Of a stretch of 64,000 nucleotides of DNA, positions 1-64,000 are shown piece after piece. Positions within the stretch are counted from its first letter, which is position 1; the number at the start of each line of letters is the position of its first letter. Source of the DNA: Sphaerolaimus hirsutus (Eukaryota > Nematoda > Chromadorea > Monhysterida > Sphaerolaimidae); assembly GCA_964036195.1 (NCBI GenBank), contig OZ038454.1:28258315-28322314 (forward strand), in the 5' to 3' direction. Position numbers and translations under genes: made by a program. A model generated the notes under the pieces. That model made no database searches. It had not been told where the DNA came from and worked only from the letters and a program-made list of their open reading frames with translations.

Positions 1-207
1 CGTGACTTTGTGTGAAAACTGAAAATTTTAAAAGTGCAAATTAATGAACACGGTTGAATGATTAAATTTTATTTAAATTAATGAAAGTTAAAGTTTGAAA
101 ATTTGAAAACTAAAACATGTATAACATACAAACAGAGTAGGCTGAATGTCGCCATGTGGCCATTTCAGTTTTCACATCAGTCACGGTGAAAACTTGTGTG
201 TGTGGCC
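1..207. mobile_element. Harbinger-like MITE, TTTTCACCGTGAC family (left end cut by window)
   Basis: The right terminus carries CACGGTGAAAAC then TGTGTGTGGCC; the left end CGTGACTTTGTGTGAAAAC is its inverted partner. Related to the copies at 2523-2764 and 32709-32937. Confidence 0.7.
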
Positions 208-239
208 AATGCGTGTGTTCACATTTTCTTTCAGCTTAC

Positions 240-394
240 ACACAATCATTTCTATAATCCACGCTCCAAAAGCTGCCATCCATCCAGCCATCACCAGTGT
301 CAGGATTGGCAGAAAATCGTACAGTATCATTGCATCCCGCTGCTGCGCACACGAAGCTTTGGGGCATGAACTGGAACTCGCGCCTTGATAATAC
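240..394 (-). CDS. Receptor exon: transmembrane helix M4
   Basis: 155 nt, acceptor CATCATCAG|G, donor GTGT|GTAAGC. A Cys/Ser-rich linker (SSSSCPKASCAQQ) precedes one helix, DFLPILTLVMAGWMAAFGAW then IIEMIV, matching M4 ahead of the cytoplasmic tail. The tail and stop are to the left of the window. Confidence 0.72.
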
Positions 395-3300
395 CTGATG
401 ATGGCAACAAAATTTGAAAAATTTTTGCATTTTGGACGTTTTGGCCCCCACACACTGGATGTCAACTGAATTCGTGTCAACTAAATGTCAACTGAATTTG
501 AGTGATACTGTGATTTCAACTTCTGATTTGAGTGATACTGTGATATCTGATAGAGCTCAGTTAATTTTACATCATGACACTTCATTTCCATTGTTCCTGT
601 TTAAGTGTGATGCTTTTTACAAACTTCTTGTCTTATTCAATTGACACTGAGTTGACGCGAATTTGCGATTTCTAATTTTTAGATGTTTTTGGTTCAAAGT
701 AGGGTGTCAAAAATTTTTTACGGAAAACAAACGGAAACAGAAAAAAATTTTCAGCGGCCGGAAAACGGAACGGAAAACGGAAAAAAATTTGCACTTGGCG
801 GAAAACGGAAACGGAAAAAAAATTTCAGCGGCCAGAAAATGGAAAAAGAGGCCGGAAAAACGGAAACGGACAAATCAAATTTGCACAGAAATGGAAAAAC
901 TTGCTGAAATTTTGCCGGAAAATGGATAAAATTTCCTGAAATTTTGCAGGAAGTGGAAAAATTTGCAGTAATTTTGCTGGAAACAGAATTTTTTTTACAT
1001 CATTGACAATCTGCATGAATTTTTACCAGTTTGGCTGATCATAAAACTGAAAGTTGAGCCAGAAAAAAGTAAAATGAGGTGGAAAAATAGAAAATTGAGG
1101 CGGAAAATAGAAAAAAAGGCGGAAAAACTGGAAATTGAGGCGGAAAAACTGGAAATTGAGGCGGAAAACGGAGAAAAAAAAGGCGGAAAAACTGAAAATT
1201 TAGCCGGAAAACGGAAAATGAGCCGGAAAACCAGAAACGGAAAAAAAGTTGCCGGAAAACGGAACGGAAAACGGAAGAAAAAAAATTTCAGCAGCCCGAA
1301 AACGGAATGGAAAACGGAAAAAATTTGCCTGCGGAAAACGGAAACGGAAAACGGAAATTTGACACCCTAGTTCAAAGTACGCCAATCAGTAGAAAGTGCA
1401 TGAACACTATTCAAAACTTGTATTCCAGGGTCTTTTTGTGCGACAATGAGAATGTGAAAATGCATCTGCAGCAACCACTTAAGGCGGAAAACAAAAAATG
1501 TATTTAAAAATAACCAGGACAATGCAGAATTCTAGTCGAAAAGTATTCCAAAAGTACGGAAACTATTTTTGGAAAAAAATTCCGAAAGTCATATGTTAGT
1601 TAGAAAAAAACACTGAAAGATTTTAACATTGTCCTCCATAGCATTTGCCATCGTTAATAATGACGCCATACTGACTAGCCTTCATGGTTCCAAAAATGAA
1701 AACCGGTTCCCATCCCAATTCAAAGCTTGCTGATGAGTAACACTTCGCATAATCTATACTTGGATGACATAACGCCGTACATTTTTCCGGAAACACTACA
1801 TCATGACGTCATACCCGGAACAGTCAGCGTACGCGCAAATCTTTTTTTGTGTGGGGAGTCCGTTCATAAGTTTTCGGTTGGCCGACTGCCAGCCGAAGAC
1901 ATAAATCATATCTATTTGTAGAGTATCATGTCTGCCGAGTATACACATATTTCATACCAGGGGCCTGTTCCGCAATGTGAGAAGTGAAATGGCAAAGGCC
2001 AAGTAAAAGTGCAAAGGCGAAGTGAAACGTCAAGTGAATTGGCAAAAGCGAAGTAAAAAAATAAAAAGTAATTCCTCTTCGCTTTTGCCATTTCACTTCC
2101 CACTTCTCATTTTGCGGAACTGTCACCACTTTTGTACATTGCGCTGCGCATACCGCAATATTTTTTCAACACTAACTTTATTAGCAACATGATTTAACAC
2201 TTTTGGATTTGAACGTCGTTCGTCGGCTCCTCAGCAAGCTTTGAATTGGGACTGGAACCAGTTTTCATTTTGGAACCGTGTAAACTAGTCTGTGTGTAGG
2301 GTGTCAACAAAAACTTTTTTACGGAAAACGGAAACGAAAAAAATTTTGCACCTGCCGGAAAACGGAAAAATGAAAAGCCGGAAAACGGAAACGGAAAAAT
2401 TTGCTGAACATCTGCCGGAAACAGAAAAAAATTTGCTGAAATTTTGCCGGAAATGGAAAAAATTTTTCTGAAAATGCGAAAAACTGCAGAAATTTGGTCG
2501 GAAACAGAAGAAATTCACATAATGGCCCTACACACTAGTTTTCACCGTGACTGATGTGAAAACTGAAATGGCCACATGGCGACATCCAGCCTACTAATTT
2601 TGTATGCTTCATGTGTGTTAGTTTTCAAATTTTCAAAGTTTAACTATCATTTATTTAAACTCAAATTTAAATCAAATCAAATCATTCAACCGTGATTTTT
2701 AATTTGCATTGAAAAAATTTCAGTTTTCACACGAAGTCACGGTGAAAACTAGTGTGTGTAGGCACAATTGAGAACCTGCATGCGTGTTTATCAGTGTGGC
2801 TGAAACAGAAAACAGAAAACTTATTCTGAAAATGAAAAAAGTTGGAAAAACAGACAATTGAGCCGGAAAACGGAAAGAAGGCGGAAAAACTCAAAATTTA
2901 GCCGGAAAACGGAAAATGAGCCGGAAAAACGGAAACGGAAAAAAAATTTGCCAGCCGGAAAACGGAAACGGAAAGAAAATTGGCTTCGGAAAGCGGAAAC
3001 GGAAAATGGAAAGTTGACACCCTATCTGTGTGGCCACAATACCTCTGCATTACTGGAATTATGACGTGTTTGTTATCGTCAATGGCTCTATCGAAGTCGT
3101 TCAACATCTTAACATTGAAACCCTTTCTGAAAGCAAATGATCCCGCTAATGGTTTGTTCCAGGAACCATTCGTATCTGAGTGTTTTTCGTCACTTTTTTG
3201 GTGAATTTATGATTTAAAAGGGAGAAATAACCTTGTAGTGAGTCCCTCATTATGGATTTGATCATGGAATTACATGCGCAGTCTTTGTAGGCCCTGTATG

Positions 3301-6300
3301 GCGGAGGTTTGTGACGTATTTAGATGTTTTCTAGAAATGCACATTTAAGCATATCGATGATATATTGTACAAAACATATCTACGCTTGCTTACTTTTAAT
3401 TCCAATGTTTATTTCATCAAATTTTGAATTCTAAGCACTCTGCCATTCACGTGGTATAGAAATCGTTCATCCTATTTTGAAACTTGAAAATTTGCCTGTT
3501 TTTCACATTGTTCCACTGAATTTGACATCATTTTCCAATAACAACTGTATACCGTATATCCTCGATTAAGTCCTCCGCCTCGAATAACTCCCACCTCTCG
3601 AATAACTCCCCCCTGTTAGCTGACTGAGAAAAAAATAACTCCCCCTCTTTAATGGGTGACAAAGACATCCATGTATGAAAGACGTTTTTATGTATGTTTT
3701 CTTTATAAATACATGTATTTTTTGCAGGTAATGTTCACTAGTATTGATTTTATCACATGAATTATTAAAATTCGACCTTATTCATACAATATATTGATCA
3801 TGGATGTAACCTCATATTCTGATGTAAAAAAAACTCCCCCCTCGAATAACTCCACCCCCTCGAATAAGTTCTCCCTCAAAAAGCTCTGACGAAAAAATAA
3901 CTCCCCTGGGGACTTATTCGAGGATATACGGTAAGCTTAAGCTCACATTGGACAAACAAGTTCACTAACAGCAAGTTGACAGTGTGATCAAACACCACAG
4001 CTTTGCCTTCTCCCAGCTTCACCCACAGTTTACGGTCATCTTGAATTGACCTGTCTGGCATGACCGAACTTGGCTGGGGACCGCCCCAGTCTAAAGACCA
4101 GTTACCGTATTTATTCTAATAGAAGAATCGTGTAAATTAATTACATTTGATCACATTTTGTTCTCACTGTTGGGGTGTTGTCGGGGTTATTTTTTCTAAA
4201 ACGGAAAGATAGATATTAGCTGAGCGATTGGGTGTTCAGGCGATAGTATACTCGGCGGACCGCAAAGTATGCGCCCAAAATTATTTATGTCTTGGTCGAT
4301 AACGCGCGAGCTGGATACTTATGTTTGCACTTTCACAAAAAGAAAAATATTTTTGAAAAAAGAAAGGCGGAGTCGCGTACAAACGAGGAATGTTTTTTCC
4401 CAAAATGTTTTTTTCATTTTTTTTTGCTGGAATTATTTTTATGTGATTAATGATGACGTCATGATGGACTGTTTCCTTCGGAAAAATGCATAGCATGCGG
4501 TCCGCCGAGTATACCTAAAAATTGTTTTGTTCCTGGACAGATAGGTAGCTGACCAATTTTGGAAAACGAACCCCCGGAAAACGCCAGATGTCAACCACAA
4601 GCACCAAACCCAGCTGCCACCCGCTTCTAAGCCTGCTCATAGCAATTGGGGGCTTTTCCTGCAGCGCTGCGTACAGCTCAGCCATGCTCGGGTTGTAGCG
4701 CAGAATGCTGGCAATGTGTCGTCAGTAATGGTGTAAAAAGCGTGACGACTATGGCGCCAAGCGCCAAAAGTGCCATGGTGCTTTTCCGACCACCAGCGCC
4801 AATGGCGCCAGAGCAAAATGGCGCCAAGCGCCACTGAAAATATCAAAGGCATCGCACCATCTCCTTGTCCACAACTAGAATACCGTATTTGCTTGAATAA
4901 TCTCCCCTGTTAGACGAGTGTGGAAAAATAATTTCCCCTTGAACAATTCCCCCTTGAGGATGAAGTTGTTTGTGCAGTTTGAACAAAAATGGCATATTTT
5001 TTGTAAATAAAGCATATTTAGTGAAATGACTAGATAGACATTTTTTTTGAAAATCTTCACAAGATAATAATTTCTCCCCTTGAATACCCCCCCCCCCCTC
5101 GAATATTTCCCCAAAAAAAGTCTGACGATATAATAGTTCCCCAGGGGAATTATTCGAGAAAATACGCTATATGCTGTGCCGGAATCTTCTTAACTGGCCA
5201 TTTGCCAGCCATTCAATTCATCGCAAAAGCTACAGAATATTAAAAAATGCAAAAAAAAACTTGACCATGGCGAGCGTGTCGAACGCACCTAGTCAAATGA
5301 TTGGGCCATGAATGGCCAGTGTAAGCTTGAATTGACCCACTTTTGATGAGTCGAGTCAGCTGAGCCAAGTTGTAGAATGGTGGGTCACTCGCCTGCCAAT
5401 ATTATAAACAATATCATTAATATTTATTGTATATGGTAGCAGTGAGGGTAGGGGTTGGTTTTTGTCATGGTTGTGCACACATTTGTGCATTTTTATTGAG
5501 TTAGCGAAATGTCCTGGTATCATTCAGTGCACAAAAATATGCACTTCGAAAATGCGCACTGCGCTGTGCATAAGTGAGAAGTCATGACAAAACGTTTGCC
5601 ATGACAAAAACTCACCCAATGTCCAAAACAAAATTGACGCCATGAAGAAAAACTCCCACTATTGCGGTATTTAGATATCGATTAGTTGAAAACCCTGTCA
5701 ATTCATGGGTTGATATGTCTACGCGTTCCTGTGTACCGTTTTTAAGCGAATAATTCCACCGGGGAATAATTTTTTCGTCCTATTTTTTGAGGGGGGGGTA
5801 AACGAAGGGGGATTTATTATTTCATCAAAATTTTCAAGCACGTTTCTATCAACTCATTTCATGAAATATGCTTTAAGAACATAGCATGCCATCTTTGGTC
5901 GAATTGTACCGAACAAATTTATCAGTTGTTTGTTTGTTTGTTTGTAATTTGTCGAGACTGAATTTGTGGTTTCACCTTTTATTTATCGTTATGGTGTAAC
6001 TCCACCTTCAATATGACTCACAGGTCTGACGATTTGCATCAGGAGGAGGCTGGCATAGATGGCAAAAATGAACACTGACATGAGCGACACGGGCACACTA
6101 AACCGCCTGGAGCCACTCCCGAACCCTGTAAAATGCCCTGGAAAATGTAAAATGTCATGCAAAGTGTCTAAAGCCATGGAAAATGCCTTGCAAAATGACA
6201 ATTTTCCTTTATTTTTAACTGGTCATTTGGCACTTTGTGTGACATTTGCCATTTTGCAACTCATTTTACAGGGTTTGGGAATGTGGTACCTGTTGAGGTG

Positions 6301-9300
6301 ATTTGGCCACGCTTGATTAGGCAGCATCGATTGTAAAGTGTCCCAAACTGAAACTCCTGTTTGATGGAGAAAAAAATTTATTGGTTTCCTGTGAAACTGA
6401 TCGAAAATAATTATGATCAAAGTAAGAGAATAATTATTTCAGGGACCTTTATCGCCCCGTTAAATATTTTAATATGTGTTATAACATGTGTTCTGCGTTA
6501 CGTGAACAAATATCTACAGTCTTGTCATTAAAATCTCTTTATACACAATTTGGGTGAAAGTATATCGATGGGGGGAGGTTAATTCACCGAGGGTGCACTA
6601 ATACGCACATCTGCCCGTTACGCACATTTGCCCGTTACGCACATTTTTCACTTGACACTTTTTCAAGTGAAGGTCAGATGAGTGAAGTGAAAAAGTTCAC
6701 TAATGTTATTGCGCAACTTTTTTTCACTTCACTCATATCTGAAAATTACTTGAAAAAGTGTCAAGTGAAAAAAACGGGAAAATGTGCGTAACGCGCAGAT
6801 GTGCGTATTAGGCATGCCCCGTTACTTCAATGAAACATTGAAAAAAGTCACATTTAAAAATTTTTTGTTTCTTTTTATAGATGTTTTAAGGAGCCGAGCC
6901 AGGTTTTCGGTTTTCGGACAAACTAACTTTTCGGTAGCAAGTTGCTAATAAAATAAATCGAGCCTCCAAGTGCAAGCATTGCCAGCCACGTGTAGTAATC
7001 AAATATAAGCAATTTTTTAACACCTTGAAATACATCTGACCAGGAATCATACACCAGAAATGCGCAGAATAATATGAAATATAGTTTTTGGCGACAACAA
7101 ACTTTTAAAAATGAGGAATAAGAATCACGACTAGGGTGTCAACTCTCCGTTTTCCGTTTTCTATTTCATGAAAGCCACATTTTACCTTTCCATTTTACAG
7201 CAGCTGACAAAAAATTTCGTTTTTTTTTTCTGGCAGTAAAAAATTCATACCCATCCATTTCATTTTTCCAGCTCCAGTTTTCCAACAGCTGAACGATTTT
7301 TACCTTTGTATTTCTGTTTTCTATTGTGGTATACTTTTTGAAGAAATTTTCTTACTTTTCCATTTTCGAGCAATTGAAATATTTTAAATACCGTTTTCCG
7401 TGTACTCGACGGACCGCAATGTATGCGCCCAAAATTATCTATGTCTTGGTCGATAACGCGCGAGCTGGATACTTATGTACGCGCTTTCACAAAAAGAAAA
7501 ATATTTTAAAAAAAGAAAAAGGCGGAGTCGCGTACAAACGAGGAATGTTTTTTCCCACCATGTTTTTCTTTTTTTTCTGTAATTATTTTTATTTAATTAA
7601 TGATGACGTCATGATGGAGTGTTTCCTTCAGAAAAATGCATAGCGTGCGGTCCGCCGAGTATACAAATTTTTTTGACACCCTAATCAGCACCGGGGATGG
7701 TCCGGCCGTGAAGTAAACCCGGCCGTAAAGTAGAGGGCTCTACTATAGGCCTGGCCCCAGATTTAATTGGGCAGACAAATTTTTGCCCTCGCTGCCCGGC
7801 GCCTGACACGCCCGTCACGCCTGCCAGGCACCTGACACGACCAAGCGCCTGCCAGACGTGCCCTCACTCGTGCCAGATTTGCCCGAAAAATTGCAAACAA
7901 GATTTAATTGTGAGGGCAATTGCACGTCTGCCGGGGAGAATAAAAAAGAAAACGGATATTCTGCCCTGCAGCCCCAGAGGTGCAGGGTGGGCAAATGTTC
8001 ACTATATTTTATGGTTGTAATTTTAAATTTAGATAATAATAAACATCTGAGTATGTCAGATGTAATGAAAAACGTCAAAAATTGCACAAAGCGTGGCCAC
8101 AAACGTTGATTTTTATTGTCCACATTTAAAAAATACAGTGTTTGAATATGATGGTTGCTAAGACAGAATGAGCAACTTGTCCTGTGGTCGATTGTGTATG
8201 TGTTTCTGCTGGGAGTTCACAGGTCCTGTGTTCAAACATGGCTTGAGATGCCGCAATTTTTTTGCACTTTTTTTAAACAACCAATAATTTACCATGTTAA
8301 ATTTCTCGCCAAAAAAGAAATTTTTATTGAACAATAATTTTTGCACCAGTCATTGGCTGTAACTTTTACTTTAACATGCGTAATTACCGGTTGTTTAAAA
8401 AAGTGCAAAAAAATTTGTCGCTTGAAGACGCGTTCGAATACGGTACCTGAGAAATCCAAGCAGAAACACATACACCTGGACCACAGGACATGTTGCTCAC
8501 ACAGTCTTAGCAACCATCATATTTGTGCATAGTATTTTTGAAATTTGGACAAAAAAATAAATGTTTGTGGTGACAATTTTCGCGATTTTAACCTGTTCCA
8601 TTACATCAAACATTTTACAGGATCTTATACATGACATTTGACAGGGACGTTTACACGACACATGACATTTTACAGGGAATTTTATACCATACAGGGCTTT
8701 TATGCAGGTTCTGGGACAGCCCCCAGACGCCGCTCAGCTATTTATCTATCTATCCCGAGGCTAAAATTTTCGCTACCATCTCCTGCCCCCTCCCCCCAAA
8801 TCGCTCTGCAACAATCTATTTAGGTGTAGCAAATTATGAGCGATTTCCCCCCCCCCCATTTTTTTGCCCAAAATCGCTCAAATTCGCTCCATTTTGAAAA
8901 CTGTGACAATCATAATTGCTATTCTCATCGTTATACATCGTTATATACCTATTTTTGGTCAATTTTTATATATTTATGGTGATTTCGAAATTTTTGGCCG
9001 GCTGCCAATTTTTCATAAGACGTATCTCCGATTTTTCTTTTTCTTTTCGGGAGTAAAATCCCGCCCGACCCGCCCGTCGCGCCAGGCACCTGACAGCTGC
9101 CACCCGGCACACAATTAAATCTCGATTTGTCTGGCAGTCGGGTGGCGGCTGTCAGGTGCCTGGCGCGACGGGCGGTCGGGAGGGATTTTACTCCCGAAAC
9201 AAAAAAGAAAAATCGGAGATACCTCTTGGCAGCCTGCCAAAAATTTTGAAATCGCCATAAAGATATAAAAAATAAGTATATAACGATGTATAAAAATGAG

Positions 9301-12300
9301 AATAACGATTACGAAGGTCACAGTTTTCAAAATGGAGCGAATTTGAGCGGTTCTGGGCGAAAAAGGGGTGGGCGGGCGGGCGAGGGCATGTTTGTCCAAT
9401 TAAATCTTGAATTGCCAGACACGCCCGTCATGTCCTCCCTCTCAGGGATAATCTGCCCAATTAAATCTGGGGCCAGGCATCATTACGGCAGAGTTGTTTA
9501 AAGTACTGAACTTTTTTCAAAGTAAATGTAAACGTAAAGTATTTTATTTTTAGTCACACCTGAATACAGAAAACGTAAAGTAAAATTTTTCTCCATTTAC
9601 GCTGTGCTACTTTCAAAAAGTACGCGAGTATCTGAGTACCGCTATTTTTTCGGGAGGAAACGTAAACGTATTTACGCAGCACTCGAGTATATGTATTTAT
9701 CGAGTAAACGTAAATACGTTTGTACAACTATGCATTATAACCGGGTTTACTTTACGACCGAGTTCTCGCCATCAGCACCAACTTGATCGGGGTCAGGTTT
9801 TGTGAATCCACCTCCCCTCGTAGTGCGAGCGGTGGTCATCACATCGTAATATCCAAAATCATATTTCGGTGTTGACAGTTTGAACTGTGTCAGTCTGAAG
9901 GGACTGGAGAAAAAGTTGCCAACACTCGAAGTGTCAATTATTCCTTGTTGTATCATGCCCAGTATGCAAGGAACTTCAATTACTGTCATTATTCTGGTTT
10001 TTAAGGCAGTGTTTACAGGCAAAATAAGTGACAGCAAAATCTATTTTTTAAGTTTCATATTTCAAGGAAAAAGTTTCGTATTTGTGGGAAAAGATAGTAT
10101 AATAAGTACACACACTCAAATACTTGAGTGTACACCTTGATGTGTATTTATCAATACAAATATGAAACGTTTTGTCAACAGTAATTGATGTCCAACAATA
10201 CCCGTTGCGGTTCCATTTGGTTGAACTGACCTGTAACATGTTTTAATTGAACACACTAGTTTACGACCGAAACATCAAACAACACAAATATAAAAAAGAA
10301 ATAAAAATAATTTAAAAACAAAACGAATAAAACTCAAACACAGTAAACAAATTAAAACATTACTCACCCATAGGGTTCAAACAGGATTGACTTTTTGGGA
10401 TCGGGATTGGGGTTTCGGGATCGGGATTGGTATTTTGAGATTTCGGGATCGGGATTGGCCAGGATTGGGGTCACGGGATCGGGATCGGGATTGGCCAGGA
10501 TTGGGGTCACGGGATCGGGATCGGGATTGGCCGGGATTGGGGTCACGGGATCGGGATTGGCATTTTTTCTGGATCGGGATTGGTGCCTAGGGATAGAGAT
10601 TTTCGTCACTGTTCTGGCATTCACAGTTGTTCATAAAGGTCTCAAAACACTGTTGGATGCCAGAAAAGTGACATAAAATGGACGCTGGGGGTTTGCGTTC
10701 ACATTTTTGCATGCAAAAATGTCATTTTTTTCACTTTTACTAATTTTCACTTATTTTTCCGGGATCGGGATGCCGGACTTGGGAGATTCTCGGGATCGGG
10801 ATTTGAAAGTTCTCAGGATCGGGATCGGGATCAGGATTGGTCTTTTTGGATTTCGTGATCGGGATTGGGGTTTCGGGATCGGGATTGGGACAGCTGATTC
10901 CCGGAATTTCACGGGATCCCGTTTGAACCCTACTCACCCACTAGCAATCCGCATTCGATAAAATCGATAATCGAATTTCCATGGAACGAATCTTCTGATG
11001 ATGTCAAGAATTTCCAGATCCGCACCCGGCCACATGCACTTGGTGTCCACATCGAGTTTCCCTGTGTTTGAATGGATATTGAAGCTACTGAGCAAGCTTT
11101 GAATTGGGATGGGAACCAGTTGACATTTTGTGTCCTTGTCAACTAGTGTGTTTTGGCTATCGTTACAGGTGACTGCCTTTTATAGCTATCGTTACAGGGT
11201 AAAAACTCATTATACTGATATGAAATCATGAATCATAGCCTCAAACATACACATACTCAAATTATGATACACATACTTGAACGCCGTCAAAGTTAGTGAT
11301 GGAAAAAGCACCGGAAAAAATGGCACCGCACCGCACCGGCACCGGTGCTCTTCGGTGCCCAGCACCGGGGCACCGGTGCCCCAGTGCCTTTCTATCACTA
11401 CTAATGTGATGAGAAAAAAAAGAACATTTGGTTCGCCATTCAGAGGGGATGTGGTAGATTTCAGTTGAGTGCAGGCGGCAGACTATACCGGTTTGTTTCA
11501 GCTGCAACATTCCACAGGGTTCTGCGCTTGCAGCAAATAGGAAAATGCCCACTTTAAGCGCATGCCCGTCAAAATTGCCCGTGCCATTGCTAGTGTTAAA
11601 ATGTATCATTTTGTGTTCGAATTAACAGTTTTAACACACAATTTGAATAGAACCCAGCCAGTTTAATCTGATTTTTATTTAAAAAATTAAATTGATTATT
11701 TCTAGGCACCAGAAACTGAGCGTAGCCACTTGGGTGTGGATAGCCCAGATATTTTGGTACATGTACCCCCGGGCCCCCCATGCAACCACAGGGGTGCCTC
11801 CCCAATTTGTTTTTCAATTTCCAACTGTTGTCAATACCGTATTACCTCGAATTATCCCCCCCCCCTTGAATGAACCCCCCTCGAAATACCCCCCCCCCTA
11901 AATTTCGGCTGAGGAAATAATAAACCCCCTCCTCGAAATACCCCCCCCCCCTAAAATTGAGTGTAACGTGAGCAGTTTGTGATCTGTACAATGCAGAACA
12001 CACGTTAAAACTGATGATTAAGTGACGTTAGGGAAGGATTTTTGTGTGTATATACAGTAATATATGCATATAAACACATATAAATCTATGTGATTGTTCG
12101 ATTGTTCTACGTCTGCGTATGGGAAATTTCCGTTAATTTCTGGCGAAATAATAGACCCCCCCTCGAATTATTCCCCCCTCAAATTTTGCTGGCGAAATAA
12201 TAAACTCCCTGGGGGTATTTCGAGGTAATACGGTAAATCCGTGGTCATATTCAAAATTTCACTCCCCTAAGTGGCAGAGAAAATCACATTTTTTACAAAA

Positions 12301-13542
12301 AAATTTGTTAGACACTTCAAAGTCTGGCTTGCAAATGCTATACATGACAGGTTTTATCAAGTTATACTCCAGTTACTTTACACCCTGCACGCGTGGTTCC
12401 CGCTGGAAGTGTGCCAACGATGGTTAACGCGTCTGAGTTTCATAAAAAGATGACAAAATTGATTGTTGTTATAATGTTATTCATTCACATATTCACATCG
12501 ATGAATTTTTTCATATTTTTACGGAAATCGCATGACTTAATAATCATTGGCACGTTTCCAACACGAGACATAAATCAGTGCGTGGGCAGAGTATCACGTA
12601 CGCCGAGTATACATAAAGAACCTTACCTCTACAATGCCACCATAAGAATTTTTTTGTGGTGAATTTTATGATGTCCAAATTTTTTCCGGTGTCTAACTTG
12701 ATCTGGAAGGTGTTTATATCGGTAACTAGAAAGAAATTTCTATATTTAAGTTCACACGGAAAAACTGTAATGGAAATGAAAAAAAAACTGACAAAAATGC
12801 TAAAATGCACATAACTTTTACACATCTGTGGTTGCACGGGGGTCCCTTCAGGGATGCATGTAGCCAAAAGTTGGGACTCCTATATGGGGCTGAGAAAACA
12901 ATCGATTGAACTTTTGTTTTATAAAAAAAACGAATTAAATTGACCGGTTCTTTTCTTAGGATGAGTGAATTTCGACTACCGTATTTCCTCGAAATACCCC
13001 CCGGGGGGTGATTGTTTCATAGTGCTCCCGAGAGGGGGGGGGGTATTTCGAGGGGGGGTTATTATTTCACAAGAACTTTTTTGAAATCCTAGTACAAAAT
13101 CGTTGTTTGTGATGTGCGCTGGGGTAGAAAAATACATCAATAACTGACATGTATAGACTCCTGTAGACTAATAGTAGTACGTAGATGGTAAATATAAACA
13201 CTGTTCTAACGTGATTACATTGTTTTAACGTGTGTTCTGCACTACGCAGAACACAAACTGCAGTATTTGTCATGTACGTTATCTTTACACTCAATTTGGG
13301 GGGGGGGTTATTTCGAGGGGGGGTGATTGTTTCATAGTGGTCTCGAGAGGGGGGGGGGGGTCAAACGAGGGGGGGTATTTCGAGGAAATACGGTATTTGA
13401 ACTGTGAGTAGAGAACGCGCAGTTTTTTAATTGGTACCTTCCCTTCCCCATGTGTTTGCTTTGCAGCAAAGATTCTTTTACTTATAACAGAAGCCAATTG
13501 GCTGCAAATATCAATTTTCATTTGTGTAAATAACATGCGTTC
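240..13542 (-). CDS. Divergent ionotropic glutamate receptor / ionotropic receptor (IR-like), 12 firm + 3 tentative exons
   Basis: Ligand-gated cation channel of the ionotropic glutamate receptor superfamily, expected in the plasma membrane. Read on the minus strand, exons chain in phase in the family order: S1 start (HALKVGIFLF, 11489-11589), S1 (PGADLEILDII; NGTATGIVG; SSPFRLTQFKLSTPKYDFGY), M1 (FDYYTWLAMLALGG), pore region (VSVWDTLQSML), M3 (SLMSVFIFAIYASLLL), S2 (DPPFYNLAQLTRLIKSGSI; GEGKAVVFDHTV; AGSFAFRKGFNVKML) and M4 (ILTLVMAGWMAAFGAWIIEM). The canonical M3 SYTANLAAF motif is replaced by IYASLLLMQ, so this is not a conventional AMPA/kainate/NMDA subunit; protostome-type IRs diverge in this way. 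The arginine expected in S1 (PFRLTQF) is present. The amino-terminal domain is not securely found, and the last exon ends at a donor near the window edge, so the C-terminus lies outside. Known from family: domain order. Inferred: channel function and subclass. Confidence 0.82.
441..672. mobile_element. Harbinger-like MITE, GGGCCC/CACACACTGGATGTCAAC family, truncated
   Basis: Begins GGCCCCCACACACTGG and runs to GACGCGAATTTGCGAT, then loses its right terminus. Same family as 13628-13857, 14703-14933, 30002-30232 and 53564-53820. Confidence 0.75.
700..1369. mobile_element. hAT-like element with GGAAAAC satellite core, 8-bp TSD GTTCAAAG
   Basis: Termini TAGGGTGTCAA and TTTGACACCCTA; flanked at 692-699 and 1370-1377 by GTTCAAAG. 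The interior is almost entirely variants of GGAAAACGGAAAC with no coding potential. An 8-bp duplication and a TAGGG end are typical of hAT transposons. Confidence 0.85.
1958..2124. mobile_element. Foldback element with AAGTG(AA) core
   Basis: Inverted ends CCTGTTCCGCAATGTGAG and CTCATTTTGCGGAAC enclose repeats of AAGTGAAA/GGCAAA. Nested in a broken Harbinger-like copy whose arms (CCCATCCCAATTCAAAGC) are near 1708 and 2237. Confidence 0.6.
2298..2522. mobile_element. GGAAAAC-core element, TAGGGTGTCAA left end
   Basis: Left terminus TAGGGTGTCAACAAAAAC, interior GGAAAACGGAAA variants. The right end abuts a Harbinger-like MITE and is not intact. Confidence 0.6.
2523..2764. mobile_element. Harbinger-like MITE, TTTTCACCGTGAC family
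   Basis: Ends CCTACACACTAGTTTTCACC and GGTGAAAACTAGTGTGTG in inverted orientation, with an A/T-rich middle shared with the copies at 1-207 and 32709-32937. Confidence 0.75.
2800..3024. mobile_element. GGAAAAC-core element close to a receptor exon
   Basis: Interior of GGAAAACGGAAA variants ending TTGACACCCTA. The end lies about 19 bp inside the intron that follows the exon at 3043-3175. Confidence 0.6.
3043..3175 (-). CDS. Receptor exon: end of S2
   Basis: 133 nt, acceptor CACTCAG|AT, donor AG|GTATTG. AGSFAFRKGFNVKMLNDFDR is the classical 'g.afrKg.pl...fn.ai' end of S2, then IDDNKHVIIPVMQRY. A GGAAAAC-core element begins about 19 bp into the downstream intron. Confidence 0.85.
3552..3932. 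mobile_element. Mariner-like MITE, TACCGTAT/CCTCGA family
   Basis: Ends ACCGTATATCCTCGATTAAG and TTATTCGAGGATATACGGT, flanked by TA. Interior repeats of CTCGAATAACTCCCCC. Sits 14 bp from the donor of the exon at 3947-4090. Confidence 0.75.
3947..4090 (-). CDS. Receptor exon: S2, GKAVVFDHTV strand
   Basis: 144 nt, acceptor TCTTTAG|AC, donor CAAT|GTGAGC. RKLWVKLGEGKAVVFDHTV matches the S2 'v..gk.afi.d...l.y' segment that normally carries the ligand-binding acidic residue; here the D of FDHTV is the candidate. A mariner-like element begins 14 bp after the donor. Confidence 0.8.
4246..4514. mobile_element. Mariner-like MITE, GTATACTCGGCGGACCGCA family
   Basis: Termini GTATACTCGGCGGACCGCA and TGCGGTCCGCCGAGTATAC; interior GTCTTGGTCGATAACGCGCG shared with 7401-7664. 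Confidence 0.8.
4610..4707 (-). CDS. Receptor exon: S2
   Basis: 98 nt, acceptor TTGCCAG|C, donor CTGG|GTTTGG. ILRYNPSMAELYAALQEKPP corresponds to the S2 'np......a.+.k.+v' stretch. The GTTTGN donor type recurs in other genes of the window. Confidence 0.75.
4740..4835. repeat. GCGCCA-word cluster
   Basis: Multiple GGCGCCAAGCGCC and GGCGCCA words in inverted arrangement, upstream of the receptor exon at 4610-4707. Probably the core of a TAGTGATGG-type element with decayed ends. Confidence 0.5.
4881..5169. mobile_element. Mariner-like MITE, TACCGTATT family
   Basis: Left TACCGTATTTGCTTGAATAA, right TTATTCGAGAAAATACGCTA, with CCCCTTGAA repeats between. Related to 3552-3932. Confidence 0.65.
5289..5392 (-). 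CDS. Receptor exon: start of S2
   Basis: 104 nt, acceptor ATTGGCAG|GCG, donor AG|GTGCGT. ASDPPFYNLAQLTRLIKSG then SIQAYTGHSW is the linker and first helix of S2 ('PPf..l.dL...i.sG.i'). Confidence 0.8.
5735..5830. repeat. Remnant of TACCGTATT-family element
   Basis: GTACCGTTTTTAAGCGAATA then ATTCCACCGGGGAATAATT and a G-run resemble one end of the mariner-like family; no partner end is visible. Confidence 0.4.
6022..6106 (-). CDS. Receptor exon: transmembrane helix M3
   Basis: 85 nt, acceptor GGCTCCAG|G (the terminus of a MITE), donor CCT|GTGAGT. RFSVPVSLMSVFIFAIYASL then LLMQIVRP is the gate helix M3; IYASLLL takes the place of the usual SYTANLAAF. Confidence 0.8.
6107..6289 (-). mobile_element. 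Introner-like MITE forming a complete receptor intron
   Basis: The 183-bp intron between the pore exon and the M3 exon equals one MITE (6108-6288) plus one base of a duplicated CC (GG on the minus strand) at each side. On the minus strand it begins G|GTACCACATTCCC and ends GGGAGTGGCTCCAG|G; the subtermini are CCCTGTAAA and TTTACAGGG. Removing it rejoins an uninterrupted reading frame (NHLNR-RFSVP). It shares the GCCCTGGAAAATGTAAA interior with the FAM193 intron at 56682-56876. Confidence 0.85.
6290..6356 (-). CDS. Receptor exon: pore-loop region
   Basis: 67 nt, acceptor TCAAACAG|GA with a T-rich tract, donor AACAG|GTACCA. VSVWDTLQSMLPNQAWPNH corresponds to the region between M1 and M3. The following intron is exactly one MITE (see 6107-6289). 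Confidence 0.78.
6591..6820. mobile_element. Foldback element, GATACGCACATCTGCCCG family
   Basis: Left end GTGCACTAATACGCACATCTGC, inverted right end GCGCAGATGTGCGTATTAGG; interior of AAGTGAAAA words forming a near palindrome. Second copy at 51325-51549. Confidence 0.75.
6928..7035 (-). CDS. Receptor exon: transmembrane helix M1
   Basis: 108 nt, acceptor GGTCAG|AT, donor AAAA|GTTAGT. KKLLIFDYYTWLAMLALGG then SIYFISNLL forms one hydrophobic helix with the F..Y.W entry usual in M1 of this superfamily. Confidence 0.8.
7132..7683. mobile_element. hAT-like TAGGGTGTCAA element with nested mariner-like MITE
   Basis: Ends TAGGGTGTCAACTCTCCG and TTTTTTGACACCCTA with near-identical 8-bp flanks ATCACGAC and ATCAGCAC. 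The core is TTTCCGTTTTC, the inverse of GGAAAAC. A GTATACTC-type MITE is nested at 7401-7664. Confidence 0.75.
7401..7664. mobile_element. Mariner-like MITE, GTATACTCGGCGGACC family (nested)
   Basis: Ends TGTACTCGACGGACCGCA and TGCGGTCCGCCGAGTATAC; interior shared almost base for base with 4246-4514. Confidence 0.75.
7748..9479. mobile_element. Nested foldback complex, GCCTGGCCCCAGATTTAATT ends
   Basis: Outer inverted ends GGCCTGGCCCCAGATTTAAT and ATTAAATCTGGGGCCAGGC. It contains at least two further foldbacks: 8149-8526, with arms around TGTGTATGTGTTTCTGC and its inverse, and 8739-9460, whose arms share CGCCAGGCACCTGACAGC. No transposase ORF is visible. The interior has C/G-rich CCTGACACGCCCGTC words and ATCTATC tracts. 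Confidence 0.65.
9490..9760. repeat. TTTACG/CGTAAA-core repeat region
   Basis: Repeated AACGTAAA, TTTACG and CGAGTA words in both orientations, similar to 32262-32610. Ends about 20 bp before the receptor exon at 9779-9993. Confidence 0.55.
9779..9993 (-). CDS. Receptor exon: S1, ligand-contact arginine region
   Basis: 215 nt, acceptor AAACCAG|A, donor GTTG|GTGCTG. GMIQQGIIDTSSVGNFFSS then PFRLTQFKLSTPKYDFGYYD matches the 'G...d.a...+.it..R...+dfS.P....G' core. The Arg in PFRLTQF sits where glutamate receptors contact the ligand alpha-carboxylate. The exact donor among nearby GT choices was set by phase. Confidence 0.8.
10180..10230 (-). CDS. Receptor micro-exon: NGTATGIVG turn of S1
   Basis: A 51-nt exon (acceptor GTTACAG|G, donor CT|GTTGAC) encoding SVQPNGTATGIVGHQL. 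It matches the conserved 'dG..nGtw.GivG.l' segment of S1. Phase joins exactly to both neighbours. Confidence 0.7.
10371..10932. mobile_element. hAT-like element with GGGATC core, TSD CTCACCCA
   Basis: Termini TAGGGTTCAAACAGGATTG and CCCGTTTGAACCCTA, flanked at 10363-10370 and 10933-10940 by CTCACCCA. The core is long runs of GGGATCGGGATTGG. The duplicated octamer is the 5' splice site of the receptor exon at 10938-11061. Confidence 0.9.
10938..11061 (-). CDS. Receptor exon: S1, PGADLEILDII segment
   Basis: Acceptor AACACAG|GG, donor GG|GTGAGT, 124 nt. KCMWPGADLEILDIIRRF corresponds to the 'G.d.dLl..ia..l.f' helix of S1 that follows the first strand. The 5' splice site lies inside the 8-bp target duplication of the hAT-like element at 10371-10932. 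Confidence 0.78.
11090..11145. repeat. Harbinger-like MITE remnant
   Basis: One arm only: AGCAAGCTTTGAATTGGGAT then CAACTAGTGTG, as in 34033-34366. Confidence 0.55.
11294..11400. mobile_element. TAGTGATGG element with GGCACC core
   Basis: Ends TAGTGATGGAAAAAGCACC and GTGCCTTTCTATCACTA; the core is GCACCGGCACCGGTGC words. Same termini as 57146-57309, which has a different core word. The 8-bp flanks do not match here. Confidence 0.65.
11489..11589 (-). CDS. Receptor exon: start of S1 ligand-binding lobe
   Basis: Acceptor ACACTAG|C, donor ACCG|GTATAG, 101 nt. Encodes GTGNFDGHALKVGIFLF followed by AEPCGML. The pattern of a hydrophobic strand then a short acidic-proline turn is the usual entry to S1 ('L+V.....eP'). 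Ends in phase 1 and joins the next exon as QLKQTG-KLDVD. Confidence 0.7.
11710..11797 (-). CDS. Tentative receptor exon c
   Basis: An 88-nt open stretch (TPVVAWGARGYMYQNIW and on) whose entry phase (2 nt) and exit phase (TG|GTGCCT) join the tentative exon at 12627 to the secure S1 exon at 11489. The acceptor GGGGAG has a poor polypyrimidine tract, and a mariner-like element lies only 38 bp upstream, so the boundary is uncertain. Confidence 0.33.
11835..12235. mobile_element. Mariner-like MITE, TACCGTATTACCTCGAA family
   Basis: Ends TACCGTATTACCTCGAATTA and TATTTCGAGGTAATACGGTA; the interior has CCCCCTCGAAATA repeats and a unique middle. Confidence 0.8.
12362..12612. mobile_element. Mariner-like MITE, GTATACTCCGGTTACTTTAC family
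   Basis: Left TTATACTCCAGTTACTTTAC, right TCACGTACGCCGAGTATAC. Same as 33396-33646 and 61697-61946; an asymmetric relative of the GTATACTCGGCGGACC family. Confidence 0.8.
12627..12725 (-). CDS. Tentative receptor exon b
   Basis: Strong splice sites (TTTCTAG acceptor, G|GTAAGG donor) bound a 99-nt open stretch beginning TDINTFQIKLDTGKN. Phases fit the exons on both sides. A mariner-like element begins about 14 bp into the downstream intron. No domain recognised. Confidence 0.38.
12977..13395. mobile_element. Mariner-like MITE, TACCGTATTTCCTCGAA family
   Basis: Ends TACCGTATTTCCTCGAAATA and TATTTCGAGGAAATACGGTA in perfect inversion, with long G-runs and repeats of GGGTATTTCGAGGGGGG. Confidence 0.85.
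13482..13542 (-). CDS. Tentative receptor exon a (upstream of S1)
   Basis: Acceptor CTATCAG and donor A|GTAAAAG bound a 61-nt open stretch (ERMLFTQMKIDICSQLASVI) that starts in phase 0 and ends in phase 1, compatible with the next candidate exon. No recognisable domain. Assignment rests on phase and position only. Confidence 0.3.
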
Positions 13543-13627
13543 CTGATAGCGAATATAAATGAATGGGTACCTATATAACACATGGTGGGTGGTGAAGGAA
13601 GGGCGCTGGGGCACGAAATGCAACAAA

Positions 13628-13857
13628 GGGCCCCCACACACTGGATGTCAACTGAATTCGTGTCAACTAAATGTCAACTGAATTTAAGTGATACTGTGAT
13701 TTCAACTTATCGATCTGATAGAGCATAGTTAATTTTGCATCATGACACTTCATTTTCATTGTTCCTGTTAAGTGTGATGCTTTTTACAAACTTCTTGTTT
13801 TATTCAATTGACACTGAGTTGACGCGAATTTGCGATGTCAACTAGTGTGTGTGGGCC
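13628..13857. mobile_element. Harbinger-like MITE, GGGCCC family
   Basis: Ends GGGCCCCCACACACTGGATG and CATC-inverse ACTAGTGTGTGTGGGCCC; about 230 bp, without clear flank duplication. Confidence 0.8.
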
Positions 13858-13944
13858 CTACCGGCATCAGAGGGTCATATTTAAAGGGCAGTAGCACCTA
13901 CGTCAGCACTTTCGAAACGATGATTGAATATTCAGTATTTATGG

Positions 13945-14152
13945 GGCTGCACACACTAGTACACCACCGAAATTTTGGTAATTCAGAAATAAGTTGTGAA
14001 CACATTAGAGTTCACCAGAATGAAGAGTCCGTCAACTGCAGTTATCGGCGATCAAAAATTGTCCATCCTGGTAAACTCAAATGTGTTCAAAACCGATTTG
14101 TGAGTTGCCAATTTTCGACGGTGTAATAGTGTTCGCGGCCACTATGGCCCCA
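13945..14152. mobile_element. Harbinger-like MITE variant
   Basis: GGGGCTGCACACACTAGTACACCACCG at the left and a decayed inverse (GTGTAATAGTGTTCG then GGCCCC) at the right; directly abuts the next copy. Confidence 0.5.
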
Positions 14153-14311
14153 CACACGCTAGTTGACATCGACACCAAATGTCAACTGGTTCAGTTCCCA
14201 AGTCAAAGCTTGCGTTTGAACGTTATTTGTCGGCTTGTCAGCAATCTTTGAATCAGGATGGGCACCAGTTGACATTTGGTGTCGATGTCAACTAGCGTGT
14301 GTGGAGCGCCT
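14147..14311. mobile_element. Harbinger-like hairpin MITE, TSD TAT
   Basis: GGCCCCACACACGCTAGTTG and CAACTAGCGTGTGTGGAGCGCC flank inverted arms (CACCAAATGTCAACTGG and its inverse). Flanked by TAT. Confidence 0.75.
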
Positions 14312-14702
14312 ATAAGACCTTAACAGTGGACATGTTGCGAAAAGCGTGACGTTTTCTCAAAAAATACTCAAATTGAAATTTTATTCTACTTTCTTTCAGT
14401 AAGCGATCAGCAAAATAAGTCAAACAGATCGATGGCATGATTTATTCCCGCAGTTATCTTTCACGGCATCAAAATACATATTATCTATTCTTTTATTATA
14501 TTTTTACGATCCACTCAAAATTATCTGGCAGACAACACAGAAAAAAAACAAGAAAATCCTTCACCTATTCAAAACAACAGCCAACATCATAAACATTTGA
14601 AATGCAAAAAAACCTCCAGAAAATTTTAACAATCCAGATCGACGAGCCAAAATGTATTCCCTGAAATAAGACCCCTTATAGGTTACTTTTCGATGCGACA
14701 TT
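14312..14702. other. Unassigned A/T-rich spacer
   Basis: No exon, RNA or clear repeat recognised. It lies between the TIA-type gene (3' side) and the receptor gene (5' side), so it may contain receptor promoter or first-exon sequence. Confidence 0.3.
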
Positions 14703-14933
14703 GGGCCCCCACACACTGGATGTCAACTGAATTCGTGTCAACTGAATGTCAACTGAATTTAAGTGATACTGTGATTTCAACTTATCTATCTGATACAGCA
14801 TAGTTAATTTTACATCATGACACTTCAGTTTCATTGTTCCTGTTAAGTGTGATGCTTTTTACAAACTTCTTGTTTTATTCAATTGACACTGAGTTGACGC
14901 GAATTTGCGATGTCAACTAGTGCGTGTGGGCCC
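14703..14933. mobile_element. Harbinger-like MITE, GGGCCC family, TSD ATT
   Basis: Ends GGGCCCCCACACACTGGATG and CAACTAGTGCGTGTGGGCCC with ATT on both sides; nearly identical to 13628-13857. Confidence 0.85.
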
Positions 14934-14949
14934 ATTGGTAAACTAGTTG

Positions 14950-15718
14950 ACATTTGTGTGCAATTGCTGAATAATTAGCGGATGAAAAAAGTACTTGTCA
15001 TGTCACTTACTAGCTTGATTATCACTTGACACTTTCCGTAAATTGCGGGGGACTTTATCAAGGAATTACCTTAGATATTGTGTAAAACAGTTCGAACGAA
15101 AAAAGTACGCAAAACATTAGATTTCCTTACCGAGCGAAAAAAACGTGAACGCACAGGGGAAACAAATAGCAACAGGGATGCAGTAAAAGCGTATCTAGAT
15201 AAAATAAATATGTATAACGGAAGTTGAAGATTGAATATAAAATTGGAATCTGCACTTAGAAAATTGTAGACCAATACGCTAAAAAAAACTTAACACATCC
15301 AATATTTATTCAAATATTCTTTTCTCTCCACAAATCAATAACACAGCTTCAATTCAAACAAATACATAACAGTAATACGCCCTAAAACACGGGTAAAATT
15401 ACACTTTCGTTGACTCTTTTAATTACTTTCATTACTTTATTATTTCCGTCGACTTTTTCACTGCTGCCCTTGCGTTTGTGCCCAGTAGCTGAAAAGAGTA
15501 AGGGTTTAAAATTTTATGTATATCTGAGGGGCTGGCACGGGAATCCGCAATGCTCTAGCATAATGATAATTTTTGGCCAAATTCCAACACCCCAAACAAA
15601 TCTCCCAGCCTTATAAATACATATCTATCTGACGTAAATTATAAGCGATTATGCCGCAATTTTCAGGATAGCTGCCTTAGAATCTAAATTCCTGTCTTAA
15701 GGGATGCTAATTTTGGCT
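14950..15718. other. Spacer 3' of the TIA-type gene
   Basis: Mostly unique A/T-rich sequence. On the minus strand a possible exon at about 15114-15204 has TTTATCTAG as acceptor and CTCG|GTAAGG as donor and could encode a short hydrophobic leader, but nothing supports it further. Minus-strand AATAAA words occur near 15305 and 15436 and could end the TIA-type transcript. Confidence 0.3.
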
Positions 15719-16103
15719 TACCGTATTTATTCTAATAGAAGAGCGCCGTTCTATTTTTTCGTCAACTTTTTTACCTGCCGTTCTATTGCGGGTTGCCGTT
15801 CTCTTTTTTTCGCCAATTTTTACACACATTTCTCATGGGAAGACGAGGCTTATTTTTAATGAAGCTAGAGCAATATTTTAATGTAAGAGCATCAATTTGA
15901 CGTTTAACAGCTATTTGAATGTTCTCACCATCCATTTTCTGCTTTTCTTGTTTTGGCACACTCCCAACATAATTTCTACCTGCCGTTCTATTGGAGCTGC
16001 CGTTAAATTGGAGGCTGGCATTCTTTTATTTTCGTGAGCGCAAAAACGTGCCAAAACCTACCGTTCTTTTAGAGGTCTGCCGTTCTACTAGAAGAAATAC
16101 GGT
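15719..16103. mobile_element. Mariner-like MITE, TACCGTATTTATTCTAATAGAAG family, in TIA 3' region
   Basis: Ends TACCGTATTTATTCTAATAG and CTAGAAGAAATACGGTA; interior repeats of GCCGTTCTATT. It lies 80 bp beyond the TIA stop codon, probably inside the 3' UTR. Partial copies at 4105-4130 and 46601-46681. Confidence 0.75.
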
Positions 16104-16183
16104 AAAATGAAAGGGCAGACGCCAGAACCCTAAAAAACCCAGCTCGCAATGGCACCCAACCCCACTCTCACCCCCCCCCCCAC

Positions 16184-16387
16184 TCACTTCTGCCACTGTT
16201 GCATCACGGCTGGGTTACCGTAATACTGGTAATACTGCTGCCAGTACTGCTGCGCGGTGGCTGCCGCCTGGGCATTACCGTAGCCCCCTTGGCCCCCCGG
16301 GGGTCCTCCAGCACCCCCCTGGGGTCCACCGTAACCGTAGCCATAGCCGTAGGCGCCGCTGGTGCCACCCCCGCCGCCCATGTTCCG
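16184..16387 (-). CDS. TIA-type terminal exon: Gly/Tyr/Gln-rich tail
   Basis: Acceptor CCCTCAG; NMGGGGGTSGAYGYGYGYGG then a Gln/Tyr-rich end and TGA. The stop overlaps a perfect GTGAGT (AGAA|GTGAGT), so a further exon or alternative 3' end cannot be excluded. Confidence 0.85.
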   Translation of the reverse strand, partial: RNMGGGGGTSGAYGYGYGYGGPQGGAGGPPGGQGGYGNAQAAATAQQYWQQYYQYYGNPAVMQQWQK

Positions 16388-19300
16388 CTGAGGGAGTGAG
16401 GTTAAGGTTGGGATGGGTCGTTGGAAATGTATTTAATTGAGTACACCTGATCTCGGAAAATCTCTCAAAAAATATAATTTTAAATCTTTCTAGAAAACCT
16501 GAAAAATATGAATAAATAAAAATATGTATTCTAATATTTTCTGATATTTAAAAAAATCTCAGGATATCCCTCAAAAATATTATAGCTTTTAATAATTAAA
16601 CCTCTGAAATATCCTGACAAAAGTATAAATAATTAAGAATCTTATATTTTTGATGTTTTCTGATACGCCTGGTTACTGGGGATAACGCGCTCCACACGGT
16701 AGTTGACATTCGAATGTCAACTGGCTGATGTCAACTCATATTTTAGTTCACGTGTCACAGAGCGATATTCAATTGCACATGTCGCTAGATTTTTTGTTCG
16801 TCGTTGCAGCACCGGCGATTGAAGACCGCTCTGTGACACGTGAACTAAAATATGAGTTGACATCAACCAGTTGACACTCGAATGTCAACTACCGTGTCGA
16901 GCGCCTAAGGATCGTACATTATCTTACATGTCGCAATCAGGATAGGGAAAACGTCGACATTTTGTCGGACTTTTTACGTCTGAGCATCGTCGAAAGTCAT
17001 ACCTAATCAACCAAACTGGGCAATATTTCAAAATAAAATGTAAAAATTGAGAAAAAAACTCACGTCGGCGGCGCGGCCCCAGGAACAGCGCAGAGTGTTA
17101 CCCATCACTTCCTGCCCGTTCAGAGCTACGATCGACTGCGAAAAAAAATAATTTTGAATTTATTTCGAATACTAGGTATGAAAATATTAGCATCGGGGTT
17201 GGCAGTTTATGACACAGATACAGCGCAAATATTATTCAGAAAATTCCGGTATAAATATCCGATGTCACGATAATTTAGTGTCAAGTATGCCGCGGGGGTT
17301 TCCATACCGATATAAAATGCTTTTCGGCGTGAAAATGTTCCTGCAACCCGTCAACGAAAATACAAAGTGACACGGGAACTAGTTGACACCCAGTACGCGT
17401 ATCGTCAAATCAAACTCACCGCGCAAGCCTGGTCCTTCGTTTCAAACCGGATAAAAGCGAACCCCTGTCCAGCGAAAACCTTCACTTCGTGGATGTCGCC
17501 ATACTTTGCAAACTGCTCCCTGATTTGATCCTCGCGCATGCTGCCGATGTTGCCGCAGTAGACCGACGTGTTCGTGGGGCCCGTCTGGTTGAACACCTGA
17601 AGGGGGGGGTTCTTTGTATTGTTTGGGGGGGGGGGGGGTTGTTTGTATTGTTTGGGGGGGGGTTGTTTGTATTGTTTGGGGGGGGGTTGTTTGTATTGTT
17701 TGGGGGGGGGTTGTTTGTATTGTTTGGGGGGGGGTTGTTTGTATTGTTTGGGGGGGGGGGGTTGTTTGTATTGTTGGGGGGGGGGTTGTTTGTATTGTTT
17801 GGGGATTGAGGTTGACTAGTGAAATTATTTATCCGTGGATAATTGCCGCCTATTTTCATGATATTTTATTGACGTTTTTTCTTTCAAAAACCAATTTTCA
17901 AAGCGATTGAGCGAACCCAACCCCACTACCATTTCTAAGCAGAATATAATTGAGGCGTCCAATTCTAAAAGTCGACAAGTCCAAAATATGAAAATTTTGA
18001 GTTAGGCCCGGAAACGTCATCTGGGGCTACTCCCACACATTTTTCATCATTTTCCATAATTTTTTGACCTCACATGCCCATATGGCAAAGTGCCAAATTT
18101 GACATTTTTAGAGAAAAATGCAAAAAATTTGGGCAAGAAGTCGACAAGTCCACTTAGTTTTGGGCTAAAAGTCGATAAGTCCACCTTCCGCAGCCTTATT
18201 TTATGGAGAAAAAAACGCAAGAAATGTGATAAGTCCATCATGGACACCGATTTCGAAAAGTCGACAAGTCCATAAATTTCCCATAAGGCAGGCAGCACGC
18301 CAGCGGGAACATAAATGTTCTCGAGTGCAAGAAGTCGACAAGTGCATTTTCCTCCCCAAAACGGTTTCGTTCTGTCCCAGTAGAATTTATAGACACCCAA
18401 TTTTTCCATTATACGTTGAGAGCAGGGGCTGAAAATTTGACACTTTATTGTTAACATTTGGAACTTAATGTTGAGCATTAGAGAGCACCATTGGACAAGC
18501 ACCACGGACCTGGAATTGGAAATGAAATTTAAAATGCGATTTACTCAAAATAGCATTTTGTGGACTTGTCGACTTTTAGACAGCAACGCCTCAATTTTCA
18601 GCGACGGCGATATTCCCCAGCTAATAACCCCCCCCCCCCCACAAAACAGACCTCATCGTGACTCAAGTTGTTGCGTCTCTCCTGCGCCAGGGCTCCCTTC
18701 CTAGTGGCCCAATTAGTACGAATTGCCCTCCTGCCGAGCCAGGCGCCATTCATCTGGTCTATGGCTCTCTCAGCGTCATCTTTGGAGGGGTACGCCACGA
18801 AACCGTAACCCTTCGATTTTAGGGTCGCTGGGTCGCGGATTACCTGTGGGGTAAATTGGAATTTTGCCAGTAATTTGCAATGTTTTGTAAACGGGTACCC
18901 TATCTGCGGCTGGATCACTTTGTGTTTAGATAGCAGTCGAACAAAGAGCATTTCTGCCGGTTGAATTTTATGGTTGCATCCAAAGATACAGGGGTTTTGT
19001 AGATTTGGACCCCCGCGGGGGTTCATATAGATAGCAAATCGCTCCTCCGGTGGGATAGATAGCTGAAAAATTTTCTGGGATGGGTTGGGGGAGTTTGGGG
19101 GGGGGGGGGGTTTCGCGTGGGTTCAATATATAGGCATAGAAGGGACGAAAAGGAGAAAAATGGCTAAAAGTAGGTGAAAAATGGCTAAAAATGGGTATTT
19201 AAGCGCATATAGTACTAAAAATAGCTGAAAATAGGCAGTTAGATGCATGAACTAGTGATTTTGGAGGTGAAAATCTATATAAAGGTACGAAAAATGGCGA

Positions 19301-22300
19301 TTTTGAGTGAAAATTGGGGTATAGTTTCTGAAAAATCGCTCCAGATAGATAGATAGCTGGCCGATTTTTTTTTTTGGGGGGGGGGTTAGGGGATAGTAGC
19401 CCAAAATTTTGCCTCCGGGGGGGGTTAGGGGATAGTAGCCCAAAATTTTGCCTCCGGGATAGATAGATAGCTGGCGGATTTTTGGGGGGAGGGGGTAACT
19501 ACGAAATATATGACGTAGTAATACTGAGGTAAAGACCCTGTGCCGGTACTCATCTAAACCAGTTACGGATCTATGACCACCACTACTCATCTATACCGCC
19601 CTAAATCGGTTTGCTTTAAGGTTCTAGGAATAGTTATCAAAAAATTTGCCTCGGGATGGATAGATAATTGAGCGGCCCCGGAGATAGATAGATAGCAGGA
19701 GCCTTTGGAGGGGGTAACCCCCTCCCCCATACTGAACCCATGCAAACAGCTATGTGTAATCTTTTTGTTCATCACTCCGACATGGATGGATCCGACAATC
19801 ACTGTTTACCTAGTAAATATAAGCTAATGATCTGCATGTCGACAACACAGCCACATATCTAAATACACACCCATTTTTCATCTATACCATACCAATTCAG
19901 CTGCAGCCCCCCTTCCCGGGGTGAGACCTAAAAACCCTCGGGAAATGCGACTTTTGGTATTTAATTTTCAACATTTGTGTCAAAATTTTGCGCGCAAGCG
20001 CCATTGGCGCCATGGCGTGGCGCCATTCCATTACTTTGTAGGTAAAATTTTAGGGGGGGTTGAGCCCCCCCCCCCCGTTCGCCGGGCTCCGTACACAAAC
20101 AGCCCCCCTCCCCGCTCAAAAATCCTGGATACATCACTGAGTGGGTAAACTAAATGACTAGCAAGTCCAGATAAGTAGCGAGCCCTAGCAGTGGAACAGT
20201 AACACATCAAAATCTCGTTGCTTATATCACAGTTATATAGAAAAACCACATCAAAATATAGAATATTTCAAACTTAAAAGGTCGAATACCGACAACGAAA
20301 AACATTCGGTGATGTTGAAAACTGACATCCCGCAACCCCAAATCTCAAAACCTGCCCACCCCAAATTCACCTTGGCTTCCGAAACCTCCCCAAACGGCTT
20401 AAAGGCCTCCAACAACATCTGGTTGTCCACGTCGGGACTGAGATCGCCCACGAAGATGTGGTAGTGCTTGCTCGTGTCCACCCTGGGCCCGGCGGGCTGC
20501 ATCCCGCCCGCCATGCCCCCCATGACCGCGCCCGCCGCCGCCCCGTTAGCGCCACCCGCCCCGCCGCCCATGGGCATCGAGGGGGCAGTTGCCCAGTTGA
20601 CGCGCATTTCCTGGGCGGCAGTTGACATTTGGGTGTCTTGTCAACTCGATTTCAATGTGAAAGTGATCAGAGTCAATTGTGACGGGAATGGGGGACTATT
20701 CGGGCTCGGGCAATGGTTTTTGGGGAATAACCAGGGTTCAAATGGGACCAGTTTTCCGGACCGGGGACAGAAATGGATTTATTGGAACAAGGCCAAAAAC
20801 CAATCCTGCTCCCGAAAATTCAAAATACCAATCCCAATGGCGAAAAATCTATCCCGTTCGAACCCTAAGCCCAAGCCCAGACGAACGAAAGAACCCATGA
20901 ATCAAGAGTACAATAAACTCCGCCCACCTTATTAAGCAGCACGCGGCGATTCATCACATTGATAGCAGTCTGCGCGTTGTTGTGCGTGTCGTATTCCACG
21001 AAGGCGTAGGGCTCGCTGTTGCCCTGAATGTGAAGGCGAAAATTAAAGCGCGAAATTTAAAAGTTTTTTTTTGTGTAGGGCATTCGGGTGCCCGATGCCC
21101 TACAAAAAAGCATTCGCTGCAATGGAGGGGTAGTATTGAGACGCGAAGTTATTTATTGACCTAATATATATTCTCCTGACGAAACCTCACCTGATTTCTG
21201 GCCATACGAATTTAGCATACTGAACAATCTTTCGAATCCTACCTAATCTCACCTAAAACCCTAAAACGACAAAAAAGCAATTTCAAAAAAGTAAAACGAT
21301 GTAAAAAAATGAACACAATAAATGAGCACTACCGCATAGTCTAGTCGCAGTTTTGCTCAGTGTGAAGCCACTGTAATGTCCGTATATTCCCCATTTCAGC
21401 AACATTCCATCCCTGGCACGCTGGGGGGTCTGATTCTGACAGAATTTGGGCTTTGAAGGCGGCATATTATAGCACAAATTCAAAAATTCAAATTGAAAAA
21501 TTAAAAACGCCGCAATCGACCGTTGATTGCGACGAGATTAATGAAATCAGAAAAAAAGAATAAAAAATAAAAATGCCAAATCGAAAATTCATCAAGAAAA
21601 TTTGGTCAGAAATAACGTTACATGTTTCCGAGTACGTGCTTCGTGTTGGCACGGTGCCAGGTTGCAGTGGGCGTGTGCCAGCGCCGCATCACATCTTCCA
21701 GGGGCCGCACTTTCATGTGAAAGGTCCATTTATGGCACTTAGGTTCACATTAGTCCCGCCTTTCAACGCCCGCCATAGAAATATACTTTTCTTCTTAAAA
21801 TCGAGAGATATGAAAAATCATGGCGGACCGCTGAAAGACGAGACCCAAAGCAAAAAAACAACAACAGCGAAAAGATGAAACGGCCTAAATCCAATAATAA
21901 ACGAGTGAGACGATAACCTCAGTTGATTCGTGCTCGGACGACATTTATCGCAGATCGAGCACTTTACATGTAATTTCAACTTTTAGCGTTTAGAATTTGT
22001 AACATTTTGCGAATGTAAATATGTCGGTAATTGAATCGTCGACATGAGTTGATAAGTGAAAATAAAAAAGTGATAAATATCGTCCGAAGCCCCCACATCA
22101 AGTGCATTAAAGTGCGCCCTTCAGCACTTTCCGGGAACTGTATTCAACTCACATCAATCATAACTTTGCATTTTGTCACGGTGCCCAGCTGTCCGAACAG
22201 AGTCGCTATGAACTCCTCCGACACGGTAGGGTCCAGGTTGCCCACGTAGCTGCAAAGTGCATTTGTTTTTTTGAATGCGTGGCCTGGGATTTGATTCGAC

Positions 22301-25300
22301 GAAGTCAGTTCAAAGTAGGGTTCAAACGGGATACCGACACCGAATCCCGACCATTTCCGGGATTTAGCGGTAGGGTTGAAAAAAAAACGTTTTTTTTTTA
22401 ACTCGATGTTTTTTTTTAAAAAAAACGTTGTTTTTAAAAAAAAACGTTTTTTTTATTAAAAAAACGTTGTTTTTTTTAAAAAACGTTTTTTTTTAAAAGC
22501 TCCCAGATATGACCTAGTGTCAACATTCATAGGTATATCAGACAGTGGCAATACTCTGTGATGTTAAATATGACCATATAATGGCTGTGGAGCCATGGGA
22601 TAGCACTATAAGTGGTGATTTGTGTCAAAAATATCCATTTTTCGTCGACATTATATTGCCTTATAGTCGAATGTTCGTGACTTCAGGTAAAGTTTGGCAT
22701 GGAATAGTGATCAAACAAGGTTATAAAAAGAGGTTGTTACTTTGGGAGTGAAGTTACACACTGGAGGTACATGGAAGCACATTACCTCAATATTATATAT
22801 TACAGCAACATATGTCGGCTTATTCACCCATGGTAGCACATCGAAATGGATGTTTTGATACTAAAAATGCAACAAAACCAATGAAAACAACCACCAATGT
22901 CAATTTGTGTGTGAAATTGCGCGCTTGCGCGCAAAAATTTTGCAAAATACCTAGTGCTTAGTACTAAAAATTTCAGCCTATGTTTTAAAAAAAAAAAAAC
23001 ATTTCGGACGTCATGTTTTTTTATTAAAAAAAACGTTTAAAAAAAAACATCGGCCAACCCTATTTAGCGGTCCCAATCCCGATCCCGTGACTCCAATCCC
23101 GATCCCGAAAAGTGAATCCCGTTTGAACCCTAGTCAGCGCTAAGGTGCCCTGTAGTTATCATCTTACGTTTGTTGACTGATTTCGCAGGTCTGTTTTGAC
23201 AATGCAATGAAACGTGAATAACGCGGCGCCTCTATTGCGTGCGCGGCTCAATTGCAAATGCGCAATGGTATTAGATCTATCTAAAGATACTTTCATATTC
23301 TGGGGCCATTGTGATGCAATGACTTAGGGTGGGGGAATTTTCTTGGCGCTAATCCAGGGGATTCAAGCGATCGCCAGCGGGTGGGCGACCGGAATGTATT
23401 GGTGAACCACATGTACGATTAATCGCACACCCAATCACAGTTGTACAGTTTCTTATAACGGGTAAACCCCCCCCCAACCCCCTACTAAACCCGTTGCCAC
23501 ATCTAATGAGCAAACAAACACTTTCAGCAGAAAAAAAGATAGAAAGAACTGCCCCTTTGATGCTGACCGACTCGAACCCAAGATGCGCAGATGTAAATGA
23601 GGCGTCTACTTCTAAAAGTCGACAAGTCCGAAATATGAAAATTTCGAGTTAGGCCCGGAAACGTCATCTGGGGCTACTTCCGCACATTTTTCGTCATTTT
23701 CCATAATTTTTTTGACCTCACATGCCCATATGGCATAGTGCCAAATTTGACATTTTTGGGGAAAAATGCAAAAAATTGGGCAAGAAGTCGACAAGTCCAC
23801 TTAGTTTTGGGCTAAAAGTCGACAAGTCCATCCTCCGCATTTTTTTATGGGAAAAAACGCAAGAAATGTGATAAGTCCACTGTGGACACCGATTTCTAAA
23901 TGTCGACAAGTGCATAAATTTCCCATAAGGCAGGACCAACGCGGACGGGAACAAAAATGTTCTCGAGTGCAAGAAGGCGATAAGTCCATTTCCCTCCCCA
24001 AAACAGTTTTGCTCTGACCAAATGGAATTATAGGGACACCCTATTTTTCACATATAGGTTGAGATTAGGGGCTGAAAATCTGACACTTTATTGTCAACAT
24101 ATGGAACTTGATGGAAAGCATGAAAGAGCCAAATTGGACACGCAGGTTAATATACCACGGGTATCCTCACCGTAACCCACTACTGTAATCTACTACGGTA
24201 CCGTAACCCTCTACCGTACCCCTCTACCGTACCCCTCTACCGTAACCTGCTACCATGACCCGCTACCGTAAACACTGGAATGTAAACCCAAAAATGTGTT
24301 CAAATGTTATATTTCTGAAATCCGTATGCATATCCTAATATTTTTTTTTCAAAACACATTTAATTTTTGTTGTTTTTTAAAAATACTTTTCTTATCATAA
24401 AGTACTATATTTACATGGTTTTAGATATATTATGATATGTATAAAGTATTGCTAGGAAAAATATTGCTAATCAAATGGACAAAAGCTACTAAAGTACATA
24501 TAACAGTGAAATGAAATGTCACAAAAGCACAGCATTGATACACAGACATTGATTTTCCCTGTTATCAATGCCATATTTTTTCACTATGGAAGAAAATATG
24601 CATAATAATGAAATAAAAAACACATCATGTAAAAGATGAATGAATGGCCAGTCCCCCAGAAATTGTGTATATTTTCATCAACATGTTCCCTGTGCATTTT
24701 CCTTCGGTTTGTGTAAGCACATCAATGGTGAGCATTGGAGGAAAATTGTAAAATTAAGTAAATTTTTTAAACTGAAGTAAGCATGAAGTAAGCAGACACA
24801 CACATAAAATACAGAAACTCATTGAGTTTCCATGTTTTTGTTTAACATTGAAAAATGGAAACTCAACTATTTTGAAAAACACTGAAACTCAAAATGAAGG
24901 TTTTTTGAACATGGAAACACAAAAACAGAAAATACATTAAATGTTTTTTTTCAGGCACAGGATTTGAACTGAACAATGTGAGTATGTGCATACATAAGGT
25001 ACCTAAATATGCATGTATGTATGTATAGAAAGCTTCATAAAAAAGTTCCATAAAAAGCTCAAAATACAGTCTTTTTGCTGTTTCTGTGTATTTTTACTTA
25101 ACACTTTGTACTAAAGCAGTGTGAAAAACAAAATACTTTATGCACATGCTATATTATACTTTGAAAAAAGTGGTACTTTTAACAATCTGGCCATTACACA
25201 ATTGACAGAGCACACAAAAAAATTAACTAAATTTTACAATTTTACATTTTCCTCCAATGTTCACCTTTTCTTCACTTTGTGAACACCAAAACGATTTGAA

Positions 25301-25935
25301 TTGTTTACGGTAGCGGGTTACGGTAGCAGGTTACGGTAGCGGGGTACGGTAGAGGGTGACGGTACCACGAGTACGGTACCGTAGTAGATTACGGTAGTGG
25401 GTTACGGTGAGGATACCCGTGGTATATTAACCGGACACGCACCCAGGGGTCTCCTAGGGGGGGGGGGGGCTGCCTCAAACGTCATCGCAATCGAAAAATT
25501 GCAACTATTGCAATCGAAATGTCGAAAACAGCCCAAGCAACACAAGATAATAACTGCACAACAGCAAAACGAGAGTTGATTTTTTCGTGACTCACGCCTA
25601 GGCCCTAGACGACAATTTTTCTCAACCCAGAATGAGTCCACGACGAGTCGACATTAACGTTTGAAACCTAGTCACTTCAAATGAACTTTTTTCTGAAAGT
25701 CGATCACACAGCCGTTGAACAGCCCTATCGGACAGGCAAAAAATGGACATTGAAACAAAAAATGCAATTTTCCGAAAATGCAAAATTTTGGAATTATCGA
25801 CTTCTAGAAGTAGAAACCTAAACTATCAAAAAATAAAGATCAAACAAACATAGTTTTGGGCATGGAAGCGCCATCGTCGGGTTGCTGGAAGCCGGCCGCC
25901 TCCAAATTGGCCACAGTGTTATTCTGCGTGTCAGT
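16184..25935 (-). CDS. TIA-1/TIAR-family RNA-binding protein (3 RRMs), 8 coding exons, about 363 aa
   Basis: Nuclear-cytoplasmic RNA-binding protein that binds U-rich RNA, regulates splicing of weak 5' sites and translation, and forms stress granules (family knowledge). RRM1 has RNP2 IYVGNL and RNP1 YAFVEYDT; RRM2 has IFVGDL and KGYGFVAY; RRM3 has VYCGNI and QGFAFIRF. RRM1 and RRM2 are joined by a Gly/Ala-rich linker. IRTNWATRK after RRM2 and LRCSWGRAAD after RRM3 are hallmark TIA strings. The tail is Gly/Tyr then Gln-rich and ends QQWQK. The start was set at ATG 25863-25861 (MPKTI); the frame stays open for 25 codons upstream to the exon acceptor, so a longer N-terminus is possible. Introns after the first are phase 0. 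Human TIA-1 is 386 aa. Transcribed head-to-head with H3.3. Confidence 0.95.
16686..16905. mobile_element. Harbinger-like hairpin MITE in TIA intron, TSD TAA
   Basis: Ends CGCGCTCCACACGGTAGTTG and CAACTACCGTGTCGAGCGCC; long arms (ATGTCAACTCATATTTTAG and its inverse) around a short loop. TAA on both sides. Confidence 0.75.
17064..17135 (-). CDS. TIA-type exon 7: end of RRM3
   Basis: Acceptor TTTCGCAG, donor GAC|GTGAGT; SIVALNGQEVMGNTLRCSWG then RAAD. Confidence 0.95.
17420..17596 (-). CDS. TIA-type exon 6: RRM3
   Basis: Acceptor CCTTCAG, donor GCG|GTGAGT; NTSVYCGNIGSMREDQI through QGFAFIRFETKDQACA. The acceptor tract is the edge of a minisatellite (17602-17806). Confidence 0.95.
17602..17806. 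repeat. Minisatellite, about 8 units of 25-28 bp, at a TIA 3' splice site
   Basis: Unit GTTTGTATTG then TTTG and a run of 8-13 G. On the transcribed (minus) strand each unit gives a C-run and AACAATACAAAC, so the array acts as an expanded pyrimidine tract directly before the exon-6 acceptor. Confidence 0.9.
17950..18596. mobile_element. Foldback element, TTGAGGCGTCCAATTCTAAAAG family (AAGTCGACAAGTCC core)
   Basis: Left TTGAGGCGTCCAATTCTAAA, right TTAGACAGCAACGCCTCAA; AAGTCGACAAGTCCA recurs inside. Copies at 23599-25813, 34910-35153, 46195-46435 and 55431-55771. Confidence 0.75.
18652..18843 (-). CDS. TIA-type exon 5: end of RRM2
   Basis: Acceptor CCCACAG, donor GAG|GTCTGT; includes KSKGYGFVAYPSKDDAERAI and IRTNWATRK. 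Confidence 0.95.
19025..19740. mobile_element. ATCTATC/CAGGGGTCTCC-related hAT-like debris
   Basis: GGATAGATAGATAGCTG, CCAAAATTTTGCCTCCGGG (in tandem) and GGGGGTTAGGGGATAGTAG words match the interior of the intact hAT-like copies at 28260-28750 and 62463-62979, in reverse orientation. Confidence 0.6.
19899..20140. mobile_element. hAT-like CAGGG(A/C)CGTATCC family, partial
   Basis: Contains CTGCAGCCCCC, TTTTGCGCGCAAGCGCC, the GGCGCCATGGCG block and the right end CTCAAAAATCCTGGATAC. The left terminus is missing. Confidence 0.65.
20371..20610 (-). CDS. TIA-type exon 4: linker and start of RRM2
   Basis: Acceptor CCGCCCAG, donor AAG|GTGAAT, 80 codons. EMRVNWATAPS ends RRM1, then a Gly/Ala/Met-rich linker, then HYHIFVGDLSPDVDNQ. 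Confidence 0.95.
20731..20868. mobile_element. TAGGGTTCAAA-family element (decayed) in TIA intron
   Basis: CAGGGTTCAAATGGGACCAG at left and TCCCGTTCGAACCCTAAG at right; the core words GGGAC/CCAATCC are degenerate. Confidence 0.6.
20928..21023 (-). CDS. TIA-type exon 3: RRM1, second half
   Basis: Acceptor CATTCAG, donor AAG|GTGGGC; encodes EPYAFVEYDTHNNAQTAI (RNP1) then NVMNRRVLLNK. Confidence 0.95.
22153..22249 (-). CDS. TIA-type exon 2: RRM1, first half
   Basis: Acceptor CTTTGCAG|C, donor GAT|GTGAGT; encodes YVGNLDPTVSEEFIATLFG and on to KVMID. Confidence 0.95.
22316..23132. mobile_element. TAGGGTTCAAAC element split by a nested element
   Basis: Ends TAGGGTTCAAACGGGATACC and AATCCCGTTTGAACCCTA with a GATCCCGATCCC core; interrupted by the element at 22371-23062. 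Confidence 0.75.
22371..23062. mobile_element. hAT-like TAGGGTTG element with AACGTTTT core, TSD TTTAGCGG
   Basis: Ends TAGGGTTGAAAAAAAAACG and CATCGGCCAACCCTA; TTTAGCGG on both sides. Interior ATGGCTGTGGAGCCATGGG and GCGCGCTTGCGCGCAAAA recur in 60299-61199 and 62038-63688. Confidence 0.85.
23599..25813. mobile_element. AAGTCGACAAGTCC foldback element split by a nested element
   Basis: Left ATGAGGCGTCTACTTCTAAA and right TTATCGACTTCTAGAAGTAG. The sequence 23600-24130 is nearly collinear with 17950-18480. It is interrupted by 24145-25432 and a truncated CAGGGGTCTCC end at 25443. Confidence 0.7.
24145..25432. mobile_element. Foldback transposon, 9-bp TSD GGACACGCA, CTACCGTA core
   Basis: Ends GGTTAATATACCACGGGTAT and ATACCCGTGGTATATTAACC; GGACACGCA at 24136-24144 and 25433-25441. 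Subterminal arrays of ACCGTAACCCACTACCGTA at left and the inverse at right; the A/T-rich middle has no convincing ORF. A 9-bp duplication would fit a Mutator-like element. Confidence 0.8.
25850..25935 (-). CDS. TIA-type exon 1 (first recognised)
   Basis: Acceptor AATTTCAG, donor ACTAT|GTTTGT. Carries MPKT and two bases of the next codon, preceded in frame by NLEAAGFQQPDDGAS, which may be 5' UTR or coding. Confidence 0.75.
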
Positions 25936-26399
25936 CTGAAATTTTTTCACTTTTTTAAGCTTGAGCACTTTTTATGGCGAAAAGTGACAAAATTGACGAA
26001 AAAGTTACCATTGCTGGAAATTTCCTCGAGTTTTCGTCCGATTTGAGCGTTTAGGGCGAGCTTTTAACGTCGACAAAAAAGAGAAACGGAAAAAATATTT
26101 TCTTTTTTATTCCAAAGAGATTTTTACTTGAATGTACTTGTAACGGAAACAGTTATGTTGATAAATTACTTGAATCACGCAAAAGGTTCCTATGAAAGGC
26201 GGAAGAAATAACGATACCGAACTGAACGATTATACCGTAACTTTTGAATTATAACTTTATTATTCGTCACCGTAACTGTCTCAAAACACTATTTTTCAGT
26301 ATTTTCTCGATACAAAAATACATACTTTTCGATTTCAAATATATCCCAACCAAAATACTAGACTTTCATTAAGCGTTTCTGCCGCTCACAATTTTTTTC

Positions 26400-26964
26400 T
26401 ACCAAAATCGTGCGTTATTTCCTTCCCACGCGGAGTGCGCGCATAGTAGGCGGAGCCAACGAATGAACGCCGTGCCAAAATGCGGCCAGCCAATCAGCAT
26501 GCGGCATTGCGCGCCGGATGCGAACTGCTAGCAGCACAGCTTGGACTGGGAGTATTTCTCGATGGATTTGGACCTAATTCCGATCGGAAATCGCCGATAA
26601 TCGACGGAATTAACTAGAAAACCACCTCGAAACATTCGATCACTCAAAATTTCATCGAAAATCGCATCAAAATGCTCAAAAATCGGCCGCGCGCTTGTGA
26701 CTAAAAATACGCTCACTACTGGGTGAAATAGGAAAATATGAGCGCGCCACATGCTGTAGGCTGGGTCGCCATTTGCACAAATGTGTTTTTAAGAAACCAC
26801 CCTTTTGGCACGGGCTCCATGCGACGCTCTATTGATTAGTTTCGATTTTTACGTCTCGGCTTGTCAAGTTTTGTGATTTGTTTGGGTTGTTTTGGCGATT
26901 TTGGGGCTTCTGCCGGCTCTTTTACTCTTTTTTCTCGGTAAATTTTAAGGTTTCTTCTATCTAA
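26400..26964 (+). promoter_or_regulatory. Shared divergent promoter region of TIA-type gene and H3.3, possible H3.3 5' UTR exon
   Basis: GC-rich island between the two divergently transcribed genes. CCAAT at 26490-26494 (AGCCAATCAGC), GGCGGAGCC near 26452 and repeated GCGCG words. On the plus strand CTAA|GTGAGT at 26961-26970 is a strong donor that could end a non-coding H3.3 exon. No transcription data; the assignment is positional. Confidence 0.45.
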
Positions 26965-27458
26965 GTGAGTATTTTGATGAATAAACTTCTAGAGTGCTTT
27001 TCTCATATGCTTTCAAGCCATTTTGCTGGCTCTAAAAACCATAAAAGTGGACAGATGGAAAATTTAGTTCATTTCAGATTATTGTGACTCTTTCAGTTGA
27101 CAAATAGACAAACATACATACATACCTATGTACATGCATACATGGGGTGTGTATGGCCTGTTGTACACACTACATAGGTGTTCTGATACGGGGTATAGAT
27201 ATCTTGCGCCATTATGGCGCCAGCATTGGAAAAAGCGCCAATCGGCAAGAAAAATTTGAATTTAAAAAAATCAAGATTAAAACCCCACTTTTTCAGCGCT
27301 CATCTGTCATGTTTTTACAAATTATCTATTATCCAATAGAAATTTCCGTCTAGTATTACGTGATCCCCATTCAATCAAAACAACCGTCAAAAATCCCCAA
27401 AACATTTCCACCCACTCCAGACACTTCAAAACATTCTACCGTAACCAGCCGAATATAA

Positions 27459-29937
<2,479 letters not shown>

Positions 29938-30001
29938 GCACTTTGGTGATGTAAAGTGTGAAATTTTGTTGCATTTGGGGGGCAGCGAATTGGGGACTAA
30001 T

Positions 30002-30232
30002 GGGCCCACACACACTAGTTGACATCGCAAATTCGCGTCAACTCAGTGTCAATTGAATAATACAAGAAGTTTGTAAAAAGCATCGCACTTAACAGGAACA
30101 ATGGAAATGAAGTGTCATGATGTAAAATTAACTATGCTCTATCAGATAGATAAGTTGAAATCACAGTATCACTTAAATTCAGTTGACATTTAGTTGACAC
30201 GAATTCAGTTGACATCCAGTGTGTGGGGGCCC
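30002..30232. mobile_element. Harbinger-like MITE in H3.3 3' UTR region, TSD AAT
   Basis: Ends GGGCCCACACACACTAGTTG and CATCCAGTGTGTGGGGGCCC, AAT on both sides; 65 bp after the H3.3 stop. Copy at 37482-37712 is the assembly duplicate. Confidence 0.85.
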
Positions 30233-30540
30233 AATGGCGTGTTTTTGAAACTTGAAAAGTGGCTCGCGTGTGACGATTTTGTAGTAAAGTTTCGACTTTT
30301 TTGTCAAGTTCCATTTTCTTTGCTCATTATTCATCTAAAAGTATTACAAAATGGACACATAATGCGAGCGAGCAAGGTCTCTGTCTTGTTTACTTGTACA
30401 TTGTATGTTGCCATGTAAGTTGCAAGGGGGTGCCAAGCAAAAAGTCGAATTCATAAACACATGCAAAATGGGGTGTGTAAAATCATTTCTGTGCAATTGT
30501 GCAAAATTCTGGTAATCATTTTGTCTATTGAAGTATATGC

Positions 30541-30546
30541 AATAAA
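30541..30546 (+). terminator. Candidate polyadenylation signal AATAAA of H3.3
   Basis: First plus-strand AATAAA noticed downstream of the H3.3 stop, 604 bp after it and beyond the inserted MITE. Not tested for use. Confidence 0.4.
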
Positions 30547-30549
30547 CGA

Positions 30550-31380
30550 GCTTGCCGAGCACCCTTGAGCACATTTCAAAAAGGAAAATTAAACGATAAC
30601 TTCTCGGTTTTCGTCTCGTCGTTGTGGATTTCTGCACCCGTTCCGTGTAACTTTTCAAATGTGCATAACTTTTTAAAGTTATGTTCACAATGTAAATAGG
30701 TTCCGCTTTATAACATCACATTGTGGGATCGAATTGATTTTCATGTAATTTGTTGTCAACTTCGTGTGGCTGGTGGCACTCTAGGACCCTGTTAAAATGT
30801 CATACAAAATGTTTGCCATGTAAATATTAAAATAGATGACTTGCAATACTTTGCATGGTTTAGGTTAAGTTGCAAGTTTACTCTCATGGTTAATCACTCA
30901 AACTTTGGCTAGTTGCCAATTTTTGTCACTAGTTCGCTTGCGGAATTGACAGCTGGATCTGATGTGAAATATCAATTGATCTCACTGTAGTCAATGAATT
31001 TTCATGGGTTAATCGATGAGCTGCATAAAAGAAAGTAATTTTTTAGTGTTTTGAACTATCTATTTTGTTGCTGAATGAATATTCCACAAAATGCATACGT
31101 ACATACGCTGTTTCGGTGTTGTAATCAGTGATATAAAAACGCTTGGAAAAGATGATAAGTCCCTCTTACATTTGTTTCATTTGCCGTAAACGTGTGATAT
31201 TTCCCATGGGCTCCAAAAAATTTAAAAATAAGTCCGTTTTGAACACATGCTGATAAAATAGCTCATTGCGGTAAGCCCGAACTTAGAAAATTAGGGCCCT
31301 TCGTTAAAGGTTGGGGCAGATTTTTTTTTGGGACACATCCTTTCCAATAGTTCTTTCCAACGTTCAACAATCATCGTTAT
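30550..31380. other. Mostly unique spacer between H3.3 and FAM193
   Basis: A/T-rich sequence without exon, RNA or recognised repeat. Confidence 0.4.
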
Positions 31381-31383
31381 ATA

Positions 31384-31624
31384 GGTCCCACACACGCTAG
31401 TTGACGCCAAAATTAGCGTCAACTCAGAGTCAACTGGTCAAAAATTCAATTGACTCTGAGCCATTTACAATATGTATCCAAAAAATCCCCTTCTTTCATT
31501 CTACATCAATCGACTTCTCAATCAACACAGGTAAAAAATTAAAAATAGTTATACTTAAAACAGTTGACTCTGAGTTGACTCAATCGACTTCTAAAAAGTA
31601 GCGTCAACACCCGTGTGGAGCGCC
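31384..31624. mobile_element. Harbinger-like hairpin MITE, TSD ATA
   Basis: GGTCCCACACACGCTAGTTG and inverse GTCAACACCCGTGTGGAGCGCC; AGAGTCAACTGG words inside; ATA on both sides. Confidence 0.75.
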
Positions 31625-31768
31625 ATAAACGCGTTGGGTGATTTCTGCATTAAAAACTCTACCCTCTTTTCGCCGAGTCCGAATAAAATAACTCCCCGTA
31701 TGACTTCGGTAATTTGTTCGTCCCGGACCTTTTTTTTGAAAGGAACTGTTTTTACAGCTCGCAGCTGG

Positions 31769-31910
31769 TGGCAGTCCCAAGCCTTGTAAAGTGTCAAATG
31801 CAAAGTAAACTCAATTGTCATGCAAAGTTCAGTAATAAAATCTTCTTTTTTGTTTTGATTGACACTACGTTGCATTTGACTCTACTTTACAGGGCTTGGG
31901 ACTGCCCCCA
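31769..31910. mobile_element. Introner-family MITE, tandem copy 1
   Basis: TGGCAGTCCCAAGCCTTGTAA to TTTACAGGGCTTGGGACTG then CCCCCA, flanked by GG on each side. Intergenic copy of the family that makes introns at 6107-6289 and 56682-56876. Confidence 0.8.
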
Positions 31911-31912
31911 GG

Positions 31913-32098
31913 TGGCAGTCCCAAGCCCTGTAAAGTGTAAAGTAAAGTGTCGAATGTAAAGTCAAATGTAAAGTAAACTGTCAATAGTCACGCAAAGTTC
32001 AGTAATAAAATCTTTTCTTTTTTGTTTTGATTGACACTTTACTTTGCATTTGACACTTTACTTTACACTTTACAGGGCTTGGGATGAGACTGCCCCCA
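31913..32098. mobile_element. Introner-family MITE, tandem copy 2
   Basis: Starts TGGCAGTCCCAAGCCCTG two bases (GG) after copy 1 and ends GACTGCCCCCA then GG. The interior has AAAGTGTCAAATG words. Confidence 0.8.
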
Positions 32099-32261
32099 GG
32101 TTTGATAAGTGATAATACTACTTGGATTTACAGGATTTGTCAAGCCATTCATGCGTAGACTCGGCGGACACCACACTTAGTGTGGGAGCCTACCCCTGCC
32201 CACAACCCATATGAATAATGAACGGAAAATTGTGTGGAGTCAAAAATTCATAGTGGTCAAA

Positions 32262-32610
32262 CGTATTTACGTTTACTCGAGTACCTCGTAAATACGCTTA
32301 AGTTTACTCTCGATCAAATACTACCTTTTGAAAGTACGCGAGTGCAGAAAACGTAAATAAGAATAAAATTTGTGGTTTATAAAAAGCAAAAACCGCTCAA
32401 AATGGCAGCGGAAATGATGGAAGTTGCGATGGGTAGTGAAAGTGACGACTCTCACTTTTACATCTTCCTAGCTACAAAATCGAGACAAAATTTACTTTTA
32501 CGTTTTACTCTGAATAAAAATATTGTATTCACGTTTACTCACCTTTTACACCTAAAATTTTTTACTTTTAAGTTTTCTGTACTCCGGGCTGAGTACAAAT
32601 AAAATACGTT
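32262..32610. repeat. TTTACG-core element
   Basis: CGTATTTACGTTTACTCGAG and GCGTTTACTTAGG-type words repeat in both orientations; similar to 9490-9760. Confidence 0.55.
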
Positions 32611-32708
32611 GCGTTTACTTAGGACAAAGTTCTGTACATTCAACAACTCGCAAAAATACAGTTTTTCATCATATTTAGTAAATTAAATTAAGAAATTTGA
32701 GTTTACTG

Positions 32709-32937
32709 TGCCTACACACACTAGTTTTCACCGTGACTTCGTGGGAAAACTGGATTTTTTCCAAATGCAAATTAATGAACACGGTTGAACGATTTTATTT
32801 AAATTGAATTTAAATTAATGAAAGTTAAACTTTGAAAATTTGAAAACTAAAACACATAGCATACAAAAAGAGTAGGCTGGAGGTCGCCATTTCAGTTTTC
32901 ACATCGGTCACGGTGAAAACTAGTGTGTGTAGGGCCA
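32709..32937. mobile_element. Harbinger-like MITE, TTTTCACCGTGAC family
   Basis: Ends CCTACACACACTAGTTTTCA and GAAAACTAGTGTGTGTAGGG; the interior matches 1-207 and 2523-2764. Confidence 0.8.
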
Positions 32938-32989
32938 ATAAAGTTGAAATTTAAGTTTTTATCCATTAGATTATAGCGCGATTCTCCAC

Positions 32990-33345
32990 TAGGGTTCAAA
33001 CGGGATTGACTTTTCGGGATCGGGATTGGTTTTTTGAGATTTCGGGATCGGGATGGGGGTCTTGGGATAGAGATTTTGGCCAATGTTCTGGCATCCACAG
33101 TTGTTCATAAAAATCTCAAAACATTGTTGGATGCCAGAAAAGTGGTATAAAATGGACGCTGGGGTTTTTTCATTCACATTTTTGCATGCAAAAACGTCAT
33201 TTTTTCACTTTTTATGATTTCACTAATTTTTCCAGGATCGGGATCCAGGACTTGGGAGTTTCTCGGGATCGGGATTTCAAAATTTTCGGGATCGGGACTG
33301 CAAAATCCCGGAATTTACCGGGATCGGGATCCCGTTTGAACCCTA
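32990..33345. mobile_element. hAT-like TAGGGTTCAAAC element with GGGATC core, TSD TTCTCCAC
   Basis: Ends TAGGGTTCAAACGGGATTG and GATCCCGTTTGAACCCTA; TTCTCCAC at 32982-32989 and 33346-33353. Confidence 0.9.
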
Positions 33346-33395
33346 TTCTCCACATACTTGAAATTGCAGAATCTTAACCGCCGTAAATTTGATGG

Positions 33396-33646
33396 GTATA
33401 CTCGGCGTACGTGATACTCTGCCCTCGCACTGATTTATGTCTCGTGTTGGAAGTGTGCCAATGATTATTAAATCATGCGATTTCGGTAAATATATGAAAA
33501 AATTCATCGATGTGAATATGTTAATGAATAATATTATAACAACAATCAATTTTGTCATCTTTTTATGAAACTCGGACGCGTTAACCATCGTTGGCACACT
33601 TCCAGCGGGAACCACGCGTGCAGGGTGTAAAGTAACCGGAGTATAC
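33396..33646. mobile_element. Mariner-like MITE, GTATACTC family
   Basis: GTATACTCGGCGTACGTGAT to GTAAAGTAACCGGAGTATAC; inverse orientation of 12362-12612 and 61697-61946. Confidence 0.8.
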
Positions 33647-34032
33647 TGTGGCGTCCTAGACTCTAAATATTCTAGCTTAAAGATGCCGGGTACAATTTGT
33701 GGTGGGCATAAAATCGCTTAATCCGACATCTTGTTCGGTCACTACGCCTCTGGTTAATTGTTGCCAGGAAAGGCGGGGCTTATTGAATTACTTCCCAGTG
33801 CAGTTGATATTTTCCTTATTCACACGAACACTTACGTTCCCCCCATGAACGCTTTCAAATAAATGCCGAAAAACGACGAAAGGCAGATTCATGTGCACCC
33901 AAATTCGGAGACGGTATACTCAGTATCCAAAAAACAACATAAGGAATATGCATTAAAAAATCTAGACACGAAGGAATAGCACTGTGGAAACGAGTGAGGG
34001 GTGAACCTATTTTTGTACGATGAGGCTTGGTT

Positions 34033-34366
34033 GGTCCCACACACTAGTTGACAAGGACACCGATTGTCAATTGGTTCCCATCCCAATTCAAAGCTTGCCC
34101 TCGTGCAACAGTACGCATTATTGTATTTAAATATACACATGTATGTATTTACAACCTTGTAAATATTTACATTACACATGGCCTTGTAAATACATTACAC
34201 ATACTGTAATATTCATTTAAACACTTTAGATTCATTTTAGCTTCACTTGCAACACATTCCAAACACTTTGCATTTGAACGTGGTTCGTCTGGTCGCGAGC
34301 AAGCTTTGAATTGGGATGGAAACCAGTAGACATTTGATGTCGTTGTCGACTAGTGTGTGCAAGACC
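34033..34366. mobile_element. Harbinger-like MITE, TCAAAGCTTG arms
   Basis: GGTCCCACACACTAGTTGAC and GTCGACTAGTGTGTGCAAGACC; arms CCCATCCCAATTCAAAGCTTG and its inverse, with a middle of ATTTACA words. Confidence 0.75.
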
Positions 34367-34507
34367 ATAGTCTAGTCGAAATGATGGTTGGAAAATCGAG
34401 ATGGCGGGTGGCGATGCTACGGCACTTCATAATCTAATATCAAATTCATGGCGTTAATTTAGGGTGTGGTATATATTTGAAAGCTGGGCCTCCGGGATTT
34501 CCGCCAA

Positions 34508-34885
34508 TTACCTTATTACCTCGAATTAACCCCCCCTCAAAATGGGCTGGGGAAATAATAACCCCCCCCCCCCCTTCGGAATGATGTACGTCATGTACAT
34601 AACAAATACGTCATGTATGCAATGTGCATGATGTATATTACTGTTAATTTGCATTGCAGCTACACATAGACTAGTTTGTGTAGCTATCTATGTACGTTTT
34701 TATGTCCAAATATATCCTGTTTGGACACATTTATTACCTGTTTTGGGTATGCAAATGCCTACTATTTATTACGATCCTTACGAAAATTTCTGACGAAATA
34801 ATAAAACCCCCCTCGAATAAACCCTCCTCAAATTTTGCTGGCGAAATAATAAACCCCCATGGCGGTATTTCGAGGTAATACGGTA
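34508..34885. mobile_element. Mariner-like MITE, TACCGTATTACCTCGAA family
   Basis: Left TACCTTATTACCTCGAATTA, right TATTTCGAGGTAATACGGTA. Confidence 0.8.
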
Positions 34886-34909
34886 GCTGATATGCTTTCC
34901 ATTTATCAA

Positions 34910-35153
34910 TTGAGGCATCCAATTCTAAAAGTCGACAAGTCCAAAATATGATGATTTCGAGTTAGGCCCGGAAACGTCATCTGGGGCTACTTCCGCACAT
35001 TTTTCATTTTTTTCCATAAATTTTTTGACCTCACATACGATAGTGCAAATTTGACATTTTCAGGGAAAATGCAAAAATAATTTGGACAATAAGTCAACAA
35101 GTAAACTTAGTTTTGGGCTAAAAGTCGACAAGTTTTAGAATTACACGCCTCAA
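34910..35153. mobile_element. AAGTCGACAAGTCC foldback element, short copy
   Basis: TTGAGGCATCCAATTCTAAA at left and TTTTAGAATTACACGCCTCAA at right. Confidence 0.7.
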
Positions 35154-35473
35154 ATGTACGTTTGCCACTTAGGTTTGTATTATAAAAAGCATTTTTACAA
35201 CGTGTCCACACGTATAATGGTAAAAAATTGTCGAAAATACCTTTTTTAAGGCAGAAATGGACTACAACACGTCTACTATGGTCATTCGATTTCCATGAAA
35301 TAGAACAAACGAAAAAGGGATGATTCCGATGGAAAAATCTGTCATCTTTATGTCCTAAATATTTGCATAGTTTTTATCTTAAAATGGCCACTTAAAAAAA
35401 CAACTTATTTTAAACGCCACAAGCCAACTTCCGTCCATTTGAAAAAAACAAGTGATAAATACATCGCAAAAAA
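35154..35473. other. FAM193 3' flank (copy 1)
   Basis: A/T-rich, probably the FAM193 3' UTR on the minus strand. No AATAAA was recognised in this orientation. Confidence 0.3.
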
Positions 35474-35695
35474 TCACTGCCTATCGGAACCGAAACCGCG
35501 CAAATCCCTCAAGACACCCAGGTTCAATTTGACTTTCTGCCGATCCGCCCTCAATCTGGTTTCCATTATAAATTGCTTGAAAAGTTCCACTTCCCTTTCG
35601 TCTTCGTCCATTTCTTCGAAAGCGCGATTACTGGGCGCCAATAAAATGTCCGCTTTGTGCATATTGTTGCATTGGCGGAGAAGCACCGATGTCGC
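35474..35695 (-). CDS. Assembly duplicate of the last FAM193 exon
   Basis: Same bases as 42954-43175, inside the 7,280-bp contig overlap. It should not be annotated as a separate gene, gene fragment or pseudogene. Confidence 0.9.
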   Translation of the reverse strand, partial: ATSVLLRQCNNMHKADILLAPSNRAFEEMDEDEREVELFKQFIMETRLRADRQKVKLNLGVLRDLRGFGSDRQ

Positions 35696-35742
35696 CTGGG
35701 TTTAGGGGGACTTTTGAATGGGGTATGTCGAAAGTGGCTATC

Positions 35743-36032
35743 CAGCACCTTGCAAAGTCAAATGTCAAGTAGCGATCAAAAAAGAAAATATTCCATTACA
35801 GAACTTTTGACATTTGTATGGATGATGGCACGTATTTCTTTTATGAACACTTTTGTGCATGCAATTTAACAATTTTGTATAACATTTTACATTTAAATTT
35901 GACACTTTACAGGGTGCGGGACTGCCCGCAGATGTTGTTTGATTGTCATCCGGGTACCACTCCCTAATCCTGTAAAATGTCAAATGTCCAGTAAACAACT
36001 AAACCAAAATTTGACATTTTACAGGGTCTGGG
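35743..36032. mobile_element. Introner-related MITE variants (CCCTGTAAA family)
   Basis: TTTACAGGGTGCGGGACTGCC and ACCACTCCCTAATCCTGTAAA with AAATGTCAAATGTC interiors; two partial or nested copies. The ends are more diverged than at 31769-32098. Confidence 0.6.
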
Positions 36033-36630
36033 TGTGACACGCGGATGACAATGAATCCCCGAATTTTCTCTTGACAGCTTTTCACTTTTTCTTAAACATT
36101 TGGTTATGAGAATTCAACACTGCCCCATTCGCTTGAATGATAAACTGATGCTACTCTCATACGTGGTGGAAGTGTGGAAAGCCACGCGAGTACTCATCTG
36201 CCGAGTACGCGAGCCTTTGCCGGTACTCATCTAAACCCACTACTCATCTAGACCCGCCAGTCATCTGGTGCTATTCACTACTCAGCTACACTAACCTCCA
36301 AGTGGCACCAGTTAGGCATGGGGGATTAGTGGCAGCAGGTTTAGATAGTCAGAGAAGCAGATATAACTCAGCAGTTGTGGCCAAGACAAAGGCTTTTTGC
36401 CACACATGCAGTGTAAACGGATAACCACTGGATAGGGTTGGGAACCCGACCTGACCCGAACACGATAACCGCACACGTTTTGGAACCGAAACCCGATACC
36501 CGACATTTTGACATTAAAACCCGACCCCATACCCGACCTCAATACCCGTACCCATACCCGACCTCAATACCTGAACCCGATACCCGCAAAGTTTTTGGAA
36601 CCAATACCCGATACCCGACACGGAATTTTT

Positions 36631-36830
36631 NNNNNNNNNNNNNNNNNNNNNNNNNNNNNNNNNNNNNNNNNNNNNNNNNNNNNNNNNNNNNNNNNNNNNN
36701 NNNNNNNNNNNNNNNNNNNNNNNNNNNNNNNNNNNNNNNNNNNNNNNNNNNNNNNNNNNNNNNNNNNNNNNNNNNNNNNNNNNNNNNNNNNNNNNNNNNN
36801 NNNNNNNNNNNNNNNNNNNNNNNNNNNNNN
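36631..36830. other. Assembly gap, 200 N
   Basis: A round 200-N run is a scaffold placeholder, not a measured gap; the two flanking contigs overlap by 7,280 bp instead. Confidence 0.99.
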
Positions 36831-37234
36831 GAACACAACGTTTTTGATGCATTAAAAGTTCGGAATTTGCAATATTTCACGCAATTTACATGCGAGCCGA
36901 TCTTTTAACGCTTCATAAACTAAGTGTTCTTTAGATTTGGGTTTCAGCGTTTGTAGTTCAGCGTGCAAAAACGTTCGAACGCTGAACGCTAAATTTCAGT
37001 ATGCGGTGCGCTTATTTGAAAGCGTCCCCATGCCATTCAATTTGGAACTGCATTGTATCTATGACCACGGAATATTTCTCCATTATTCGGGAAATATATC
37101 GTATCGTATAGCGACCATTTTTTATACCGAATATCGAAAAAATTCTGACAAAAATCGAGTTTCAAAATATATCGATATCAGAAAGTCAGTTTAAACTCCC
37201 AACCCTACCCATCAGCACTTAACTTCAAACTTGA

Positions 37235-37417
<183 letters not shown>

Positions 37418-40400
37418 GCACTTTGGTGATGTAAAGTGTGAAATTTTGTTGCATTTGGGGGGCAGCGAATTGGGGACTAATGGGCCCACACACACTAGTT
37501 GACATCGCAAATTCGCGTCAACTCAGTGTCAATTGAATAATACAAGAAGTTTGTAAAAAGCATCGCACTTAACAGGAACAATGGAAATGAAGTGTCATGA
37601 TGTAAAATTAACTATGCTCTATCAGATAGATAAGTTGAAATCACAGTATCACTTAAATTCAGTTGACATTTAGTTGACACGAATTCAGTTGACATCCAGT
37701 GTGTGGGGGCCCAATGGCGTGTTTTTGAAACTTGAAAAGTGGCTCGCGTGTGACGATTTTGTAGTAAAGTTTCGACTTTTTTGTCAAGTTCCATTTTCTT
37801 TGCTCATTATTCATCTAAAAGTATTACAAAATGGACACATAATGCGAGCGAGCAAGGTCTCTGTCTTGTTTACTTGTACATTGTATGTTGCCATGTAAGT
37901 TGCAAGGGGGTGCCAAGCAAAAAGTCGAATTCATAAACACATGCAAAATGGGGTGTGTAAAATCATTTCTGTGCAATTGTGCAAAATTCTGGTAATCATT
38001 TTGTCTATTGAAGTATATGCAATAAACGAGCTTGCCGAGCACCCTTGAGCACATTTCAAAAAGGAAAATTAAACGATAACTTCTCGGTTTTCGTCTCGTC
38101 GTTGTGGATTTCTGCACCCGTTCCGTGTAACTTTTCAAATGTGCATAACTTTTTAAAGTTATGTTCACAATGTAAATAGGTTCCGCTTTATAACATCACA
38201 TTGTGGGATCGAATTGATTTTCATGTAATTTGTTGTCAACTTCGTGTGGCTGGTGGCACTCTAGGACCCTGTTAAAATGTCATACAAAATGTTTGCCATG
38301 TAAATATTAAAATAGATGACTTGCAATACTTTGCATGGTTTAGGTTAAGTTGCAAGTTTACTCTCATGGTTAATCACTCAAACTTTGGCTAGTTGCCAAT
38401 TTTTGTCACTAGTTCGCTTGCGGAATTGACAGCTGGATCTGATGTGAAATATCAATTGATCTCACTGTAGTCAATGAATTTTCATGGGTTAATCGATGAG
38501 CTGCATAAAAGAAAGTAATTTTTTAGTGTTTTGAACTATCTATTTTGTTGCTGAATGAATATTCCACAAAATGCATACGTACATACGCTGTTTCGGTGTT
38601 GTAATCAGTGATATAAAAACGCTTGGAAAAGATGATAAGTCCCTCTTACATTTGTTTCATTTGCCGTAAACGTGTGATATTTCCCATGGGCTCCAAAAAA
38701 TTTAAAAATAAGTCCGTTTTGAACACATGCTGATAAAATAGCTCATTGCGGTAAGCCCGAACTTAGAAAATTAGGGCCCTTCGTTAAAGGTTGGGGCAGA
38801 TTTTTTTTTGGGACACATCCTTTCCAATAGTTCTTTCCAACGTTCAACAATCATCGTTATATAGGTCCCACACACGCTAGTTGACGCCAAAATTAGCGTC
38901 AACTCAGAGTCAACTGGTCAAAAATTCAATTGACTCTGAGCCATTTACAATATGTATCCAAAAAATCCCCTTCTTTCATTCTACATCAATCGACTTCTCA
39001 ATCAACACAGGTAAAAAATTAAAAATAGTTATACTTAAAACAGTTGACTCTGAGTTGACTCAATCGACTTCTAAAAAGTAGCGTCAACACCCGTGTGGAG
39101 CGCCATAAACGCGTTGGGTGATTTCTGCATTAAAAACTCTACCCTCTTTTCGCCGAGTCCGAATAAAATAACTCCCCGTATGACTTCGGTAATTTGTTCG
39201 TCCCGGACCTTTTTTTTGAAAGGAACTGTTTTTACAGCTCGCAGCTGGTGGCAGTCCCAAGCCTTGTAAAGTGTCAAATGCAAAGTAAACTCAATTGTCA
39301 TGCAAAGTTCAGTAATAAAATCTTCTTTTTTGTTTTGATTGACACTACGTTGCATTTGACTCTACTTTACAGGGCTTGGGACTGCCCCCAGGTGGCAGTC
39401 CCAAGCCCTGTAAAGTGTAAAGTAAAGTGTCGAATGTAAAGTCAAATGTAAAGTAAACTGTCAATAGTCACGCAAAGTTCAGTAATAAAATCTTTTCTTT
39501 TTTGTTTTGATTGACACTTTACTTTGCATTTGACACTTTACTTTACACTTTACAGGGCTTGGGATGAGACTGCCCCCAGGTTTGATAAGTGATAATACTA
39601 CTTGGATTTACAGGATTTGTCAAGCCATTCATGCGTAGACTCGGCGGACACCACACTTAGTGTGGGAGCCTACCCCTGCCCACAACCCATATGAATAATG
39701 AACGGAAAATTGTGTGGAGTCAAAAATTCATAGTGGTCAAACGTATTTACGTTTACTCGAGTACCTCGTAAATACGCTTAAGTTTACTCTCGATCAAATA
39801 CTACCTTTTGAAAGTACGCGAGTGCAGAAAACGTAAATAAGAATAAAATTTGTGGTTTATAAAAAGCAAAAACCGCTCAAAATGGCAGCGGAAATGATGG
39901 AAGTTGCGATGGGTAGTGAAAGTGACGACTCTCACTTTTACATCTTCCTAGCTACAAAATCGAGACAAAATTTACTTTTACGTTTTACTCTGAATAAAAA
40001 TATTGTATTCACGTTTACTCACCTTTTACACCTAAAATTTTTTACTTTTAAGTTTTCTGTACTCCGGGCTGAGTACAAATAAAATACGTTGCGTTTACTT
40101 AGGACAAAGTTCTGTACATTCAACAACTCGCAAAAATACAGTTTTTCATCATATTTAGTAAATTAAATTAAGAAATTTGAGTTTACTGTGCCTACACACA
40201 CTAGTTTTCACCGTGACTTCGTGGGAAAACTGGATTTTTTCCAAATGCAAATTAATGAACACGGTTGAACGATTTTATTTAAATTGAATTTAAATTAATG
40301 AAAGTTAAACTTTGAAAATTTGAAAACTAAAACACATAGCATACAAAAAGAGTAGGCTGGAGGTCGCCATTTCAGTTTTCACATCGGTCACGGTGAAAAC

Positions 40401-42953
40401 TAGTGTGTGTAGGGCCAATAAAGTTGAAATTTAAGTTTTTATCCATTAGATTATAGCGCGATTCTCCACTAGGGTTCAAACGGGATTGACTTTTCGGGAT
40501 CGGGATTGGTTTTTTGAGATTTCGGGATCGGGATGGGGGTCTTGGGATAGAGATTTTGGCCAATGTTCTGGCATCCACAGTTGTTCATAAAAATCTCAAA
40601 ACATTGTTGGATGCCAGAAAAGTGGTATAAAATGGACGCTGGGGTTTTTTCATTCACATTTTTGCATGCAAAAACGTCATTTTTTCACTTTTTATGATTT
40701 CACTAATTTTTCCAGGATCGGGATCCAGGACTTGGGAGTTTCTCGGGATCGGGATTTCAAAATTTTCGGGATCGGGACTGCAAAATCCCGGAATTTACCG
40801 GGATCGGGATCCCGTTTGAACCCTATTCTCCACATACTTGAAATTGCAGAATCTTAACCGCCGTAAATTTGATGGGTATACTCGGCGTACGTGATACTCT
40901 GCCCTCGCACTGATTTATGTCTCGTGTTGGAAGTGTGCCAATGATTATTAAATCATGCGATTTCGGTAAATATATGAAAAAATTCATCGATGTGAATATG
41001 TTAATGAATAATATTATAACAACAATCAATTTTGTCATCTTTTTATGAAACTCGGACGCGTTAACCATCGTTGGCACACTTCCAGCGGGAACCACGCGTG
41101 CAGGGTGTAAAGTAACCGGAGTATACTGTGGCGTCCTAGACTCTAAATATTCTAGCTTAAAGATGCCGGGTACAATTTGTGGTGGGCATAAAATCGCTTA
41201 ATCCGACATCTTGTTCGGTCACTACGCCTCTGGTTAATTGTTGCCAGGAAAGGCGGGGCTTATTGAATTACTTCCCAGTGCAGTTGATATTTTCCTTATT
41301 CACACGAACACTTACGTTCCCCCCATGAACGCTTTCAAATAAATGCCGAAAAACGACGAAAGGCAGATTCATGTGCACCCAAATTCGGAGACGGTATACT
41401 CAGTATCCAAAAAACAACATAAGGAATATGCATTAAAAAATCTAGACACGAAGGAATAGCACTGTGGAAACGAGTGAGGGGTGAACCTATTTTTGTACGA
41501 TGAGGCTTGGTTGGTCCCACACACTAGTTGACAAGGACACCGATTGTCAATTGGTTCCCATCCCAATTCAAAGCTTGCCCTCGTGCAACAGTACGCATTA
41601 TTGTATTTAAATATACACATGTATGTATTTACAACCTTGTAAATATTTACATTACACATGGCCTTGTAAATACATTACACATACTGTAATATTCATTTAA
41701 ACACTTTAGATTCATTTTAGCTTCACTTGCAACACATTCCAAACACTTTGCATTTGAACGTGGTTCGTCTGGTCGCGAGCAAGCTTTGAATTGGGATGGA
41801 AACCAGTAGACATTTGATGTCGTTGTCGACTAGTGTGTGCAAGACCATAGTCTAGTCGAAATGATGGTTGGAAAATCGAGATGGCGGGTGGCGATGCTAC
41901 GGCACTTCATAATCTAATATCAAATTCATGGCGTTAATTTAGGGTGTGGTATATATTTGAAAGCTGGGCCTCCGGGATTTCCGCCAATTACCTTATTACC
42001 TCGAATTAACCCCCCCTCAAAATGGGCTGGGGAAATAATAACCCCCCCCCCCCCTTCGGAATGATGTACGTCATGTACATAACAAATACGTCATGTATGC
42101 AATGTGCATGATGTATATTACTGTTAATTTGCATTGCAGCTACACATAGACTAGTTTGTGTAGCTATCTATGTACGTTTTTATGTCCAAATATATCCTGT
42201 TTGGACACATTTATTACCTGTTTTGGGTATGCAAATGCCTACTATTTATTACGATCCTTACGAAAATTTCTGACGAAATAATAAAACCCCCCTCGAATAA
42301 ACCCTCCTCAAATTTTGCTGGCGAAATAATAAACCCCCATGGCGGTATTTCGAGGTAATACGGTAGCTGATATGCTTTCCATTTATCAATTGAGGCATCC
42401 AATTCTAAAAGTCGACAAGTCCAAAATATGATGATTTCGAGTTAGGCCCGGAAACGTCATCTGGGGCTACTTCCGCACATTTTTCATTTTTTTCCATAAA
42501 TTTTTTGACCTCACATACGATAGTGCAAATTTGACATTTTCAGGGAAAATGCAAAAATAATTTGGACAATAAGTCAACAAGTAAACTTAGTTTTGGGCTA
42601 AAAGTCGACAAGTTTTAGAATTACACGCCTCAAATGTACGTTTGCCACTTAGGTTTGTATTATAAAAAGCATTTTTACAACGTGTCCACACGTATAATGG
42701 TAAAAAATTGTCGAAAATACCTTTTTTAAGGCAGAAATGGACTACAACACGTCTACTATGGTCATTCGATTTCCATGAAATAGAACAAACGAAAAAGGGA
42801 TGATTCCGATGGAAAAATCTGTCATCTTTATGTCCTAAATATTTGCATAGTTTTTATCTTAAAATGGCCACTTAAAAAAACAACTTATTTTAAACGCCAC
42901 AAGCCAACTTCCGTCCATTTGAAAAAAACAAGTGATAAATACATCGCAAAAAA

Positions 42954-43175
42954 TCACTGCCTATCGGAACCGAAACCGCGCAAATCCCTCAAGACACCCA
43001 GGTTCAATTTGACTTTCTGCCGATCCGCCCTCAATCTGGTTTCCATTATAAATTGCTTGAAAAGTTCCACTTCCCTTTCGTCTTCGTCCATTTCTTCGAA
43101 AGCGCGATTACTGGGCGCCAATAAAATGTCCGCTTTGTGCATATTGTTGCATTGGCGGAGAAGCACCGATGTCGC
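42954..43175 (-). CDS. FAM193 terminal exon
   Basis: Acceptor AAACCCAG; SNRAFEEMDEDEREVELFKQ, then RADRQKVKLNLGVLRDL and TGA at 42954-42956. Acidic then amphipathic helix, the FAM193 C-terminal signature. Repeated at 35474-35695 by the assembly overlap. Confidence 0.88.
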   Translation of the reverse strand, partial: ATSVLLRQCNNMHKADILLAPSNRAFEEMDEDEREVELFKQFIMETRLRADRQKVKLNLGVLRDLRGFGSDRQ

Positions 43176-46100
43176 CTGGGTTTAGGGGGACTTTTGAATG
43201 GGGTATGTCGAAAGTGGCTATCCAGCACCTTGCAAAGTCAAATGTCAAGTAGCGATCAAAAAAGAAAATATTCCATTACAGAACTTTTGACATTTGTATG
43301 GATGATGGCACGTATTTCTTTTATGAACACTTTTGTGCATGCAATTTAACAATTTTGTATAACATTTTACATTTAAATTTGACACTTTACAGGGTGCGGG
43401 ACTGCCCGCAGATGTTGTTTGATTGTCATCCGGGTACCACTCCCTAATCCTGTAAAATGTCAAATGTCCAGTAAACAACTAAACCAAAATTTGACATTTT
43501 ACAGGGTCTGGGTGTGACACGCGGATGACAATGAATCCCCGAATTTTCTCTTGACAGCTTTTCACTTTTTCTTAAACATTTGGTTATGAGAATTCAACAC
43601 TGCCCCATTCGCTTGAATGATAAACTGATGCTACTCTCATACGTGGTGGAAGTGTGGAAAGCCACGCGAGTACTCATCTGCCGAGTACGCGAGCCTTTGC
43701 CGGTACTCATCTAAACCCACTACTCATCTAGACCCGCCAGTCATCTGGTGCTATTCACTACTCAGCTACACTAACCTCCAAGTGGCACCAGTTAGGCATG
43801 GGGGATTAGTGGCAGCAGGTTTAGATAGTCAGAGAAGCAGATATAACTCAGCAGTTGTGGCCAAGACAAAGGCTTTTTGCCACACATGCAGTGTAAACGG
43901 ATAACCACTGGATAGGGTTGGGAACCCGACCTGACCCGAACACGATAACCGCACACGTTTTGGAACCGAAACCCGATACCCGACATTTTGACATTAAAAC
44001 CCGACCCCATACCCGACCTCAATACCCGTACCCATACCCGACCTCAATACCTGAACCCGATACCCGCAAAGTTTTTGGAACCAATACCCGATACCCGACA
44101 CGGAATTTTTAGGGCCCGATATCTGAACCCAAAAATTTATAACTTCCCAACCCTACCACAGGATAATGTAAATACCCCAGCCGACAGCTAAACCCCTGTT
44201 CACCACGGTAGGCACCATTGAAACATTTTCAGAAAACGATTCATAACTTCGCTATACAGCATGGTATTTAGTCAAGTGGGGTATCCCCTTGTAGGGCAAT
44301 TCAAGCCCTACAAGGGGATACCCCACTTGGCCAAATACAATGCTGTATAGCAAAGTTATGAATTGTTTTCTGAAAATGTTTCAATGGTGCCTACCATGGT
44401 AAACAGGGGTTTATCATGTGATGTGCACTGTGCCAGCCAGTTAATATCAGCATGTCTTTTACGTGCATGTGTGCTGCCTGGGGGTTTCACATTACTCAGT
44501 GATAATGGGGGTTGGGTTATGTGGCCATTCACACAGCATGGATGGCAAAAACAAAAATAGGGTCAGTCTTTGTCATTGTGCTTGCAGCCCACACTGAATT
44601 CTATCTGCTGCCCACTGAATTCTATCTTCTATTCTTTTATCCAAACCTGCTGCCACCAATTCTATTTGATGCACAGCAACAAACGCATCTACATACACGC
44701 AGCTCATCTATAACCCCTCCAATTTAGGGGGTATTTGATGGGTGCAGATGTGTAGTCGAGGGATGTATCCAGGAATTTTGAGCAGGGGGAGGGTGGCAAA
44801 TGGTTCAGATGAGTAGCGTGTTTAGACAAGTAGCGGGTTTAGATGACTAGCGAGCACTACCCAATCATACTGCTAGTCAAATTGCAAGCATATGTGAGTA
44901 TAACTACACATGACAAGTTTGCCTTTCACTTGTGCTTAACAATTTTTTCCACTACATTTACCATACCACTTTCAATTTTTCATTTACTCACTCGTGGTTG
45001 ACAACTTTAGAGCATTACCATCCAGTAAATCACCCCAGTGCGAAAATATCCAAACTTACTACACCACAAATAATCGGGCTGCCCGAAAAACGTGTCGGGC
45101 TGATCAATTTTTTTAACCACACAACCAGAAAAAGCACCCATTTACCTGACTACTTTTGTTCGAGTCGTCAGCAACGACGTTTTTCCCTCTCGATTTAGCA
45201 CCGTTAGAATTTTGGTCGGCCATCGCTGCCTGCGTGCAGTGGTAAAGCGTTTTACTAATTTATGCTAATTTCCGCATCTAGATACATACATGTTTGCATG
45301 AAGAACGCGCCGTGTGACTAAAAAATTATAACAAAAAATAATGATGAACGAAAATGCCAATAACCTCTCGCCAATGTTGTTCACAAAATTTCTGGGCGGT
45401 AATGCATATTAAAATGAATCATATCAAAAAGTTTTAACCAAAATTTCACTTCAATTAACAGATACCGAAACTATCCATACTTGCATTTTATCATGAAAGC
45501 AGTGAAGAAAAGGGAATTTAAATCTGAGAAAACTAAAGTAAGCCGTTACAGCTAATTGGCTATAGTTCAGGGACGTATCCAGGATTTTTGAGCGGGGGGG
45601 GCTGCTTGTTTACGGAGGCCGGCGAGGGGGGGGGGCTCAGCCCCCCCCCCCCTAAAATTTTAGCTACATAGTGGCGGAATGGCGCCATGGCGCTGGCGCC
45701 ATTTGTAGGCGCCACGCCATGGCGCCATTGGCGTTGGCGCCAGCGCCATGGAACGCTGTATATGTATGTAAATATACATACAAAACAGCAAAAAGCACAA
45801 CATTGAGTGTATTTATAGCGATTTGCGACCACATGGAGCAAATCTGATGATAATACGCTTTGTGTGGTGAAGAATGCGCGCTTGCGCGCAAAATTTTTTA
45901 CGCTGACGATGAAAAAGTCGCATTTTCCGGTCACTTTCTGGTCTCGCCCCGGGAGGGGGGGGGGCTGCAGCCCCCCCCCCCGCCCCCCCCCCTGGATACG
46001 GCCCTGCTATAGTTGCTAGGATACGCGCACACATGGAAATAAGTAAATACTTGTGCAGTGTATTCTGATAATTTATTTAGACGTTTCCCCCAACATTAAT

Positions 46101-49100
46101 TTTCTACCCAACATTTTACTGTAAATAATTTAAACACTTACAATTATTTCCGAGAAAATTTTCCGGTACTGTAGAGAATTTCATCGAGTTGAATATTGCC
46201 CATATCGGACCATATGTGGACTTGTCGACTTCTTGCCCAATTTTTTTTTGCATTTTTCCCAAAAAATGTCAAAATTGGCACTATGCCATATGGGCATGTG
46301 AGGTCAAAAATTTATGGAAAACCATGAAAAATGTGCAGACGTAGCCCCAGATGAACTCTGCGTCCGGGCCTAACTCTAAATTTTCATATTTTGGACTTGT
46401 CGACTGTTAGAATTGGACGCCTCAATTTACAAGTAAGCATAAAAGGAAGAAAAACTCGCCTTTTCATGGGAAGCTTTCTTAGTTTTTGCCCTGTGCCGCT
46501 TTGACGTCTTGGCTGCACTCGAACCTGCATCATAATATGTACATAAATTTTACAAAATACATTATACTCGGCGGACCGCAAAGTATGCGCCCAAAATTAC
46601 GTAAATACGTCCCCAATAAAAGAGTGGGTAAAAACGTTGGCAAAAAATAGAAGGGCGCCCTTCTATTAGAAGAAATACGGTAACCTTGTTTCCTGCCTTC
46701 TATGAATGCAAGAAGCTCGTCCAATGAGCGATCGCCCAGCGACGCGGCAGCACCTTTTGCATTGTCTGCTTTTCCTGAATTTGCCTCGGCTATTTCACCC
46801 TGCAAGATTGAATAACGAATTGAACTCATTGTCGATTAGGGAAGACCGGAGTTTTTTTAAACCGTTTTTATAAACGTTGTTTTTTCAACGCAAGCATCGA
46901 AACCGTTTTTTTTTAAACAGCAAGCGAAATTGTAAATCAGCATAAAAGAGAATTTTTGGCAGAAATAACCACTTAAATTTAATGTTATCCCTATGGCTCT
47001 ACAGCCATTCTATGGCTATACATAACATCACAAAGTGCTGCCACTTGTCTAATATATCTGTATTCAAATTTTCGAAATACCGCGTCAAAAATCAAACACT
47101 TTTGCACTAACCAATACAAGGTATGCTCCCAATCATATACAATACTGAACCCACTCAAAACCGATCCAACATACCCGTCTTTTCAACTTCATTCTCAATC
47201 TATCCCTGGCCCTCTCAACACTCGCGTGCCGGCCGCAATTGTGCACATCGCAAAAACAACATGGCGCCTCTTTTGCCGGCCGCTCGGCGGTCTCGTTCGA
47301 GTCCGCTTCCCGGTTTACCGGTTCTTCCGGTTCCGGTTCCCCCGCGGGTTGTGTCGGTTTTTTTGGTGATGCTGGCATCGTGTTGTTGGTGGGAGTGCCT
47401 GGGGTCGGGAGCAGGCTTTTGGAGGGTTTTTTTGGAAATTTTTGGAAATGGGATTTGATGTCGAGTATCAGACATAGAAACCAGGGACGAATCCAGGATT
47501 TTTGAGCGGGGGGCTGCTTGTTTACAGAGGCCGGAGAACGGGGGAGGGGCTCAGCCATAGAAGTTTTTGGGGTTAGCATTTTGAGGGGGGGGGGGGGGTC
47601 CGACCCCTGGCACGTGTTAATAACTCGGGAACCGCTTGGCGAAAAATGTTGAAATTTGGATATATTATGGTTTCAGGTCGGGGCTCTCTCAGATTTCGAC
47701 GAAATTTTTATACGACCCCTGAGACCGGAGATAGGGGGGGGTCTATAAAAACACTGTCATTTGCGTTTTTTTTGGGTGTCGCCGAGAACATGCAAACTTT
47801 GAACATCAATATCTCGGTCATTTGTGAACCGATTTTAGTCATTAAAATGTTAGAATGATCACAAATGTTCGGAGAGTTCATTTCTGAGGTCAAATCGGAG
47901 ATACACATTTGTTTATATATCAATTTAGCCAGATTTCGAAATGCAAAATTTCCGCAAAAGTTTGCTTTTTGAACACGCTATCCTATTCTCCTGATCGAGA
48001 GAAACTCAATGAAACAAAAATGAGATCGATATCTCTCTCCGATCAAGAGTTATGGCGCTTCAAACTTTTCCCTCCCATCCACATAAATAACCACATGCAT
48101 GCAACTTCAAAACTCCATATCTCGGCCATTTCTGTGCCTATTTGCACCAATGAACACTTAAAATAATCAGAATGACATGGAGATATCGTTTTATTCACAG
48201 TCTATTTGTATGCATTCTCATAATGACAATTTTATTCAAGAGTTCACATTAATTTCTTGTATGGGAAATCTGCTGAAATATACGGATAATCTGGTACTAA
48301 AAACTGTATCTCCATGTCATTCTGATCATTTTAAGTGTTCATTGGTGCAAATAGGCACAGAAATGGCCGAGATATGGAGTTTTGAAGTTGCATGCATGTG
48401 CTTATTTTTTGTGGATGGGAGGGAAAAGTTTGAAGCACCATAACTTTTGATCGGAAAAAGATATCGATCTCAGTTTTGTTTCATTGAGTTTCTCTCAATC
48501 AGGAAAATAGGATAGCATGTTCAAAAAGCAAACTTTTGCGGAAATTTTGCATTTCGAAATCGGGCTAAATTGATATATAAACAAATGTGTATCTCCGATT
48601 TGACCTCAGAAATGAACTCTCCGAACATTTGTGATCATTCTAACATTTTAATGACTAAAATCGGTTCACAAATGACCGAGATATTGATGTTCAAATGACA
48701 GTGTTTTTATAGACCCCCCCCCCCTATCTCCGGTCTGGGGGGTCGTAGAAAAATTTCGTAGAAATCAGAGAGAGCCCCGACCTGAAACCATAATACATCC
48801 AAATTTCAACATTTTTCGCCAAGCGGTTCCCGAGTTATTAACACGTGCCAGGGGTAGGACCCCCCCCCCTTCAAAGTGCTAACCCCAAAAACTTCTATGG
48901 GCTCAGCCCCCCCCCTAAAATTTTACCTACAGAGGGGTGGAATGGCGCCATGGCGCTGGCACCATTAGTAGGCGCCACGCCGTGGCGCCATTGGCGTTGG
49001 CGCCAGCACCATGGAACGCTGTTTATGTATGTAAATATAGATACAAATACAGCAAAAAACACCGTTAAGTATTTTTATAACGATTTGCGGCCACAGGGAG

Positions 49101-52100
49101 CAAATCTGATGAAAATACCTGAAGTCTGGTGAAAAATGCGCGCATGCGCGCAAAATTTTTTACATTGACGTTGAAAAAGTCGCATTTTCCGGTCACTTTC
49201 TGGTCTCACCCCGAGAAGGGGTGGCTGCAGCCCCCCCCCGCCCCCCCCTGGATACGGCCCTGATAGAAACATACGATGTCGACAAAAATATTTTTTTCAT
49301 AGACAAAAGTGTCATACTTCACGGAAAACGTTCAGATTCCTGAGAAAAAGTAGTGATTTATACATACTGCTTGAGTGTACGCACATGCTATGTTTCAGAT
49401 AATTTGTGCTTGTCCCTCGTATTTAAATCATAGGGTTGTCCCGGCCGCGAATTAGCTGCGACAACAGAAATTAAAAAACCCAGTAACATACAAATTATGA
49501 AAAACACGGCATGTCTGGATTCTCAAGTAGAAGTAGCATGTAAACTTCACTGCATTTTCTCACAAATACGGGACTTTTTCCTTGAAATACTTGTCTTGAA
49601 TCTTAAAAAATACTTGTCGTCACAAATTTTCCAGTAAAAACGACCTCACAAAACTCACGATCAGCGCCAGCCACTTTTTTATTCACCAATCCCAACTTGG
49701 AAGCGTCGTTATTAGTCGTCACAGCCGCTGCAGTTCTGGCCAACTCAACAAGCATTTTCTTCAGCGACTCTTGCCCGCCCTTTCCCTCCGTGGCGCCGGC
49801 GCCAGGATCTTGGCGCTTGGCGCCACAATCGTTTACCTTGGCGCCGTCAGAGTGCCATGCAAAAGTGCTCTCAACCGTCACCGAGCCGTCGGCTTTTCGT
49901 GACGGGTCGATTTGTGACGAAGCGTTCGCGCTGTAGTGACGGCCAGTGGAGCTCTGCGAGTGTTTTGGGGGGAATTTTTTTAATGGACGATTTTTAAAGG
50001 GCGGCAGTGAACAAAAATTCACGAGTGAGACAAAAAATTCAGTGAAATGCAACTTTTAGTATGAATTTGCAAGATGTTTAGTAAAATTTTTGTTAGCAAG
50101 CAAGCACTTTTTGATCTTGGAAGTGATGCCATTGTTGTATTTTTGGTTGTAGCCATGTGAATCCGAAAAACGAAAATGTATATCATCGCTTTCACCAGCA
50201 AATCGGACAAGAAATAACATTTTTTAGATAAAATAAAAATCACACCAAAAAAACGACCTTAGCCTCGGCTCTAATCTCCACCATAACGCCCTGGTCTTTC
50301 AATAAACCCGGCTTCAAACTTTCGATCGCTTTCATAGTGTTTTCTTTCAACATCTGTAACACGCCGGCTGGCAATTCATCGGAAATATTTGGCGCATCAT
50401 TGTCTTCACGCGGCTCGTCACGATTTTGTGACGCGGCGATAGTTGGTTGCGTTTGGACATTGTCGCTCTTGGATTTTTCTTTGGCATCAGATTGGCTTAG
50501 TTGCTTTTTGGAGCGTTTTATATCCTCAGCTGTGCGCGAGATTTGAGCGGTTAAATAAAATGTTTAATTGGTGAAAAAAAGGTATAAATGACCCCATTGA
50601 ACACACCCAATTTTAAAAATAGACACGTGTCTGGAGTAGGTAGGCCACTGCTGATTTTCTCCTTGTTCCATTGCCTGCAAAATTAAGTGAAAATTGCGAT
50701 TTTTCGGCCGAACATTGTCACGATATCTAACTTTGGGAAGACATAAACACACTTAATATGGATATACAAAATGTAACATTCAACCTCACTCGACGTACAC
50801 TTTGTTGATAATAAATAATCACAAGGCTCCCAGCATATTTTGAAGCATCCCATTTGGGAGTCCCCAATGAGGACCCCTGGGGCAGTCCCGCACCCTGTAA
50901 AGTGTAAATTCAAGTGCCAAATGTCACGTAAACTGTCAATTGAAATGAGGAAAAGATTTGATTACTAAACTTTACACACTTTGCACGACATTTGACAAAT
51001 TTGTCTGACATTTTACATGACATTTGACATTACATTTAAGATACTGCGGAACTGCCACCTGGACAAACACAGCCTCCTCAACTTCAAAGCAAATAACCGA
51101 CAAAAATAAATAGTAAAGACAAAAAAGCACCTCTCATCCCGCTGAGACTCGTGTTGGGAGATACGTCTGGCTGGCGGCAGCAACAGTTCAGTGACGGCGC
51201 GCAGCGTTTCGTCAATCGGGCGCCATTCCCACTCCCCAGAAGCCAGTTTAGCATAGCTCGCGGCACAGTCGGCGTCCGCCTGGAAGTGTGCATCAATGTT
51301 GTTTTGTTGACGATATTTTGACGGTGGTGCACTGATACGCACATCTGCCCGTTACGCACATTTGCCCGTTTTTTCACTTGACACTTTTCCAAGTGATTTT
51401 CAGATATGAGTGAAGTGAAAAAAAGTTCACTAATGTCATTGCGCAACTTTTTTCACTTTACTCATATCTGAAAATCATTTGAAAAAGTGTCAAGTGAAAA
51501 AAACGGGCAAACGTGCGTAACGGGCAGATGTGCGTATCAGGCCTGCCCCATTTTGACATCTTGACAAATTTTGAGATTTTAGATGACAATCCGGCACTCT
51601 AAGAATGGTAAAATCACGTGAAATTGGCATACAAATTTGTCAACTGTCATGAAATATGTCAAAAGTTCAGTAGTAAAAATCTTTCATTTTTATTGACATT
51701 CGAATTTAAACTTCACAAGGTGTGGGACTTTCCCTAAGGAAATTCCCAGTCAGGAGGTTTGAAAATATTTAATGGGCACTTTCAACAGAACAATTGAGGC
51801 GTTTGGTTCCGTAACTAGATAAGCGCCAAAGTGAAAAAAATTGACTCAAGTGCATATCTGATATATACATAGTCCGGCTGAAAAGTCCCCGGGCAGTGCT
51901 CGCCATTCGCGCTAGGGGTAAGCTACGGTCATAAAATTTCGACAGGTTAAGATATCAGGTGTTTTGAGTTTTCACCCAAAATTTCACCCCTCTAGCTCCA
52001 CCCACTGTGGAACTGTGGGGGTTACAATTTCGGTCATTTTGTACTGATGTACAAATGGTGCTCTAGCTCAATGCTGCTTTAAGTTGTGATCATGAAACTT

Positions 52101-55100
52101 TGGCTAGTGTGAGCCACCAGTGTTGGCAATGTGCTGATAGTATTCAACACTTTCATCAACATCTTTGCGATTAAGGTAAAATTGATATGCGGTTCAGGGT
52201 GATGTGCAAGAAACGTGGGAACTGTGATGGATGTTTTTGGTGATCATCTGAGATCATGTTGTAAGGCAGTGATTTTAATGTTGTTTTGAAATGTGCAGTA
52301 AGTTAGTTATGTGTTTAAAATTTCCTTATGTTTCATTACTAATCTGTAGTGAACACATTACCAGTGTTCAACAGCAGTGTGCATGCAAAATGCATCCTGT
52401 TTTAACCACTTTTTGAGAAGGAGGGGCAGAATGATGAATTTGGAAGTGAGAGTAGTGACAGTAATGACAATATTAACTAGGCTGATGATATCATAGCTAA
52501 TGTTGGTTAGTGCTGGCACATTGCCAACACTGGCGGCTTACATTAGCCAAAGTTTCATGATTACAACTTAAAGCAGCATTGAGCTAGAGCACAATTTGTA
52601 CATCAGTATAAAATGACCGAAATTGTAACCCCCACAGTTCCGCAGTGGGTGGAGCTAGAGGGGTGAAATTTTGGGTGAAAACTCAAAACACCTGATATCT
52701 TAACCTGTCAAAATTTTATGACCGTAGCTTAACCCTAGCGCGAATGGCGAGCACTGCCCGGGGACTTTTCAGCCGGACCATGTATATACATATTTTTCTT
52801 CAAAATAAAATAAAAATTACGTAAATATCTCATACCGTTCCCGAGATACAGAGACACCGATTTTTGAAAAAAAATGTAAATTTTCATCCGAAACTCGATA
52901 TCTCCACCATCACAATGGTGAATTTTCACTCGAAACTCGAGAACTCCATAAATATCATTAATATTTTTCACTCGAAACACGATATCTCCACTGAAAAAAC
53001 TAACCATCCGAAACTCGTTATAAATTTATAGGGAAATGGCTAAATCCCCATACAAAAATGAAGTTTGCATCCGAAACTCGTTATAAAATTTTGTTACTTA
53101 AATTTGTTGCCATAATGACGGTCAAATGGACCTAACTCTAGCCATATTTGCCGGCCAGAGGATTGTAAATATGGAAAATGTTGAGAAATTCGTTGGCTTT
53201 TCAAAAAGTATTGGGCAAGGGTTGGCACTCAAAGCGTGCCCGCTCAGGCCACTCTCAAATTTTCAAATGCAATTTTCACAAAACTGAAAAACATGGAGTT
53301 ATTGAGTTTCGGAACCAAACTCCTCAATTAAGACTTTGCTTGAAATGTGTCACAATACCTAAAGTCAAATCACATTGAAATTCAAATGTGAACTCACGCA
53401 AGTGCTAGCGTCATTGCCGCGCACACTTTCCTCCAAAATGCCGGTAAAATAGGGCGGCGGCGATGGTGATTGGCTGCAGATACTGTGATTTGTCTCTTCT
53501 GAAGTGGAGTAGGCGGAGCGCTGACGACCGGCGCGCTGAGAACAAAGTTCACTGTTGCTTGAATGGGCCCCCACACACTGGATGTCAACTGAATTCGTGT
53601 CAACTAAATGTCAACTGAATTCGTGTCAACTAAATGTCAACTGAATTTAAGTGATACAGTGATTTCAACTTATCTATCTGATAGAGCATAGTTAATTTTA
53701 CATCATGACACTTCATTTTCATTGTTCCTGTTAATTGTGATGCTTTTTACAAACTTCTTGTTTTATTCAATTGACACTGAGTTGACGCGAATTTGCGATG
53801 TCAACTAGTGTGTGTGAGCCCAATGAAAAGAAAATGACTTTGGAAAATATTTTATATGGGATGGTTGGAACGATATTTTCTATCTATTGAATGAATTTTT
53901 AATATTGATTGTCGAATTTTTAGGACCAATATAAGTTTTCTATATCAAATACCGAAACAAAAAAATTCGAAAAACATTACAAGTGAAGAAAATGATTACA
54001 AAATTTTAAAAAACCCGCCCACCAGGGGCCAGATTGTTTTCTCCCTACAGATTTGTAGGGTAGGGCGTACACCCAATAGATTTTTTTAAAGTTCAGCCGC
54101 TTTGACGCACATGCACCGAGAGCAAGGCGGTTCGTAAAATACACGAGACTATCCCTTAAGGTCGCCGATATTGCAATATGACGTATATCGCTTCGATTTT
54201 GGTCCGGAAATCACGATTTCGTCATTTCTTGGCCGTCTGCCAATTCGTTTTTATTTTATTTTGTCGGGCGGGTTACTCGCATAAGTCGCGCTTTTGTACG
54301 CTTGTGCATGCATTTCTTTCTTGTCGCTGTCCTCATGGTTTTGGTTGTAGGCAGTGAACACTAAAGAAGTGACCACCTGACTACACAAAAGCGCGACTTA
54401 TGCGAGTAACCCGCCCGACAAAATAAAATAAAAACGAATTGGCAGACGGCCAAGAAATGACGAATTCGTGATTTCCGGACCAAAATCGAAGCGATATACG
54501 TCATATTGCAATATCGGCGACCTTAAGGGATAGTTTCGTGTATTTTACGAACCGCCTTGCTCTCGGTGCATGTGCGTCGAAGAGGCTGAACTTTAAAAAA
54601 ATCTATCGGGTGTACGCCCTACCCTACAAATCTGTAGGGAGAATTAAATCTGGCCCCGGGTGCCAATTCCGCAAGTGAGCAAGAGACCAGTGGTAGTATT
54701 CCAGGGGTGAGAAAAAGTAGATATGTTACTGAAAGAACTTGTAATTCATAATTTTACTTGTCACTTGGCTCACGCTTACCTTATCACTTGTCCGCACGGC
54801 GGAATTGGCGCCGGAAAATTTCCCCTTTTATTCTACACCAATCCCCAAAAACGCACCATGCACCAGTCATCATCAGTGGCGCCAGCGCCATCCAAATCCG
54901 AACTAGACTTCTCGCCCACCCGAAAATCTTCAGGCAAATTGATAAACACCCTTCCAAGGGAGTCTTTCTGCATGCCCGCGGTGACTCTGTGCCACAAGGC
55001 GTCGCCTACTAAAGGGCCATTGTTTTTCGAGTCGATTTGGGGTGCCATTTGCCAGACATCTGGATGGGGGGGGGGTGAGTTGAATATTTATGATGCATAT

Positions 55101-58100
55101 ATCATTTAGTCTATTTATGTATTGATGGATGTGACATGACATGTCAGAAAGGACAAATGTTTCTTTCAAAATACTGGATAAAAAAAATTGAAATTGACCA
55201 ACAGTGGGCAAATAACAATTTAAATAAAATTAGAAAGCTTGATTTTACATAAATAATACTAATATATCAGTATCACGCCTTATCATTTTAATTCTAACAC
55301 GCAGAAATAGAAGTTTGACGCTATATAAATTATTACCTTCATCATCATCGCAGGTGTCGTCTGAGCCGGAAGTATCTCCCGCGCGCACATCACACGCTAA
55401 TTGTCTGCAAAAAGTTTTTTTATAGAAAGTCCAATTCTAAAAGTCGACAAGTCCACAAATTTCTGTAATCGAGTTAGGCGAAGAATAATTTTATAGGAGT
55501 GGTTCCGCCCATTTTTGTCCATTTTCCAGACAATTTGTCACCTCACTTGCCCCTTTCTCAGTGTCGGATTTAAACACTTCTGGAATAATTGCAAAACGTT
55601 TGGGAAGAAGTCGATAACTCCACTCTGACCCGGGCTTAAAGTTGATAAGTCCATATTGCGGCGATTTTTGATGGGGAAACTGTGAGAAATGTGTTCGTCC
55701 ACGTAGAACGCCGACTTCTAAAAATCGATGATAGGTCAAGAGGTTTTGTCCAGAGCCCGGCAAGAAGTCTACTTTTGTTTACTTTAAAGTTTTAGGCAAT
55801 TTGAAGTTTCAATTTCAAATCCAACCAACTCTAGAGCGACATCATTATTATCATCGCTCGCAGATGCAGAGTGATCGGCCACGAAACTCCTGTCCCACGC
55901 TCTGCGATGTGATTTTAGTGTGAAATAAATTTCGTTACATTGTGCCAACACACATTACTTGTCAACTGAAATTTCGAAAACTCATAAATGAGCTTTGAAT
56001 TCAATATTTCCGTTGAAAACTAGTGTGTGTAAAGGCACTGTCTCTTAATATTATATAGATTTCATTTAAATGTTCGATTTTTTTTCGGCTAAGGTAACTT
56101 CATTTTTTTCTTCTAAAAACTTCTAACGACACTTCTGAAAAATCAGTTTCCGAAACTAATCCATGAAGCCACATCACGCGTTGATGAAATTCAAAATAAA
56201 TAGCTGAAAATGTAGCCAATGTTTTTTCAATGATGGTTAAAAAAGTAATTTTGAATGAGAAGTGAAATTCGAACTTTTAGACAAATCTAGCAGAATCAGA
56301 ACTCGTCAAAACAGGCAAACAAAAACAAACTGCAGATCAGCTGCATCCAAATCCGCACCGGTCATGGAAACTGGCGGCTCTCCCGCAGCGCCGCTCATAA
56401 AATCCTCAAACTGAAAAAGTGAAATCAACATAACTAGCTTTGAACTGATTAGCTCTGAAAAAAACCTACCGTGTAAAATGTAAAACAACCGGTAAAAAAA
56501 GAAAATTGGACATTTTACACAATCTGGCATTGGACATCTTTCAACCGGAAAGCCCCCCCCCCCCCTGAAAAAAAGAAAGCCCCGCCCACCTGATCCGCAC
56601 TAGACACTCTCTGGCCAGTGGCCAAACCGCCCGCAGTCTGGCTCACATTGACAACGCCCCCATTGTGACAAGTAGCTCCCCCTGGGGGCACTCACAGACC
56701 CTGTAAATTGCCCTGCAAAATGTAAACTGTCTTGCAAATCGTTTGAAGTCATGGAAAATGCCCTGGAAAATGGCAAACATACGTGTGCCATTTTCCAGGG
56801 CATTTTACATCACTTTAGACACTTTACATGTCATTTAACATTTTACAGGACATTTTACAGGGTCTGGGAGTGGCACCAGTTTTCTCATCAACCATTCCAA
56901 GCGAAGCCCAGTCCTTCTCGTGGAGTAAACCACAGGTTATTATGTGACTGATCTCACATTGGTCGCAAGGGCAGTATTTTAGTGAGCACACTGCACAGGG
57001 GCGCATTGGGTGCGTGGGTGGTGCCCCGCTTTTGTCATCTGGGATTTGGGGGTGGATCTGGATGTTTTCCACGGGTATAATGTGCAATGGATGGTTGGGG
57101 GTGATCCCCAGGGTGAAAATTTTTCCTTTTTACGATGTTTACACATAGTGATGGAAAAGCGCCATGGCGCTGGCGCCAAAGCAAAAAGCGCCATAGCGCT
57201 TTTGGCGCTTGGCGCCATTTTGCTCTGGCGCCATTGGCGCTGGGCTTTGAAAAGCGCCATGGCGCTTTTAGCGCTTGGCGCCGAAAGCCTGGCGCTTTTT
57301 CCATCACTATTTACACATTAGTTACCCCACAAACAATCCAGCTATTTATCCATCTATCACGAGGTGAATTATTGTTGGCTACTACCCCCCCCCCCCCAAT
57401 CGCCCAGCTACCAAATATTTATGTAGACCAAGTTTTGAGCGCAATTGCATAAATTCTGAACGTTTTCGCCCAGTTACACCTTCCAAATCGTAATTCTTAT
57501 AACTTCTTGCCTCCTCCCACGCAATCTAAAGATTTTAAGTATTTATCGCCACCTAATTTTTTTTGTTCTTTACAACTAGAAATAGCCTACGCTGAACCGC
57601 CCAAAACTACCCCCTTTTTGTCAAAATATCAATTTAGCCAAAAAAAATCACAATGGCATTTATTCTCAAGAGAAACACATACCTGCGGCGGCATTTTCCC
57701 CACAATGGAGACTAGAATCTGACTGTCTGTCACCAGTTTTGGTCAGGTAAGCTCGCAGTGTTCGCTTGAATGCTGCCATGTCTTCTGCACTGCGGCTGCG
57801 TGTGAATGTAAAAATGTGTGCTCACATTGACATTTTAAAAATTCCAAATTGCTTTATATCTTGGTTCGGAAACACAAACACAACGTTTCAAAATTTAGAT
57901 TTCACGGATGAAGATATATCGTAGTAACCTTGTAAAACCACATCAGGTACTAATTCCGTACATGGAGAAGTGAAAAACCATACGAAACGTGTGAAGTAAA
58001 AAGAGAAGGTAGAAGTGAAGTGAAATGAGAAGTAAAAGGTTTACATCGCTTTTAACCTTTTCAATACTTCAATACTGATTTCAATTTCACTGCTAAAATA

Positions 58101-61100
58101 TGTTTACTTGCGGAATTGACCGCTCAATCTCAGAGAAAGAAACTTATACTCAAGCGACATTACACCTTACAATGAAATCTACCATATTCCATATGAATAA
58201 AAGAACAAACTTAATTTTATATTATTAAATTATTAGGTTTTTCATTATATTTATCAAATTGTTTCTTCTTTGAGTGAATTGGGTGCAGTTTTTCATGTGA
58301 CCTTGTTCATCAAAATATGGTACCATTCATTGTAAGGTGATCTGTCTGTCTAGTTTTTTTACCTTATGAATGGCCTAGTTGTGTTAGAAACTCCGCGAGA
58401 CTTTGCCATATAATCCTCTAGAAATAATCTCTGCTGTACGAAAAATTGCACATCTTCTTTGAGCATTCGATTCTGCGCGTGCATCGTTGCCTGAAAAATA
58501 AATAAAATACATTCATTGGAAGCTTGTAGATTTTCTACTGGGCTGATTGATGTCGGTGAAAACACACGCAAAACCATTTTAATAACGTTCGAATTGAAAA
58601 GAAAATTACGTTTCTCTCTAAAAAAAACTACGTTGAAGGAAACCATTTTTTGAACCCAAATCAGGCGAACGTTGATATCAGTCTGATAAACATGACCGCA
58701 CAATAGGGTTAGGACTGAGGACTAGGGTTGAAAAAAACAACGTTTTTTTTACTCGATGTTTTTTTTTTAAACGTTTCGGACGTCATGTTTTTAAAAAAAA
58801 CGTTGTTAAATGAAAAAAGTTTTAAAAAAAACATCGGCCAACCCTAGTTAGGACTAGGGTTCAAACGGGACCAGTTTTTCGGGCCGGGACCGGGAACAGA
58901 AATTTTTCTTATCGGGACCAGAACTGGGATTGGCACATCGTACCGGGACCGGGATTGGCATTTTTATCTTTTAGGGACCGGGATCGGGACTGGGGTGTCG
59001 GGACCGGAACCGGTACCGCCTCAGTCCCGAAATTTCGCCGAACTATCGACCGGGACCGTGGACCCATTTGAACCCTAGTTAGGACGACACAAGGTATCGA
59101 ATATCGACTATTTTACTTATATCGGTATCGAAAATTTTGAAAAATATCGATTATTGATATCGAAAAGTTTGAAACATAGTCGATAATCGAGTATCATGAA
59201 AAATGACGATAATCGAGTGACATAAAAAATGTCGAATATCGATATCGAAAAGTCATATAGTCATATCAACTCGAATCGATACCCCAGCCCACCCGACCTT
59301 ATACAAACTCCTCTGCTTGTCAGCGAAGCGCATCAATTGCGTGCTGGCACCCCGCCACATGTCTCTGCTGGCCTTCATCAACCTCAGCAGCGCCGTGCAG
59401 CTGTGGCCCAGTTCCAATTGCACGCGTCTGGCGCTGTCCAGCGTGTCCACGTTGTTGTTGATCCGCTCCAAGTCCAGCGACCGCTCCGCCCACTCCGAGG
59501 GGGTGGGCGAGCGAGATGTTAGTGTTACGCTGAGGGTGGTTGTGGTTTTGGGAGGGTTGTGGGGTGTGAGTAGGGAGGGTAAAAGCGCTCGGTATTGACA
59601 CGATTTTTTAAAAGTTGATTATCACTTTTTACAAAAAAATGTTCAGACATTTCTAAATTTTTCTAAAAATTTTTTTAAACGGGCTTTAAAATTTAACGAA
59701 ACGCTTTTGTCTAGCCTCAACTGTGAGGATACACAATACAAGTGAGAGTATCAGTCCACGTTGAAATCGAAACTCACTCCAAAGATGCAGCCACTCTGAG
59801 CAAGGTGGCTTGCACCAGCGGATCAGAGATGATTATTTCATCGAACAGCTTGTGGTTGGCAATACGCCAAGTCAAGCCCAGACGCTCCAGATAGTGCACA
59901 TTCTGGGTGTGAAAAATTTATTTTTACGTTGTTTTTACAGTATAAATAATAGTTTTATACGTTTTAAATTAGTTTTAATCGATATTTTGTGTGACATTCG
60001 ACACAATCCCCCCACAATTTCACAATTGTCCCGCAATTTTTGAAGAGTAAAACTGGACGGGAGCGCGTAAAACGTTTATAGTTCCTTAAAAAACACCATC
60101 CAGTCCAAAGATCGCCTGCACAAATGTGGACCAACCAAATCTTTGAGCACTGGCTGCAGCAGCTGCACCGTGGACTGGAGATCCGAGAAAGCCTGCAGCA
60201 GTGCGCGCACAAACTCCCCCGCCAATGCCACCCCCATACTGCCGCCGTCTGCGAGGGGGGTATACTCTAATAACTGTGCACTTCAGAGTGGTATATACTA
60301 GGGTTGGAAAAAAATCAATTTTTTTAAACGCCTTGATTTTTTTTAAATTGATTTTTTTAAATTAAAATCAGATTTTTTTAAATCGCCCAAAATGGGGGTA
60401 TAGAGAAAATATATGTGTATTTATGTTAAGTACCAGAAAATGTATTGTTATGTCTATTGCGGTCATATTATGACTGTGGAGTCATGGGATAGCTTATTAA
60501 GCAGTGATTTCTTTCAAAAATATCCATTTTACGTTGACTTATTACGTATATCGCCTTTTGTCGAACGTTCATGACTTAAACTAAAGTTCAGCTTGGAATA
60601 GTGCTTAAAAAAAGTTGTAAGAGAAGGCTATGAATACATTAACAGTGATGCTACACACTGTAGCAGTATGTGGGGGCACATTGGCTGGATATTATATACT
60701 ACACTATCATATCACGGCTTATTATTACACCATAGCATGAATAAATGTAATCTTTTACACTAAAAATGCCCCAAAACCCATGGAAACACCACCAATGGTA
60801 ATGTGTATAGTCGTCAGACTTGATGCCCTGCCGTCGATACTTATGTCTTTGTATAGCAATGGAGCAATGATAAACTTATGTTAGAATTTCCAAATACGTT
60901 CCGCAGTCTCCGGGAATGCAGTGCATAGTAGGCTTCTATTTTGACGTTCTTTCGTTCAAATTTTAACATAAGTTCCCCATTTCTGTACTGCTGGATGAAG
61001 ACATAAGTATGTGCAAGGGCAGGGCATCAAGTCCTACCACTATATCGGAAATTGCGTGCTTGCGCGCAAAAAATACCTAGTGCAAGTCTACCAGAAATTT

Positions 61101-63990
61101 TTGATTTTTTTAAATTAAAATCAGTTTCCACCCTGTGAATTTTTTTTGAATCAGATTATTTTTTTAAAATCAGTTTAAAAAAATCAAGTGCCAACCCTAG
61201 TATATACCATACCCCATATGAATGAGCAACCAAACTACCATGTTTTTTGAGATGCCTATTAATACGCACTACCCGACCCTGTGAAATGCCCTGGAAAATG
61301 TCAAATGTCACGCAAAGTGTCAAAAGTCATGGAAAATGCCCGGGAAAATGTAACGCGTCGAGTATGAAAAAAATAAAGAAAATGGCATTTTACAGGGTCT
61401 GCGGTAAACTGGCCAGCGCCAAGACATTCTCAATCAAAAGGCTGTATGTTTTAGTAAAGATTCCACATAAATACTTCCCTGGAAGACTTTGAACCGAAAA
61501 AGTAAACAAAGTTTTTCCGTGCAAATCCGCAATCACAAAAAATAACAAACCGTCACTTTTCACATCCACATTATTATTGGACGCGACGATTATGTGCAAA
61601 AGGTGCACTTTAGCATCCATTATATTTTGACGCGCGATCGCTTCCAATCGCTGGTAAAGTTGATGCGCGTCTTGCTCACAAAGCCTGAAAAGAGAAGTAT
61701 ACTCCGGTTACTTTACACCCTGCACGCGTGGTTCCCGCTGGAAGTGTGCCAACGATGGTTAGCGCGTGCGAGTTTCATAAAAAGATGACAAAATTGATTG
61801 TTGTGATAATGTTATTCATTAACATATTCACATCGATGAATTTTTGTCATATTTTTACGGAAATCGCATGATTTAATAATCATTGGCACGCTTCCTACAC
61901 GAAACATAAATCAGTGCGAGGGCAGACTATCACGTACGCCGAGTATATGTATTGCGGTGGAAAATGTAGCCTATTGGCTTGTTTTCAATAGCTGGAGTCA
62001 ATTCCGCAAGTGGAGAAGTAAAAAACCTATTTAGAAGTAGGGATGACAGGTGTTTTTTACAGTCTTTTTAAAAAATGTTGTTGTTTTTAAACAGAGGCAT
62101 CGAAGCCGTTTTTTAAAACATCAGACCAAATTTTTTGTACTTATGCATTAGGTATTTTTTTGTGCGCAAGTGCGCAATTTCACATACACATTAACATTGC
62201 TGGTTGTTTTCATTGGTTTTGAGGCATTTTTAGTGTGAAAGCTTCTATTTGTTCATGCTATTGTGATGAGTGAGATGTTAATGTAGTAGTAGTATTTATA
62301 TAATATCCAGCCAATGTGCTCCCCATACTTCTACAGTGTGAAACATCACTGTCAATGTACAAGCCTTCTCTTATAACCTTAATTAAGCACTTTTTCATGC
62401 AAAACTTGACTTACAGTCGTGAATGTTCGACAAAAGGCGATATACGCAATAAGTCAATGTAACAGGGGTCTCGAATGGGGGGGGGTTGGGGGGGGGGTTA
62501 CCCCCCCCCCAAACCGCCCAGCTATCTATCTATCCCGGAGGCCGCTCAGCTATCTATCTATCCCGGAGGCAAAATTTTGGGCTACTACCCCCTAAACCCC
62601 CCCCCCAAATCGCCCAGCTATCTACCTATCTGGAGCGATTTTTCAGAAACTATACCCCAATTTTCGCTCAAAATCGCTATTTTTCATACCTATATATAGA
62701 TTTTCACCTCCAAAATCACTGGTTCATGCGTCTAACTGCCTATTTTCAGCTATTTTAAGTACTATATGCTCTTGTATACCCATTTTGAGCTATTTTACAC
62801 CTACTTTTAGCGATTTTTCTCCCTTTTCTTCCTTCTATGCCCCGAAAAAGCCTATATATCGAACCACCACAACCCCCCCCCCAAACCCCCCCAGAAAATT
62901 TTTCAGCTATCTATCCCTCCGGAGGAGCGATTTGCTATCTATCCAACCACTCGGAGGGTCAAAATTCAAGATACCCCTGCAATGTAAAATGGATATTTTA
63001 GACAAAAATCATTATTTATAATGCTATCCAGGGCCGTATCCAGGGGGGGGCGGGGGGGGCTGCAGCCCCCCCCCCTCCCGGGGCAAGACCAAAAAGTGAC
63101 CGGAAAATGCGACTTTTTCAACGTCAGCGTAAAAAATTTTGCGCGCAAGCGCGCATTCTTCACCAGACAGGAGGTATTATCATTGGATTTGCTCCATGTG
63201 GCCACAAATCGTTATAAATACACTCAATGTTATCTTTTTTTGCTCTTTTGTATGTATATTTACATACATATACAGCATTCCATGGCGCTGACGCCAACGC
63301 CAATGGCGCCATGGCGTGGCGCCTACTAATAACGCCAGCGCCATGGCGCCATTCCGCCACTATGTAGCTGAAATTTTAGGGGGGGGGGGGCTGAGCCCCC
63401 CCCCCCCTCGCCGGCCTCCGTAAACAAACAGCCCCCCCCCGCTCAAAAATCCTGGATAGGTCCCTGATGCTATCACGTGGCTCCATAGCCATTCTATGGC
63501 TTTATTTCACATCACAAAGTACTGGCAATTGTCTGATATTTATACCTGTATATTTATATTGTTGACTCATAGCCATAATTGGGAACTTTAAAAAACCATT
63601 TTATTCAAAAAACGTTTTAAATTTAAAAAAAATATGTTTGTTTGTTTTAAAAACAGGGTCGTTAAAAAAATTTTTTTGACCATCCCTATTTAGAAGTGAG
63701 AAGTTATCACCCATATTCACCTCTCGCACATCATAAAAAAAACACATTTAAAAGAGAAACACACCGTGACACAGCGGCTTTCAGCGCCGGAAAATCATAA
63801 CTTTTTTCGCTTGCATTCGCAGCAAATCCGTTTCTATACATGCAGCGAACAGCTTGCCTAAAAGAATGTTACAGTGAAATCACGTGGATATATTTACAAA
63901 CAAAATTTTTTAGATTGATTGACTGACCTCACAGCGACCCAATCTTTCTGCAAAGTTGCAAATAGCATCCTCCGTTCCCCATCGGTTTTC
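42954..63990 (-). CDS. FAM193-family protein, C-terminal 1,131 aa over 24 exons (5' end outside window)
   Basis: Large, mostly disordered nuclear/cytosolic protein. Human FAM193A has been reported to support p53 activity, but the biochemical role is not established. The 24 exons form one frame of 3,396 coding nt with every phase matching. Recognition rests on the C-terminus, FEEMDEDEREVELFKQF followed by a basic tail, which resembles the FAM193 C-terminal domain; on SLDELLAFIEG; on a Cys-rich CCFCDVHNCG followed by a basic helix (RARDRLRMKLKRR); and on an N-terminal helical region (YDFPALKAAV; LYQRLEAI; LGLTWRIANHKLFDEIII). A second Cys cluster, CAVCSLKYCPCDQC with CEISH, may bind metal. Length fits the family (human FAM193A is about 1,265 aa). 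One intron is a complete MITE and one is GC-AG. Family name from recall of motifs, not a search. Confidence 0.8.
43913..44155. mobile_element. hAT-like TAGGGTTGGGAA element with CCCGATA core
   Basis: Ends TAGGGTTGGGAACCCGACC and AACTTCCCAACCCTA, flanks CCACTGGA and CCACAGGA. The core is ACCCGATACCCGACC variants. Contig 1 ends inside its other copy (36630 equals 44110). Confidence 0.82.
44190..44412. repeat. Near-perfect hairpin, about 107-bp arms
   Basis: ACCATTGAAACATTTTCAG at left and CTGAAAATGTTTCAATGGT at right; the arms are interrupted by few mismatches around a loop of about 10 bp (GCAATTCAAG). Not an obvious member of the other families. Confidence 0.85.
44701..44860. repeat. TACTCATCTAAACC-family remnant
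   Basis: GGGTTTAGATGACTAGCGAG and related words are the inverse of GGTACTCATCTAAACCC at about 43700. Similar pairs occur at 19540 and 20150, suggesting a further foldback family. Confidence 0.45.
45146..45229 (-). CDS. FAM193 exon 23
   Basis: Acceptor GCACGCAG, donor CAG|GTAAAT; ADQNSNGAKSRGKNVVADD. Confidence 0.78.
45568..46006. mobile_element. hAT-like CAGGGACGTATCC element, TSD CTATAGTT
   Basis: Ends CAGGGACGTATCCAGG and CCTGGATACGGCCCTG, CTATAGTT at 45560-45567 and 46007-46014; GGCGCCA hairpin block and GCGCGCTTGCGCGCAAAATT inside. Confidence 0.92.
46195..46435. mobile_element. AAGTCGACAAGTCC foldback element, truncated
   Basis: GTGGACTTGTCGACTTCTTG to TTAGAATTGGACGCCTCAA, reverse orientation to 17950-18596. 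It lies just beyond the GC donor of FAM193 exon 22. Confidence 0.65.
46460..46524 (-). CDS. FAM193 exon 22 (GC donor)
   Basis: Acceptor GATGCAG|GT; basic SSAAKTSKRHRAKTKKASHE. The only donor that keeps phase is AAG|GCGAGT, a GC-AG intron. Confidence 0.75.
46560..46683. mobile_element. Fragments of GTATACTC and TACCGTATT elements between FAM193 exons 21 and 22
   Basis: TATACTCGGCGGACCGCA with GTATGCGCCC, then GAAGAAATACGGTA; both partial. Confidence 0.55.
46685..46799 (-). CDS. FAM193 exon 21
   Basis: Acceptor CTTGCAG, donor CAAG|GTTACC; SLGDRSLDELLAFIEGRKQ. The donor intron starts with TTACCGTATTTCTTC, a mariner-like MITE end. Confidence 0.82.
46838..47060. repeat. TAGGGAAGACCGG element end with AAACCGTTTTT core
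   Basis: TAGGGAAGACCGGAG, AAACCGTTTTT and CTATGGCTCTACAGCCATTC resemble 62038-63688. The right terminus was not found. Confidence 0.5.
47175..47398 (-). CDS. FAM193 exon 20: CCFCDVHNCG motif
   Basis: Acceptor ACCCCAG|GC, donor CGG|GTATGT; Pro/Glu-rich region, then CCFCDVHNCGRH and the basic helix RARDRLRMKLKRR. Confidence 0.85.
47482..49262. mobile_element. hAT-like CAGGGACG element split by a foldback, TSD ATAGAAAC
   Basis: Ends CAGGGACGAATCCAGG and CCTGGATACGGCCCTG with ATAGAAAC at 47474-47481 and 49263-49270. Interrupted by the element at 47555-48898. Confidence 0.88.
47555..48898. mobile_element. Large foldback (1.34 kb), TSD GGGCTCAG
   Basis: CCATAGAAGTTTTTGGGGTT and AACCCCAAAAACTTCTAT termini, GGGCTCAG on both sides. 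Each arm runs over 600 bp with few differences (for example CATATCTCGGCCATTTCTG and its inverse). No intact ORF. Confidence 0.85.
49659..49953 (-). CDS. FAM193 exon 19
   Basis: Acceptor CTCGCAG, donor GATC|GTGAGT. Low-complexity polar region. The stretch coding DCGAKRQDPGAGATEG is built from GGCGCC and GGCGCCAAGCGCC words identical to transposon interiors. Confidence 0.8.
50258..50529 (-). CDS. FAM193 exon 18
   Basis: Acceptor CGCACAG|CT, donor AAG|GTCGTT; lysine-rich start (EDIKRSKKQL), acidic middle, then LPAGVLQMLKENTMKAIESL. Confidence 0.8.
50607..50674 (-). CDS. FAM193 exon 17
   Basis: Acceptor TTTTGCAG|G, donor TTGG|GTGTGT; KISSGLPTPDTCLFLKL. Confidence 0.75.
50878..51057. mobile_element. 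Introner-family MITE inside FAM193 intron 16
   Basis: On the minus strand GG|TGGCAGTTCCGCA to GGGACTGCCCCA|GG. It has a flanking GG duplication like the copies that form whole introns, but lies inside an existing intron. Confidence 0.75.
51131..51279 (-). CDS. FAM193 exon 16
   Basis: Acceptor CTTCCAG, donor AGAG|GTGCTT; ADADCAASYAKLASGEWEWR then a Leu-rich helix. Confidence 0.78.
51325..51549. mobile_element. Foldback element, GATACGCACATCTGCCCG family
   Basis: GTGCACTGATACGCACATCTG and CAGATGTGCGTATCAGG; ACTTGACACTTTT arms. Partner of 6591-6820. Confidence 0.8.
51594..51733. mobile_element. Decayed CCCTGTAAA-family MITE
   Basis: AAATTGGCATACAAATTTGTC and ACTTCACAAGGTGTGGGAC words; termini eroded. 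Confidence 0.4.
51871..52778. mobile_element. Foldback transposon with inverted repeats over 250 bp
   Basis: AGTCCGGCTGAAAAGTCCCC and GGGGACTTTTCAGCCGGAC; the arms continue through CTACGGTCATAAAATTTCGA to GCCAACACTGG. Unique core of about 380 bp without ORF. No clear target duplication. Confidence 0.85.
52840..53095. repeat. Degenerate tandem repeat of CGAAACTCGATATCTCCA
   Basis: About six imperfect units of (CC)GAAACTCG(A/T)TAT spaced 35-60 bp, alternating with A/T-rich filler. Confidence 0.6.
53398..53535 (-). CDS. FAM193 exon 15
   Basis: Acceptor GTTCTCAG, donor TGC|GTGAGT; Ser/Thr/Pro-rich, with SQSPSPPPYFTGILEES. Confidence 0.78.
53564..53820. mobile_element. Harbinger-like MITE, GGGCCC family, TSD AAT
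   Basis: GGGCCCCCACACACTGGATG to AACTAGTGTGTGTGAGCCC with AAT on both sides. Has an internal duplication of GTGTCAACTAAATGTCAAC. Confidence 0.85.
54025..54655. mobile_element. Foldback transposon, GGGGCCAGATT ends
   Basis: GGGGCCAGATTGTTTTCTCC and GGGAGAATTAAATCTGGCCCC; arms of about 290 bp (ATATTGCAATATGACGTATA and its inverse). Related by termini to the complex at 7748-9479. Confidence 0.8.
54661..54805. mobile_element. AATTCCGCAAGTG-family element
   Basis: GCCAATTCCGCAAGTGAG and the inverse CACTTGTCCGCACGGCGGAATTGGC. Decayed copies at 57951-58125 and 61996-63715. Confidence 0.5.
54857..55059 (-). CDS. FAM193 exon 14
   Basis: Acceptor CATCCAG|AT, donor ATG|GTGCGT; LVGDALWHRVTAGMQKDSLG through DLDGAGATDDDW. 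Contains a GGCGCTGGCGCC word like those in nearby transposons. Confidence 0.8.
55337..55404 (-). CDS. FAM193 exon 13
   Basis: Acceptor TTTTGCAG|A, donor GAAG|GTAATA; acidic end GSDDTCDDDE. Confidence 0.75.
55431..55771. mobile_element. AAGTCGACAAGTCC foldback element, decayed
   Basis: GTCCAATTCTAAAAGTCGAC at the left; GAAGTCGATAACTCCAC and TTGATAAGTCCA recur inside. Fills most of FAM193 intron 12. Confidence 0.6.
55830..55901 (-). CDS. FAM193 exon 12
   Basis: Acceptor ATCGCAG|A, donor GA|GTTGGT; AWDRSFVADHSASASDDN. The donor was selected by phase with the next exon. Confidence 0.7.
55940..56037. mobile_element. Short Harbinger-like MITE
   Basis: CCAACACACATTACTTGTCAAC and GTTGAAAACTAGTGTGTGTAAAGGC in inverted orientation. 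Confidence 0.5.
56331..56410 (-). CDS. FAM193 exon 11
   Basis: Acceptor TTTTTCAG, donor CTGCA|GTTTGT; FEDFMSGAAGEPPVSMTGAD then LDAADL. Confidence 0.75.
56590..56681 (-). CDS. FAM193 exon 10
   Basis: Acceptor TGCCCCCAG|GG (MITE edge), donor CAG|GTGGGC; GATCHNGGVVNVSQTAGGL. Confidence 0.75.
56682..56876 (-). mobile_element. Introner-like MITE forming a complete FAM193 intron
   Basis: The 195-bp intron equals one MITE (56683-56875) plus one base of the duplicated CC (GG on the minus strand) at each side. Minus strand: ACTG|GTGCCACTCCCAGACCCTG to GTCTGTGAGTGCCCCCAG|GG. Removing it keeps the frame (DEKTG-GATCH). The interior GCCCTGCAAAATGTAAA is shared with 6107-6289, and orientation relative to transcription is the same. 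Confidence 0.85.
56877..57125 (-). CDS. FAM193 exon 9: Cys-rich cluster
   Basis: Contains CAVCSLKYCPCDQCEISH, a possible metal-binding knot. Donor ACTG|GTGCCA is the edge of the MITE intron. The acceptor CGTAAAAAG|GA is weak and lies 12 bp past the duplicated target of the hAT-like element at 57146-57309, so the 5' boundary is tentative. Confidence 0.65.
57146..57309. mobile_element. hAT-like TAGTGATGG element with GCGCCA core, TSD TTTACACA
   Basis: Ends TAGTGATGGAAAAGCGCC and GGCGCTTTTTCCATCACTA with TTTACACA at 57138-57145 and 57310-57317; the core is GGCGCCA/AAGCGCC words only. Confidence 0.9.
57338..57640. mobile_element. ATCTATC/CAGGGGTCTCC-family fragment
   Basis: CCAGCTATTTATCCATCTATC, GGCTACTACCCCC and AATCGCCCAGCTACC match the interior of 28260-28750; termini not seen. 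Confidence 0.5.
57683..57795 (-). CDS. FAM193 exon 8
   Basis: Acceptor CACGCAG|C, donor GCAG|GTATGT; SAEDMAAFKRTLRAYLTKTG. Confidence 0.75.
57951..58125. repeat. AAGTGAAA-core element, decayed
   Basis: ACTAATTCCGTACATGGAGAAG and CTTGCGGAATTGACC ends; AGAAGTGAAGTGAAATGAG words inside. Confidence 0.5.
58126..58362. other. A/T-rich intron sequence of FAM193 intron 7
   Basis: No exon or clear repeat recognised apart from a short inverted pair (CATTACACCTTACAATGAA and TTCATTGTAAGGTGA). Confidence 0.3.
58363..58490 (-). CDS. FAM193 exon 7
   Basis: Acceptor TTTTTCAG, donor AAG|GTAAAA after two bases of the codon; MHAQNRMLKEDVQFFVQQRL then FLEDYMAKSRG. Confidence 0.8.
58723..58846. mobile_element. 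hAT-like TAGGGTTG element with AACGTTTT core
   Basis: Ends TAGGGTTGAAAAAAACAACG and CATCGGCCAACCCTA; flanks CTGAGGAC and GTTAGGAC. A short relative of 22371-23062. Confidence 0.8.
58855..59077. mobile_element. hAT-like TAGGGTTCAAAC element with GGGACC core, TSD GTTAGGAC
   Basis: Ends TAGGGTTCAAACGGGACCAG and CCCATTTGAACCCTA; GTTAGGAC at 58847-58854 and 59078-59085. Confidence 0.9.
59093..59283. mobile_element. GGTATCGA element with TATCGA core
   Basis: GGTATCGAATATCGAC and AATCGATACC ends; interior almost only ATATCGA variants. Ends 14 bp from the donor of FAM193 exon 6. Confidence 0.6.
59298..59529 (-). CDS. FAM193 exon 6
   Basis: Acceptor CCCTCAG|C, donor AAG|GTCGGG; SPTPSEWAERSLDLERINNN then a long helix to KQRSLYK. 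Confidence 0.82.
59778..59902 (-). CDS. FAM193 exon 5
   Basis: Acceptor CACCCAG, donor GGA|GTGAGT; NVHYLERLGLTWRIANHKLF then DEIIISDPLVQATLLR. Confidence 0.8.
60136..60248 (-). CDS. FAM193 exon 4
   Basis: Acceptor CCTCGCAG|AC, donor TTG|GTTGGT; GGSMGVALAGEFVRALLQAF and a leucine-rich helix. Confidence 0.75.
60299..61199. mobile_element. hAT-like TAGGGTTGG element, TSD GTATATAC
   Basis: Ends TAGGGTTGGAAAAAAATC and AAGTGCCAACCCTA; GTATATAC at 60291-60298 and 61200-61207. AAATCAATTTTTTTAAA arrays at both ends, with a middle sharing words with 22371-23062. Confidence 0.9.
61250..61405. mobile_element. CCCTGTAAA-family MITE (introner relative)
   Basis: ACCCTGTGAAATGCCCTGG and TGGCATTTTACAGGGTCTG; the interior matches 6107-6289 (ATGTCACGCAAAGTGTC). 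The outer termini differ and no GG flank was identified. Confidence 0.65.
61551..61684 (-). CDS. FAM193 exon 3
   Basis: Acceptor TCTTTTCAG|G; LCEQDAHQLYQRLEAIARQ then IMDAKVHLLHII. The donor is uncertain: G|GTTTGT was chosen by phase, and A|GTGACG is 7 bp upstream in the same phase. Confidence 0.7.
61697..61946. mobile_element. Mariner-like MITE, GTATACTC family
   Basis: GTATACTCCGGTTACTTTAC to ACGTACGCCGAGTATA; begins 13 bp upstream of the FAM193 exon 3 acceptor. Confidence 0.8.
62463..62979. mobile_element. hAT-like CAGGGGTCTC element, TSD CAATGTAA (nested)
   Basis: Ends CAGGGGTCTCGAATGG and AATTCAAGATACCCCTG; CAATGTAA at 62455-62462 and 62980-62987. Confidence 0.9.
63029..63466. mobile_element. 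hAT-like CAGGGCCGTATCC element, TSD ATGCTATC (nested)
   Basis: Ends CAGGGCCGTATCCAGG and CCTGGATAGGTCCCTG; ATGCTATC at 63021-63028 and 63467-63474. Confidence 0.92.
63765..63857 (-). CDS. FAM193 exon 2
   Basis: Acceptor CTTTTAG|G, donor CG|GTGTGT; QAVRCMYRNGFAANA then YDFPALKAAVS. Confidence 0.75.
63928..63990 (-). CDS. FAM193 exon 1 of window
   Basis: Acceptor TTTTTAG|G, donor AG|GTCAGT; KTDGERRMLFATLQKDWVAV. Enters mid-codon, so at least one exon lies to the right of the window. Confidence 0.7.
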
Positions 63991-64000
63991 CTAAAAATGC

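Follow-up and report, generated by a model that had tools for sequence, protein, structure and literature searches.

Intron gain in animals is an old open question, and introners have been reported in few animals. In the survey of Gozashti 2022 (PMC9860276) they occur in two animal groups only, as far as the available part of that paper goes, and Harbinger is not mentioned in its main text. The introners described there form families of similar introns with a similarity reaching to near the splice borders. Many of them show target-site duplications (TSD) and terminal inverted repeats (TIR), whereby one splice site stems from the TSD and the other is borne by the element. They are enriched in genes and in GC-rich sequence. 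In their example from Chrysochromulina the element itself brings the 5' site, while the 3' site is recruited. Introners which combine TSD and TIR and obtain one of their splice sites from the TSD are already known from the accessible text of this survey. The element described here resembles them in these respects, but differs from those in that text by being a near-complete palindrome between CWG triplets that takes its polarity from two base pairs.

A similar shape is found in Hypoxylaceae fungi, whose symmetrical sister introns and stwintrons are proliferating inverted-repeat introns with a central palindrome, predicted hairpins and new gene positions (PMC8469720, available part). The example given there is 93 nt long with arms ~73.5% alike, copies number in the tens, and flanking duplications are absent according to that part, on which ground DNA transposition was excluded for them. 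In contrast, the present family shows 192 nt, a near-perfect consensus, thousands of ends and CWG triplets. In the dinoflagellate Amoebophrya, introner elements also exhibit inverted and direct repeats at their borders, predicted hairpins and a transposon-like spread (PMC7789003, excerpted text). Most of them, however, fall among the non-canonical introns, and their inverted repeats span 8-20 nt, whereas GT...CAG prevails in our samples and the arms measure 96 nt.

On the side of the transposons, NuwaI elements (PHIS superfamily, relatives of PIF/Harbinger) are found in animals, generate CWG duplications and have terminal repeats of 12-61 bp usually starting with GGG, as well as a DDE transposase with a Myb/SANT partner (PMC4482050, accessible part). 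The CWG triplets are shared by the present element, one end of which reads GGGG. The elements on which the description of NuwaI is based contain ORFs for a transposase and for Myb/SANT, without mention of an introner role in that part, whereas our element has 192 nt and one GTGC end. Finally, recent introns with GA or GG donors in the copepod Eurytemora affinis have an obligate AG before the donor (PMC5714493, available part), which a CAG triplet would supply here as well. They differ in that no element family is described for them in this part of the paper and in their near-ordinary acceptors.

Among the matches listed in searches of the introner literature (with Harbinger, since 2022, with palindrome or hairpin; mostly non-subscription papers) there was no description of the present combination. 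What is new here is an introner consensus that reads as a 192-nt palindrome broken at two base pairs which would write the donor. A large family of one element with such a simple structure makes the steps from transposon to intron testable base by base, since arm divergence ranks the copies by age. It bears on the changes that make a MITE spliceable, on the splicing of long hairpins and on the fate of insertions with the wrong triplet.

The intron between two FAM193 exons

The window, i.e. the whole stretch of 64,000 nt that was analysed (C6:28258315-28322314), contains exons A-D of a FAM193 gene on the minus strand. Their borders were set by comparing two copies of the locus together with a phase check. 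Exon A (57683..57779) runs from the first in-frame ATG, is followed by GTATGT and ends in phase 1. Exon B (56877..57038) encodes ...DDKSGAPPTHP...MVDEKTG, and exon C (56590..56681) encodes GATCHNGGVVNVSQ...SSADQ before GTGGGC. Exon D (56330..56410, as far as it was read) begins at 56410 in phase 0 with the border TTTTTCAG^TTTGAGGAT... (^ marks splice borders). All introns between these exons are GT-AG and the phases join throughout. The initial annotation had given the same extent for exon C but had extended exon B to 57125; differences between the locus copies are dense past ~57045, and the AG in front of 57038 joins the phases.

Exons B and C are separated by an intron of 195 nt (56682..56876, minus strand) which reads ...GAGAAAACTG^GTGCCACTCCCA...GTGAGTGCCCCCAG^GGGGAGCTAC and is bounded by CTG^GTGCCACTCCCA upstream and GTGAGTGCCCCCAG^GGGGAGC downstream. 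It consists of a 192-nt element (56685..56876, minus strand), with the donor-type end GTGCCACTCCC at 56876 and the acceptor-type end ...GAGTGCCCC at 56685, and of one target-site triplet CAG (56682..56684, minus strand) that provides the AG acceptor. The upstream triplet CTG (56877..56879, minus strand) remains in exon B. With CTG at the left and CAG at the right, the duplication of this copy is inexact. End placement confirms that the intron is a single family member from end to end, as proposed initially, while the proposed geometry of an element plus one base of GG on each side gives way to an element plus one CWG triplet. Excision preserves the reading frame, in agreement with the earlier claim of phase 1 to phase 1, and retention leads to a stop in all three frames. 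As far as it can be read from the sequence, an intron of the form GT...CAG that keeps the frame and gives stops on retention is thereby confirmed.

The same layout is shared by a whole-intron copy in the second gene noted before (case 1, 183 nt, 6107..6289, minus strand, CAG^GTACCA...GGCTC+CAG). Both copies have the same orientation relative to transcription, as noted at first; since the consensus is otherwise palindromic, this is meaningful solely via two terminal base pairs.

We consider it highly likely that the intron is an introner, i.e. a non-autonomous DNA transposon in a coding exon that is excised by the spliceosome. MITEs are frequent in introns and relatives of the family are present between other FAM193 exons, as expected if an ordinary old intron had later been filled by a MITE reaching both splice sites by chance. 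Such a nested insertion would, however, leave remnants of the host intron on both sides, while the element match stops exactly at both splice sites with CWG triplets adjoining the exons. Moreover, this fit recurs at coding sites elsewhere that are unrelated, and there too the frame is restored. A filled old intron is therefore very improbable.

Copies of the FAM193 locus

The name FAM193 is backed by matches to the FAM193_C domain (PF15914) on the same strand (35519..35617, minus, and 42999-43097) and not by the exons flanking the intron, whose spliced B-C peptide matched 0 Pfam families. The second match lies inside a 7,480-bp direct duplication (window ~29351-44100) which doubles the FAM193_C exon and includes one 300-nt pair with 100% identity. 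This duplication may be an assembly artefact; the window contains 200 N. FAM193_C is also found at C6:28199253 and on contig C751. Parts of the locus recur at C6:28235049, C6:28199253 and C751:10684 and possibly represent unmerged haplotypes.

A second copy of the locus is located 80 kb off, with 97% identity over 241 nt. Comparison of the two gives 8 differences in exons A-D, and 7 are synonymous in the spliced frame (A 2/3, B 4/4, C 1/1, no differences in D), including 5/5 in the exons B and C that flank the intron. The introner shows 7 differences in 195 nt and no indels, and the 644-nt intron A-B shows 43 differences along with large indels. A genome search with the joined exons gave two copies, both filled, and no empty FAM193 site. 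That the gene copy is dead, the element unspliced and the frame match due to chance is scarcely credible: parts of the locus are indeed multi-copy in the assembly, but 7/8 exon differences are synonymous, every splice site is GT-AG and all phases join.

A genome-wide family bordered by CAG and CTG

The genome searched comprises 348 Mb on 762 contigs. The central 28-mer of the element has 1,052 occurrences at ≤2 mismatches and its reversed control 0. A chance match, called unlikely on the basis of two cases in the window, is therefore excluded. Exact donor ends on both strands amount to 3,092 (1,657 beside CAG, 1,435 beside CTG) and exact acceptor ends to 1,266 beside CAG and 870 beside CTG, with 0 in all controls; these are counts of ends and not of proven introns. 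The share of CAG is greater at acceptor than at donor ends (Fisher p 5e-5). According to 28 aligned genomic copies and the placement of ends, the mobile unit has ~192 nt with mostly CAG or CTG on either side.

For an end-blind sample the first 50 listed places of the 28-mer were taken, all of them exact and on contigs C1 and C2 (15 + 20 + 15 loci). Among the loci analysed as a whole, L012 and L022 were dropped as opposite-strand duplicates of L003 and L004, and L043, being the L016 locus, was counted once. Ends were placed in 46/50 copies, of which 42 have a donor and an acceptor end, 3 two donor-type ends and 1 another arrangement. CWG is present on both sides in 29/46, with an identical triplet in 23 of these 29. 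The triplets (left/right) are CAG/CAG in 13 copies, CTG/CTG in 10, CTG/CAG in 5, CAG/CTG in 1 and others in 17. Two near-duplicate pairs, L055/L056 and L059/L060, are included in these counts, and with lengths of 148-211 the position of the ends is uncertain in several of the 46 copies. A cousin of the element is found within the window at 31912..32100 (plus strand, GTGGCAGTCCC...GACTGCCCC, CAG on both sides). It adjoins another one at 31768 and is repeated 7,480 bp further on.

Coding context of the insertions

A codon model trained on 9 hand-chosen seed loci (W 75, six frames) assigned the same strand and frame to the left and right flank in 22/44 non-seed loci, with a chance expectation of ~1 in 6. 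At 60, 90 and 120 nt the agreement was 19, 22 and 16 of 44. On joined flanks it called 34/44 non-seed loci sense. The near-duplicates L002, L024, L060 and L056 as well as loci without placed ends were left aside in this test.

A refined model was fitted on the flanks of 53 of the loci tested, so its results are not fully independent. It scores 22/28 junctions as coding (score > zero) versus 18/138 windows at 1-1.6 kb distance. The best sense frame is equal left and right in 45/66 loci (offsets 45/11/10) versus a mean of 27.4 with shuffled partners (p 0.0002), and in 36/57 without the training loci (offsets 36/11/10, p 0.0004). L055, L056, L049, L060, L015, L002, L024 and L016 were omitted. The median GC content of the flanks is 0.637 versus 0.393 at 1-1.6 kb. 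Longest-ORF statistics across the junction turned out to be too noisy for distinguishing sense from antisense. Two codon models trained without supervision placed the majority of loci in antisense; they were discarded as lying on the wrong strand, because clear proteins are read in sense at several such loci.

The orientation of the copies was called with L055, L056, L060 and L015 set aside. Copies with an AG acceptor are 30 times sense, 3 times antisense and 8 times uncalled (n=41), those with a CTG acceptor 6, 3 and 5 times (n=14), and those with other right-hand triplets 4, 5 and 2 times (n=11). The single copy without GT is antisense. The contrast of AG- and CTG-acceptor copies (30:3 versus 6:3) is not significant (p 0.10).

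At the protein level, a Pfam domain at or above the cut-off spans the junction in 8 of 29 hand-chosen loci, namely Peptidase_M24 (L009), Cyclin_N (L037), 7tm_1 (L014), Srx (L035), Oxysterol_BP (L078), Ribosomal_S7 (L025), PD40 (L019, exactly at the cut-off) and Peptidase_M14 (L018, with ~26 extra residues). Solved proteins align through the junction for 5/5 chosen peptides. The alignments are gapless for relatives of cyclin-Y (84 residues over the junction, E 2.7e-40) and SPT16 (107 residues). The OSBP1 relative (E 2.6e-28) has two one-residue gaps, one of which adjoins the junction, the MRPS7 relative has one residue fewer near it and the SETD3 relative two extra residues adjoining it. Frame offsets and proteins across the junction agree in that removal of the element restores the frame in coding flanks.

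The suggestion of the initial annotation that the family has spread introns through this genome is thus supported by samples from beyond the window, with coding junctions, matching frames, mostly sense AG-acceptor copies and proteins crossing the junction. Taken together, the family very probably has created many new introns throughout the genome out of its own insertions.

Palindromic consensus and predicted folding

A consensus was built from 60 of 67 elements, i.e. those 175-200 nt long, with the copies turned donor first. It is 192 nt long and identical to its reverse complement at 188/192 positions; no pairs other than 2/191 and 4/189 are broken. These yield GTGC at one end versus GGGG at the other, the complement of which, CCCC, followed by CAG represents the acceptor. 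The arms are more alike within copies (identity 0.894) than between copies (0.856, permutation p 0.0005), so that insertion as a near-perfect palindrome with later divergence of the arms is probable for the copies.

The intron at 56682-56876 is predicted to fold into one hairpin (-105.4 kcal/mol, z -14.5) with the first 4 and the last 7 nt free. Predicted folds of 42 copies (omitting L055, L056, L049, L060 and lengths outside 150-215) have a median of -127.6, with pairing of nucleotides 1 and 2 in 17%. When the consensus is flanked by CAG at either end, nucleotides 2 and 4 are predicted to be unpaired with probabilities of 1.0 and 0.72, while 1 and 3 are paired. With both ends made alike, nucleotides 1-6 are all predicted to pair. 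Changes in two end base pairs may have made the element spliceable.

Directly observed are a match over the whole intron, a repeated family, CWG triplets, a restored frame and an orientation bias, whereas splicing in RNA, a transposase and the following order of events are inferred, as is an animal host, to which the gene content points. The element, mobilised by a transposase of the NuwaI type (PIF/Harbinger), would insert in a coding exon between CWG triplets that represent a 3-bp TSD. Its GTGCC end would then provide the GU donor and its CCCC end together with the CAG triplet the acceptor, so that splicing would take out the element plus one triplet and give back the original mRNA. The two mismatched pairs, at positions 2 and 4, would make the donor, set the direction and, as predicted, loosen the hairpin at its base.

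A spread of the family by RNA, e.g. by reverse splicing, is also expected to give an orientation bias and coding flanks. This route has been proposed for symmetrical introns of fungi without flanking duplications, and those of Hypoxylaceae are thought not to be DNA-transposed according to the available part of that report (PMC8469720). Here, CWG at both borders and the near-perfect inverted repeat point to DNA transposition instead, and some copies appear antisense. Spread by RNA is hence rated as quite remote for this family.

Copies at odds with canonical splicing

CTG/CTG copies (L014, L035, L042, L020, L052 and L064) lack the AG that is needed and cannot be spliced canonically. Nevertheless, three of them lie in sense within intact-looking coding sequence, namely L014 (7tm_1), L035 (Srx) and L042 (SETD3-like). 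A simple GT-AG model leaves such CTG-acceptor copies in intact-looking genes unexplained; they are either broken alleles or the host tolerates GT...TG. A younger age of CTG-acceptor copies was considered and is not supported, as their median arm divergence is 0.078 (n 12) versus 0.089 (n 20; p 0.70; L055, L056, L049, L060, L002 and L024 omitted) and the divergence from the consensus shows no difference either (p 0.67).

L034 and L069 seem to be reversed, as judged from translation only, and would need a GG donor; neither matched a Pfam family at the cut-off. The GG donors reported for Eurytemora affinis in the available part of that work (PMC5714493) would fit such reversed copies. L003 has identical arms, yet mixed triplets CTG/CAG. 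This weakens the view that mixed triplets always go back to later mutation, and they may arise at insertion.

A further-reaching reading combines these cases. A G-to-T exchange at one end (GGGG to GT..) would have enabled a perfectly palindromic MITE of the NuwaI type to produce introns on a large scale by two base pairs, which gave it a donor, a looser hairpin at the splice sites and a direction, and the host would in addition splice rule-breaking introns of the types GT...TG (CTG target) and GG...AG (reversed). As a whole we regard this as speculative and rather unlikely.

Relation to PIF/Harbinger transposons

The 5'-CWG-3' duplication typical for NuwaI is seen on both sides of the 29/46 end-blind copies given above, whereby it is read from filled sites. 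As to terminal repeats, one end of the introner is GGGG and the other GTGC, and owing to the palindromic structure the arms reach 96 nt. Mobilisation of the NuwaI type within PIF/Harbinger is suggested by the CWG triplet together with the GGGG terminus. According to the best reading the element is non-autonomous and NuwaI-like (PIF/Harbinger superfamily) with a putative transposase, the gene of which would carry GGGGCANTCCC or GTGCCANTCCC ends and CWG.

The genome contains at least 163 matches to DDE_Tnp_4 transposases. A common Harbinger family (L066, L082) is not supported as mobiliser, since the single end seen (GGCCCCGCGCAC or alike) differs. The same applies to a further Harbinger family (L083, L084), whose single end seen also differs from the introner. 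L083 and L084 are 99.8% identical over 3,967 nt, and in both the Harbinger-type transposase gene holds a cousin of the introner in an intron-like manner (L083:3878-4075 and L084:429-620; CTG^GTGGCAATCC...ATTGCCCC+CAG, phase 0).

Other features in the window

Three long inverted-repeat pairs are located at 47798-48695, 51862-52788 and 54020-54662. Their arms of 278-290 nt are 94-97% complementary, and they are other foldback elements. ORFs resembling RRM exons are found on the minus strand at 17405-19122 and 20251-20640, which may belong to a TIA-1-like RNA-binding protein.
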